DNA from: a virus
Strand: one strand, 5' to 3'
DNA: 36,725 bases
Virus record (IMG/VR): IMGVR_UViG_3300027734_000165
Coordinates: 1 to 36,725 of that record
Shown: one piece after another, positions 1-36,725 of the stretch
Position numbering within the stretch: the stretch's first letter is position 1
How the letters are laid out: the number at the start of each line of letters is the position of its first letter
The notes under the pieces: generated by a model
The model's database searches: none
What the model was told of the DNA's origin: nothing
What the model saw: the letters and a program-made list of their open reading frames with translations, nothing else
Made by a program: the position numbers and the translations under genes

Positions 1-156
1 ACCTTTTTTGAATTGTAGGTCTTTCTCATCAGAAATTACAGAGATATTATTCAAAGATACTATTATTTTGTCAATATCTTCTATCAAATCTTTCCACCCT
101 TGTTGAGACATCATCTCAAAACGAGCTTCGTAGTATTTTTGCAGTTCAGGAGTCAT
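1..156 (-). CDS. Partial small phage protein D, left-end copy (C-terminus off the edge)
   Basis: The start codon is at 156 on the minus strand and the frame stays open to base 1, so only the first 52 codons are present. The DNA matches the complete gene at 34885-35040 with two differences that I can find (near 100 and 144). The complete copy encodes 75 residues, highly charged and probably helical, ending in a repeated Leu/Glu pattern. Proteins like this occur beside head genes in podovirus-like phages, but I know no function. It follows gene A directly, stop against start. The truncation is a window-edge effect, not a mutation. Confidence 0.85.
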   Translation of the reverse strand, partial: MTPELQKYYEARFEMMSQQGWKDLIEDIDKIIVSLNNISVISDEKDLQFKKG

Positions 157-456
157 TTAAACTCCAATAGAGCCATTCATGTCAGCTTGGGACATTACCC
201 ATGCGTAACATTTAGCCAAGAAAGTTGCACCAGTTTGTGATTCAACTTCACTCAATGGGCAGTGGTATCTGCGGAATTCCACATCACGGGTGTCATCGTT
301 CTCAGGACGGGTTGCATAGCCAACAACATCTAGCATGACGCTATGACGACTGTCTGCATTGCGTGTGTAACTGATAGACGCAGTTGCTATGCGGAAGTAA
401 GCACCTGAGAATGGGATGCCGTATTGTGATTGTGTGAGGTCTAGTTGGATTGCCAT
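157..456 (-). CDS. Conserved small phage protein A, copy 1 (99 aa, function unknown)
   Basis: The 99-residue product begins MAIQLDL and contains the stretch YHCPLSEVE and a C-terminal FLAKCYAWVMSQ. It sits between fibre gene B and gene D in the late leftward block. I recognise it as a type of small protein common in uncultured tailed phages near fibre or head genes, without known role. A second copy lies at 35041-35340. The two differ at roughly one base in ten but at only about seven residues, so most changes are silent and both copies look selected. It has no signal peptide or membrane segment. A virion role is inference from position. Confidence 0.88.
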   Translation of the reverse strand: MAIQLDLTQSQYGIPFSGAYFRIATASISYTRNADSRHSVMLDVVGYATRPENDDTRDVEFRRYHCPLSEVESQTGATFLAKCYAWVMSQADMNGSIGV

Positions 457-471
457 GATATTTCCTTTAGG

Positions 472-1791
472 TTAAGCGTAATTTGTTTCTGTGGTTTGTA
501 TGGTAGCCACCCAACGGATATTGGTAGCGGCTGCTCCTGTGGCAGTTACTGCAAGTCCACCATTGGTTGTGTCTGCTGATAATGCTAATGTCCAAGCAGG
601 TACATTGCTAATAGCCGTGACAGTTGAAGCAACAAGTGTTGTTGTTCCTGCGTTTGCCTCTCTGCGAATCAAACCAGATACTTGCCAAGCGGCTGATGCT
701 GTTCCTCCAGATGCTTGTTGACGAGCAACAACTGTTCCTGTAAACGCATAAGCAGAATAATTAGCAAGAATAACTTGATTATTTGCATCTGCGGGTTGTA
801 AATCTGAAGTCAAAACAACAGCAATATTTGTTGTTGAGGCTTTTGCTAAAACATAAGTTGCAAATTGACAATCACCTTGTCCCGTAAATATAGTATATCC
901 ATAAGCATATTTACCTACAAGTTCAGCATTTGCATATGATCCAAGTGCTACTGCACCATTAATTGTGGCTTGACAACTATTGCCAATTGAAATTGTGTTA
1001 TTTGAAGTTGAAATTGGTGCTTGACCCAATGCAATTGAGTAACCACCTGAAGCCGTAGCTCTATACCCAATCGCTATTGCATGAGTGCTTCTTGCACCAT
1101 AGGTGCTTGTATTATTACCAATACCTGCCGCAAAAGAATTAGTACCAGAGGCATAAGAGCCTCCTAATGCCATAGCACCTGCACCTGTTACTGCTTGAGA
1201 GCCTGCATTTGCAGAGTTTCTTCCCAAAGCCATAGAGGCGGTAGAAGATGCGGTTGCCCCAACACCTATTGCAACAGAAGCACTACCACTTGCAGTTGAA
1301 CCACTCATTATTGCAATGGAATAATCTCCAGTAGCAATAGGTAATGCCGTTCCAACATCAAGGTTCTCAGCATAACCTCTCATGGTTTTTTTGTTGCCTG
1401 TTTCCCAGTTTGTACCATTACAAACAATTTGCATACCCTCACCACGCCTCAAAATGCGTGTTGTATATCCATCAATTGTTTCTGCGCCATTAGGATCAAT
1501 GGTAATAACATTTGTATTAGATGTAGAAGTATTCCAAATAACACAGTTAAAACCAGAACCCAATGTAGCGGCAGCAGTCAATGAAACAGTAAATGTGCCA
1601 CTTGTGCAGTTAATAATCTTACCCGCATCACCAGACACAACAGTGTAATTAGCAGTTTGGTTGCTAATTGTTAAAGTAGAACTACCACCACCGCCACCAA
1701 TGGCAGTACCATTTAAAAGCAGGCTAGTTCCATCACTACTTAAAACAACTGATGCGCCACTACCAGTATTGTTAATATTTACAGCACCCAT
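472..1791 (-). CDS. Fibre protein B with YadA-head-like repeats
   Basis: The 439-residue product has three parts. Residues about 1-135 form a beta-rich domain shared with gene C (motifs ITIDPNGAETIDG, RRGEG, KKTMRGYAEN). Residues about 150-290 are degenerate 14-residue repeats of the type S-x-AIG-x-x-ATASG, typical of trimeric autotransporter heads (Hep_Hag/YadA head). The C-terminal domain runs from about GQGDCQFA to WVATIQTTE. The likely role is a trimeric receptor-binding or tail-tip fibre. It lies 9 bases after paralogue C on the same strand. The right-end version of this locus lacks a separate B gene and instead joins a B-like C-terminus to C, so B looks gained or lost as a module. Confidence 0.85.
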   Translation of the reverse strand: MGAVNINNTGSGASVVLSSDGTSLLLNGTAIGGGGGSSTLTISNQTANYTVVSGDAGKIINCTSGTFTVSLTAAATLGSGFNCVIWNTSTSNTNVITIDPNGAETIDGYTTRILRRGEGMQIVCNGTNWETGNKKTMRGYAENLDVGTALPIATGDYSIAIMSGSTASGSASVAIGVGATASSTASMALGRNSANAGSQAVTGAGAMALGGSYASGTNSFAAGIGNNTSTYGARSTHAIAIGYRATASGGYSIALGQAPISTSNNTISIGNSCQATINGAVALGSYANAELVGKYAYGYTIFTGQGDCQFATYVLAKASTTNIAVVLTSDLQPADANNQVILANYSAYAFTGTVVARQQASGGTASAAWQVSGLIRREANAGTTTLVASTVTAISNVPAWTLALSADTTNGGLAVTATGAAATNIRWVATIQTTETNYA

Positions 1792-1800
1792 GATTTATCC

Positions 1801-3213
1801 TCAAGCATAAGTCACCTCAGAAGTTCGTATAGTAGCAACCCATTGAATGTTTACTGATGCAGCACCTGTAGCAGTCACCGCTAAACCTCCATTGGTTGTA
1901 TCAGCAGATAATGTTAAATCCCATGCTGAAGCACCCGCAGTTTTACTTAACACATTGATGTTAAAAGAGCCTAAAACAGTTGATGCGGCAGTTGCATCAC
2001 GCAAGATTGCACCTTTGATTTCCCAGGCGGCATAGTTACTTCCACCTGATGCTTGTTGTCTTGCAATGATTGTTCCGCTAAAAGCAAAGGCAGAATTGTT
2101 TGGCAGAATAACTTGATTTGTAGAACTAGCAGCAGCACCATCAGATGTTGCAACTACTGGTGTTGCAGAGGTTGTAGAGGCACGAAGGATAGTTACTCCA
2201 TATTGAGCATCACCTTGACCTGCAAAAAATCCACCAGCGTAATTATATTTGCCATAAACAGAAGAAACTGCTCCTGCTCCAAGAGCAACAGAATACCTAT
2301 AATCTGTTCTTGCTCCATCGCCAATAGCAATTGAACTTGCTCCACTAGCAGTAGGATTGGTAACGTAATAGTTATTTCCAATACAAACCGCACCTAAAGC
2401 ACTTGCAGTAGCTCCAGCACCTATTGCTAAAGTATTGGCGGCATTTGATGTTGATGTATCACCAATTGCAACAGCACTAGTTGCGCTTGCAGTTGCTCTT
2501 CGACCAAGTGCAATACTATTTGTACTTTTAGCCCCATAAGTACTTGTTCCGTTGGCTGCTACATGAACAGCAAACGAATCAGCTCCTGATGCGTAAGAAT
2601 TACCTAATGCTATTGCTCCTGCGCCTGTAGCAGTTGTTGCAGTGTATCCACCCGATCCACCACCTAAAGCTAATGAATAGTCAGAACCAGCGGTTGCAAC
2701 ATAACCGCCCGCCATTGCACCCGTACCAGAAGCAGTGCAAGTGTATCCAACAGCAATAGAGTCTTGACCTGATGCATTTGATGCCCCACCTACAGCAGTA
2801 CCACCACTTCCTGCGGCAGATGCTCTTGTATAACTAATAGGGATATTTTCTGCATATCCACGCATTGTCTTTTTATTACCTGTTTGCCAATTTGTGCCAT
2901 CACAGATAATTTGTGTTCCCTCACCCCTACGGAGAATTACAGTAGTTCTTCCATCAATTGTTTCAGCACCATTAGGGTCAATAGTTATTACATCCGTAGA
3001 AACTGTAGATGTATTCCAAATAAAACAATTGAAACCTCTGGTAAAACTACTAGCAGGCGCAATTGAAATAGTATAAACACCAGATGTAGAGTTAATAATA
3101 AAGTTGCTATCACTAGGCGTTACTATATATGCCGCAGTAATGTTCTTTATCTGCAAGTTTCCTAATGGTTGAACCGCATAGTTAAATGCGGCTAACTGGT
3201 TACTCGCACTCAT
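1801..3213 (-). CDS. Fibre protein C with YadA-head-like repeats
   Basis: The 470-residue paralogue of B begins MSASNQLAAFNYAVQ and has the same N-terminal beta domain (ITIDPNGAETIDGRTT). It then has an extended run of S-x-ALG/AIG repeats separated by TATG or TASG spacers, and a C-terminal domain ending WVATIRTSEVTYA. The repeats match the family pattern of YadA-type trimeric heads, which fold as left-handed parallel beta-rolls. The start overlaps the stop of the preceding gene by one base (TAATG). DNA from about 2204 to 3186 recurs identically at the right end of the window. The gene is probably a host-recognition fibre; the receptor cannot be read from sequence. Confidence 0.86.
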   Translation of the reverse strand: MSASNQLAAFNYAVQPLGNLQIKNITAAYIVTPSDSNFIINSTSGVYTISIAPASSFTRGFNCFIWNTSTVSTDVITIDPNGAETIDGRTTVILRRGEGTQIICDGTNWQTGNKKTMRGYAENIPISYTRASAAGSGGTAVGGASNASGQDSIAVGYTCTASGTGAMAGGYVATAGSDYSLALGGGSGGYTATTATGAGAIALGNSYASGADSFAVHVAANGTSTYGAKSTNSIALGRRATASATSAVAIGDTSTSNAANTLAIGAGATASALGAVCIGNNYYVTNPTASGASSIAIGDGARTDYRYSVALGAGAVSSVYGKYNYAGGFFAGQGDAQYGVTILRASTTSATPVVATSDGAAASSTNQVILPNNSAFAFSGTIIARQQASGGSNYAAWEIKGAILRDATAASTVLGSFNINVLSKTAGASAWDLTLSADTTNGGLAVTATGAASVNIQWVATIRTSEVTYA

Positions 3214-3695
3214 CAGTAATCTCCACCAACTGCTTGTACTGCAATGGCGATATTAGTGCCACCAGCCGCTACAGTTGTACCCGCATAAATACGATAACTA
3301 GCAGGTAAGTTAAGACCACCTGTAGGTACTGGCAAAGCATAAACTGTAAGTGCTGTTGTTCCAAGAGCAGTTACCGCAGTAGCAGGCAAGGCCACCTCAC
3401 CTAAAAAGATGTTGTTTCCCGCAGTAGTATTTGCTGATCCGTTGTTCATCCAAAAACGAACTACAGTTGCCGCTGATGTACCTGATGCCGTTGCACCATT
3501 GGTAGAACTAAAACGACAAGTAATCTGGTCAACACGAGAACCATTAGCCCCTGCCGTATAAACAAGTGCCATTGGTGTTCCAACTGCTTCAGTACCATCA
3601 AAGGCTTTGGTATTGGTCATTGCAGTACTAAGTACGGCATTCAATGCCCCTACATTAGGGGTTTGGGAAAATATAGGGGTTGCTGTTACTGGCAT
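3213..3695 (-). CDS. Small virion protein of the fibre module (160 aa)
   Basis: The product begins MPVTATPIFSQTPN and is rich in Ala, Thr, Gly and Val, with a central VYTAGANGSRVDQI segment typical of small beta-sandwich phage structural proteins. It has no membrane segment or catalytic motif. It lies between the Mtd_N-type fibre and fibre C, with a one-base overlap to C, so it is probably co-translated with the fibres. A role as fibre accessory, decoration or adhesin domain is inferred from composition and place. I know similar proteins in uncultured tailed phages but no experimentally assigned function. Confidence 0.8.
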   Translation of the reverse strand: MPVTATPIFSQTPNVGALNAVLSTAMTNTKAFDGTEAVGTPMALVYTAGANGSRVDQITCRFSSTNGATASGTSAATVVRFWMNNGSANTTAGNNIFLGEVALPATAVTALGTTALTVYALPVPTGGLNLPASYRIYAGTTVAAGGTNIAIAVQAVGGDY

Positions 3696-3697
3696 GG

Positions 3698-5026
3698 TTA
3701 GAATCCTCCGAAATTATTTGCTAGGTAGATGTTAGCGCCTGCACTGCTACCGCCTCCACCACCGCCCGTTGATGCTATGGTAATTGATCCTGAAGCATTT
3801 GTAATTGTAATGTTTGAGCCAGCAGTCAATGTTGTACGAGTAAAGCCAGTTCCGTTGCCAATATCCAACGCTCCATTCGCAGGAGTAGATGTCAAACCAG
3901 TTCCACCATTGGCTACCGCAACTGTTCCTGTCACATTTGAGGCAGTGCCAGTTGTGTTTTGATTCAATGTAGGAACATCTGCGGCTTGGATTGTGGACAT
4001 CACCACATTTGTGCCATTACCACGCAGATAAGAACCACTTGTAACCGCACCAGCAAAGGCATTCATTGCTAGTTGTGCAGTTGTTTGACCAGAACCACCA
4101 TTAGCTAATGCTACAGTGCCAGTGACGTTAGAAGCAGTACCAGTTGTATTCTGATTTAACGTAGGAATATCGTTAGCAACAATAGCCCTGAATGTAGGAG
4201 AACCAGAAGAACCATTAGGCGCTGCTAAGACAAAATTAGCAGTCTTAGAAGCATAAGGATTCTGGGTATCTCCGTAGTTTGCTGCCAGGCTAATTGCAGG
4301 AGTTGTACCACCACTAGAGACAACTGGTGAAGTACCAGTAACCGAAGTGACAGTACCAGAGTTAGTAGCCGCAATAGAGATTGAGCCACCGCCATTGGTG
4401 ATAGAAATACCACTACCAGCAGTCAAAGTAGCTTTGGTAAGTGTATTTCCTGTACTGTTGCCAATTAACAACTGTCCGTCAGTGTAGGTTGTTTGTCCTG
4501 TACCGCCAGAAGTTATTGCCAAAGTTGCTGATAGACCAGCCGCAGTTCCTGTTGTATTTTGGTTAAAAGTTGGGAAGGAAGTAAGTGAAGCAGCAGAGCC
4601 ATTAGGTGCTAGAACGTCAGTTCCAATAACCAAACCAAGAGATGCTCTACCAGTAGCCGCTACTAAGTTAGTCGAACCACCATCCCACTGTCTTCTCTCA
4701 GAATAAGCAGAATCCCAAGTAGTTTGACTCGAAGTTGTAGGGATAGAGTATCCCGCTTGTAGAGAAACAGCCAATGTCCCAGAGCTTGTGATCGGTGAGC
4801 CAGCTACTGACAAACCAGTAGGAACAGACATGGCAACAGAGGTAACAGTTCCTGAACCGCCACCACCTGTACTTAGATAAGACAGTGAAGTCCAAGAACT
4901 TGAGCCGTTACCTACTTTTAGCTTTGCTGTATCTTTTTCAAGACCTAATTCACCCTCTGCAAGAGTAGGGTTAGTAGATGTCCAGTCAGCCGCTAAACCA
5001 CGCCTGAGTTGTATTTGAATCGCCAT
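3698..5026 (-). CDS. Tail fibre with Mtd_N-like N-terminal domain
   Basis: The 442-residue product opens with MAIQIQLRRGLAADW, then LAEGELGLEKDTAKLKVG and WTSLSYL. This is the pattern of the N-terminal domain of Bordetella phage major tropism determinant (Mtd_N), which attaches many fibres to the virion. The rest is a Thr/Ser/Gly/Asn-rich shaft in which modules of the form LNQNTTGTASNVTGTVA recur at least three times. The C-terminus is short and Gly-rich (GGGGGSSAGANIYLANNFGGF). There is no C-type lectin variable domain like that of Mtd itself, and no reverse transcriptase is present. It overlaps the collagen-like gene by one base (TAATG). A fibre assignment is secure; the receptor is unknown. 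Confidence 0.86.
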   Translation of the reverse strand: MAIQIQLRRGLAADWTSTNPTLAEGELGLEKDTAKLKVGNGSSSWTSLSYLSTGGGGSGTVTSVAMSVPTGLSVAGSPITSSGTLAVSLQAGYSIPTTSSQTTWDSAYSERRQWDGGSTNLVAATGRASLGLVIGTDVLAPNGSAASLTSFPTFNQNTTGTAAGLSATLAITSGGTGQTTYTDGQLLIGNSTGNTLTKATLTAGSGISITNGGGSISIAATNSGTVTSVTGTSPVVSSGGTTPAISLAANYGDTQNPYASKTANFVLAAPNGSSGSPTFRAIVANDIPTLNQNTTGTASNVTGTVALANGGSGQTTAQLAMNAFAGAVTSGSYLRGNGTNVVMSTIQAADVPTLNQNTTGTASNVTGTVAVANGGTGLTSTPANGALDIGNGTGFTRTTLTAGSNITITNASGSITIASTGGGGGGSSAGANIYLANNFGGF

Positions 5027-5511
5027 TAAATGCCTCCTGCATCAATTGGTGTTGTGCCACCATAGACGCTATTTGGAGCACCGCCATCAAGATTGGCAAA
5101 TGCTTCACCATTTACACCAGATACGCCAGCAGCGCCTTGTGGCCCACGCTCACCTTTTTCACCAACAACGTCACCAACATTGATAACTTTGCCATCAGAA
5201 AAGGTAACTATTAGTGAGCCATCAAAATCTATTTTGGTACTGACAATGGAGACACCATCTTCTCCATCTTTTCCATCAGAACCATCTTTTCCGTCTACGC
5301 CATCTTTACCATTTATGCCATCAGCACCACGCTCACCTTGTGAGCCTTGATCGCCTTTATCACCTTTTTCACCCTGTGGGCCTTGAAGTTTTTGAACTTC
5401 TTGAACATGAGTTTCAAGTTTTGGCAGCTTCTTATCAAGCAAAATAGCCAATGCAGACAACTTTGCATCAGTTGACGCATCTGATAGCAGTATCTGCTTA
5501 ATGTCCATCAT
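5026..5511 (-). CDS. Collagen-like virion protein (161 aa)
   Basis: A helical N-terminus of about 45 residues (MMDIKQILLSDASTDAKLSA, then a Lys/Glu/Gln-rich stretch) is followed by about 14 uninterrupted Gly-x-y triplets (GPQGEKGDKGDQG then repeated GKDG). A short beta segment (SIVSTKIDFDGSLIVTFSDG), a second Gly-x-y stretch (GEKGERGPQGAAG) and a C-terminal tail complete it. Collagen triplets in phage proteins form trimeric stalks. It overlaps the portal stop by four bases (ATGA) and the fibre start by one, so it probably contributes a trimeric spacer to the adhesion apparatus. Attachment to the downstream Mtd_N fibre is inference. Confidence 0.87.
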   Translation of the reverse strand: MMDIKQILLSDASTDAKLSALAILLDKKLPKLETHVQEVQKLQGPQGEKGDKGDQGSQGERGADGINGKDGVDGKDGSDGKDGEDGVSIVSTKIDFDGSLIVTFSDGKVINVGDVVGEKGERGPQGAAGVSGVNGEAFANLDGGAPNSVYGGTTPIDAGGI

Positions 5512-7526
5512 TGACCAATAATGCTTTTAAGGAACTCATTATCTGTTGTTTTTTGCTTATCACTCTTAGAGTTTTGCAATTCAACAACTTTTAACTTGTT
5601 TTCGATGTCTTTTTCTTTCAACATCAACTCAGCAATCTTGACTCGCTTATTGAACTCTTGCTCAGCAAGTAAATCGTTGTTTGGAAGGTTTTTAGTAGCC
5701 GCTGCCAGTGTCTTTGCTTGCAATTCTTGTGGCATTAACTGAACTTCAGTCATCAATTTAGCCGCTTCAGCACGATTTTGCTCTGCTTGGGTAGTCTGAA
5801 CAGCAATCTGAGCCTGTGCAGCTTGCAAAGCAAGTTGTTGTTGAGCTTGTTGGGCTTGTTGAGCCTGTGGATCAGGTTTAGCCATCTCATCCAACATCTG
5901 AATCAACTCATATCTGTTAGACAGTGATGAATTAGCCATGATTCCCTTCAGAATCACAGGCAAAACAGGTGTATTTGGGCCAAGAGTCTGCAACAAAGAG
6001 ATAAATTGCTGTTGTTCATGCTCTCTAGCGATAATTCCAAGTGCCGCAGTCGGAATAAACTTCATGTCAACAGTAGGATAACGCTCAGGGTCAAACTGCA
6101 TATAGCGATATGCTGCTTTACTGATAAACGGAATCATAAAGTCTTCTTGGAAGTTGACCAATGTACGCTTGTACTTCTTGATAATCGAGGCAACAGCCAT
6201 CGAAATACCGCCCTGACCTGCATCTCTAGACACAGCACTGACCATTCCTTGAGAATCTAGTGTTCCAGTAGCTTGAAGGAGCATTCTTTCAAACTCTTTG
6301 GCAGTTGACAGGTTAGAACCATCAGTATTACCAAACTTAAACGGGAACAGAATCTCATTTGGATTGCCGTTTGTCAGGATTGCCTTGCCTGGCTTAACCT
6401 CAAACTTAGCACCACGAGGCAGGCGTGTGGCATCCATAGCAATCATGGGGCTTGTTGTGAGCGCCAATGAGTCTAAGTGGCTACGAACTTGGGCATCAAT
6501 AGCCTTTTGTGAGTTGTAAGCCTTCTCAACAGTGCCACGACCCAACAAACGATTAGGAACTGTATCGTCTTGATAAGCCAGAATTGGCCTATCTTTCATC
6601 ATGTAAGGATTCTTTTCTGCTTTTAACAGAGTTCCATCGTTGGCAATGACGACAATAGCCTCAACCAGATCAGAATACTCATCTTGAACAGAGTCTTCAG
6701 GGAACAAGTCCTCTATCTCTTCTTCGTTTTCTAGTTGTTCAATGTACTCTCTAGGAACTAATCCGTAGTAAGTTAAAAGTTTTACTTTATCGTCTTCGTA
6801 TTGAGTAACTTCTTGGGTAGGCTCTAAGTCGCTATCCATAGAGTCAGTGCTGATCTCTACCTTGCGATAGATGCCATCTTCTTGACCTTTAACGATCTTG
6901 TGGATAGAGACATACTTCTCAATAGCCACACCCATGCAGTCCTCAATGGTTGTTCCATTAGGGTCAAACAAGAAGTTACGGGGGTTAACAGGAACAATCT
7001 TGACTGCGATTCGGTCTTGTTCTACAACTCCAATAGCCGCTTGACCAGTTTGACCAGGTATGGGTTGGGTAGAAGGAACATAGACCTTCTCTGTTTTGAC
7101 AACAATCTCACCGATTCCAGTACCATAGAGTTCAGCAAGAAGCTCAATCTGGTCAATAGACTTCCTGATCTTATCTACTTTGAAGTCTTCCATGAGTTGT
7201 GCTTTTAAAGCAGCAACATCTAAAGGATTGTTATTGACATCACGAATATCGTCTTGAATGTCAAAGAACTCACCCTGACCAAAGATAGCTTCCATGATCT
7301 CGGCATGGCGTGTTTCTACGGCTTGTTGGGTAGCGGGAGTAACGATTCTAGAACGCTCAGAATCACGGGTTTTGTCTTGGATGTCCCACTCACCATTGAA
7401 GATACGCTCATACTCTAGCCAATCAGATAGGTAGTTAGTATCTCGATAATCTCGCCAACGATCACAATGGTTAACCACAAAAGAGACTAACTCTTTATCT
7501 GAATCTGTCGGCTCTTGGAATTCCAT
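5508..7526 (-). CDS. Portal protein
   Basis: The 672-residue protein lies directly downstream of the large terminase (1 base between them), the usual place for a portal. The N-terminus carries a WRDYRDTNYLSDWLEYERIFNGEW region and ETRHAEIMEAIFG. The middle has the portal-type stretch IVPVNPRNFLFDPNGTT and a helical clip/stem region. The C-terminal 120 residues are a Gln/Ala-rich probable coiled coil (QQAQQAQQQLALQAAQAQ), as in the long barrel portals of podoviruses. Size and style resemble SU10/P22-type portals. It should form the dodecameric DNA channel of the procapsid, and function is assigned with good confidence. Confidence 0.88.
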   Translation of the reverse strand: MEFQEPTDSDKELVSFVVNHCDRWRDYRDTNYLSDWLEYERIFNGEWDIQDKTRDSERSRIVTPATQQAVETRHAEIMEAIFGQGEFFDIQDDIRDVNNNPLDVAALKAQLMEDFKVDKIRKSIDQIELLAELYGTGIGEIVVKTEKVYVPSTQPIPGQTGQAAIGVVEQDRIAVKIVPVNPRNFLFDPNGTTIEDCMGVAIEKYVSIHKIVKGQEDGIYRKVEISTDSMDSDLEPTQEVTQYEDDKVKLLTYYGLVPREYIEQLENEEEIEDLFPEDSVQDEYSDLVEAIVVIANDGTLLKAEKNPYMMKDRPILAYQDDTVPNRLLGRGTVEKAYNSQKAIDAQVRSHLDSLALTTSPMIAMDATRLPRGAKFEVKPGKAILTNGNPNEILFPFKFGNTDGSNLSTAKEFERMLLQATGTLDSQGMVSAVSRDAGQGGISMAVASIIKKYKRTLVNFQEDFMIPFISKAAYRYMQFDPERYPTVDMKFIPTAALGIIAREHEQQQFISLLQTLGPNTPVLPVILKGIMANSSLSNRYELIQMLDEMAKPDPQAQQAQQAQQQLALQAAQAQIAVQTTQAEQNRAEAAKLMTEVQLMPQELQAKTLAAATKNLPNNDLLAEQEFNKRVKIAELMLKEKDIENKLKVVELQNSKSDKQKTTDNEFLKSIIGQ

Positions 7527-7527
7527 T

Positions 7528-8787
7528 CTATACCCCTGAAATAATATCTATCGGTTGCCATTCCTCGCTCTCATCTTCTTCCATATAAGATGTCACAGCA
7601 AGCTGGTCAATGTAACTAAGAGAGTCAGGAAGGTCATCGTGAACCCCTTGTGCGGGAAACAGGATTAACTGGTCTACAAACTCATCCCAATCTTCCTCTG
7701 AATTTAACACAATTCTGCCATGTTCGAACCTACCTTGTAAAGCCCAGATTATCCTATCTGCTTTTTTTCTATTCCCATGCGTTAAATCCACAATATGGGC
7801 AAAGGTGTTGTTCTTTCTCATTAAGTCGCTCAGATAGGGTAAAACAGCGTTCTTTAACGCCCCCCTCTCTATCCCCACGCTAATAGGTCTGTAGTCTCGA
7901 ATAGCTATCAGTATCTTAGAGGCGGTCTCTCGGATGTCCCATCTTCCGTGTTCAATCTTCTCAACAAACCACTTCCCATCATCAGTCACCTTAACGATAG
8001 AGATAGCAGACTCGTCCAGACGCTTCTTAGAATTGGCTGCTTGTTTGGCAACTTCCTCAAATCCCGCTAGGTCAACAGCAATGAAATACGACCCGTAATC
8101 AGGTCTTACCCCGTATTTAATCCACTCTTCTTTAAAGATGTCAGAACCCGCATTGGTGAAACTTGCCATAAACTCTTGTTTAAAAGCAAAGGAACTTAGC
8201 GTCTTCTTAGCTGAGTCTATCTCTGTTTGGTCAATCAAAGGGTTATCAGCAGTGGTGAAATGCCATGACTTCCAATCAGGATCATTCCCATTCTCACCCA
8301 ACTTATAGGTATCGTAGAACCAATTACGACCTTTAGGAGTCCCAATAAAGAGCGCTCTACCCTTCTTGTCAGACAGAGAAGCCCGTATAACCTGTTCCCA
8401 GGCCTCTGGCTTAATGTCTGCTACCTCATCTAGCACCGCATAGGTTAAAGACACACCACGAAGGGTATCAGGTCTATCCGCACCACGAACGTATATCCTA
8501 GCCCCGTTTATCAGGGTAATGTCTAGGTTGTTCACATGACTGCTCTGAATAACCTCTCTACCAAGGTCTAACAGCAAGTCCCAGATAATCTGTCTTGACT
8601 GTCCCATCGTTGGACTCACGTAAAGCACCGCAGAGCCTTGTGGACACTTGAGTCCTTCAATCAGTAGGGTAACTGCCGCCATCCTAGACTTACCACACCT
8701 ACGCCCAGCAGCCACAACCTTGAACCTTGTTTTATCAGCAAAGACCTGTTGTTGCCAAGGAAGTAGACTAAAGTTTAAATCAGCCAT
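7528..8787 (-). CDS. terL: Terminase large subunit
   Basis: The 419-residue product has the packaging-motor architecture. The Walker A motif GRRCGKS is at residues 28-34. The Walker B with catalytic acid, TYAVLDEVADI, has Asp-Glu at 120-121. A coupling motif, FIGTPKGRN, is near 148. The nuclease domain starts at YFIAVDLAG (Asp239), has a further acidic cluster at GIERGA, and ends with HDDLPDSLSY. It belongs to the Terminase_6 type. The start overlaps the small-subunit stop by eight bases, and the portal follows immediately. It drives ATP-dependent DNA translocation into the procapsid and cuts the concatemer. Confidence 0.93.
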   Translation of the reverse strand: MADLNFSLLPWQQQVFADKTRFKVVAAGRRCGKSRMAAVTLLIEGLKCPQGSAVLYVSPTMGQSRQIIWDLLLDLGREVIQSSHVNNLDITLINGARIYVRGADRPDTLRGVSLTYAVLDEVADIKPEAWEQVIRASLSDKKGRALFIGTPKGRNWFYDTYKLGENGNDPDWKSWHFTTADNPLIDQTEIDSAKKTLSSFAFKQEFMASFTNAGSDIFKEEWIKYGVRPDYGSYFIAVDLAGFEEVAKQAANSKKRLDESAISIVKVTDDGKWFVEKIEHGRWDIRETASKILIAIRDYRPISVGIERGALKNAVLPYLSDLMRKNNTFAHIVDLTHGNRKKADRIIWALQGRFEHGRIVLNSEEDWDEFVDQLILFPAQGVHDDLPDSLSYIDQLAVTSYMEEDESEEWQPIDIISGV

Positions 8788-9145
8788 ACTTAGCCTCTAC
8801 ATCTTCAGCAGTATCAATGATTGTCGGCTCTTGTCCTAGTCCAGTGATATTGATTGTCACCGCACTCCTCTGACTCTTGTCCTTTTCAAACATGGAAACA
8901 GGCAGAGTCCTATCAAGACACATCTTCAGGGCTACCAGTTGATGCGGATGCTCATCGTTTAAAGCTATCTCTATGACCTTCTGAGCAACATCCTTACCTC
9001 CAGACCTAATCATCAACTCCTTAAGCTCCTTGAGCCTCTGATGGTCTGTCTTAGGTAGTACAGCAGGAGGATTGTCAGCAAACCTCTGTATGGTCATCTT
9101 GACACTTCCCTTTGGTCTTCCTCGTCCACGTTTAAGTGTTTCCAT
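8780..9145 (-). CDS. Probable terminase small subunit / DNA-binding packaging protein
   Basis: The 121-residue product begins with an AT-hook-like basic segment (KRGRGRPKGSVK, residues 5-16), followed by a helical middle (HQRLKELKELMIRSGGKDVA) and an acidic C-terminus (IIDTAEDVEAKYG). Position immediately before terL, with an eight-base overlap, is the main reason for the call. An AG-rich stretch (AAGGAAAAAGGAAA) just before ATG 9145 supplies a ribosome site. Known small terminases recognise the packaging site and stimulate TerL; direct homology cannot be claimed from the sequence alone. It could instead be an accessory DNA-binding protein. Confidence 0.7.
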   Translation of the reverse strand: METLKRGRGRPKGSVKMTIQRFADNPPAVLPKTDHQRLKELKELMIRSGGKDVAQKVIEIALNDEHPHQLVALKMCLDRTLPVSMFEKDKSQRSAVTINITGLGQEPTIIDTAEDVEAKYG

Positions 9146-9197
9146 ATTTTCCTTTTTCCTTTTTCAGAAGGAGTGGTGTACCACAAATATCTACCAA

Positions 9198-9219
9198 CCC
9201 AACCTACCCCCTCCCCCCC
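9198..9219 (-). other. Candidate G-quadruplex tract
   Basis: The minus strand reads, in order, a run of seven G, an A, five G, TAGGTT and three G. That can supply four runs of at least three G with short loops, the usual minimum pattern for an intramolecular G-quadruplex. It lies about 50 bases before the terS start and would be in the transcript if the promoter is upstream. Confidence 0.4.
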
Positions 9220-9294
9220 TGTCTTTCCATACAATACTGTCCATCTATACAGATCAGGGTTTACCCTACTGTGTTTCTATCCAGTCATCTAGAT

Positions 9295-9340
9295 GCGAAT
9301 GATTCTTATTTACTTCTAATTGAGAATGATTCTCATTTGC
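9295..9340. promoter_or_regulatory. Two tandem Fur-box-like palindromic sites
   Basis: Sites at 9295-9313 and 9322-9340 share GAATGATTCTYATTT and are spaced 27 bases apart. The second contains the perfect inverted repeat GAGAAT-G-ATTCTC. Aligned by eye to the 19-base Fur consensus it matches 14 positions. Either a host Fur-family regulator or a phage protein such as the small terminase could bind here. Identity of the binder is inference. Confidence 0.4.
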
Positions 9341-9406
9341 ATTTGAGTGAGAGTTGGATGCACCTATTTAATGGGACTTGAATTCTAGGTTTAGCATTGT
9401 GTTCTC

Positions 9407-9670
9407 TCATACGTTATCTATTGACTCTCTCTTACTATCCATTAGTGATCTCTCTAAGTTGGGGCTGTCTGTTGTTGCGCGACCTATATTTAAAATACTA
9501 AGATCATCACCAGGTCTAAACCCTTCATTGTGGGCATGGCTGTATAGGTCTAATACATTCTCAAAACCTCGGCACAAATTACCCTTACCAGCAGCCAACA
9601 AGATCATTCTTTGAGGGTCTGACAATGTTCTCTGAAAGTATCGGGTCTGAGGGTTTGAGGGTCTTCCCAT
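9407..9670 (-). CDS. Small basic protein, possible DNA-binding (87 aa)
   Basis: The product begins MGRPSNPQTRYFQRTLSD and continues with a likely helical region (GFENVLDLYSHAHNEGF) and a Ser/Arg-rich tail. No family is recognised with confidence. The GRP start resembles small phage regulators and terS-like proteins. It is the first gene of the leftward packaging/structural block, transcribed away from the divergent region at 9671-9857, and 261 bases precede the next gene. The ribosome site is weak (CAGG before the start). The reading frame looks protein-like, but this is one of the less certain genes. Confidence 0.6.
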   Translation of the reverse strand: MGRPSNPQTRYFQRTLSDPQRMILLAAGKGNLCRGFENVLDLYSHAHNEGFRPGDDLSILNIGRATTDSPNLERSLMDSKRESIDNV

Positions 9671-9696
9671 TTTTTGCCTGAAAATTGATTTATTTA

Positions 9697-9726
9697 ATTA
9701 TTGCATACTTTAATTCTAAGGGTAAA
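9697..9726 (-). promoter_or_regulatory. Candidate leftward promoter for the 9670 gene
   Basis: On the minus strand TTTACC (9726-9721) is followed after 18 bases by AATAAT (9702-9697). These match four and five of six positions of the bacterial -35 and -10 consensus. The start codon lies about 27 bases downstream of the -10. This is a by-eye assignment. Confidence 0.4.
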
Positions 9727-9774
9727 CCATATTAGGGATTTGGAGGGGTCAATAGAATCAACAACTTACGAGAG

Positions 9775-9829
9775 TTGGCACGATTCTTTTATGCTATATA
9801 TGTGAGAGGGCAAGAAAAACACTCTCTCA
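9775..9829 (+). promoter_or_regulatory. Candidate rightward early promoter and adjoining inverted repeat
   Basis: TTGGCA at 9775-9780 is followed after 16 bases by TATATG at 9797-9802, with an alternative TATATA at 9795 preceded by TG. Just downstream, GAGAG (9804-9808) and CTCTC (9823-9827) form an inverted repeat around a 14-base centre, placed where an operator or 5' hairpin would be. The first rightward gene starts at 9858. Confidence 0.45.
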
Positions 9830-9857
9830 TTTCATCAACTTTTAATAGGTGTCAACA

Positions 9858-10070
9858 ATGAAAAACTATCACAACATTGAAAAGTCAGCGTTTCGCAAAG
9901 GCGAATACATCGGCTACTGTGAAGGCCGTATCTATCACATTAGCAAAAGCAATAGCAGCTTCGGCACATGGTTTGCCTACAATCGTGACAACTACAATGA
10001 CCAAATTTTTGCGTTTGGCCTTGCTTCTATGTCTGAAAAGCTCACAGCAAAACAAGAGGTGACAGCATGA
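9858..10070 (+). CDS. Small early protein of unknown function (70 aa)
   Basis: The ATG at 9858 is preferred over the in-frame GTG at 9849 because it follows the leader TTTTAATAGGTGTCAACA. Nearly the same leader precedes the ATG at 10418. The product begins MKNYHNIEKSAFRKGEY and is rich in Tyr, Asn and Ser, with a short aromatic stretch (GTWFAYNRDNYND). I do not recognise the family. It is the first gene of a rightward cluster of very small proteins, as in phage early regions that encode host-takeover or anti-defence factors, but no such role is shown. It overlaps the next gene by four bases (ATGA). Confidence 0.7.
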   Translation: MKNYHNIEKSAFRKGEYIGYCEGRIYHISKSNSSFGTWFAYNRDNYNDQIFAFGLASMSEKLTAKQEVTA

Positions 10071-10294
10071 AAAGCACAAGATCAGAATATCTCAATTTTT
10101 TCAATAACTGGCTGCATTATCAATTTCCACGCAATGCGGACATGGTTCGCAATGTGGTCATCATGCGGGAGGTTAAAAACATCATTGACAGCGATGAGGA
10201 AGCCGCTTATTGGGGTGATCGTGATTGTTGGACAATGTACGACATAGCAAGCAAGCAAGTTCAATCACATGCTATTGAGGGCATCACAGCATGA
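10067..10294 (+). CDS. Small early protein of unknown function (75 aa)
   Basis: The start at 10067 overlaps the previous stop (GCATGA) and is preceded by GAGGTG. The product begins MKSTRSEYLNFFNNWLHYQF, predicted mostly helical, with an acidic patch (DSDEEAAYWGDRDCW) in the middle. There is no recognised domain, signal or membrane segment. The junction with the next gene has the same form (GAGGG, then CAGCATGA), so 9858, 10067 and 10291 look like one translationally coupled set. Confidence 0.72.
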   Translation: MKSTRSEYLNFFNNWLHYQFPRNADMVRNVVIMREVKNIIDSDEEAAYWGDRDCWTMYDIASKQVQSHAIEGITA

Positions 10295-10386
10295 AAAACA
10301 ATCTTTTAGACTACTTAGCAGCCATTGCAATCGGTCTTATGCTTTGCATAGGGGCTTTGGCTTATTTTGACGTTCTAGTCAAATAA
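10291..10386 (+). CDS. Single-pass membrane peptide (31 aa)
   Basis: This short gene begins with the ATGA overlap at 10291 and ends TAA at 10386. The product is MKNNLLDYLA followed by a hydrophobic span (AIAIGLMLCIGALAYF) and DVLVK. One transmembrane helix with a charged N-terminus is clear. GAGGG lies upstream at suitable spacing. Support comes from coupling to 10067 and from the clean hydrophobic segment. Function is unknown; small early membrane peptides in phages include superinfection-exclusion and holin-like factors. Confidence 0.6.
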   Translation: MKNNLLDYLAAIAIGLMLCIGALAYFDVLVK

Positions 10387-10417
10387 TTTTTCTTTTTCTT
10401 TTTAATAGGTGTCAATA

Positions 10418-10615
10418 ATGCTCACTCTACACACTTCAAGCAATTACGCTGCATATCTCGCCAACAGCGCAGGCATCATTGTCGAATCAACTCGCAAAGC
10501 TGGAGGGGTCAATATGAAGCCCGATCATCCGCAATTTGCTGAATACTTAGAGGCTTTCAGGTCAGCCATTGATTTACATGAGGCTGATCTACTTTGCAAA
10601 GCCCTCTTATCCTAA
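10418..10615 (+). CDS. Small early protein (65 aa) with possible internal start
   Basis: The ATG at 10418 follows TTTTAATAGGTGTCAATA, the same leader as the 9858 gene. The product begins MLTLHTSSNYAAYLANSAG and is followed by a helical C-terminal half. Inside the gene a strong ribosome site, GGAGGGG at 10502-10508, precedes an in-frame ATG at 10514, which would give a 33-residue C-terminal product beginning MKPDHPQF. I do not recognise the family. The gene is followed by two hairpins. Confidence 0.65.
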   Translation: MLTLHTSSNYAAYLANSAGIIVESTRKAGGVNMKPDHPQFAEYLEAFRSAIDLHEADLLCKALLS

Positions 10616-10626
10616 TTTCAGACTGC

Positions 10627-10671
10627 AAAGCCTCTTTTTAGGGGTTTTGTAGCCTGCAATTCGCAGGTTTT
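10627..10671 (+). terminator. Two consecutive weak terminator-like hairpins
   Basis: AAAGCCTC (10627-10634) can pair with GGGGTTTT (10641-10648) around a six-base loop with two wobble pairs. CCTGC (10653-10657) pairs with GCAGG (10663-10667) and is followed by four T. Either may attenuate transcription into the next gene at 10693. Confidence 0.45.
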
Positions 10672-10692
10672 CAACATTTAAAGGGCTTCAAC

Positions 10693-11007
10693 ATGAAAAA
10701 CGATTTTACTCAGTGGCTTGAGGATAACTACGATCAAAATTCACTTGCTGACATGGCAAATCATGGGTGCGCTGGCGGTGTTTCAGGGATGATCTATTAC
10801 ACGGAAACCGAGGCAATTTATAAGCGGTTTTCCAGTGAATTACATGAAATTTTAGAAGATTATCGGGAGCAAGTAGGCGAATATCCAGATTATGTGACCA
10901 AAGAACTAGGTAATTTTCAAAGTTTTGCGAACGCTGTTTTGTGGTTTTGTGCTGAGTTTACCGCTCAAGAACTTACTCAAGGCATTTATGAGGATGAAAT
11001 TGCATGA
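10693..11007 (+). CDS. Small conserved phage protein (104 aa)
   Basis: The product begins MKNDFTQWLEDNYDQNSLAD, followed by NHGCAGGVSGMIYYTETEAIYKRF in two parts and an acidic helical C-terminus. I recognise the pattern (an SxxADxxxHGCxxGVxGxIYYxET block) from small hypothetical proteins in many tailed phages. No function is known to me. Its start lies 20 bases after the second hairpin, preceded by AAGGGCTTCAAC. It is the last rightward gene before a strong terminator. Confidence 0.75.
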   Translation: MKNDFTQWLEDNYDQNSLADMANHGCAGGVSGMIYYTETEAIYKRFSSELHEILEDYREQVGEYPDYVTKELGNFQSFANAVLWFCAEFTAQELTQGIYEDEIA

Positions 11008-11061
11008 TCTATGCTTGCATCGCCCTAGTTTTACGAATACTTACAAAACGATAAAATCAAG

Positions 11062-11082
11062 CCCTCTACGGAGGGTTTTTTT
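11062..11082 (+). terminator. Strong intrinsic terminator
   Basis: CCCTC (11062-11066), loop TACG, GAGGG (11071-11075) and seven T (11076-11082) form a textbook rho-independent terminator. It ends the rightward cluster and separates it from the converging leftward block ending at 11124. Confidence 0.85.
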
Positions 11083-11123
11083 ACGTCTTGCATAGTTGGT
11101 ATAGATAACCCCTCAAAAACGGC

Positions 11124-11402
11124 TTAAAAGGGGCTTGAATCGCCTTCCAGTGGCATTTCCTGCGTCAATCTGCGAATGGTAACGTCAAGTGCTGACAACT
11201 CATCCATTTTTTTAACCCGCCATATGGCCTTAGTCCCATGCCAACTATTATGGCAATCACGACACAAAGCGATCACGCAATACTGTAATTTTTGCTCTAT
11301 GTGATGTGCATCACTTGGCCCAGGTTGATCGCATACTGAGCAGGGCAATAGTTTAACCTTTCCTATGTGTAGTCTTTGCTTTGCGCTCAGTTTGTTGTTC
11401 AC
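11124..11402 (-). CDS. Ref/HNH-like zinc nuclease (92 aa)
   Basis: The metal-binding pattern is clear: CSVC at 21-24, an AHHI motif at 32-35, and CRDCHNSWHG from 47. This cysteine-histidine layout is that of the phage P1 Ref and related DUF968/HNH family nucleases, which act with recombination proteins on DNA. The basic N-terminus (MNNKLSAKQRLHIGKVK) fits DNA binding. It is the last gene of the leftward DNA-metabolism block, with a four-base overlap to the gene upstream, and shares the block with RusA. Participation in recombination or resolution is inference; a generic HNH endonuclease is the alternative. Confidence 0.75.
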   Translation of the reverse strand: MNNKLSAKQRLHIGKVKLLPCSVCDQPGPSDAHHIEQKLQYCVIALCRDCHNSWHGTKAIWRVKKMDELSALDVTIRRLTQEMPLEGDSSPF

Positions 11403-11722
11403 TGGGTGGCCTTCATTTCCATGCGGGCACTATATTGCTCGGTTCTCCAGCACTCAATGCGGGCCTGCGCTGCGGTCATTAGCCAGCGATACTTCTCCTC
11501 GGTTTCCACTGCTTCCCTGATGCCCCTCAAGATCACCCCATAATCTTCGTGTGCATAGGCGTAAACCTCTTGTTTACCAAGAACCTCTGTTCCCGCTTGG
11601 CTCATAAGTTGGGCTTTCCTGCTTTTCCTGAATTCCTCTAAGTACATTCTGTCTGCTTTGGCTTTGGCATACAAAGGGGCGGTGTCGATTAGATATTGGA
11701 TCGCCTTAGTTGGTTCGTTCAT
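11399..11722 (-). CDS. Conserved phage protein of unknown function (107 aa)
   Basis: The largely helical, charged protein contains YAKAKADRMYLEEFRKSRKA and a C-terminal YRWLMTAAQARIECWRTEQ. I recognise this C-terminal pattern from small hypothetical proteins in the replication regions of several proteobacterial phages; it has no established function. It overlaps both neighbours by four bases (ATGA), so it is translationally coupled within the leftward block. It has no cysteine motif, membrane helix or signal. An accessory role in DNA metabolism is suggested only by neighbours. Confidence 0.8.
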   Translation of the reverse strand: MNEPTKAIQYLIDTAPLYAKAKADRMYLEEFRKSRKAQLMSQAGTEVLGKQEVYAYAHEDYGVILRGIREAVETEEKYRWLMTAAQARIECWRTEQYSARMEMKATQ

Positions 11723-12180
11723 GTTATCTCCACCACTAGATTTCCGTTTGACTTAATGTAGTCTTTGGTTTTCTTAATGTATTTCTCAAATTCTGATCTG
11801 CTAATGCTTGATTGTTGGAGGTCTGCAAAGGCTATCAGTTCTCTTACTGCCTGAATTCCAACTCCACTCAACCCCATGCTCATGGTCTTTTGGTAGCGTT
11901 CTGCTGCCTCATGGAGGGCATCCTGAGCCTTTTGGCAAACAGGCATCACTTCATCTTTTCCTATTCCGTTTCTAGCCATCGTTTCCGATAGGTTTAAAAC
12001 GTCAACAAGGGTTCTCCAATCATGGATAGTCCCTTGTCCCTTGGTCATTGCTTCTAAGGCTGAGTATTCCATCATTCTGAGTTTGTCCAGTTTGTCTCTG
12101 TGAGTGATTGAAGCGCCTATGATTCCATGTTGAATTGGATCAATAAGCGCCCAAACCTTGCGCTTGGTCTGTTTCCTCAT
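11719..12180 (-). CDS. Conserved phage protein of unknown function (153 aa)
   Basis: The product begins MRKQTKRKVWALIDPIQHGI and is helical throughout, with a middle DWRTLVDVLNLSETMA region and a C-terminal charged segment (SEFEKYIKKTKDYIK). Proteins of this kind occur in replication or recombination blocks of phages of Burkholderiales and relatives, without assigned activity. It has four-base overlaps with both neighbours. The very basic first eight residues may contact nucleic acid. No catalytic motif is visible. Confidence 0.8.
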   Translation of the reverse strand: MRKQTKRKVWALIDPIQHGIIGASITHRDKLDKLRMMEYSALEAMTKGQGTIHDWRTLVDVLNLSETMARNGIGKDEVMPVCQKAQDALHEAAERYQKTMSMGLSGVGIQAVRELIAFADLQQSSISRSEFEKYIKKTKDYIKSNGNLVVEIT

Positions 12181-12419
12181 ACTGGTTCAAATTTGTAGTT
12201 CTGCTTATGCTCGTGAAAGCGCATAGAAGCCTCGATGTCCAGTTCAGCATAAGCCTCCTCTGACATACATCCCACAATATCACGCCCTTCGAACCAAACT
12301 TCTTTGACTGATTCGTTATAAGTGCTTTTGTCATCGTCTATTTCGTACTCATAGACGACTTTGACGATCTCACCAGCTTGACCGATTGTTGTATCAAATT
12401 CCCAAGTATTTTCCATCAT
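12177..12419 (-). CDS. Small acidic protein of unknown function (80 aa)
   Basis: The start at 12419 is chosen because ACAGGAGTCA lies immediately upstream. The same site precedes the 16215 gene. The product begins MMENTWEFDTTIGQAGEIVK and has alternating charged residues that suggest a small beta-rich fold (VVYEYEIDDDKS), then an AYAELDIEASMRFHEH helix. I do not recognise the family. It is the first gene after a 62-base gap from RusA and overlaps the next by four bases. Confidence 0.72.
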   Translation of the reverse strand: MMENTWEFDTTIGQAGEIVKVVYEYEIDDDKSTYNESVKEVWFEGRDIVGCMSEEAYAELDIEASMRFHEHKQNYKFEPV

Positions 12420-12481
12420 TGACTCCTGTTTAAAACTGTTAATTTACTCTTGTTTATCAATAAAACCATTAGGACTTACCC

Positions 12482-12910
12482 TTAGATCAAGTCCTCTTTA
12501 ACCATAACTTCCACAGCACCGATCTCTGACCAAACCTTCGTAATGTGTAGGTTTACCACTTGTTTGTCATCCAAGTAAACGTGACCATTCATTGCGTCTA
12601 GAAAGCACTTTGCACAATTATCAATGTCTGGCTTCTTTAATGGCTTGGTTATTCCTTCTAAGGCATCCTTGCGCTTCTGTTTGCTGAATGACTTGGGTAT
12701 CTCCATCCGAATGTAGATTGCCACTGTTACAGGGGTTTCCAAGGGCGGTGATGCGCCCATAGCACACCGAGCCATGTACCTGATTTCATCTTCATAGGTC
12801 TTTGTTTTCTCAGGGGTGTAAGCATGGGTAAATGCTCCCCTTCTGGCAAACCTTGGGCGACCTTTGCCTTGTGGTTCTCCATAGACTGTATACATCACAA
12901 CAAAAGTCAT
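12482..12910 (-). CDS. rusA: RusA-family Holliday junction resolvase
   Basis: The 142-residue product has the RusA layout. An N-terminal strand carries GEPQGKGRPR (11-20), and the acidic catalytic cluster is KPDIDNCAKCFLDAMNG (Asp95, Asp97, Asp105) followed by YLDDKQV (Asp114-115). These correspond to the aspartates that bind Mg in E. coli RusA. The enzyme cuts four-way junctions, here probably to clear recombination intermediates before packaging. It overlaps the gene upstream by four bases. It fits with ERF annealing protein across the divergent region at 15 kb. Length is close to the family norm. Confidence 0.9.
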   Translation of the reverse strand: MTFVVMYTVYGEPQGKGRPRFARRGAFTHAYTPEKTKTYEDEIRYMARCAMGASPPLETPVTVAIYIRMEIPKSFSKQKRKDALEGITKPLKKPDIDNCAKCFLDAMNGHVYLDDKQVVNLHITKVWSEIGAVEVMVKEDLI

Positions 12911-13110
12911 TGTTTATTCCTTAGTTTGTTCATGCGGTCTCTCAAATCCAAAGTAGCGGACTCGCCTCTGATTCGTTCCAAGTCCTTTAACACACCCTTC
13001 CACCAGAGCAACGCTTTGCTTGAGCCAATCGTCGATTTCTTCTCCTTGTACCGCCTCAACCAATCTTGGGCTTCTGAGTTCTTGAAGTGCTCTAATTCTG
13101 CTGGAGTCAT
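12907..13110 (-). CDS. Small helical protein of unknown function (67 aa)
   Basis: The product begins MTPAELEHFKNSEAQDWLRR and ends with an Arg/Glu-rich helix (LERIRGESATLDLRDRMNKL). The EAQDWLRR and RGE patterns resemble small hypothetical proteins often encoded next to rusA in proteobacterial phages. It overlaps rusA by four bases, so the two are probably made together. A reading frame at 12914-13135 in another phase covers the same DNA; the present frame is preferred because of the ATGA coupling and amino-acid composition. Confidence 0.72.
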   Translation of the reverse strand: MTPAELEHFKNSEAQDWLRRYKEKKSTIGSSKALLWWKGVLKDLERIRGESATLDLRDRMNKLRNKQ

Positions 13111-13131
13111 TTATAGGCCATTGAAAGTGAT

Positions 13132-13941
13132 TCATATTTCTGTGCGTTTTGGGTAGGGTTTTATTAAATGTTTAATGGCATTCAGATGTTTTTTCTGAGT
13201 GTTCTGAGTCCCAATAAAAGCAAAATATCTTCCCTTACTGTGCTGCTTAATTTTTTGCACTGTAGGAAAATGCTTTTTAATGTTCTCAATCTGTGTATTT
13301 CCGCAAACTGCTCTGATGCTTCTTGATGTCCAAATCTTCCCATTGATTAACCAGCCATCACGATCAAGTTTACGGCTTTTTACATTGGGATTACCATCAC
13401 GCATTGAGCCAACATAATGAAAGCCACAAGCCTGATAAATTGTCCCAATCTCTCCAGCAGCTTCGTCAACAGTAGAAGTAACTACTTCATATTTTTTCGG
13501 CAACATCTTCATACTTTGGCGAATTAGTTTGCTTGCGCTATGTGGGTGTGCCCAATGGACACAAGCACCTCTGCTTAACAAAATCATCTTTCCTTCATAG
13601 CCATATTTACTCCAATCTGCACCTGCTAAACCTTTTTCTCTTGTTATCTTTCCAAGGTTTTCAGAGTATTCAGGGCCATAACAAACTACTCCAGCACAAA
13701 ACCCCTCAAAAAAGATTCCATAACAATGCCAAACAACTGCTGGCATACATCCAAGCCATTCATAGTCTTTAATGATCTTTTCAGCCATTTGATAACTTAC
13801 TTCACGCACTTCTGCTTTTTTGATGTCGGTATCAATCTTTGACCACCAATTACCTAAAAGGTCAGAATCAAGATTTTCTAAGCGTCTTTTTTCTCGAATC
13901 TGTTTTTGCCATGCAGTAGATGTATCTAAAAGTAAATTCAT
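13132..13941 (-). CDS. Mom-like GNAT-fold DNA-modification protein
   Basis: The 269-residue product has an N-terminal charged helix region, then IIKDYEWLGCMPAVVWHCYG (57-76), FCAGVVCYGP (81-90), LLSRGACVHWAHPHSASKLI (121-140) and a stretch from STVDEAAGEIGTIYQACGFH to YVGSMR (156-180). These are the hallmarks I know from the phage Mu Mom family and its relatives, acyltransferase-fold proteins that convert adenine to a bulky derivative and block restriction. It overlaps the replication gene by four bases. The extra C-terminal 90 residues, basic, may bind DNA. Catalytic activity here is inference; a protein-acting GNAT is the alternative. Confidence 0.75.
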   Translation of the reverse strand: MNLLLDTSTAWQKQIREKRRLENLDSDLLGNWWSKIDTDIKKAEVREVSYQMAEKIIKDYEWLGCMPAVVWHCYGIFFEGFCAGVVCYGPEYSENLGKITREKGLAGADWSKYGYEGKMILLSRGACVHWAHPHSASKLIRQSMKMLPKKYEVVTSTVDEAAGEIGTIYQACGFHYVGSMRDGNPNVKSRKLDRDGWLINGKIWTSRSIRAVCGNTQIENIKKHFPTVQKIKQHSKGRYFAFIGTQNTQKKHLNAIKHLIKPYPKRTEI

Positions 13942-14651
13942 GCTTTTCTCCGCAACTCAGCCATTTTTGCTAAAACTTCTAGCGGAATAGGGGCTGCTTT
14001 TTTATCATCTTCTTTTAGTTTCAACAATGTTGGATCAGGTAAATTGGATGGCGCAACAGTTACCCTTCCAATGTCGGCAGGGTTTAATTTTGGTGCGTTA
14101 GTGTTTCTCACCCAATTACGCCATGTAGCAAACCAATCTAGCTTCACACCTTTCTGACCAGCTTGAGCAATCCAATAATCCTTGAACTGGTCAAAGGTTC
14201 TTGTTGGGTGAAGTTCTGGTCTTGTCTCTTTACAAAACTGTTCCCATTCAATTGGAAAACTAAAATCAGAAGCGAGGCGTTTGCCGAGTGTCTTCTTCTC
14301 TCTCTTTGTCTCTGTCTCTGTCTCTGTCTCTGGGATAGCATTCTGCAAGCGTTCTGCTATCACTCCGCTAACAACTACGAAAAAGTCTTTATCAATCAAT
14401 GGCTTAAGTCCATCTTGATATTCTTTTGGCGTGATATGGAGTCGAAACACTAGCTCATCTAGTGAGCTATCAAAAACACCATCTTTTGATTCACTGGCAA
14501 GCAACCAAAGCATAGGCGCTAGTGCCTTGCTAGCAATAGGCAAGCATATGTAAGACCTATTGTTTAGCAGATCACGATGAAGTTTTATCCAAGGTGGGCA
14601 TCGGTCTTTGTAATGTTGAAAGACGGCCCAGTTTTTTGGCTGTAAAAGCAT
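13938..14651 (-). CDS. Phage replication initiation protein, DnaT/O-like
   Basis: The ATG at 14651, preceded by GAGGATATT, is a better start than an upstream GTG at 14675; it gives 237 residues. The N-terminus (WIKLHRDLLNNRSYICLP, SKALAPMLWLLASE, then a DGVFDSSLDEL region) looks like the winged-helix domain of phage replication initiators. A linker ETETETET follows, encoded by four exact GTCTCT units at 14308-14331 on the plus strand. The C-terminal domain has DQFKDYWIAQ and DWFATWRNWVRNT, the pattern of DnaT-like and replisome-organiser proteins. It probably loads host DnaB. No DNA polymerase is encoded, so host replication is used. Confidence 0.82.
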   Translation of the reverse strand: MLLQPKNWAVFQHYKDRCPPWIKLHRDLLNNRSYICLPIASKALAPMLWLLASESKDGVFDSSLDELVFRLHITPKEYQDGLKPLIDKDFFVVVSGVIAERLQNAIPETETETETKREKKTLGKRLASDFSFPIEWEQFCKETRPELHPTRTFDQFKDYWIAQAGQKGVKLDWFATWRNWVRNTNAPKLNPADIGRVTVAPSNLPDPTLLKLKEDDKKAAPIPLEVLAKMAELRRKA

Positions 14652-14717
14652 AATATCCTCGCACAGTCCACCCACTTACAGAAAGAAACAATCGGCAGGC
14701 GGGGAGGCTCGCTTTTC

Positions 14718-14739
14718 AGTTGGGTAGCTACCCCCAACT
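14718..14739. promoter_or_regulatory. Long palindrome in the leader of the replication gene
   Basis: AGTTGGG (14718-14724), TAGCTA, and CCC plus two further C then AACT (ending 14739) form a near-perfect palindrome with a perfect 12-base core GGGTAGCTACCC. No T run follows on the minus strand, so it is not a terminator. It lies between the 14770 gene and the replication gene and could be an operator, an origin element or a leader hairpin. Confidence 0.5.
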
Positions 14740-14769
14740 TAGCCGTGTTTCAAAACATTGTATCAAACT

Positions 14770-14952
14770 TTATCGTTTGAGCAATACATCAAGATTTACT
14801 GGTCTATTCAAATGAATCTCAAGAGTCCTGGTAAGCAAAGCCGTGACTATTGCAGAGAAGTCCTCTGGGTGTTCTATGTAAGCGTCAGCCATTGATTCCG
14901 CATAAGAAAGCAAGGTTTCGGCACAAGTTTGTTCAATTTGTTCGATGTTCAT
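14770..14952 (-). CDS. Small helical protein, first gene of the leftward block (60 aa)
   Basis: The ATG at 14952 is preferred over a TTG at 14958. The product begins MNIEQIEQTCAETLLSYAES and is helical, acidic in the first half (DAYIEHPEDFSAIV), with a basic C-terminus. I do not recognise it. It is the promoter-proximal gene of the DNA-metabolism block, with a sigma70-like promoter ending only about seven bases before the start codon. Position fits a regulator, but no HTH is visible. Confidence 0.65.
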   Translation of the reverse strand: MNIEQIEQTCAETLLSYAESMADAYIEHPEDFSAIVTALLTRTLEIHLNRPVNLDVLLKR

Positions 14953-14958
14953 ACGCAA

Positions 14959-14986
14959 ATAGTAGTGTTGTTTTTATGCAAGTCAA
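14959..14986 (-). promoter_or_regulatory. Candidate leftward sigma70-type promoter
   Basis: On the minus strand TTGACT (14986-14981) and TACTAT (14964-14959) are separated by 16 bases. The ATG at 14952 begins about six bases after the -10, so a transcript from here would be leaderless or nearly so. I see no equally good promoter for the rightward genes starting at 15082. Confidence 0.5.
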
Positions 14987-15081
14987 TTAGGGTTTGTACT
15001 AGTATGAAATGATAAAAACCTATGGCACATTATGGGTGTGGACAACAAAATCCACATTTCAATAAACAAATAGGAGTGAAT

Positions 15082-15270
15082 ATGAAGTCATTGTTTGAAC
15101 AGTACAAAGAGCATTTTGCTGAAATTATGTACTGCTGCTATTGCCTCGAACCAAAAGGTGAAAGCTGGAGTTGCTGCCAAGAAAACCATTTTGTTGAATT
15201 TCAAGATTTATATCCTGAAGATCAAAAATTTATCATTGAGTCAGAGTTAGATGAAAATCAAAGGAGTTAA
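15082..15270 (+). CDS. Small cysteine-rich protein (62 aa)
   Basis: The ATG at 15082 is chosen because TAGGAGTGAAT lies just before it; an in-frame ATG at 15022 lacks such a site. The product begins MKSLFEQYKEHFAEIMYCCY, then CLEPKGESWSCCQENHFVEF. Five cysteines in 17 residues followed by histidine suggest a small zinc knuckle. Similar small proteins occur in environmental phages, with no known function. It is the first gene of the rightward recombination block and stops two bases before the ERF gene. Confidence 0.75.
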   Translation: MKSLFEQYKEHFAEIMYCCYCLEPKGESWSCCQENHFVEFQDLYPEDQKFIIESELDENQRS

Positions 15271-15272
15271 TC

Positions 15273-15887
15273 ATGGGTGTACATAAAAAGCTGATGGATG
15301 CAAGGATTCTTTTGCAACAAGCACCACTAAAGAAGTCAGGTCACAACAAGTTTGCTGGCTACCAGTATTTCGAGCTTGGTGACTTTCTGCCAACAATCAA
15401 TTCAATCTTCTTCAAGGTTGGTCTGTGCGGTGTTGTTTCGTTCGATAAAGAACTTGCAACCCTGACTATCACAGATACTGAAGACAACTCAGAGATCAAG
15501 CTGACAAGCCCTATGGCAGATGCCAACCTAAAGGGATGCCATCCTATCCAGAACCTTGGTGCGGTAGAGACGTATACCAGGCGCTATCTCTGGGTGTCAG
15601 CAATGGAAATCGTAGAACACGATGCCCTAGATTCTTCTGCACCATTGAAAGAGGATAAGGTCATCATCAGCCCTACTCAAGGCGCACAAGACAATATCCC
15701 CATTGAGGAACTAAGGTATCTTGAAGAAGTGGCAATAGAACTGATTGCCATGTGTGAGCAAGGTGACCCCAAGGCAGCTTGGGTTAAGTTGGAAGGAGAG
15801 AACTTGGACAGCGAACAAAAGGTTGCCCTGTGGACACTCCTACCTAGTAAAGTAAGAAGTGCGTTAAAGAAAGCGAAGGAAATCTAA
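15273..15887 (+). CDS. erf: ERF-family single-strand annealing protein
   Basis: The 204-residue product has the ERF signature: KSGHNKFAGYQYFELGDFLP (residues 21-40), a central beta region, and GAVETYTRRYLWVSAMEI (86-103), the conserved G-x-x-x-TY-x-RRY block. ERF proteins anneal complementary single strands and promote recombination and circularisation, as in P22. The C-terminal part is helical and less conserved. TAATG overlap couples it to a protein with an SSB-like tail, and rusA lies in the opposed block, completing an annealing-resolution pathway. Ribosome site AAAGGAG precedes ATG 15273. Confidence 0.88.
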   Translation: MGVHKKLMDARILLQQAPLKKSGHNKFAGYQYFELGDFLPTINSIFFKVGLCGVVSFDKELATLTITDTEDNSEIKLTSPMADANLKGCHPIQNLGAVETYTRRYLWVSAMEIVEHDALDSSAPLKEDKVIISPTQGAQDNIPIEELRYLEEVAIELIAMCEQGDPKAAWVKLEGENLDSEQKVALWTLLPSKVRSALKKAKEI

Positions 15888-16126
15888 TGGACAAGAAAGA
15901 TAACTCAGGCGTTTTGTTCAAAAACGACAAGAAAGAAACAGGAAATCATCCTGATTACAAAGGAAATATCACAGTAGGCGGTCAGGATTACTGGCTATCT
16001 GCTTGGATTAAAGAAGGTAAATCAGGCAAGTTCATGGGTTTAGCAGTATCGCCCAAAGAGGAATACAAAGCCAAGCCTTCAGAGCGTTCCAAGGCTACTA
16101 GCTTTGATGACGATGTGCCGTTTTGA
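15887..16126 (+). CDS. Small ssDNA-binding-type protein with SSB-like acidic tip (79 aa)
   Basis: The product has an N-terminal SGVLFKNDKKETGNHPDYKG segment, a GQDYWLSAWIKEGKSGKFMG middle and a C-terminus SFDDDVPF. The last six residues closely resemble the SSB protein-interaction tip (DDDIPF). The N-terminal pattern is common in small phage and bacterial proteins encoded beside recombination genes. Coupling to erf by TAATG supports a role on single-stranded DNA. The core is shorter than a full OB-fold SSB, so it could be a reduced OB-fold or an adaptor that uses the tip to recruit SSB-partner proteins. Confidence 0.75.
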   Translation: MDKKDNSGVLFKNDKKETGNHPDYKGNITVGGQDYWLSAWIKEGKSGKFMGLAVSPKEEYKAKPSERSKATSFDDDVPF

Positions 16127-16140
16127 GTTAATATAAACCC

Positions 16141-16202
16141 GAGAGGAGAGCTGTGCAATGGATTTTCCTAGCTTGCGTACAAACAGTTTTCCTCTCACCT
16201 AA
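16141..16202 (+). promoter_or_regulatory. Leader with imperfect hairpin and possible 14-codon leader peptide
   Basis: GAGAGGA (16141-16147) pairs with TCCTCTC (16190-16196), and inside it CTGT (16151-16154) pairs with ACAG (16184-16187). The same stretch holds a ribosome-site-like GAGGAGAG and a short frame from ATG 16158 to TAA 16202, 12 bases before the 16215 gene. It may be a structured leader controlling that gene; whether the peptide is made is unknown. Confidence 0.35.
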
Positions 16203-16214
16203 CAGGAGTCAATA

Positions 16215-16544
16215 ATGAATGATATTTTTAACAACATGAAGCAATCAATGGATAAATTCTTCGGTACTGAAGCATTTAAGTTGGTACGCAAAGAAGACCC
16301 TACAACGAGCCATCAAGCTGCCGTAGTAGTAGACACCTCCAAGCTCGAAAAAATGGTTTATGAGGCCATTAAGAGCCATCCAGACGGGTGTATCTCAGAT
16401 GAAATCCTTGATAAGTTTCAAAAATACCCATATTCCTCAATAACCGCAAGATACAAGGCTTTGCTAGACAAGGACTTGATTGAAATTACGGGTGTCAAAC
16501 GTGGCAAATTTGGCAGAAATCAAAGGATTATGAAAGCCAAATAA
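16215..16544 (+). CDS. Winged-helix DNA-binding-type protein (109 aa)
   Basis: The N-terminal helix (MNDIFNNMKQSMDKFFG) is followed by KEDPTTSHQAA and a winged-helix-like region: LEKMVYEAIKSHPDGCISDE, SSITARYKALLDKDLIE and a basic GVKRGKFGRNQRIMKAK tail. The order helix-turn-recognition helix-wing fits small phage regulators with this PTTSHQAA entry motif. The start has ACAGGAGTCAATA immediately upstream. The next gene starts at the final base of its stop (TAATG). DNA binding is inference from fold pattern; it may act in replication rather than transcription. Confidence 0.75.
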   Translation: MNDIFNNMKQSMDKFFGTEAFKLVRKEDPTTSHQAAVVVDTSKLEKMVYEAIKSHPDGCISDEILDKFQKYPYSSITARYKALLDKDLIEITGVKRGKFGRNQRIMKAK

Positions 16545-16726
16545 TGTTAGAAAAACCACCATATTCAAAAATAAGTTATCCCTCTGTGCCAACAAAAGAC
16601 TTTAAATGGTCTTCAGGATCAGATGTCCAAGCAATCTGGAAAAAGCATGGATGGATTGCTCCAAGCGAAAAGATGACTCCACCACCGCCTGAGAAAGCTA
16701 TTCAGCCATTAAGGAGAGTCAGATGA
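16544..16726 (+). CDS. Small proline-rich protein (60 aa)
   Basis: The product begins MLEKPPYSKISYPSVPTKDF, then SDVQAIWKKHGWIAPSEKM and a PPPPEKAI segment. The VQAIWKKHGWxPPSE pattern is familiar from small phage proteins of unknown function. One-base overlap with the gene upstream and four-base overlap (ATGA) with the next make it part of a coupled chain. It has no cysteines or membrane segment. Confidence 0.7.
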   Translation: MLEKPPYSKISYPSVPTKDFKWSSGSDVQAIWKKHGWIAPSEKMTPPPPEKAIQPLRRVR

Positions 16727-16902
16727 TGCCTCAAATTGATCTAGGCGGTAATCCACCAGCCAACAGGTTTAAGTTCTGTGCTAAATGTGAAACCATGAAG
16801 CCTCCAGAAGGAGGAATTGACATGGGTTCTAAGTGGAACTGTCAATCTTGTTGGACAAAGCGAATTACTTTGAAGAATCTTAATACGAAAGGAAAGAAAT
16901 GA
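16723..16902 (+). CDS. Four-cysteine zinc-ribbon protein (59 aa)
   Basis: The gene begins with the ATGA overlap at 16723 and its own stop at 16900-16902 overlaps the next ATG at 16899, so both ends are coupled. The product begins MMPQIDLGGNPPANRFKF and has FCAKC (Cys19, Cys22) and WNCQSCW (Cys40, Cys43), a standard CxxC-x17-CxxC zinc ribbon, followed by a basic tail (TKRITLKNLNTKGKK). It may bind DNA or RNA or bridge proteins. The function is not known. Confidence 0.78.
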   Translation: MMPQIDLGGNPPANRFKFCAKCETMKPPEGGIDMGSKWNCQSCWTKRITLKNLNTKGKK

Positions 16903-17204
16903 GTTACGCAGCCGTTGAGATGAAAATCATACAGTGGTCAGAGCAAAGAAAAATTATCCCCAATAGCACACCAGAAGTTCAGCTTCTAAAGGCAATATCA
17001 GAGATGGGAGAACTAGCAGATGCGACCATTAAAAATGACCAAGAGGCTATTGTGGATGCTGTTGGTGATGTCATGGTCTGTCTTATTAACTACTGCGCTT
17101 TGCAGAACATCAATCTGGTAGACTGTATGGAAGTTGCATACGATCAGATCAAGAATCGCAAGGGGACATTGTTGCCCAATGGTGTGTTTCGCAAAGACAC
17201 CTGA
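16899..17204 (+). CDS. MazG-like nucleotide pyrophosphohydrolase
   Basis: The 101-residue all-helical product has the MazG-type metal motif: KAISEMGELADA (31-42, with Glu35 and Glu38) and IVDAVGDVMVCLINY (51-65, with Asp53 and Asp57). The YDQIKNRKGTLLPNGVFRKD end is typical of the phage members. The family hydrolyses nucleoside triphosphates to monophosphates; in phages it is proposed to trim nucleotide pools or ppGpp. Length fits the single-domain type. It is last but one in the rightward block and coupled to the zinc-ribbon gene. Substrate is unknown. Confidence 0.85.
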   Translation: MSYAAVEMKIIQWSEQRKIIPNSTPEVQLLKAISEMGELADATIKNDQEAIVDAVGDVMVCLINYCALQNINLVDCMEVAYDQIKNRKGTLLPNGVFRKDT

Positions 17205-17261
17205 CTGACATAAAAACCATCTAGCATTTCATTGCAACATTCCGTTGTTTAAGGAGAAATC

Positions 17262-17480
17262 ATGAAATTTGAAATGGATATTGGTTTTAGCGAGCATGAG
17301 AAAATTACAGTCGAGACATGGGACTTTGACAAAATTCAAATCATCCAAGACTTTATTGCTTTTCAAGAAGAACACGGCTGGGCGGTTGAATATGAAGCAG
17401 TTGAGCCACTTGATTTTGAAGATGAAACAGAAGAAGAAGAAGTCCCAGCTTTTGCTTTAGACGCTCACGAGCCTTTGTAA
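17262..17480 (+). CDS. Small acidic protein (72 aa)
   Basis: AAGGAGAAATC before ATG 17262 is a strong ribosome site. The product begins MKFEMDIGFSEHEKITVETW and is very acidic toward the end (DFEDETEEEEVPAFALD). Acidic small proteins in phages include DNA mimics and host-enzyme inhibitors, but nothing here identifies a target. It is the last rightward gene, 57 bases after the MazG-like gene, and is followed by a terminator-like hairpin. Confidence 0.75.
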   Translation: MKFEMDIGFSEHEKITVETWDFDKIQIIQDFIAFQEEHGWAVEYEAVEPLDFEDETEEEEVPAFALDAHEPL

Positions 17481-17481
17481 A

Positions 17482-17625
17482 CTACTTTGCCAAAAGATAA
17501 AGCCCCACGTTGCTAAAACTGTACCCTGCGTACACGATAGCCATGTAGGGGTTTTCTTTTATAAGCTGTTCACCAGCTATATAGGCATATATTGCCCCTG
17601 TGAGAATAATTAGCCAGGCACTCAA
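17482..17625 (-). CDS. Small two-helix membrane protein (47 aa)
   Basis: This frame starts at TTG 17625, which overlaps the TGA of the metallophosphoesterase gene by four bases (TTGA), and ends at TAG 17482. The product has two hydrophobic segments, AWLIILTGAIYAYIAG and YMAIVYAGYSFSNVGLYLLA, joined by a polar EQLIKENP loop. I recognise a similar pattern from small phage membrane proteins. The unusual start and lack of a clear ribosome site lower confidence, but composition is distinctive. It could be holin-like or a late membrane accessory. Confidence 0.55.
   Translation of the reverse strand: MSAWLIILTGAIYAYIAGEQLIKENPYMAIVYAGYSFSNVGLYLLAK
17499..17560 (+). terminator. Probable rightward terminator with long branched stem-loop
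   Basis: AAAGCCCC (17499-17506) pairs with GGGGTTTT (17548-17555), followed by TTTTCTTTT. The loop contains its own hairpin, GTAC-CCTGC-GTAC (17521-17533). It would end transcription of the rightward block at the point where the leftward late block also ends. It lies inside the coding sequence of the opposed 47-residue gene. Confidence 0.45.
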
Positions 17626-18614
17626 AATGCACTCACATCTATGACTTGACCACGGAACTCTACATGGTCTTCACTAAATTTATGGACGAGTTCAGGCCAT
17701 AAAAGCTGACCATTGAAGAAGTTTAACACCGCAAATCCTGATCTGTGGTTAGAAGGATTTAATTCTGCATAAGTAAATTGTGGGCCATCTGGTTCAGCAA
17801 GTGTTCCTGTATCCACACCATATCTAACCCCGTTGTAATCAGAAAATGGCGTGACTTTTAAACTATGCAGATGTCCAGTAACTACTGACACACCAGCGTT
17901 GACTGTATTGTTGTGAGTAGCGTGAATACCACCCTTGTATCGGTGCTTAATAATAACTTTATCTGTAGGCCATACTGCCCAACAGAACTCCCAATCTAGG
18001 ATGTGGTCTGTGAGCTTAAATCCTTGTACTTCCTTAAATTGGGGTGCGTGTTGAGCTAAACGATTGCCAAACCGAATGTCGTGATTACCCCATGTAAACA
18101 GTAGCTTTACATTGTGTCTCACTGCTTTGGCTACTTCTTCAATCTCACCCAACGCACCTTGCGTAGCTTTGAGTTCTTGGATAACAGAAGTCTGAGGCTG
18201 ATCTGTAATGTCATGGCGAGATATAGACGCACCATCAAAAGCATCCCCGTTACATATCACCGCCTTTGGTTTAAACTGTTCTATAGCCCATAGAAGCCCT
18301 TTAAAGGCTGTAGATCGTTGATTAGGTATGAAGTGGGCATCAGAGAAGACCAGTACGCATCCATTCTCTATGCCTAAATTTACTTGCTTTAATGGAGAAA
18401 AAGATTTTGGTTTTGTAATGTCATATTTAGCACCACGGAAGTCTGAAGCAGGTAATTTGACCTCATGGGTTTCTTCCATACTACGTCTGCGGTAGTTAAC
18501 TGCTCTCTCAGTAATACCTAGAATCTTGGCTACTTTTGTAACAGACTGATGTTTGTCCCACAAGGCCATAAACTGCTCATCTGTACAAGAATTAAGACCA
18601 TTAGTCGATACCAT
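17622..18614 (-). CDS. HTH-metallophosphoesterase fusion
   Basis: The 330-residue product has a helix-turn-helix at about 24-44 (SVTKVAKILGITERAVNYRR) and a calcineurin-like phosphoesterase domain: SDAH (91-94), NGDAFDG (122-128), GNHD (176-179), GGIH near 228-231 and GHLH (247-250). All metal-ligand motifs are intact. Family members hydrolyse phosphodiesters or phosphomonoesters; the HTH suggests it acts on or is guided by DNA. AAGGATTCTC before ATG 18614 supports the start, which overlaps the metalloprotease gene by 14 bases. Similar proteins occur in other phages; substrate is unknown. Confidence 0.85.
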   Translation of the reverse strand: MVSTNGLNSCTDEQFMALWDKHQSVTKVAKILGITERAVNYRRRSMEETHEVKLPASDFRGAKYDITKPKSFSPLKQVNLGIENGCVLVFSDAHFIPNQRSTAFKGLLWAIEQFKPKAVICNGDAFDGASISRHDITDQPQTSVIQELKATQGALGEIEEVAKAVRHNVKLLFTWGNHDIRFGNRLAQHAPQFKEVQGFKLTDHILDWEFCWAVWPTDKVIIKHRYKGGIHATHNNTVNAGVSVVTGHLHSLKVTPFSDYNGVRYGVDTGTLAEPDGPQFTYAELNPSNHRSGFAVLNFFNGQLLWPELVHKFSEDHVEFRGQVIDVSAF

Positions 18615-18975
18615 GAGAATCCTTAGTCAACAAGTTTTCCAATAGATTGATAACCCTATGCTCTTGCATCTCGATGTCCTCATCAGAAGACTTAGGGTCT
18701 GTTGCTACTGTCATCAAATCATGGAGAAATACATGGAGTAGCTCATGTAATGCGGTCTTATTAAGAGACTCTGGTGTTATCTTTTCTGAACCAAAATCCC
18801 CTAATCTGTAGGTAGCAAGTCTTGCAGCATCGTTAAACTCAACAGATGCCATCGCATTCTTTGCAGCTTTAGAACCTTTTTCAATACGCCAATCACCAAG
18901 ACTCAACACTTGTTGCCACTTTCTGACACTTTGTGCAAAGAATGCGGCATCATGGGGTGTAGGAATGTTAGGCAT
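18601..18975 (-). CDS. HELLH zinc metalloprotease-like protein (124 aa)
   Basis: The zincin motif TALHELLHVFLHD has HELLH at residues 77-81, followed after about 20 residues by an acidic helix (EMQEHRVINLLENLL) that could provide the third ligand. The N-terminal half is a WRIEKGSKAA-type segment seen in small phage metalloprotease-like proteins. Such small zincins resemble SprT or ImmA-type domains in size. It lies between the lysozyme and the HTH-phosphoesterase. It could act on a virion protein, a host protein or cell-wall peptides. No signal peptide is visible. Confidence 0.75.
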   Translation of the reverse strand: MPNIPTPHDAAFFAQSVRKWQQVLSLGDWRIEKGSKAAKNAMASVEFNDAARLATYRLGDFGSEKITPESLNKTALHELLHVFLHDLMTVATDPKSSDEDIEMQEHRVINLLENLLTKDSHGID

Positions 18976-19005
18976 TTCAACACCTTACAAAAAGTTTATG
19001 ACAGT

Positions 19006-19449
19006 TTAATTTAACAACAAACACTCAGCTTGTCGTCTTTTGAGCAGACCAGGCAAGACTTTGCCACCACCCTTAGTCCATAACATCAGTTGTTCTTGAG
19101 CCTGTTCCCATTCTTGAGCATTGATTTTTCGCTTCAAAGTTGAAGTCTGCAAACGACCGATTCCAAGGTTGTAAACAAAGTCAACAATGGCATTACATTT
19201 TTTTTCATCCGTTGCAAGAATCGGACAGTTTCTAAGAACACCTGGCAAATATGTATGCTCCAACTCAATCATTAGTAGGTGATTAGCCTCTTCCTGAGTC
19301 ATTGGAGGGTCTTCTAAGGTCACTTTACGCTTGTCAGCATAGTAAGTAGACCCATAGCCTATCGTAGCTACGTTAGCAGGGCAAAGGTAGGGCTTAGAAC
19401 GAAAGCCCTCGAACCTTTTACATAATTCTGCTGCCAACTCTAAGTTCAT
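19006..19449 (-). CDS. Endolysin, GH24 lysozyme
   Basis: The 147-residue product has the T4/P22-type lysozyme core: FEGFRSKPYLCPANVATIGY, then LEHTYLPGVLR and AIVDFVYNLG, ending with GLLKRRQAECLLL. The catalytic glutamate is Glu14 and the threonine is Thr29. The position usually held by aspartate is Cys23, giving the Glu-8-Cys-5-Thr spacing known in several phage lysozymes. It cleaves peptidoglycan. There is no signal or SAR segment, so a holin is needed. It overlaps the 3TM holin-like gene by four bases. Confidence 0.92.
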   Translation of the reverse strand: MNLELAAELCKRFEGFRSKPYLCPANVATIGYGSTYYADKRKVTLEDPPMTQEEANHLLMIELEHTYLPGVLRNCPILATDEKKCNAIVDFVYNLGIGRLQTSTLKRKINAQEWEQAQEQLMLWTKGGGKVLPGLLKRRQAECLLLN

Positions 19450-19940
19450 AGCCCACGCTTAGACAAAGTGCGATCAAGAAACCAGTAATTTATTGTTCCT
19501 GATAGCAATGCAGAAAAGTCTGGTGTCATCATTGTCTTAAATACTTCAGTAGCTGGCGCACCCGCTAACCAAGCATTCCATGCAAACCAAACATGGATAA
19601 ATGACCATACAAACAAAACCCAATAAGTGACCACAGGACGCACAGAAGCAGAAAGTGAGGCCACCCATCCACCTGCGGCTTTAACCATCGTTGCTTGCTG
19701 TTCTATGGCTGATTGAAAGGCATTCATCACACCGACATCAACTGCCGCTTCTCTTTGAGCGCCAATCTCAGCTAACTTTTGTTGACCACGTTGAGCTTCC
19801 AAGTCGCATTGAAACTTAAACATATTAAGTTCATGCTCACGCTCATTCTTCTTATCCATCCATTTAAGAACTTCAGGGGCTAATCGAAATACGCCACCAA
19901 AGATAGAACCTAACAAACCACCACTAAGAATATCAAGCAT
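19446..19940 (-). CDS. Putative holin-type membrane protein (164 aa)
   Basis: The ATG at 19940 (MLDILSGGLLGSIFGG) has AAGGGATGTAAAA upstream and is preferred to an earlier start that would extend further into the previous gene. An N-terminal glycine-rich helix is followed by a long charged helical region (KNEREHELNMFKFQCDLEAQ), then hydrophobic segments around SVRPVVTYWVLFVWSFIHVW and a C-terminal amphipathic segment. The layout resembles the three-segment holin family associated with gene-transfer-agent release. Position directly before the lysozyme supports a lysis role. Confidence 0.7.
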   Translation of the reverse strand: MLDILSGGLLGSIFGGVFRLAPEVLKWMDKKNEREHELNMFKFQCDLEAQRGQQKLAEIGAQREAAVDVGVMNAFQSAIEQQATMVKAAGGWVASLSASVRPVVTYWVLFVWSFIHVWFAWNAWLAGAPATEVFKTMMTPDFSALLSGTINYWFLDRTLSKRGL

Positions 19941-20178
19941 TTTTACATCCCTTTTTTTCGTCATCATGCGACAGTTTCACACCTGCCAACAAGCCAATAA
20001 AGCCACCAATAATGGTTTGAAATGCAGGGCTTATCAGTTTAAAGATTTCAGCGTTATCAACTTCTTTTGCCCACAACCCCAAAACAAAAGCACCAACAAA
20101 AGCCATCACTGATATGCACAAAGTAAAACTAACCATAAAGGTTACATAAAATGTAAGTTTTCCCTTTAAATCTTCCAT
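19933..20178 (-). CDS. Holin-like two-helix membrane protein (81 aa)
   Basis: The product has a charged start (MEDLKGKLTFY), a long hydrophobic segment (VTFMVSFTLCISVMAFVGAF), a short polar loop and a second hydrophobic segment (AFQTIIGGFIGLLAGVKL), ending with a charged tail (SHDDEKKGCKNA). Size, two membrane helices and the charged tail fit a class II holin. It overlaps the larger membrane protein by eight bases, so the pair may act as holin and antiholin or holin and accessory. Which one is the holin cannot be told from sequence. Confidence 0.7.
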   Translation of the reverse strand: MEDLKGKLTFYVTFMVSFTLCISVMAFVGAFVLGLWAKEVDNAEIFKLISPAFQTIIGGFIGLLAGVKLSHDDEKKGCKNA

Positions 20179-20187
20179 TTGAAACTC

Positions 20188-20421
20188 CTATGCGTATAAA
20201 TCAACACTACGATTTTTAAACATCGACAACTCTAACTGGTTGACTCTAGCCTTCTTGTTATACAACTCGATCTCTAGTTCTGCTATTGCTATCTCAACTT
20301 TGTGAGCCTTTATCGCAAGTCTGTAGTCTTCATCTACTTTCTCAGCGGCTTTATCAAAAACAACAGTCTGAAAATCGTATCTTGGCTGAACCATCGGATA
20401 CCACTTGCTTGGGATAATCAT
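20188..20421 (-). CDS. Small coiled-coil-type protein in the lysis cassette (77 aa)
   Basis: The product begins MIIPSKWYPMVQPRYDFQTV and continues as a long charged helix (EVEIAIAELEIELYN-like heptads from about 40 to 65). It overlaps the upstream secreted protein by four bases and is nine bases from the holin-like gene. It has no signal or membrane segment. Function is unknown. A virion-associated or lysis accessory role is only positional. Confidence 0.68.
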   Translation of the reverse strand: MIIPSKWYPMVQPRYDFQTVVFDKAAEKVDEDYRLAIKAHKVEIAIAELEIELYNKKARVNQLELSMFKNRSVDLYA

Positions 20422-20705
20422 TTGCTCTCCCTGTCAAAAGCATCTTTGTATCCTTGGATAACCATACCTCTTAGATGATGTGAATCAGCATTACCAGCCC
20501 ACTCAGCTAAGTTATTCCAGATTACTTTAAAGTCGGTACTTTTACATAAATACTGATGTTTTGTAAGCCAATCAGACATTTTTCGGTGTCGCTCATTTGG
20601 ATCGTGAACACTCCAAGCAATAGAGTAAAACTCACGCACATTGCATAGGTCTTTACCAGTTGACTGAAGTGCAAGAACTAAAACAAGTGCTACTAGCCAT
20701 TTCAC
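20418..20705 (-). CDS. Small exported protein (95 aa)
   Basis: The GTG at 20705 is chosen because it overlaps the stop of the 30-residue membrane peptide by four bases (GTGA); an in-frame TTG lies 12 bases upstream. The N-terminus is a typical signal peptide or anchor (Met-KWLVALVLVLALQSTG), then a mature part with two cysteines (LCNVREFY and YLCKSTDF) that could form a disulfide in the periplasm. It sits in the lysis region. It does not look like a spanin (no lipobox or long coiled coil). Role unknown. Confidence 0.65.
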   Translation of the reverse strand: MKWLVALVLVLALQSTGKDLCNVREFYSIAWSVHDPNERHRKMSDWLTKHQYLCKSTDFKVIWNNLAEWAGNADSHHLRGMVIQGYKDAFDRESK

Positions 20706-20794
20706 GGGTATGCCCAAATTATTATGTAACTACAGAAAACAACGAAACAAACAAGAAAAACTGCCGCAACAAATGCTACGGCAAAGTCTTTCAT
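20702..20794 (-). CDS. Single-pass membrane peptide (30 aa)
   Basis: The ATG at 20794 overlaps the TGA of the 889-residue gene (ATGA), and its own TGA at 20702 overlaps the next GTG. The product begins MKDFAVAFVAAVFLVCFVVF, one clean transmembrane helix, and ends SYIIIWAYP. No strong ribosome site is seen, but both couplings support translation. It may be part of the lysis cassette. Confidence 0.52.
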   Translation of the reverse strand: MKDFAVAFVAAVFLVCFVVFCSYIIIWAYP

Positions 20795-23460
20795 TGTGTT
20801 AATGGTTGAACAGCGCCACGGGCAGCGCCAGTAGCAAAGTCGTTGGCAGCATCAGCAACCCATTGGATTCCATACTTCCTTCCAGCAGCAATAGCGTCCT
20901 GAATCTTTTGTTGGTCAAATCCTGATGCTTTTGGTTCAATTGCTTTAAAAACCTTAATGGCATCTGATGGGTTCAATAGTAAAGCCTTTAGTTTTTCTTC
21001 TGTTGCATCAGAGGCTTTCTTTGCCCAAAACTTACTCATCAAAGAAGTGATTGCATAAACTGGCCCTGAAACTGGATTGTTAATCCGAGAAATGATCTGC
21101 TCTGGAGGAATGCCAGTTAACTGTTCTACAGGCGTTTTAGGCACTGTTTCACCTCTAAAGGGAACATTAGTCAGGTCTTTATTAAGTCTTTCAGAAAGCA
21201 ATGCAAAGTCTTGAACCTTTTGAGCGTATGTTGGGCCAAATACTCTGTTAAATACAGCGGCTTTGGTGCGATCATTGAGCATATCAATAGGATCACCAGC
21301 CCTAATAATGTCATCAAGCATGAATGAACGGGCGGCATTTACAGCATCTTTGTTAGCACCATACTGTTGCATGAACTTATTTGTAAAGTTCACATCACCA
21401 TACATCTTAGAAACCAACTCTTGTGGGCTTTTAAAGCCACCAGAACTAACTATTTGGTCTCCTGCAACCTTCTTAAAGGCAGCATCTAAACGATTACGCT
21501 CTGCTATTAAGGCAGAAACATTATTTGATGCAGTGCGAAGCTCATCCTCTAAGCCTGGCACTAAAGACACGCCACCTTGATTTTTGGACAGCCACTTATT
21601 AGCAGCCTTTGGGTCTAATACATCATTCTTTAGTGCGGCACGACTAAAACTATCGTAGAACGCATCTCTTGCCACACGAATTCCATCTTCACCTGTTGCT
21701 TTGATAAAGTCATCAACATTGGACTTGTTACCAATAATTGCAGGGGCAATTTGTTCAACAAACTTCTTGCGGTCAACAGCCTTTAATGTCTCAGAATTGA
21801 ATGGCAGACCAACCTTTTGAAAGTAAGAAGCATCAGCATTGCGATAAGCCTGAACAAAATCAGGATCAAGGTTATCAATGTGTCCACCAACACGAGCTTT
21901 TAACTCAGAAAGCAAGCGAATATCAGCAGGCTCACTTGTTTTACGCAATTGTTTATTGATTTCACGCTTCAAAGAATCCAAGTCTTCTACTGTAGCAGCA
22001 GAGAACTTAATGCCACCCTCAGTCATTGGCTTACCTTCTGCGGTCAGAATAGGACTAGGAGCTACTTCAGCAGGACGGAATTTTGCACGAACACGATTGT
22101 AGATTGAAGGGAAAGTTTTAAAGATATCTGATGCTTGCTCACCAGCAACAAAATTATAAATGTCGTCAACAGAACTGGCTGGCAACTCAACATTCTTTTG
22201 CTTGGCAATGTCAAAAGCCTCTGTGTAAAGTGGTTTAACAGACTTCAGTGCTGCATCTTCTTTTGAGGCGACCAAAGACGCAACACGTTGACCAAATACA
22301 TTAGGGTCAAGAGTTGTATCTTTATAAGCATCAGCAATCTGCTCATCAATTGTTCTAGTTCTACGAGCTTGTGATTTTGCTAAATCAATTGGAGAAACAT
22401 TAACACTAACTTTTGATGGATCACCAAATAAACGAATTTGACTATTTGTTAGAGCTTGTTTTGCTTGCTCAAACTGGCTGCCATACTGCGCCCTAAACAC
22501 AGGGTCTTTAGCTGATAAACTTTGAATGAAGTTGTTAATTACAGGATTATCTGCCAACAAAGAACTGATTGGCATTTGTACTGGCTCACCACCAGCAGTC
22601 TTCAAAGAAACATTCTGTTGTGCTTTAGCGGCTTTAGCAAGCGTATCCATAAAAGTCGGATCAGCAGCACCTGCGGCAATAAAAATGTTACTAATTCGAT
22701 TGTCTACATCCTTGAGCAACTCATCTTCAGGAACAGTTCCACGAATCTTTGCCCATTGACTACGAGCAACATCAAAGCCTTTATTAACTACAGGGCCAGA
22801 TTTAAGCAAAGTTCCTAATGTGTAACCACCAGCACCACCACCAACAATACTTCCAACAATTTGACCAGTAGTAGGAGCGCCAAGTTTTTCACCTGCGGCT
22901 GCACCTGCCATGCCACCAGCTTCAGCAGTAGAGCCAATAACACCTTGCTCAGTTGGACGCATTAAGGCTTGACCAAACATACCCATGCGCTTTGTGGCAG
23001 CTAACGGAGGGAATAGATAGCTTTCAGGAGAAGTAATAGCTTCTGCACCTTGACCAAGAATCTTCTGCATACCAGTCTGAGGTTCTACACCAGTAGTTCC
23101 AAGTGCTTGCATTGTTCCTTGATAAACAGGTTGACGACCCGCTAGAAAATTCTCTACAACACCACCAGTAGTAGGTGCTGGAGCAACAGTACCGCCAGAA
23201 GCCTTCATGCCCATAGTTAACGGGTTAATACCAGTGCGTTCTAGCGCAGAGAAGATTAGGTTAGAAAGACCAGAAACAGTGCCAACAGTGCCTGCAAAAC
23301 CCTTCCTTGCAGATTCTGCTAATACAGCGGCAGTAGAGGGCGCTTCAGGCTTTTCGCCAGCCAACATTTTCAAGGCTTGGTCAGAAAGAGCCGCAAGATT
23401 TCCAGTAGAAAGAGCTTCTAATTCTGCATCAGACAAGGCATTAAGGTCTAATTTGCTCAT
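20791..23460 (-). CDS. Large virion protein, putative DNA-ejection protein (889 aa)
   Basis: The N-terminus has short repeats (LNALSDAELEALSTGNLAAL), then a long Ala/Gly-rich region with hydrophobic stretches (GAAAGEKLGAPTTGQIVGS, GGGAGGYTLGTLL). The rest is an extended helical, Gln/Lys/Asp-rich segment. Its length, position after the tail genes, and grouping with the 418- and 678-residue proteins match the internal or ejected proteins of podoviruses. No peptidoglycan hydrolase motif is evident. A passage role for DNA through the host envelope is inferred. It overlaps the upstream gene by four bases. Confidence 0.68.
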   Translation of the reverse strand: MSKLDLNALSDAELEALSTGNLAALSDQALKMLAGEKPEAPSTAAVLAESARKGFAGTVGTVSGLSNLIFSALERTGINPLTMGMKASGGTVAPAPTTGGVVENFLAGRQPVYQGTMQALGTTGVEPQTGMQKILGQGAEAITSPESYLFPPLAATKRMGMFGQALMRPTEQGVIGSTAEAGGMAGAAAGEKLGAPTTGQIVGSIVGGGAGGYTLGTLLKSGPVVNKGFDVARSQWAKIRGTVPEDELLKDVDNRISNIFIAAGAADPTFMDTLAKAAKAQQNVSLKTAGGEPVQMPISSLLADNPVINNFIQSLSAKDPVFRAQYGSQFEQAKQALTNSQIRLFGDPSKVSVNVSPIDLAKSQARRTRTIDEQIADAYKDTTLDPNVFGQRVASLVASKEDAALKSVKPLYTEAFDIAKQKNVELPASSVDDIYNFVAGEQASDIFKTFPSIYNRVRAKFRPAEVAPSPILTAEGKPMTEGGIKFSAATVEDLDSLKREINKQLRKTSEPADIRLLSELKARVGGHIDNLDPDFVQAYRNADASYFQKVGLPFNSETLKAVDRKKFVEQIAPAIIGNKSNVDDFIKATGEDGIRVARDAFYDSFSRAALKNDVLDPKAANKWLSKNQGGVSLVPGLEDELRTASNNVSALIAERNRLDAAFKKVAGDQIVSSGGFKSPQELVSKMYGDVNFTNKFMQQYGANKDAVNAARSFMLDDIIRAGDPIDMLNDRTKAAVFNRVFGPTYAQKVQDFALLSERLNKDLTNVPFRGETVPKTPVEQLTGIPPEQIISRINNPVSGPVYAITSLMSKFWAKKASDATEEKLKALLLNPSDAIKVFKAIEPKASGFDQQKIQDAIAAGRKYGIQWVADAANDFATGAARGAVQPLTQ

Positions 23461-24713
23461 TTTTTACCTTCTTGGCGTTGTTTTAACAAAGCACGAGCTT
23501 GTGCGGCTAAATCACCACTTATTACTGGCGCTTGCTGACCAGAAAATTCTGGAAAATTAAGCGCTTGGTCAACTCTTGCTTTATCGTACATTGGATTGCT
23601 ATAAGCCATCTTACGTTGAGCCTCAATTTCAGCAAGAGCTTTATCTGTGGAAACCTTCTTAATAGCAATAAGTGTTTTCTTCATCTTTTCTTGTGTATCA
23701 AGAGTAGGCGTAGAAGTAAACAAAGTAGCTAAATAGTCAGCAGTTCCACCAATCAATGCAGGATCAGCACCAGCAGCTTTCAGTTCTTTTTGACTCAAAT
23801 CTCCTGCGCCTGAAATAGCCCTAGCAAACTGTGTTTGTGCGGCTCGATACGATGCAAAATTACCTGTGTTGATTGAATCTTGAATGTTAGTCAACGCATT
23901 ATCTGCCGCAAATACTGCTTTTGATTGTGGTTCAACAGTACGTTGAATACTTGCTCTAAATGCAGGAATATCAGCCAAGGCTTTATCACCAGGCAGAACA
24001 TTTGTAATCGTAGTTCCTTTTGCCTCAGCCTTTGCTTTAATTATTGCTTGTACTTGTGCTAATTGTGGAGAACCTTCAGGTAATGTTGAGGCATATTCCT
24101 GAAGTTTTTGAATTTCAGTTTTTGTTTCTGCCTTATCGCCCTTAGTTGTTAATCGTCTTAACTCTGTCAAACGAGTATTCAATAAATTCTTTGCACGAGT
24201 ACGCTCTGGGTCTGCTGATAAACCTTCAATTTGAGCAAGTGCATCTTCTAAAGTAGCAATCTCATTGGAAATCTGAATGTCAGCAGGAACTGCTTGCTGG
24301 CGTTCACGAGTAGCTTGAGCCTCAGACGCTAATGCGGCTGCTTGTCTTTGTTTGGTTTGTGCAAGTACATTTTCTGCATTACGAGCGTAGTCAGTAAGAG
24401 CAAAAGCACCTTGTTGGTCACCAATCTGTGCCAACATCTGAGCGCCTTTTAATAAAGATGCAGGGTTAGATTGGTCAAGTTGACCAATAATTGATTGACG
24501 AGCGCTAATAAGTTTCATCTGTGGGTCTTCTACACCCATCAAGCCCGCAATACCACGACCTAATTGACCAACACTAGCTTGTAAACCAGCACGAGCCGCA
24601 TCAGCAGGCGATAACTGAGCCATTTTATAGCCTTGAGCTAAGTCTTGTTGATAACGCTGTTGTTGCAACGCTTCTGGCGTAATGCCAAATAATCCACCTA
24701 CGATTTCAGCCAT
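23457..24713 (-). CDS. Virion protein, putative ejection protein (418 aa)
   Basis: The product begins MAEIVGGLFGITPEALQQQR and is almost entirely helical and rich in Ala, Gln and Lys, with long probable coiled coils (NVLAQTKQRQAAALASEAQA and a region near residues 140-220). It ends ALLKQRQEGKK. No enzyme motif is seen. It is the middle of three large proteins between tail fibres and lysis genes, the usual position of internal core proteins in podoviruses. Overlap with the 889-residue gene by four bases suggests matched expression. Confidence 0.68.
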   Translation of the reverse strand: MAEIVGGLFGITPEALQQQRYQQDLAQGYKMAQLSPADAARAGLQASVGQLGRGIAGLMGVEDPQMKLISARQSIIGQLDQSNPASLLKGAQMLAQIGDQQGAFALTDYARNAENVLAQTKQRQAAALASEAQATRERQQAVPADIQISNEIATLEDALAQIEGLSADPERTRAKNLLNTRLTELRRLTTKGDKAETKTEIQKLQEYASTLPEGSPQLAQVQAIIKAKAEAKGTTITNVLPGDKALADIPAFRASIQRTVEPQSKAVFAADNALTNIQDSINTGNFASYRAAQTQFARAISGAGDLSQKELKAAGADPALIGGTADYLATLFTSTPTLDTQEKMKKTLIAIKKVSTDKALAEIEAQRKMAYSNPMYDKARVDQALNFPEFSGQQAPVISGDLAAQARALLKQRQEGKK

Positions 24714-24724
24714 TTTGTTGCTCC

Positions 24725-26761
24725 TTAAGTCCAGTAACCAGGGTCTGCATATATACCAGTTTGTAACGGATTTCCTGATGGGTATAACGAACGATCAATA
24801 AAACCACCAGGCGATACGGCACTTGAAACAACCTGTCCAAGCATTGAATTAGGATTTCCTGCCGCAGTCAATAATCCCGCATAAGGATTGTAAGTAGCAG
24901 CATTACCAGTTAAAAGATTGCCAGCCGCCTGAGAACCCAATACACCTAAACGACCCGCATTAGCACCAGCAGCAGCCGACTGTTGACCAAGTTGAGCGCC
25001 TAGCATCAATGGTTGTTGAGCCGCAGTCTCCAAGCCTTGTACTTGTCCCAAAGCAGTTGTATAAGGGGTATACGCTTGTTGCTGACCACCATAGTAGTTA
25101 CCCATTGCTGTAGCGCCTTGACCAAGCAAATTCGCACCAAACAAGACGTTCTGCTGACCATATTGTTGAGCATTAACACCCAACTGAGCCTCTTGTTGCG
25201 CTCTAGCGTTATACAAAGCCTGTAACTCTGGTGTAGTAGCGCCTAATGTGCCACCCTGAGCTACAGAAACACCCTGACGACCTTGTTGATAAAGTTTGTT
25301 TTGCAGATTAGCAAGTTCTACTTCACGACTAGGTTGCAACAGAGACATCTGCTGATTGAGATAGTTCTGAGCTACTTCTTGTGGTGATTGTGCAATATAT
25401 TGATTACCCAACTTGAACAAGCCTTGTGCGCCTGTTTGAAGAGGAGCAAACTGTTGTTGAGCGCCTTCAGCTTGTTGTAGACCTGACTCAGCCAATCTAA
25501 CCAAGCGATCTTGAGCATTCTTAGCTTCTGGAGATAACTCATAACCCGCAGAAGTCATTTGACCAGTTACAGGATCATAGGTGTACTGTGATGTACCAAA
25601 ACGAGTCGTCATTCCAACAGGACGGAATTGAGAAGCCGTTACACCTGCTTGAGTTGCTCTTGTTAAATCAGCCGCAGCCTTTTCAGCAGCCGCCTTAGAC
25701 GTTTGGCTTTGCAATAAATTACCAGCAGCACCAGTTACACCAGAAATAACATCAGGAGTTAATAGACCTTTAACTGCCGTTGGAATCAGTGATGAAACTG
25801 CTGAAGTTACTATAGGAGGAACAACTGGCGGTACAACAGGAGGTACAACAGGTACAACTGGTGGCACTACTGGAGGTATTCCCGTAGGAGGTACTACAGG
25901 AGGTACTGTAGGTGGCACTACAGGAGGTACTGTTGGCGGAACTACAGGCGGTACTGTTGGTGGCACTGTAGAAGATATTGCACTAGATAACAAACCTGCA
26001 CCTGTCGCACCAGCCGCAGCTACTTCAGCAGCAGTAGCGCCAGCTTCAATAAGAGCCAGTTGAGCAGGAGTAAAGGCGGCAGTTCCACCAGCAATTCCAG
26101 CATTAGCTAAATCAAAAGCACCACCAGAGCCAGCAAATTCTAAGCCTGTTCCTGTTGCACCTGTTGCACCACCTAACAATCCATCAAATCCACCCAATCC
26201 GTAAACAGCACCAGCAACAGCCGCAAGTTTAAGAATGTCTTTTCCTAAAGTGCTAGAAGATGCACCTTGCGTAAAAAATACTGGCTTACCTTGAGCATCA
26301 AACTCAACGCCAAAACCAGTATTTCCCTTACCTTCGTAAGAGCCTGACCAAAGATTACCCTTTGTACGCTCACCATAGCCAGAGATTAACTTTTCACCAG
26401 TCATTTGATTGATGATGCCGTCTTTTCCTTGACCAACTTGAGCAATATCACTTACACCACTTTTAGCAAGCTCATCTGCCATATATAAGGCAGCTTTTTC
26501 AGGAGGTAAACCACCTGTCCACTTTTCAGTAGTGTTTTGTGCAAGTATTTGACTAGCTAATTTGTTAACATTCTCAGATGTATATACATTTGGCGCTGCT
26601 TCTGCATATCTTGCTTGTATTTGAGCAGGATCAGCACCTACAGCTTGAGCCAGTTGCGCTGGTGTAACGCTAAACTCTTGCATAGTAGCCGCAATCTGTG
26701 CATCACTTAGACCAGGATTGGCTAACAAGTAGTCAATGATTTGTTGATTAGTTACTGCCAT
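24725..26761 (-). CDS. Virion protein with polyproline repeat tract (678 aa)
   Basis: The N-terminal helical bundle region begins MAVTNQQIIDYLLANPGLSD and is followed by an Ala/Gly-rich region. Between about residues 265 and 320 lies a tract of PPTVPPVV and PPVVPPVV units. The C-terminal half is Gln/Ala-rich helical (YNARAQQEAQLGVNAQQYGQ). The tract is encoded by imperfect short DNA repeats at about 25810-25970. Grouping with the 418- and 889-residue proteins suggests an internal or ejected virion protein; the polyproline segment could be a rigid spacer. No catalytic motif is seen. Confidence 0.68.
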   Translation of the reverse strand: MAVTNQQIIDYLLANPGLSDAQIAATMQEFSVTPAQLAQAVGADPAQIQARYAEAAPNVYTSENVNKLASQILAQNTTEKWTGGLPPEKAALYMADELAKSGVSDIAQVGQGKDGIINQMTGEKLISGYGERTKGNLWSGSYEGKGNTGFGVEFDAQGKPVFFTQGASSSTLGKDILKLAAVAGAVYGLGGFDGLLGGATGATGTGLEFAGSGGAFDLANAGIAGGTAAFTPAQLALIEAGATAAEVAAAGATGAGLLSSAISSTVPPTVPPVVPPTVPPVVPPTVPPVVPPTGIPPVVPPVVPVVPPVVPPVVPPIVTSAVSSLIPTAVKGLLTPDVISGVTGAAGNLLQSQTSKAAAEKAAADLTRATQAGVTASQFRPVGMTTRFGTSQYTYDPVTGQMTSAGYELSPEAKNAQDRLVRLAESGLQQAEGAQQQFAPLQTGAQGLFKLGNQYIAQSPQEVAQNYLNQQMSLLQPSREVELANLQNKLYQQGRQGVSVAQGGTLGATTPELQALYNARAQQEAQLGVNAQQYGQQNVLFGANLLGQGATAMGNYYGGQQQAYTPYTTALGQVQGLETAAQQPLMLGAQLGQQSAAAGANAGRLGVLGSQAAGNLLTGNAATYNPYAGLLTAAGNPNSMLGQVVSSAVSPGGFIDRSLYPSGNPLQTGIYADPGYWT

Positions 26762-26770
26762 GATTTTTCC

Positions 26771-27586
26771 TTACAAATTACCTGTATTTGTTGATGGGAA
26801 TGCACGAGTTATTCCAGAATTGCCAGCCCAAATAATTCTTACTGCGCCATTAGCACCATTGCCTGATCCACCAGCACCACCACCATATATTGCACCTGCA
26901 CGAAGTATTGATCCACCTGAACCACCACTACCACCTTGGCCTTGTGTTCCACTACCAGCCGCGCCACTACTTCCTTGACCTAGTACGCCAACACCACCAC
27001 CACCTAAGCCACCAGTTCCTGCATAAAATCCACCACCACCACCAGCTCCACCAGTGCCACTGTTAGCATTATTATTGCTACCTTCGCTTCCACTACCTCC
27101 AGTGCCAGAGTAACCTCCTGCACCACCACCGCCTCCAGAGCCAGAATCTCCAAAACCGCTTGTGTTTCCACCATAGCCACCAGCGCCTCCTGTGCCTGTT
27201 GTGACAGTACCGCCAGCACCACCTTGAAGTCCATTAGCACCACTGCCACCACCAGCAACTACTGTTGATCCAAAAGAGCTAGAACCACCATTGCTTGCAG
27301 TTGTAGAGCCACTTGCTCCTCCTGCACCAACAGTAACTGTGTAAGATGTACCAGGCATTACTGAGATGTTGTTAACATATGCTAAAGCACCACCACCTCC
27401 ACCATAATCTAAGGACTCACCGCCATAAGGATAGGTATTACCTCCACCTCCACCACCAACACAAACAACTGAAACAGATGTAACTCCTAATGGGCATACC
27501 CATGTATTAGCACCAGTTGTTGTGAATAATTGTTGACCAGCGCCAACCATCCCACCAGTTAGAAATATGTTAATAGCGGCAAACAT
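26771..27586 (-). CDS. Glycine-rich tail fibre or adhesin tip (271 aa)
   Basis: The ATG at 27586 overlaps the upstream stop by one base (TAATG) and is preferred over a start 36 bases earlier. After MFAAINIFLTGGMVGAGQ comes the fibre-type opening FTTTGANTWVCPLGVTSVSV. A long glycine-rich region (GGGGGG, GGGGGAGGYSGTGG and similar) follows and ends VRIIWAGNSG. Glycine-rich tips of this kind form adhesins in phages such as S16 (polyglycine helices) and are frequent in fibre proteins with this VxSVxVVxVGGGG pattern. A receptor-binding role is likely. Confidence 0.8.
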   Translation of the reverse strand: MFAAINIFLTGGMVGAGQQLFTTTGANTWVCPLGVTSVSVVCVGGGGGGNTYPYGGESLDYGGGGGALAYVNNISVMPGTSYTVTVGAGGASGSTTASNGGSSSFGSTVVAGGGSGANGLQGGAGGTVTTGTGGAGGYGGNTSGFGDSGSGGGGGAGGYSGTGGSGSEGSNNNANSGTGGAGGGGGFYAGTGGLGGGGVGVLGQGSSGAAGSGTQGQGGSGGSGGSILRAGAIYGGGAGGSGNGANGAVRIIWAGNSGITRAFPSTNTGNL

Positions 27587-28164
27587 TATGGTGTATATCC
27601 TTGAGAAGCACTGCCGTACCAATTTGTTCCATCAGCGACAAATGAAAAGATGTCCATTTTCCCCGCTGTAGCAGTTACTGTTGGCGCTCCATTGATGTTC
27701 CATTTAACACCTGTAAAAGTTGCTGTTCCATTGCCAGTAGAAGCCGCTTGTTTGAGTAACAATACAAAAGATTTACCAGCAGTTGCTGTAGGCATCGTAA
27801 ATGTGCAAGCTGTTGAAGCAGTTAATGTTGCTGTTTGAACAGTGCCACTTGTTAGGCTAATTGTGTTCGCTGTTGTGACAGTACCAATTGCGACAACAGT
27901 CTCAACATAATTTGTAATAGTTGGATTAGTTAATGTCTTATTTGTCAATGTCTGAGTATCTGTATCTCCAACAGCAACACCACTTGGAGCAGTCTTTGTT
28001 GCCCAAGTTGCTAGATCAGAGTCATAGTCTTGCTTAGTCGCAATAGCAGTGGCAATGTTATTGAACTCAGTGTCAATCTCAGTACCCTTAACAATCTTTA
28101 AAGGATTGCCAGAAGAAAGATTATCTTTACTGGCAAAGTTAGTGGTCTTGGTGTAATCACTCAT
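27586..28164 (-). CDS. Tail fibre protein (192 aa)
   Basis: The N-terminus (TNFASKDNLSSGNPLKIVKG, then TEIDTEFNNIATAI) is a conserved fibre start that I know from many podovirus tail fibres. The middle carries repeated Thr-rich strands (TLTNKTLTNPTI) and the end a beta domain (GKSFVLLLKQAASTGNGTAT to DGTNWYGSASQGYTP). It is coupled to the glycine-rich gene by TAATG and to the preceding tail protein by ATGA. It probably anchors the fibre whose tip is the next gene; that pairing is inference. Confidence 0.82.
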   Translation of the reverse strand: MSDYTKTTNFASKDNLSSGNPLKIVKGTEIDTEFNNIATAIATKQDYDSDLATWATKTAPSGVAVGDTDTQTLTNKTLTNPTITNYVETVVAIGTVTTANTISLTSGTVQTATLTASTACTFTMPTATAGKSFVLLLKQAASTGNGTATFTGVKWNINGAPTVTATAGKMDIFSFVADGTNWYGSASQGYTP

Positions 28165-29717
28165 GATAATTTCCCGTTCTTGGCTTGAATTTCAATCTTT
28201 TGAATAGACAGTTGTGAACCATTGATGTCAGATTCATAGCCAGTCTGAACAACCTTACCTGTTCCACTAGCAGACACTTTTAATGTGTTCAAAGCAACAC
28301 CATCAGAATACTGTGCAATGACAGTAGCATTAGCACCATATTCAGCAATGCCATACTCAGATACACCTTGAACTGGAATGACAGCAGCAGCACTTTGGTA
28401 GTTAGACCTAAAATCAAAGCCCCATTTGATAAATAAGTCTTGATTAGTGCCACCAATCACTACAACTGAAATCTTCTTCAGAATAGATGTTTGATTGACA
28501 TTACCAAGGTCTGCATGATTCGTGTAATACTGAAAACGATAAGCAGTTGCATCATCGCTATATCCAGTGTAGTTACCAATGTAACCATTCTTACCAATAT
28601 ACAAAGCACCACTTCTCAATGAATACAAAGCAGTAGGCGTAATGGAGTCCCATGTTGTCACACGAGATGATCCATCTTGCAAGATAACTTTAGTGTCAAA
28701 ACAATACACAGATTTATTCTGTGGCATCGTTAAAAGATAGAAACCTTCAAGTTCTGAATAAACAGACTTAATGCTTGTCAATGTCTGTAAAGAAACATCA
28801 CCCATCAAATCATTGCGAACATTCTTAGACAAATCTCTCTCAGGAGATGACTTCTCTTGAATAGTCCTCATCAGCGAACGAACACCAGAGTTAGACAAGA
28901 AAATCACATCAGAACTGGTAGTCTGAACACTGTCTCTTGCTAAACAACCAATACCGCCTACAGTGTCAGAAATAGACATCGTAGCTGGAGTAGTCGCACC
29001 CTGATAAACAAGAATTTGTCGTTTACCAAAGATAAACAAAAATCCATTGTGAGCAGCCAAAGCCTGAACTTCATCAGCACCATTAGGCCAAACACGAGTT
29101 GTATCCAATGAGCCAGTAGTGCCACCAGACCACACATGACCAGCAATCAAATCAGAGAAACTAACAGTTACTTTGTCTGTAGAGCTACTTGCAACCCACA
29201 AACGACCATAAGCAGAAATAGCGATATTTCCACTAGGAACAGTACCGACATAGCCTGTTTTCTCAGATACTCTGCGATAAGTGGTTGTGCTTACAGCAGG
29301 GTCATATATCAATGGATCGTGTGCATTCTGAAAGAAATAGGTAATGCCATTCAAAGAAGCGCATTGCCAATTGCTTGCAGTAATCGTTGGAGCAGAACCA
29401 CCTCCCCCATAGGTCAACTCAACGACAGAAGTGCCACTAAGTTTGAATATCTTGTTATTGCCAGCAAATAGAACTGTCATAGTTCCATCGTTCTGAACTA
29501 ACTCATGGATCACACCAACATCATTAGCACCTAAGTTACCAGATGATGCGTTAACCTTTGACCAACCTTTACGAGCGCCAATTCGACCATATTGGTCAAT
29601 CACACAGTTATTAGCAACCAAAGCATAGCCAGACGCTAAATCAAGCGGTGAGTCTTGCGTATTGAGGCCATAAAAGCCTGGTGCGCTAATACTGAAGGTT
29701 TGTATTGCTTGAGACAT
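28161..29717 (-). CDS. Large tail/virion structural protein (518 aa)
   Basis: The product begins MSQAIQTFSISAPGFYGLNT, then QDSPLDLASGYALVANNCVI and DQYGRIGARKGWSKVNA. It is beta-rich throughout, with repeated aromatic segments suggesting a propeller-like fold. This N-terminal pattern is typical of tail-stabilisation or tail-nozzle-type proteins in podovirus genomes, next to the adaptor. It overlaps the adaptor gene by one base. No enzymatic motif is seen. A role in closing the tail or carrying fibres is inferred. Confidence 0.76.
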   Translation of the reverse strand: MSQAIQTFSISAPGFYGLNTQDSPLDLASGYALVANNCVIDQYGRIGARKGWSKVNASSGNLGANDVGVIHELVQNDGTMTVLFAGNNKIFKLSGTSVVELTYGGGGSAPTITASNWQCASLNGITYFFQNAHDPLIYDPAVSTTTYRRVSEKTGYVGTVPSGNIAISAYGRLWVASSSTDKVTVSFSDLIAGHVWSGGTTGSLDTTRVWPNGADEVQALAAHNGFLFIFGKRQILVYQGATTPATMSISDTVGGIGCLARDSVQTTSSDVIFLSNSGVRSLMRTIQEKSSPERDLSKNVRNDLMGDVSLQTLTSIKSVYSELEGFYLLTMPQNKSVYCFDTKVILQDGSSRVTTWDSITPTALYSLRSGALYIGKNGYIGNYTGYSDDATAYRFQYYTNHADLGNVNQTSILKKISVVVIGGTNQDLFIKWGFDFRSNYQSAAAVIPVQGVSEYGIAEYGANATVIAQYSDGVALNTLKVSASGTGKVVQTGYESDINGSQLSIQKIEIQAKNGKLS

Positions 29718-30367
29718 TAGACAGCCTCAAATGAACCAAACTCAGGATAACGTGTAGCTTCCATAGCAATGTAGTCAGAAAGCATTGACTTGTATAACTG
29801 ATAAGCCTCTGAAGATGACAATCCACCATCCTCACCACGCTCAACCAATGCACGAGCATAGGCATTCTGAACAACCAACTCAGATGGCATAAGAATAACA
29901 GTAGAGTCAGCAGTTAATGGTGCTTGAGGAACAATCAAACTAAACTTGAGAGTTGATGCACCGCTAGGCACTGGGAATAAACTAACTTTTGTGTCGTAAC
30001 TAGCATCTACGCCATCAAAGCAATAATACAAAGGTACACCACTAGAAATAGTGCCAAAGTTCAAATAACGATTCATGTTTGCAAACGGGATGTTTGTCAT
30101 GGTTGTGTTATTTGTGTCATTGATGACATCTTGAACTCGAAACTTCTGACCTGCTCCAGTTAGAGAGTAAGAATAAGTGCCAGCAGTAGTTGTAACCACT
30201 ACTGTAGTACCTAAAACATTCCACTCATAAGAGTCTTCAACAGCACGTTTAGCATCATTGACAAATTTGCCAATCAAAGAGGAATAGCTTGTTTCTGTAA
30301 CAGTAGAAACCTCTGTCTCACGCAAACGCACAAGGACATCGTTAACAGCTTGAAGATATGTAGTCAT
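29717..30367 (-). CDS. Head-tail adaptor / tail tubular A-like protein (216 aa)
   Basis: The helical N-terminus (MTTYLQAVNDVLVRLRETEV, then VNDAKRAVEDSYEWNVL) and beta middle (TTVVVTTTAGTYSYSLTG, FPVPSGASTLKFSLIVPQAP) and final helices (VQNAYARALVERGEDGG) match the head-tail adaptor type related to T7 gp11 and P22 gp4-like proteins. It probably forms the ring between portal and tail nozzle. Four-base overlap with the upstream gene and one-base overlap with the 518-residue tail gene fit coordinated assembly. Confidence 0.8.
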   Translation of the reverse strand: MTTYLQAVNDVLVRLRETEVSTVTETSYSSLIGKFVNDAKRAVEDSYEWNVLGTTVVVTTTAGTYSYSLTGAGQKFRVQDVINDTNNTTMTNIPFANMNRYLNFGTISSGVPLYYCFDGVDASYDTKVSLFPVPSGASTLKFSLIVPQAPLTADSTVILMPSELVVQNAYARALVERGEDGGLSSSEAYQLYKSMLSDYIAMEATRYPEFGSFEAV

Positions 30368-30699
30368 GCTCTTGTTAGTCCTATTTGTTCAAAAGTAGCA
30401 AGTACAGACATTGTTGAACCAGCTTCTGATGTAGCGGTCAAATAATCGCCTTCTTCCATCACAAAATACTGTGCGTCTGAGATAAGCGTTAATGTTGTTC
30501 TTGCTGATAAAACCTGCTCACTGACAATCAAAGTTGTCGTAGCAGCACTTGCGTCATACCAACTAAATGAAATATGCTTGCTTGGAGATGTGTTGCAAGC
30601 GTGAATGAGTACACATTTTGCATAATAGCCAGTCGGCACTGTATACAGCGTAGTAGCCGTATTAGCAGTTAAATTTTTACTGACTGATATTGGTCTCAT
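30364..30699 (-). CDS. Small virion protein (111 aa)
   Basis: The product begins MRPISVSKNLTANTATTLYT and is beta-rich (YYAKCVLIHACNTSPSKHIS, EEGDYLTATSEAGSTMSVLA). This is typical of small decoration or closure proteins between head and adaptor genes. It has four-base overlaps on both sides. No family is named with confidence. A virion role is inferred from composition and place. Confidence 0.75.
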   Translation of the reverse strand: MRPISVSKNLTANTATTLYTVPTGYYAKCVLIHACNTSPSKHISFSWYDASAATTTLIVSEQVLSARTTLTLISDAQYFVMEEGDYLTATSEAGSTMSVLATFEQIGLTRA

Positions 30700-30986
30700 T
30701 TATTCCTCTTAGAGATCGCTTTAGCCTTTGCTTTAGCGTCTTCCTTGGACGTTGCGCCCCAAGCTCTAAGAGAAAGTAAAAGTCGGGTAGGCTTTCCATC
30801 TTTCATCTCAGCGCCAGGCATATTGCCCATTCGTGCTAAAAAGGATGCCCTACGAGGGTTGTCTCCCGACTTAACTGGTGCTTTTAAATTACCACCTGTT
30901 TCTTGATTATACGATGCTCTTCCTTTGGCATTCAAGCCCCCAGAAGGAGATTTCCCCTCTTTTGTTTGCCAAGCAGGGGATTTCAT
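30696..30986 (-). CDS. Small basic phage protein, DUF6321-like (96 aa)
   Basis: The product begins MKSPAWQTKEGKSPSGGLNA, then KGRASYNQETGGNLKAPVKS and a basic C-terminal helix (SKEDAKAKAKAISKRNK). The opening KSPAWQ-x-KEGK-x-x-x-GGLN(A)KGR is the pattern I associate with the DUF6321 family in cyanophages and related viruses; function there is unknown. It is strongly basic, so contact with DNA in the head is plausible. Four-base overlaps couple it to both neighbours. Confidence 0.78.
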   Translation of the reverse strand: MKSPAWQTKEGKSPSGGLNAKGRASYNQETGGNLKAPVKSGDNPRRASFLARMGNMPGAEMKDGKPTRLLLSLRAWGATSKEDAKAKAKAISKRNK

Positions 30987-31144
30987 TTCTTTTTCTTGGA
31001 CTTTCCAGCCTCACTTAAAGCAATGGCAATTGCTTGTTTCTGAGAAGTAACAGTTGGGCCTTTCTTAGAGCCAGAGTGCAGTTTACCCGCACCATACTCT
31101 TTCATTACTTTGCTGATCTTAGCTTCTGCTTTAGTTTTTTTCAT
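30983..31144 (-). CDS. Small basic phage protein, DUF6496-like (53 aa)
   Basis: The ATG at 31144 lies one base after the upstream stop, so the short form MKKTKAEAKISKVMKEYGAG is preferred over a long extension that would overlap the previous gene. The product continues KLHSGSKKGPTVTSQKQAIA and ends with a Lys run. The pattern KxxKVMxExxxGKLHSGSK-x-GPxV is known from the small DUF6496 proteins of phages and bacteria, of unknown function. It is highly basic. Position among head genes suggests a minor head or DNA-associated protein. Confidence 0.75.
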   Translation of the reverse strand: MKKTKAEAKISKVMKEYGAGKLHSGSKKGPTVTSQKQAIAIALSEAGKSKKKK

Positions 31145-31145
31145 A

Positions 31146-31430
31146 TTAGTACAAAACCTTTGCTGTAATAGTTCCAGATGTGTAAGCAGTGCAGTTGGCT
31201 CGCAAATACTTAGGAGCATTAGCAACAGTAACGATGCCATCAGCAGTCAATGCAGTGCCAATGGTTGCATAGGTAGTACCATCAAGACTGCCTTGCAAAG
31301 CTACAGTAGCAGTTGTAATGCCTGTAACTTGAAGAAATGCAGGTTGACCCGCATCAGCTTGAACTGCTTTAGAAGCACCAGCCGCAGTTACAGCATTAAG
31401 TAGAGTAACGGGAGTAGTTAAAGACGACAT
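31146..31430 (-). CDS. Small beta-rich virion protein (94 aa)
   Basis: The product begins MSSLTTPVTLLNAVTAAGAS and has the pattern of a small beta-sandwich (QVTGITTATVALQGSLDG, then TTYATIGTALTADGIVTV, and KYLRANCTAYTSGTITAKVL). Proteins of this kind in phages are decoration-like or minor structural proteins. The start overlaps the preceding stop by one base (TAATG). The exact family is unknown to me. Confidence 0.77.
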   Translation of the reverse strand: MSSLTTPVTLLNAVTAAGASKAVQADAGQPAFLQVTGITTATVALQGSLDGTTYATIGTALTADGIVTVANAPKYLRANCTAYTSGTITAKVLY

Positions 31431-31576
31431 TATTTACCTCTTCCAGATTTCTTCATCATATTAGTAGCAGTACGGCTACCACGAGTAGGCATAGCTTTAG
31501 GCTTACCAACAGCAATCATAATAGCCAAGGGCATACCTTTAGGCTTCTTTTCTGGCATCTTCTTAGCGGGTTTCAT
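31430..31576 (-). CDS. Small basic Pro/Met/Lys-rich peptide (48 aa)
   Basis: This short gene has an excellent ribosome site (AAGGAGAAGCC), starts at ATG 31576 overlapping the previous stop (ATGA), and ends TAA 31430 overlapping the next start (TAATG). The product begins MKPAKKMPEKKPKGMPLAIM and contains two similar KPKGMP / KPKAMP segments, ending MMKKSGRGK. It is strongly basic. I know of no function. Together with the genes at 30696 and 30983 it makes three consecutive basic head-region proteins (with one beta protein between them), suggesting DNA-contacting minor virion proteins. Confidence 0.78.
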   Translation of the reverse strand: MKPAKKMPEKKPKGMPLAIMIAVGKPKAMPTRGSRTATNMMKKSGRGK

Positions 31577-31980
31577 GGCTTCTCCTTAGTAATAGGGCCA
31601 CCTGATTTCCAAGCGTCACAGGTACGTTTGGCAGCGCAAGTGAACTGAAATAAGTCGCAATATCCTAAATCTGCGGCTTTAATGAAATTCTTGTCATAGG
31701 AGAGTTCTCCTTCTACTTCATCCTTCTCCAAACCGCCTTCAATACAGGCCATCATCTTTGGAGTCTGGATAAACGCTGCACAATTACCACATCTCATAGA
31801 CTTTATGGTGTCGGTAGGAGCGTTATACATCTTGGCTTTAGTCAACCAAAAAGCATCATTTGCTTCATCTGGATTAGGAGGGCCATAGCCAAACTTCTTG
31901 AACGCATTATTGCGGTTCTTCAGGTTAATAGATACATCCTGAGTGGCTATTGGACAAGTAACACCAGATAAAAGTTTCAT
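31573..31980 (-). CDS. Cysteine-rich phage protein (135 aa)
   Basis: Cysteines occur at 9, 64, 67, 79, 108, 115 and 121 in the pattern CGNC-x11-C ... GYCDLFQFTC-x5-C, with conserved-looking aromatics (FQF, DAW). The spacing suggests metal or iron-sulfur binding. I have seen this layout in head-region proteins of environmental phages, without an assigned role. The N-terminal half is a helical, charged segment (NNAFKKFGYGPPNPDEANDA). It overlaps both neighbours by four bases. A metal-stabilised virion component and a redox protein are both possible. Confidence 0.75.
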   Translation of the reverse strand: MKLLSGVTCPIATQDVSINLKNRNNAFKKFGYGPPNPDEANDAFWLTKAKMYNAPTDTIKSMRCGNCAAFIQTPKMMACIEGGLEKDEVEGELSYDKNFIKAADLGYCDLFQFTCAAKRTCDAWKSGGPITKEKP

Positions 31981-32183
31981 TTTGAAAATACTCTGTCAGC
32001 CACAAAAGTAATAGCGCCACCCACAAAGGAGGCTATTGCCATACCAACAAACATACCGCCTTTAGACTTATTAGCCATCTCAAGTAGTTGTTTAATGTCT
32101 TCACGCATAGCAGAAACTTCTGTCTGTAAAGCCTCAACTTGAGCCTCTAATTTACCAAATTCTCTTGGATCAATCTCAGACAT
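31977..32183 (-). CDS. Coiled-coil plus membrane anchor protein, XhlA-like (68 aa)
   Basis: An N-terminal coiled coil (FGKLEAQVEALQTEVSAMRE, DIKQLLEMANKS) is followed by one transmembrane segment (GGMFVGMAIASFVGGAITFV) and a short basic tail. This layout is that of small XhlA/hemolysin-type proteins of phages, membrane-bound accessories of lysis. It is placed among head genes, away from the lysis cassette, so another role, such as membrane association during assembly, is possible. It overlaps upstream and downstream genes by eight and four bases. Confidence 0.75.
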   Translation of the reverse strand: MSEIDPREFGKLEAQVEALQTEVSAMREDIKQLLEMANKSKGGMFVGMAIASFVGGAITFVADRVFSK

Positions 32184-32361
32184 TTTCTTCTTTCTTTGGT
32201 CTTCCAGCCTTCCGCACAGGAGGGTCTAGAACAACAGGTTTAGTTTCGACCTCTTCTTGGTCAACTCTAACATAGCCCTGATGACCTTTCATTGTGTCAA
32301 TATCATACTGATATGTGAAAGTAACTGTGTTACCGCTTTGTAAGCATCGAAAGGTTGCCAT
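32176..32361 (-). CDS. Small protein with AT-hook-like tail (61 aa)
   Basis: The product begins MATFRCLQSGNTVTFTYQYD, a small beta-like part, and ends with PVRKAGRPKKEENV, which contains the AT-hook-like core GRPKK. GGAGTTCTT before ATG 32361 is the ribosome site. It lies just downstream of a strong terminator and so begins a new part of the late operon or is read by leakage. Similar small proteins occur next to coat genes in related phages. Function unknown. Confidence 0.72.
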   Translation of the reverse strand: MATFRCLQSGNTVTFTYQYDIDTMKGHQGYVRVDQEEVETKPVVLDPPVRKAGRPKKEENV

Positions 32362-32371
32362 AAGAACTCCG

Positions 32372-32397
32372 AAAAAAAGGGGGTAGTTAACCCCCTT
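32372..32397 (-). terminator. Strong leftward terminator
   Basis: On the minus strand AAGGGGG, loop TTAACTA, CCCCCTT and then a run of seven T form a perfect seven-pair hairpin with U tract. It follows the decoration-type gene that ends at 32401 and would reduce transcription into the genes below. Confidence 0.88.
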
Positions 32398-32400
32398 AGA

Positions 32401-32727
32401 TTAGTTTACTGGACGACCAATAACCAATTGCAAGTTTGTAGACGCTAAGTCCACAGAACTACCTGTTGGGTTAATAGTAACGATAGTCACTGTATTAGCG
32501 GCTGAGATGTAGGCTCTACGCATAAGACCTGCCTCAGAAACTGTAACTGACATACCGATAACCATATCACCCAAAGCTACGCCTGGCACTGTCACTGTAT
32601 CTGTAGCCGTTGCAGTAGTACCTACTGATGCGCTATCAAGAGTACAAGAAACATCCCAAGTGTCTGTAAAAAGACCACGAAACTGGTCATTGCCCCTGCG
32701 GGAAACGACTGCGGTTGCTGCTGCCAT
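32401..32727 (-). CDS. Putative head decoration protein (108 aa)
   Basis: The product begins MAAATAVVSRRGNDQFRGLF and is beta-rich (SVGTTATATDTVTVPGVALG, MSVTVSEAGLMRRAYISAAN). Genes of this size directly after the coat protein commonly encode capsid decoration proteins. It is flanked on both sides by intrinsic terminators, so its transcript level can differ from both neighbours, as expected for an abundant structural protein. GGAGAATTTAAT is the ribosome site. Function is inferred from place and composition. Confidence 0.75.
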   Translation of the reverse strand: MAAATAVVSRRGNDQFRGLFTDTWDVSCTLDSASVGTTATATDTVTVPGVALGDMVIGMSVTVSEAGLMRRAYISAANTVTIVTINPTGSSVDLASTNLQLVIGRPVN

Positions 32728-32752
32728 ATTAAATTCTCCTTAATGTAAAAGA

Positions 32753-32778
32753 CCCCCCCACCCGAAGGTGAGGGGAAA
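32753..32778 (-). terminator. Terminator with C(UUCG)G tetraloop after the coat gene
   Basis: On the minus strand CCCCTCACC, TTCG and GGTGGGGGG form a hairpin with a stabilising UUCG loop closed by C-G, a one-base bulge and then TCTTTT. It lies between the coat gene and the decoration-type gene. Confidence 0.75.
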
Positions 32779-32786
32779 GGTTGTAA

Positions 32787-33776
32787 TCAAGAAGGTACAA
32801 CCAAGGCAAACATGGAAGAAGAAGTAGCTGCACCAGTAGTAGCAGCGTTTCTCAAAGCGGCAACACCATACAAAGTGTCAGATGTAAACAAAGTAGCAAG
32901 GTACTCTTGCTTGTACTGAACTTGTGAACGGATACCAACTTGCTCAACCAGAACCATAGATTCCTTGTGACCCATCAAGCAGACACGACCAATAGAAGTT
33001 CCGCTTGCTGGGTAAGCAGCAGTTGCAGAAGCATGGTCAGCATTGCTAGAAGTGAACACGGGAATACCATAAAGGTTACCGATTTCACCATTGCGGATAG
33101 CGTTGCCATCACCCACAAAAGCCTGCTCAGTGTAACGGGCAAGACCCATCAATGTGTTACGGCTTGAAGGAGGAATGATGAAGAAGCGACCATCCATAGG
33201 AGTGTCGTTGTCATCCAAACGCTGAATAGTACGACGAATAGCCGCATCAGTCAGAGCAGAGGCGTTACCAGCGCTTGAGTTAGCACTGTAGTCAAAGGCT
33301 GTTGTGCCATCACCACCGATGAAACCACCAGTGTAACGTGCGCTATCGGCAGTACCACCATTGGCAGAACGACCCAACTGAATCAAGTCTGTATCGACTT
33401 GTTTAGCCAAGGCATAACCTGCGTCAGATGTGTAGAAGTTACGCATAGAGTTCAGGGCTTGAACTTCTGCAATATCTTCAATCAAACGGCTATATTCATA
33501 GTGCTTGTTGATAGATACTTGAACTTCAGATGCTGTATCTACGATGAGGGTAACTGCATCAGTTTTGCTCTTCAAAGATGCGTTGCCACGACCAGGGGCT
33601 GGAATGTGAACTGTGTCACCTTTCTTGCCCTTGAAGTTCATCTTCATAACCAAGTTCGCTAGAACAAGGTTCTTTTTGTAACTAGCAATAATTTCATCAC
33701 TCCAGATTTCTGGAATGAAGTTAGCTGCGGACGTTACTGTGGTTGCATTATTAGGTGCGAATGCTGTATTAGCCAT
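32787..33776 (-). CDS. Major capsid protein
   Basis: The 329-residue product begins MANTAFAPNNATTVTSAANF, then IPEIWSDEIIASYKKNLVLA and the coat-type stretch GKKGDTVHIPAPGRGNASLK. It continues through RLIEDIAEVQALNSMRNF, a PMDGRFFIIPPSSRNTLMG segment and GNLYGIPVFTSSN, all typical of HK97-fold coat proteins of podovirus and siphovirus type. It follows the scaffold, and a terminator follows it. GGAGATTTAATC is a strong ribosome site, as expected for the most abundant protein. Confidence 0.92.
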   Translation of the reverse strand: MANTAFAPNNATTVTSAANFIPEIWSDEIIASYKKNLVLANLVMKMNFKGKKGDTVHIPAPGRGNASLKSKTDAVTLIVDTASEVQVSINKHYEYSRLIEDIAEVQALNSMRNFYTSDAGYALAKQVDTDLIQLGRSANGGTADSARYTGGFIGGDGTTAFDYSANSSAGNASALTDAAIRRTIQRLDDNDTPMDGRFFIIPPSSRNTLMGLARYTEQAFVGDGNAIRNGEIGNLYGIPVFTSSNADHASATAAYPASGTSIGRVCLMGHKESMVLVEQVGIRSQVQYKQEYLATLFTSDTLYGVAALRNAATTGAATSSSMFALVVPS

Positions 33777-33800
33777 GATTAAATCTCCAATAAATTAAGT

Positions 33801-34544
33801 TTACTTAACTCTACCCTCTTGATACGCTTGCATGATTTCATCAGAAAGCGCCTCATAGCGGTTAGGGTCTTGCATTTTTAGCCGAATAAGGTCTGCCCTA
33901 CGATAAACCCGTTTTGAGGATTCACCAGAACCACCTACATCTACTCCAACTGCTTTCAAATTCTGCTTGCGAGTGGCTTCTCCAGCATCACTCACTTGCT
34001 TCTGTTTGACAGATCGAAGTTCTTTGTAAGTCGTTAGCAGTTCATTGGCAGAATCATAATCGAAATCAGCATCAGCACGTTTAAACAGATCAATTCGTAC
34101 AGGGCTAGATTTAACCCAGTTTGTAAAGTCCTCATTTTTAGCAATATCGCCAAAATCAGGATGTTCTTGTGCTAACTTTTGCTGAATTTGCGCCCTTTTC
34201 ATTTCGAGAGTCGCTTGGCGAGCCGCAATAATGTCAGGGTGACTATCAACTGTCCTTTGGACTGCCTTCTGAGGATTCTCAAAGAAATCTACTTCAGGCT
34301 CTACTTCTCTAGTTTGCTGTTGTCTAGAACTTAGGTTCTGCTTGATAAGTTCATCGGCTAACTTTCTAACTTCGCCAACCTCTTGTGCTTGCTTTCCAAT
34401 GAGCTTTTCAGCCTCTTGGTGCATTCTCACAATGTCATCTAAACTTTTATCCCTGTATTTTTCAGGGAGTTCAGCCTTCTGCGAAATCTTCTGTTCTTCG
34501 ATTTCTAACTCACCAAACTCTTCTTTTTCATTGTCAACTAACAT
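33801..34544 (-). CDS. Scaffolding protein
   Basis: The 247-residue product is highly charged and helical, with Glu/Lys/Gln-rich coiled coils (MHQEAEKLIGKQAQEVGEVR, NPQKAVQRTVDSHPD) and a basic C-terminal part (SKRVYRRADLIRLKMQDPNR) that fits a coat-binding helix. Position directly before the major capsid gene, 24 bases apart, is the standard scaffold position. AAAGGAAAAAGT is the ribosome site. No protease signature is seen, so it is probably a release-type scaffold. Confidence 0.87.
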   Translation of the reverse strand: MLVDNEKEEFGELEIEEQKISQKAELPEKYRDKSLDDIVRMHQEAEKLIGKQAQEVGEVRKLADELIKQNLSSRQQQTREVEPEVDFFENPQKAVQRTVDSHPDIIAARQATLEMKRAQIQQKLAQEHPDFGDIAKNEDFTNWVKSSPVRIDLFKRADADFDYDSANELLTTYKELRSVKQKQVSDAGEATRKQNLKAVGVDVGGSGESSKRVYRRADLIRLKMQDPNRYEALSDEIMQAYQEGRVK

Positions 34545-34601
34545 ACTTTTTCCTTTTTCCTGCCGTTATCGGTTGTAGGAGATTCAACTCGGCATAATTG
34601 C

Positions 34602-34829
34602 TTATGAGTTGAGTTTCTGCTCAGATTTCAACTTGTCAGTATGACTTTTCCCAAATTTGGCATGAGCCGTTGGGAAAGAACCAGACCATCCTTCAAGTTT
34701 AAAAGCTGGAGCAGAGAGAGTGCGGTTAGCCAAAGCGCCACACTCACACTTTAAGTTCGTTGCCTCATAAACAACAAACTTTTCCGTTTTGTGTCCGTTT
34801 TCACAGACGTAATCATAAAATCTCTTCAT
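34602..34829 (-). CDS. Small zinc-ribbon phage protein (75 aa)
   Basis: The product begins MKRFYDYVCENGHKTEKFVV and has a C/H pair (Cys9, His13) and CECG (Cys28, Cys30), an FmdB-type zinc ribbon. It is followed by the conserved stretch LSAPAFKLEGWSGSFPTAHA and a Lys-rich tail. Proteins of this type lie just before scaffold genes in many environmental podoviruses; role unknown. It overlaps gene D by 17 bases and is 57 bases before the scaffold. Confidence 0.8.
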   Translation of the reverse strand: MKRFYDYVCENGHKTEKFVVYEATNLKCECGALANRTLSAPAFKLEGWSGSFPTAHAKFGKSHTDKLKSEQKLNS

Positions 34830-35040
34830 ACGCCCTCTCGCTGATCTCTTTAAGATTTCTCAGCCAAGTTAATATAGAAAGTTCACCTTTTTTGAATTGT
34901 AGGTCTTTCTCATCAGAAATTACAGAGATATTATTCAAAGATACTATTATTTTGTCAATATCTTCTATCAAATCTTTCCACCCCTGTTGAGACATCATCT
35001 CAAAACGAGCTTCGTAGTATTTTTGCAATTCAGGAGTCAT
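34813..35040 (-). CDS. Small helical phage protein D, complete copy (75 aa)
   Basis: The product begins MTPELQKYYEARFEMMSQQG, then WKDLIEDIDKIIVSLNNISV and a KKGELSILTWLRNLKEIS segment ending ERAYEEIL. It is helical and charged; a frequent small gene between portal and head genes in podovirus-like genomes. A truncated second copy lies at 1-156 and is nearly identical. The 3' end overlaps the zinc-ribbon gene. Function is not known. Confidence 0.85.
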   Translation of the reverse strand: MTPELQKYYEARFEMMSQQGWKDLIEDIDKIIVSLNNISVISDEKDLQFKKGELSILTWLRNLKEISERAYEEIL

Positions 35041-35340
35041 TTAAACCCCAATCGAACCATTCATGTCAGCTTGGGACATTACCCATGCGTAACATTTAGC
35101 CAAGAAAGTTGCACCAGTTTGTGATTCAACTTCACTCAATGGGCAATGGTATCTACGAAATTCCACATCACGAGTGTCATCATTCTCAGGGCGTTTTGCA
35201 TAACCAACAACATCTAACATGACGCTATGACGACTGTCTGAATTGCGGGTGTAACTGATAGATGCAGTTGCAATGCGAAAGTAAGCACCCGCAAATGGAA
35301 CGCCATATTGAGATGTTGATAAATCAAGTTGTATCGCCAT
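35041..35340 (-). CDS. Conserved small phage protein A, copy 2 (99 aa)
   Basis: The ATG at 35340 is the true start, as in copy 1; a longer frame to 35391 would run into the fibre gene. Differences from copy 1 include STSQYG for TQSQYG, VPFA for IPFS, NSDS for NADS and YAKR for YATR; most other changes are silent. This shows both alleles are under selection. It follows the chimeric fibre gene by eight bases and abuts gene D. Confidence 0.87.
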   Translation of the reverse strand: MAIQLDLSTSQYGVPFAGAYFRIATASISYTRNSDSRHSVMLDVVGYAKRPENDDTRDVEFRRYHCPLSEVESQTGATFLAKCYAWVMSQADMNGSIGV

Positions 35341-35348
35341 AATAATCC

Positions 35349-36725
35349 TTATGCGTATGTTGTTTCTATTGTTTGAATGGTAGCAACCCATTGGATATTT
35401 GTAGCCGCTGCACCAGTAGCAGTTACCGTAAGTCCACCATTAGTTGTATCAGCAGTTAATGCTAATGTCCAAAGAGGAGTGTTAATAATTGCAGTTACCA
35501 TTGAAAAAACAAGAGTTGTACTTGCTGCATTTGCCTCTCTGCGGATTAAGCCTTCAACTTTCCATGCGGCTGATGCTGTTCCACCCGATGCTTGTTGACG
35601 AGCTACAACTGTTCCAGTAAATGCAAATGCTGAACTATTTGGCAAAATAACTTGATTTGTAGAACTAGCAGCAGCTCCATCTGAAGTTGCAACTACTGAT
35701 GTTGCAGAAGTTGTTGAGGCTCTTAAATTTGTTATTCCATACTGAGCATCACCTTGACCTGCAAAAAATCCACCAGCGTAATTATATTTGCCATAAACAG
35801 AAGAAACTGCTCCTGCTCCAAGAGCAACAGAATACCTATAATCTGTTCTTGCTCCATCGCCAATAGCAATTGAACTTGCTCCACTAGCAGTAGGATTGGT
35901 AACGTAATAGTTATTTCCAATACAAACCGCACCTAAAGCACTTGCAGTAGCTCCAGCACCTATTGCTAAAGTATTGGCGGCATTTGATGTTGATGTATCA
36001 CCAATTGCAACAGCACTAGTTGCGCTTGCAGTTGCTCTTCGACCAAGTGCAATACTATTTGTACTTTTAGCCCCATAAGTACTTGTTCCGTTGGCTGCTA
36101 CATGAACAGCAAACGAATCAGCTCCTGATGCGTAAGAATTACCTAATGCTATTGCTCCTGCGCCTGTAGCAGTTGTTGCAGTGTATCCACCCGATCCACC
36201 ACCTAAAGCTAATGAATAGTCAGAACCAGCGGTTGCAACATAACCGCCCGCCATTGCACCCGTACCAGAAGCAGTGCAAGTGTATCCAACAGCAATAGAG
36301 TCTTGACCTGATGCATTTGATGCCCCACCTACAGCAGTACCACCACTTCCTGCGGCAGATGCTCTTGTATAACTAATAGGGATATTTTCTGCATATCCAC
36401 GCATTGTCTTTTTATTACCTGTTTGCCAATTTGTGCCATCACAGATAATTTGTGTTCCCTCACCCCTACGGAGAATTACAGTAGTTCTTCCATCAATTGT
36501 TTCAGCACCATTAGGGTCAATAGTTATTACATCCGTAGAAACTGTAGATGTATTCCAAATAAAACAATTGAAACCTCTGGTAAAACTACTAGCAGGCGCA
36601 ATTGAAATAGTATAAACACCAGATGTAGAGTTAATAATAAAGTTGCTATCACTAGGCGTTACTATATATGCCGCAGTAATGTTCTTTATCTGCAAGTTTC
36701 CTAATGGTTGAACCGCATAGTTAAA
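35349..36725 (-). CDS. Chimeric fibre gene (C N-terminus, B-like C-terminus), partial at right edge
   Basis: The frame is open through the right edge; by comparison with C, about 10 N-terminal codons are missing. From 35743 to 36725 the DNA is identical to 2204-3186 of gene C. From about 35742 down to the stop it is different. It first resembles C (NLRASTTSATSVVATSDGAA), then switches near AFAFTGTVVARQQ to a B-like end (GGTASAAWKVEGLIRREANA to WVATIQTIETTYA). It has the same YadA-head-like repeats and fibre role as C. It is a recombinant or an allele, not a simple copy. Confidence 0.85.
   Translation of the reverse strand, partial: FNYAVQPLGNLQIKNITAAYIVTPSDSNFIINSTSGVYTISIAPASSFTRGFNCFIWNTSTVSTDVITIDPNGAETIDGRTTVILRRGEGTQIICDGTNWQTGNKKTMRGYAENIPISYTRASAAGSGGTAVGGASNASGQDSIAVGYTCTASGTGAMAGGYVATAGSDYSLALGGGSGGYTATTATGAGAIALGNSYASGADSFAVHVAANGTSTYGAKSTNSIALGRRATASATSAVAIGDTSTSNAANTLAIGAGATASALGAVCIGNNYYVTNPTASGASSIAIGDGARTDYRYSVALGAGAVSSVYGKYNYAGGFFAGQGDAQYGITNLRASTTSATSVVATSDGAAASSTNQVILPNSSAFAFTGTVVARQQASGGTASAAWKVEGLIRREANAASTTLVFSMVTAIINTPLWTLALTADTTNGGLTVTATGAAATNIQWVATIQTIETTYA

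Follow-up and report, generated by a model that had tools for sequence, protein, structure and literature searches.

The window, which is the whole 36,725-nt virus contig IMGVR_UViG_3300027734_000165 of IMG/VR, is in our estimate (a probability of about 0.85) a merge of two near-identical freshwater phages, whose fibre loci, here named alleles X and Y, are swappable versions of one site carried by different phages of a single population. X and Y look like real two-fibre and one-fibre forms of a fibre cassette. Variation of this kind is known among phages, where it takes the form of metaviromic islands; the less expected part of the finding is the rule by which the fibres are arranged in arrays, together with a family of small proteins, “A,” encoded directly after the last fibre.

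Comparison of the window with itself by blastn showed, as the original prediction had stated, that the right end repeats the left end in direct orientation: 34885–35657 resembles 1–780 at 86% identity, and 35579–36725 resembles 2040–3186 at 97.3%. The two copies begin with an exactly shared stretch of 99 nt, which ends in a mismatch at base 100, and close with an exactly shared stretch of 983 nt. Between these lie the differing blocks, 2,104 nt with two fibres in X and 759 nt with one fibre in Y, as expected from the predicted count of two fibre reading frames on the left and one on the right; the X copy is the longer by 1,345 nt. The chance of 99 identical bases standing beside sequence of 86% identity is about 3e-7. 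Both ends of the contig lie in the middle of genes, the left one (base 1) in a 75-aa gene and the right one (base 36725) in that of a fibre.

The clearest view of how these ends belong together comes from a second contig, L004 (IMG/VR 3300027733_000686, 7,523 nt; its sample may be that of the window or a sister one, and its pipeline a similar one), which is letter-identical to positions 32975–36725 and then directly to 3187–6958, with 0 mismatches over 7,523 nt. Since L004 reads from 36725 straight into 3187, allele Y stands there alone, between single-copy core genes of the capsid side and of the portal side. A search for an independent contig with allele X found none. The join in L004 and the left overlap of exactly 99 nt favour the merging of two strains, one of the two readings that the original prediction had put forward: the overlap is k-mer-like in length and, taking k as 99, fits a branch node of a de Bruijn graph. 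With 7,523 nt shared exactly by L004 and the window while the X and Y blocks differ at one site, the locus has the character of a strain-variable host-recognition island. A short-read assembler would have entered through the fibre block of strain X, made one round of the shared core, left through the block of strain Y and ended with a short second pass of shared sequence after it. The phage would be a podovirus-like one from fresh water, with a P22/SU10-type portal and a circular map, and the window would hold its genome once, at unit length, plus the second strain's version of the locus; the shared core in the contig could be that of X, that of Y or a consensus. Circularity, which the original prediction had raised as a possibility, is supported for Y by the join in L004 and for X only indirectly, through the shared 99-mer. 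Closed into rings, the two-fibre form would measure 34,884 nt, matching the predicted unit of about 34.9 kb, which does not hold for the one-fibre form at 33,539 nt. The contig stops at 3186/3187, 983 nt past the point where the alleles merge again, and this stop may mark a further branch of the graph, perhaps a third strain.

One might suppose that allele X is itself chimeric, its two-fibre array being an assembly error among strains that in reality all have one fibre, as the contig already mixes strains and no other contig with X was found. We consider this improbable: F1 and F2 are joined by a 9-nt spacer, at which a class II end leads into an array-type N-terminus just as in L051, L115, L288, L320 and others, and no repeat of at least 99 nt lies at the join, so a graph with k = 99 would need reads across it. 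Very unlikely, too, is the other reading of the original prediction, namely that a single phage genome truly holds X and Y together, whether as a tandem or with one at each end of a linear molecule. Both modules do lie on one contig, and the 68-kb contig of a relative also has two genome-like copies, but in L004 position 36725 is followed by 3187, with Y flanked by single-copy core genes, close relatives have one module at the site, and the mid-gene ends and the exact 99-nt overlap would be left without explanation. Least probable is a linear, packaged genome with genuine terminal redundancy whose two ends have since drifted apart, for although the ends are similar and in direct orientation, phage terminal repeats are remade at each replication and hence identical, whereas here a copy 1,345 nt longer than the other, an identity of 86% over 1–780, the exact 99-nt overlap, ends in mid-gene and the continuation of L004 through the right end speak against any direct terminal repeat.

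Two other sources of fibre variation were considered. In Mu and its relatives, fibre switching works through inversion of DNA; no inversion was seen at this locus, and an invertible switch of the Gin/Cin type was rejected, the alleles being in direct orientation and the inverted repeats only weak (19–22 nt, 75–84% complementary). For a diversity-generating retroelement, no reverse transcriptase was found among the open reading frames scanned with Pfam, which were part of the total; the gene of the fibre with an Mtd_N domain lies outside the block that varies between X and Y.

The locus occupies a defined place in the gene order of the minus strand. Terminase, portal (SU10/P22-like), a collagen-like protein, the Mtd_N fibre and a 160-aa protein come upstream of one or more fibres with YadA-head repeats, which are followed by gene A, two 75-aa genes, a 247-aa protein that by its position would be the scaffold, and the major head protein. 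In about 28 relatives (portal identity 87–91%; e.g., L191, L203, L207, L232, L239 and L244) the portal directly abuts the 75-aa gene, and in about as many others 3–10 kb lie between the two. As the site is thus empty in some relatives and filled in others, the fibre locus can be described as a cassette at a fixed site between portal and 75-aa gene. The same order recurs in L005, L006, L014, L015 and L020, where a single fibre separates the 160-aa gene from A. Compared with L006, the fibres of X are only 49–51% identical, against 88% for the terminase, 81% for the portal, 94% for the 160-aa protein and 94–96% for A. Positions 1–20000 of the window had no near match in the INPHARED phage collection.

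Table 1. Features of the two contig ends, the fibre cassette and its flanks (window coordinates).
Feature	Position	Strand	Remark
99 nt identical to 34885–34983	1..99	.	left contig end; read as a branch node, presumed k = 99
Differing block of allele X, 2,104 nt	100..2203	-	part of 75-aa gene, gene A, fibre F2, 3' end of F1
Gene A of X, 99 aa	157..456	-	no family match; probable fibre partner
Fibre F2 of X, 439 aa	472..1791	-	YadA-head repeats, array-type N-terminus, class I C-terminal domain
Fibre F1 of X, 470 aa	1801..3213	-	YadA-head repeats, class II C-terminal domain
983 nt identical to 35743–36725	2204..3186	-	body of fibre F1
Conserved 160-aa protein	3213..3695	-	upstream of fibres, core flank
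Fibre protein with Mtd_N domain, 442 aa	3698..5026	-	
Collagen-like tail protein, 161 aa	5026..5511	-	
Portal protein, SU10/P22-like	5508..7526	-	portal-side cassette border
ERF-superfamily annealing protein, 204 aa	15273..15887	+	possible exchange agent
75-aa gene	34813..35040	-	capsid-side cassette border; holds left edge of X/Y difference
99 nt identical to 1–99	34885..34983	.	exact match
Differing block of allele Y, 759 nt	34984..35742	-	part of 75-aa gene, gene A, fibre C-terminal domain
Gene A of Y	35041..35391	-	116 aa from first ATG; 99 aa from relatives' shared start at 35340
Fibre of Y	35349..36725	-	5' end cut by contig end; F1 body with class I C-terminal domain
983 nt identical to 2204–3186	35743..36725	-	in L004, base 36725 is followed by 3187

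The fibre of Y is whole in L004 (3746–5149, 467 aa). Its N-terminus and body are those of F1, identical over the 983 nt, and its C-terminal region turns F2-like, by a switch that is not clean: from 35743 to about 35640 the sequence is still F1-like at 80–85%, and only then becomes F2-like. The earlier claim that A and the fibre C-termini have diverged between the two ends needs refining for the right-hand fibre, which is not simply diverged but combines the body of F1 with a C-terminal domain of the F2 group. The predicted model of the C-terminal domain (pLDDT 88.6) resembles the C-terminal regions of phage tailspikes and fibres, with matches to 6c72 (Foldseek E 3.7e-4, Z 9.4), 7xy1 (Z 8.9) and T4 gp9 (Z 7.9).

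The C-terminal domains fall into classes that correspond to their position relative to A. A quickly built tree, in which many forks are open, was drawn from 129 such domains of the window and of related loci. One group in it holds 75 domains, all but two of which (73/75) are directly followed by A, and the label “adjacent to A” changes 6 times on the tree against 39 in shuffles; seven A-adjacent ends outside the main A-adjacent group are exceptions. Within this group the Y end and the F2 end are each other's sisters, and the F1 end sits among 22 domains that form another group and never adjoin A. Sorting by a motif that was picked after seeing the data placed A no more than 40 nt away from 73 of 75 “GLIRR” ends and from 0 of the 25 class II ends; as the loci were fetched by fibre, A and core queries, all such counts describe a non-random sample. 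Arrays of two to four fibre ends are found in L272, L278, L279, L287 and others, and wherever an array reaches A it is the last copy that adjoins it. Behind an upstream end, a fibre starting MG..N/E..xTGSG...LSSDGT.LLL begins 2–15 nt later, as F2 does, and the start of F2 matches the starts of second and later fibres in other arrays. The comparison shows a rule with few exceptions: arrays consist of one to four fibres, of which the last has a class I end and lies next to A, while those upstream have ends of other classes. Both X (F1, F2, A) and Y (F1 body, F2-type end, A) obey it. On the basis of the array-type junctions and the last-copy-next-to-A pattern in relatives, X is best read as having the anatomy of a natural array, and Y as an array reduced to one member in which the A-matched end was kept.

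Protein A, which represents an undescribed family, gave no match in Pfam or NCBIfam, no clear match in PHROG and none in the INPHARED phage collection. A structure model predicts mostly beta structure and short helices for it, and searches for similar folds returned no clear hit (best Foldseek E 0.5, best Z 3.7). Relatives of A occur in 55 viral contigs; among bacterial genomes, matches were found in only two MAG contigs. When 11 A-bearing records were tested, eight lacked a match to the portal of this phage and seven of those eight a match to its head protein as well, which, allowing that records may be fragments, places the pair of fibre end and A in different phage lineages. Fibre ends of another class, marked by ..IKRGAN.., are followed by proteins of 87–91 aa remotely related to A (hhalign probability 96%; PHROG 18037, of unknown function), and in L132 such a pair (9141–9826) lies directly upstream of a class I fibre and its A. 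This suggests that several families of fibre ends and partners exist. In L206, L342, L343, L344, L347 and L350, as in L132, the PHROG 18037 protein that directly follows an end of another class has 87–89 aa.

Gene A is small, lies immediately 3' of the fibre and stays with one class of C-terminal domain. This recalls phage Mu with S/U and lambda with Stf/Tfa, where the gene after the fibre encodes a partner matched to the fibre's C-terminus; A differs from these in that no sequence match to them was found in Pfam. By analogy with the modules of Alteromonas phages A5 and V22, the best-supported reading is that fibre end and A form a cognate pair, and A is probably a fibre chaperone or a tip cap. 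As far as the available text on A5 and V22 goes (PMC10579305), the likeness is that of a small gene directly after the fibre, the pair being common to distantly related phages. The chaperones there have 195–240 aa, with a helical body and a beta-hairpin, in contrast with the 99 aa and mainly beta prediction of A, and array copy number and end classes are features of the present locus that this portion of the source does not describe for A5 and V22. A wider proposal, to which we would give somewhat less than even odds, is that A is a widespread, undescribed family of fibre-tip partners of about 99 aa recognising one class of C-terminal domain, that several lineages build arrays of one to four fibres of which only the last has the matched end, that such arrays are expanded and collapsed by recombination at that end, and that the window catches one population in both states.

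The borders of the difference between X and Y bear on how one form may turn into the other. On the right, the difference ends at 35742/35743, where the conserved C-terminal domain has its upstream edge; on the left, its border (34983/34984) lies within the 75-aa gene. The simplest route would be an exchange of sequence, either homologous or homeologous, at the C-terminal domain that the fibres share. It would move the class I end and A as one block and so drop or add a fibre; Y would then be an array collapsed by recombination at this domain, although the direction of change is our supposition. As the Y block is about 14% different from the X block, the donor or ancestor of Y must be sought in another strain, not in this X. 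The ERF-superfamily protein may assist the exchange, Rad52-like phage recombinases including Erf being linked with recombination of diverged sequences in the available text of PMC3945230. The idea that recombination is rebuilding the host-recognition module, part of the original prediction, would fit the sharp edges of the difference and the mosaic make-up of the fibre. Such a difference may affect host range.

In aquatic phages, metaviromic islands (Mizuno et al. 2014, PMC3909814) are host-recognition blocks in which co-occurring, near-identical phages differ; tail fibres are among the most frequent variable genes, and one example is a YadA-type fibre. Those islands were found by poor read recruitment, whereas here two alleles can be compared base by base in one contig, and here the number of fibres differs as well. 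In the accessible parts of the work on MetaCarvel (PMC6710874) and STRONG (PMC8311964), strain bubbles in assembly graphs are described as shared core paths around a divergent block, from which a contig may emerge that mixes strains; here the circular map puts the alleles at opposite ends of the contig, where they look like terminal repeats. The window is a cautionary case, in that a strain-merged circular phage may mimic diverged terminal repeats or duplicated host-range modules, and at the same time it offers a single-base view of fibre-locus differences between co-occurring phages. The rule linking fibre end and partner would allow arrays and fibre–partner matches to be predicted in metagenomes, and such predictions could be tested by expression.

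Finally, some observations concern the wider genome and its relatives. The 68-kb contig of a relative mentioned above (IMGVR_UViG_3300043446_000617, 68,218 nt, with loci L243 and L244) carries the terminase twice, 34,084 nt apart, in copies about 91% alike over 9 kb, and may be another two-strain merge of a genome of similar size. The terminase of the window (7528–8787, minus strand) had no match above 60% in INPHARED, and IMG/VR gave 600 or more matched stretches, with 85–96% identity for the best, as for an abundant lineage without a close sequenced isolate in the former collection. A Mom-family DNA-modification protein (Pfam PF25680), encoded at 13132–13941 of the window on the minus strand, may protect the phage DNA.

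Follow-up and report, generated by a model that had tools for sequence, protein, structure and literature searches.

The modular exchange of phage fibres is already well known, both for a fibre gene moving with its small neighbour (PMC9786124) and for the shuffling of C-terminal domains (PMC10684548). In Litunavirus, the segment described as recombinant takes in the fibre gene together with the small gene next downstream of it (PMC9786124), while receptor-binding proteins of closely related phages are described as having near-identical N-terminal parts and shuffled C-terminal domains (PMC10684548). Relaxed homologous recombination on diverged DNA has been reported for Rad52-like phage recombinases of temperate coliphages, with Erf among the proteins tested (PMC3945230). 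On the computational side, co-occurring strains are described as a source of loops and bulges in the graphs of de Bruijn assemblers (PMC11443906).

The locus studied here is like that of Litunavirus in that both the fibre and the small downstream gene are involved; however, Litunavirus is another phage group, and the account of its recombination describes no change in fibre number (PMC9786124). A shared stem with a swapped C-terminal domain is also found in the receptor-binding proteins discussed above, whereas here the C-terminal domains belong to homologous classes and the swap goes together with having one versus two fibre genes (PMC10684548). An Erf-family gene is present here too and may act likewise, although the relaxed recombination was demonstrated for temperate coliphages (PMC3945230). 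Strain loops in an assembly graph would explain how two versions come to stand in one contig and why a flank appears twice (PMC11443906). The YadA-like trimeric head repeats (PF05658) are common to all three fibre genes, named B, C and X below, and occur here in phage fibres together with a C-terminal beta domain. In practical terms, what looks like gene conversion at a virus contig's terminus can instead be a seam where a circular map holding two strain versions overlaps itself, and such a seam is worth ruling out before paralogues are counted. A swap of one-fibre and two-fibre cassettes between conserved anchors, if true, would be a clear natural case of uncultured phages changing their host-binding tips.

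The stretch of DNA analysed, hereafter the window, is an entire IMG/VR virus record of 36,725 bp, assigned to the class 'linear' in the record annotation. Comparison of the window with itself showed that the left end of the contig (1-780) resembles 34885-35657 with 86% identity. The match is exact between 1-99 and 34885-34983, which marks the closure point of the map, and stands at 97% over 300 bases. This repeat of the right-end region at the left end was absent from an earlier sequence-only reading of the same DNA. A second self-match pairs 1823-3186 with 35371-36725, so that both contig ends repeat one region in the same order. The spacing between the two renderings of the left end is 34,884 bases. 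A separate metagenome record in IMG/VR, IMGVR_UViG_3300027733_000686 (7,523 bp; L006 below), reads, over all its 7523 bases, as window 32975-36725 running straight into window 3187-6958, with zero differences. Counted by segment, it shares 3751 bases with window 32975-36725 and 4755 with window 2204-6958, and 983 of these are common to both. Since L006 connects the contig's right end to a point within its left part, and both ends repeat one another, the contig reads as a circular map that continues past its start. The map is closed for the X version, two versions of the locus stand within one contig, and the edge between them is sharp. We consider it likely that the contig represents a single phage, assembled as a circular map of about 33.5 kb in its one-fibre form (33,539 bases, or 36725 - 3186) that overran its own start by 1.8 kb, and that the fibre locus was written in two versions belonging to co-occurring variants, most likely exchanged by homologous recombination. 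The virion molecule would be circularly permuted. The exact 99-base start may reflect an assembly k of 99, which is only suggestive because identity nearby is also high. The contig end, at window 3186, lies 27 bases inside the fibre gene, near the start of divergence among the fibre genes of relatives, and may hint at a third fibre version in the sample.

All genes of the locus are on the minus strand. Fibre gene X (35349-36725) is cut at its 5' side by the contig end, is whole in L006 (467 aa), and consists of an N-terminal domain, YadA-like head repeats and a C-terminal domain of class II. Fibre gene C (1801-3213; 470 aa) has a stem identical to that of X and a class I C-terminal domain, and is one intact frame in which the C-terminal domain is complete. 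Fibre gene B (472-1791; 439 aa) combines the N-terminus type of second fibre genes in tandem relatives with a class II C-terminal domain. The head-repeat profile was matched by B, C and X, with scores of 38.1, 53.6 and 54.4 bits against a curated cut-off of 25. Upstream of the fibre locus lies a 160-aa gene, g160 (3213-3695), which is a conserved anchor in relatives. Downstream lies a small gene, present as g116 (35041-35391) in the X version and as g99 (157-456) in the two-fibre version, with divergence between the two rising from position 262. The X version of this gene has an ATG 17 codons earlier and overlaps the end of X, while most relatives carry the 99-aa form with a gap of about 9 bases. 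In L006, X is complete and is the sole fibre gene, between g160 and g116; in the window, C adjoins the same g160. As X and C thus share the same place and neighbours, X on the one hand and C with B on the other are alternative fillings of a single locus; they do not make up three genes within the same genome. The one-fibre version consists of X and g116 (right end), the two-fibre version of C, B and g99 (left end), and the two versions share everything from 2204 toward the portal gene. The gene at 3698-5026 (minus strand), two genes away from the fibre on the upstream side, encodes a protein whose N-terminal domain is that of a major tropism determinant (PF18454).

To the C-terminal domain, an all-beta fold was assigned by structure prediction, with a pLDDT of 91.0 in one of five models and 67-71 in the others. 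Among solved structures, its best matches were phage tailspikes and a tail fibre (TM 0.42-0.50), and among predicted viral structures the nearest were mostly phage proteins, some of them named YadA-like. The whole C protein gave weak matches to three adhesin-type chains among the solved structures. The C-terminal domain may well be the fibre tip or binding part, to which the modelled likeness to tailspikes lends weak support, and exchange of the fibre would then affect host recognition.

The sequence-only reading had reported about 983 bases of identity between X and C, an abrupt collapse of identity to the left of it, and a later shift from C-like to B-like sequence. All three were reproduced, with small corrections. 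Positions 35743-36725 equal 2204-3186 in 983 of 983 bases without a mismatch, and the first mismatch leftward is the base pair 35742/2203, so that the earlier boundary of 35742 is in fact the first mismatched base. The edge (2203/2204) falls at codon 337 of C, just after GQGDAQ, between the head repeats and the C-terminal domain. Beyond it, X and C agree in 84 of 100 bases (C 2104-2203), in 120 of 150 (2054-2203), and in 33 of the 50 at 2004-2053. A maximum chi-square scan (1203 ungapped sites, 54 mismatches) placed the break at 2204 with a value that none of 1000 site shuffles reached. In codons 338-390 (n = 53), X and C differ by 16 silent differences and 7 amino-acid changes. Identity therefore declines in two stages, a sharp step at 2204 and a second, softer drop near ARQQASGG, where X leaves C and turns B-like, although its identity to B there is only 63-92% per 50 columns. 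Because X and C are still about 80% alike over the 150 bases left of the edge, the step and the class switch are two separate transitions. The motif G.G[DN].Q was considered as a general crossover signal and rejected, as its position at the domain boundary is limited to B, C and X/L006; in L011 it is found elsewhere in the protein.

The other end of the block is the last base of the contig. On the map, this stretch of X (35743-36725, minus strand) is a second rendering of 2204-3186 cut by the contig end, and L006 runs on from it into window 3187-6958 without a difference. The identity is thus that of a common flank truncated by the contig end, and its length of 983 bases is without biological meaning. 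Assembly had been named beforehand as a possible source of the block, and it accounts for part of it, namely the length and the right edge. The sharp left edge probably marks the difference between two virus variants and not a copy event within one genome. Of the recombination or gene conversion that had been proposed for it, homologous recombination between strains fits the edge, and similar edges were seen in nine of twelve chosen pairs of related loci (below), but gene conversion within a single genome, from one gene to another, does not, given that X and C have the same neighbours.

Profiles for the N-terminal part of the fibre, its C-terminal domain and the neighbouring genes were applied to 91 IMG/VR loci (L006-L096) and two pieces of the window. 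Both anchor genes were found in order in 11 loci from 10 contigs outside the window, L006 included and L007 and L080 being one contig. A single gene with both N-terminal and C-terminal domains stood between the anchors in 10 loci, that is, in nine of the 10 contigs (L035 and L085 among these are 99.7% identical), and two fibre genes in none of the 10. In the tenth contig, L079, the fibre is split into two ORFs. These separate N-terminal and C-terminal ORFs (L079 6483-7744) possibly reflect a frameshift or a true two-part fibre. By this gene order X is the ordinary single-fibre form. Elsewhere, tandem fibre genes stand in L008, L009 and L012: a class I gene comes first, then, 3 bases on, a second gene beginning with MGAVNI, as B does, and next g99. 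L021 also has two fibre genes, spaced farther apart. The two-fibre design is thus a natural one. At L007 3669-7568, on the contig shared with L080, the 160-aa gene has a class I fibre on its upstream side and a class II fibre on its downstream side, a further layout of these modules.

In a tree of the C-terminal domains (33 rows, 25 of them different), for which the bootstrap had not settled, the tail of C grouped with class I (95/91) and the tails of X and B with class II (98/98). Class I consists of upstream fibre genes (six rows, about four of them independent), and the first gene of L021 falls elsewhere. In 20 of 20 class II rows, near-duplicates counted, the gene stood directly before g99 or g116, against none of the six class I rows. 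The rule that ties g99 to class II is one-sided, as g99 also follows genes of rows outside both classes (L013-L018). Since the C tail belongs with upstream genes, and X and B with genes directly before g99, it is C and not X that looks hybrid by its C-terminal domain, with an X-type stem and an upstream-type tail. A more speculative extension, to which we give little weight, is that the C-terminal domains form two position-bound classes, so that one crossover within the fibre gene and one in g99 would turn one fibre type into two with each tip still matched to its place; g99 would perhaps be a partner of the class II tip, and a single population would maintain several versions alongside one another.

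The X junction was found in the viral collection, outside the window, in L006 only, which confirms the X version. The C-type junction and gene B had no 31-mer match in other records of this collection, which may omit records very near the window, and the nearest relative of B was 61% identical in amino acids. As C and B are found in no other record, the link of the C tail to the stem at 2204-3186 rests on one contig, and the two-fibre version with this stem is a real molecule by inference. Bacterial and archaeal genome contigs gave no match to a 23-mer of the X-type junction. Searches for named phage relatives by DNA returned none for 34885-36725 and only short matches for 1-8000; by protein, they returned one weak match for C and, for the capsid protein, only matches below 60% identity.

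These results bear on a reading in which the assembler switched strains, C and B coming from a second, more distant strain joined near 2204 through k bases that the two have in common; the true stem would then be unlike that of X and the edge would be an artefact. The reuse of sequence in the 983-base block up to the contig end, as expected of a reused graph edge, is in keeping with this, as are the absence of C and B from other viral records and the backing of L006 for the X side only, and de Bruijn assemblers are described as joining strains at stretches longer than k (PMC11443906). Nevertheless, both ends of the C and B segment anchor exactly on the same genome (at the 99-base closure point and from 2204 onward), and the intact frame of C with its complete C-terminal domain also argues against a false join. 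We regard such a switch as unlikely. A much smaller probability is given to X, C and B being three fibre genes of one genome, with the 983 bases resulting from a recent gene conversion or duplication. The identity and its sharp edge would suit it, but the block stops at the contig end, relatives in which both anchors are present carry a single fibre locus in the interval from g160 to g99, and L006 sets X beside the very g160 that C adjoins, with identical flanks on both sides. The L006 join rules out three paralogues with gene conversion.

Equally improbable is that X is a deletion product formed by recombination of C with B inside a two-fibre genome. Its 5' part is C-like and its tail is of the class of B, and the sequence-only reading had called X the chimera. 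The 3' part of X is, however, identical to neither, g116 differs from g99, and the tail agrees with B only to the extent given above. A recent deletion should have kept both sides identical and is rejected on this ground, while an older one leaves the identical stem unexplained. Least probable of all is a programmed switching of fibre ends by an invertase, a shufflon or a diversity-generating retroelement. That the contig holds two versions sharing a stem might call it to mind; yet no invertase, integrase or reverse transcriptase was seen among the scanned proteins (the scan left some small ORFs aside), the inverted repeats at the fibre locus are short and mostly imperfect, and the difference is an exchange of a whole domain instead of point changes in a cassette.

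Recombination is the most likely cause of the two versions, and the flanks of the locus are consistent with it. In 12 hand-picked pairs of related loci, identity dropped sharply at or inside the fibre-gene region, after the well-conserved 160-aa gene, in nine, in some of which the compared stretch then ends. The pairs L043/L044, L050/L055 and L035/L085, nearly identical over the compared range, showed no drop, and in L023/L064, L023/L065 and L064/L065 identity was high again past the fibre. Homologous exchange of modules gives this picture, a swapped fibre flanked by conserved anchors. Over window 171-250, the small gene g99/g116 agrees at 97-99% between the two versions and with L085; over 251-410 its identity to L085 is 93-95%, whereas the surrounding sequence is far less similar to L085. 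This island of identity suggests that exchange may occur between phage species. When window 1-410 and 34885-35294 were set against L085 at about 7800-8215, identity was 93-99% over 171-410, and the adjacent head genes were mostly 60-75% identical.

The most likely mechanism would be homologous recombination between related phages that swaps the two-fibre cassette with a single fibre. One crossover would fall near 2204, where the C-terminal domain takes over from the YadA-like head repeats, and the other within the conserved small gene downstream of the fibre. The outcome would be a replaced fibre tip and a switch between one fibre gene and two, in either direction. Two proteins of the phage would probably assist, a role that we infer from their genes. 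The candidate agent of exchange is an Erf-type single-strand annealing protein (15273-15887, plus strand; PHROG 155, 5.4e-20; Pfam ERF, 1.2e-8), and a RusA-type Holliday-junction endonuclease is encoded at 12482-12910 (minus strand; Pfam PF05866, 1.4e-36). At 13132-13941 (minus strand) lies a gene for a Mom-like DNA modification protein (PHROG 1384, Pfam Mom).
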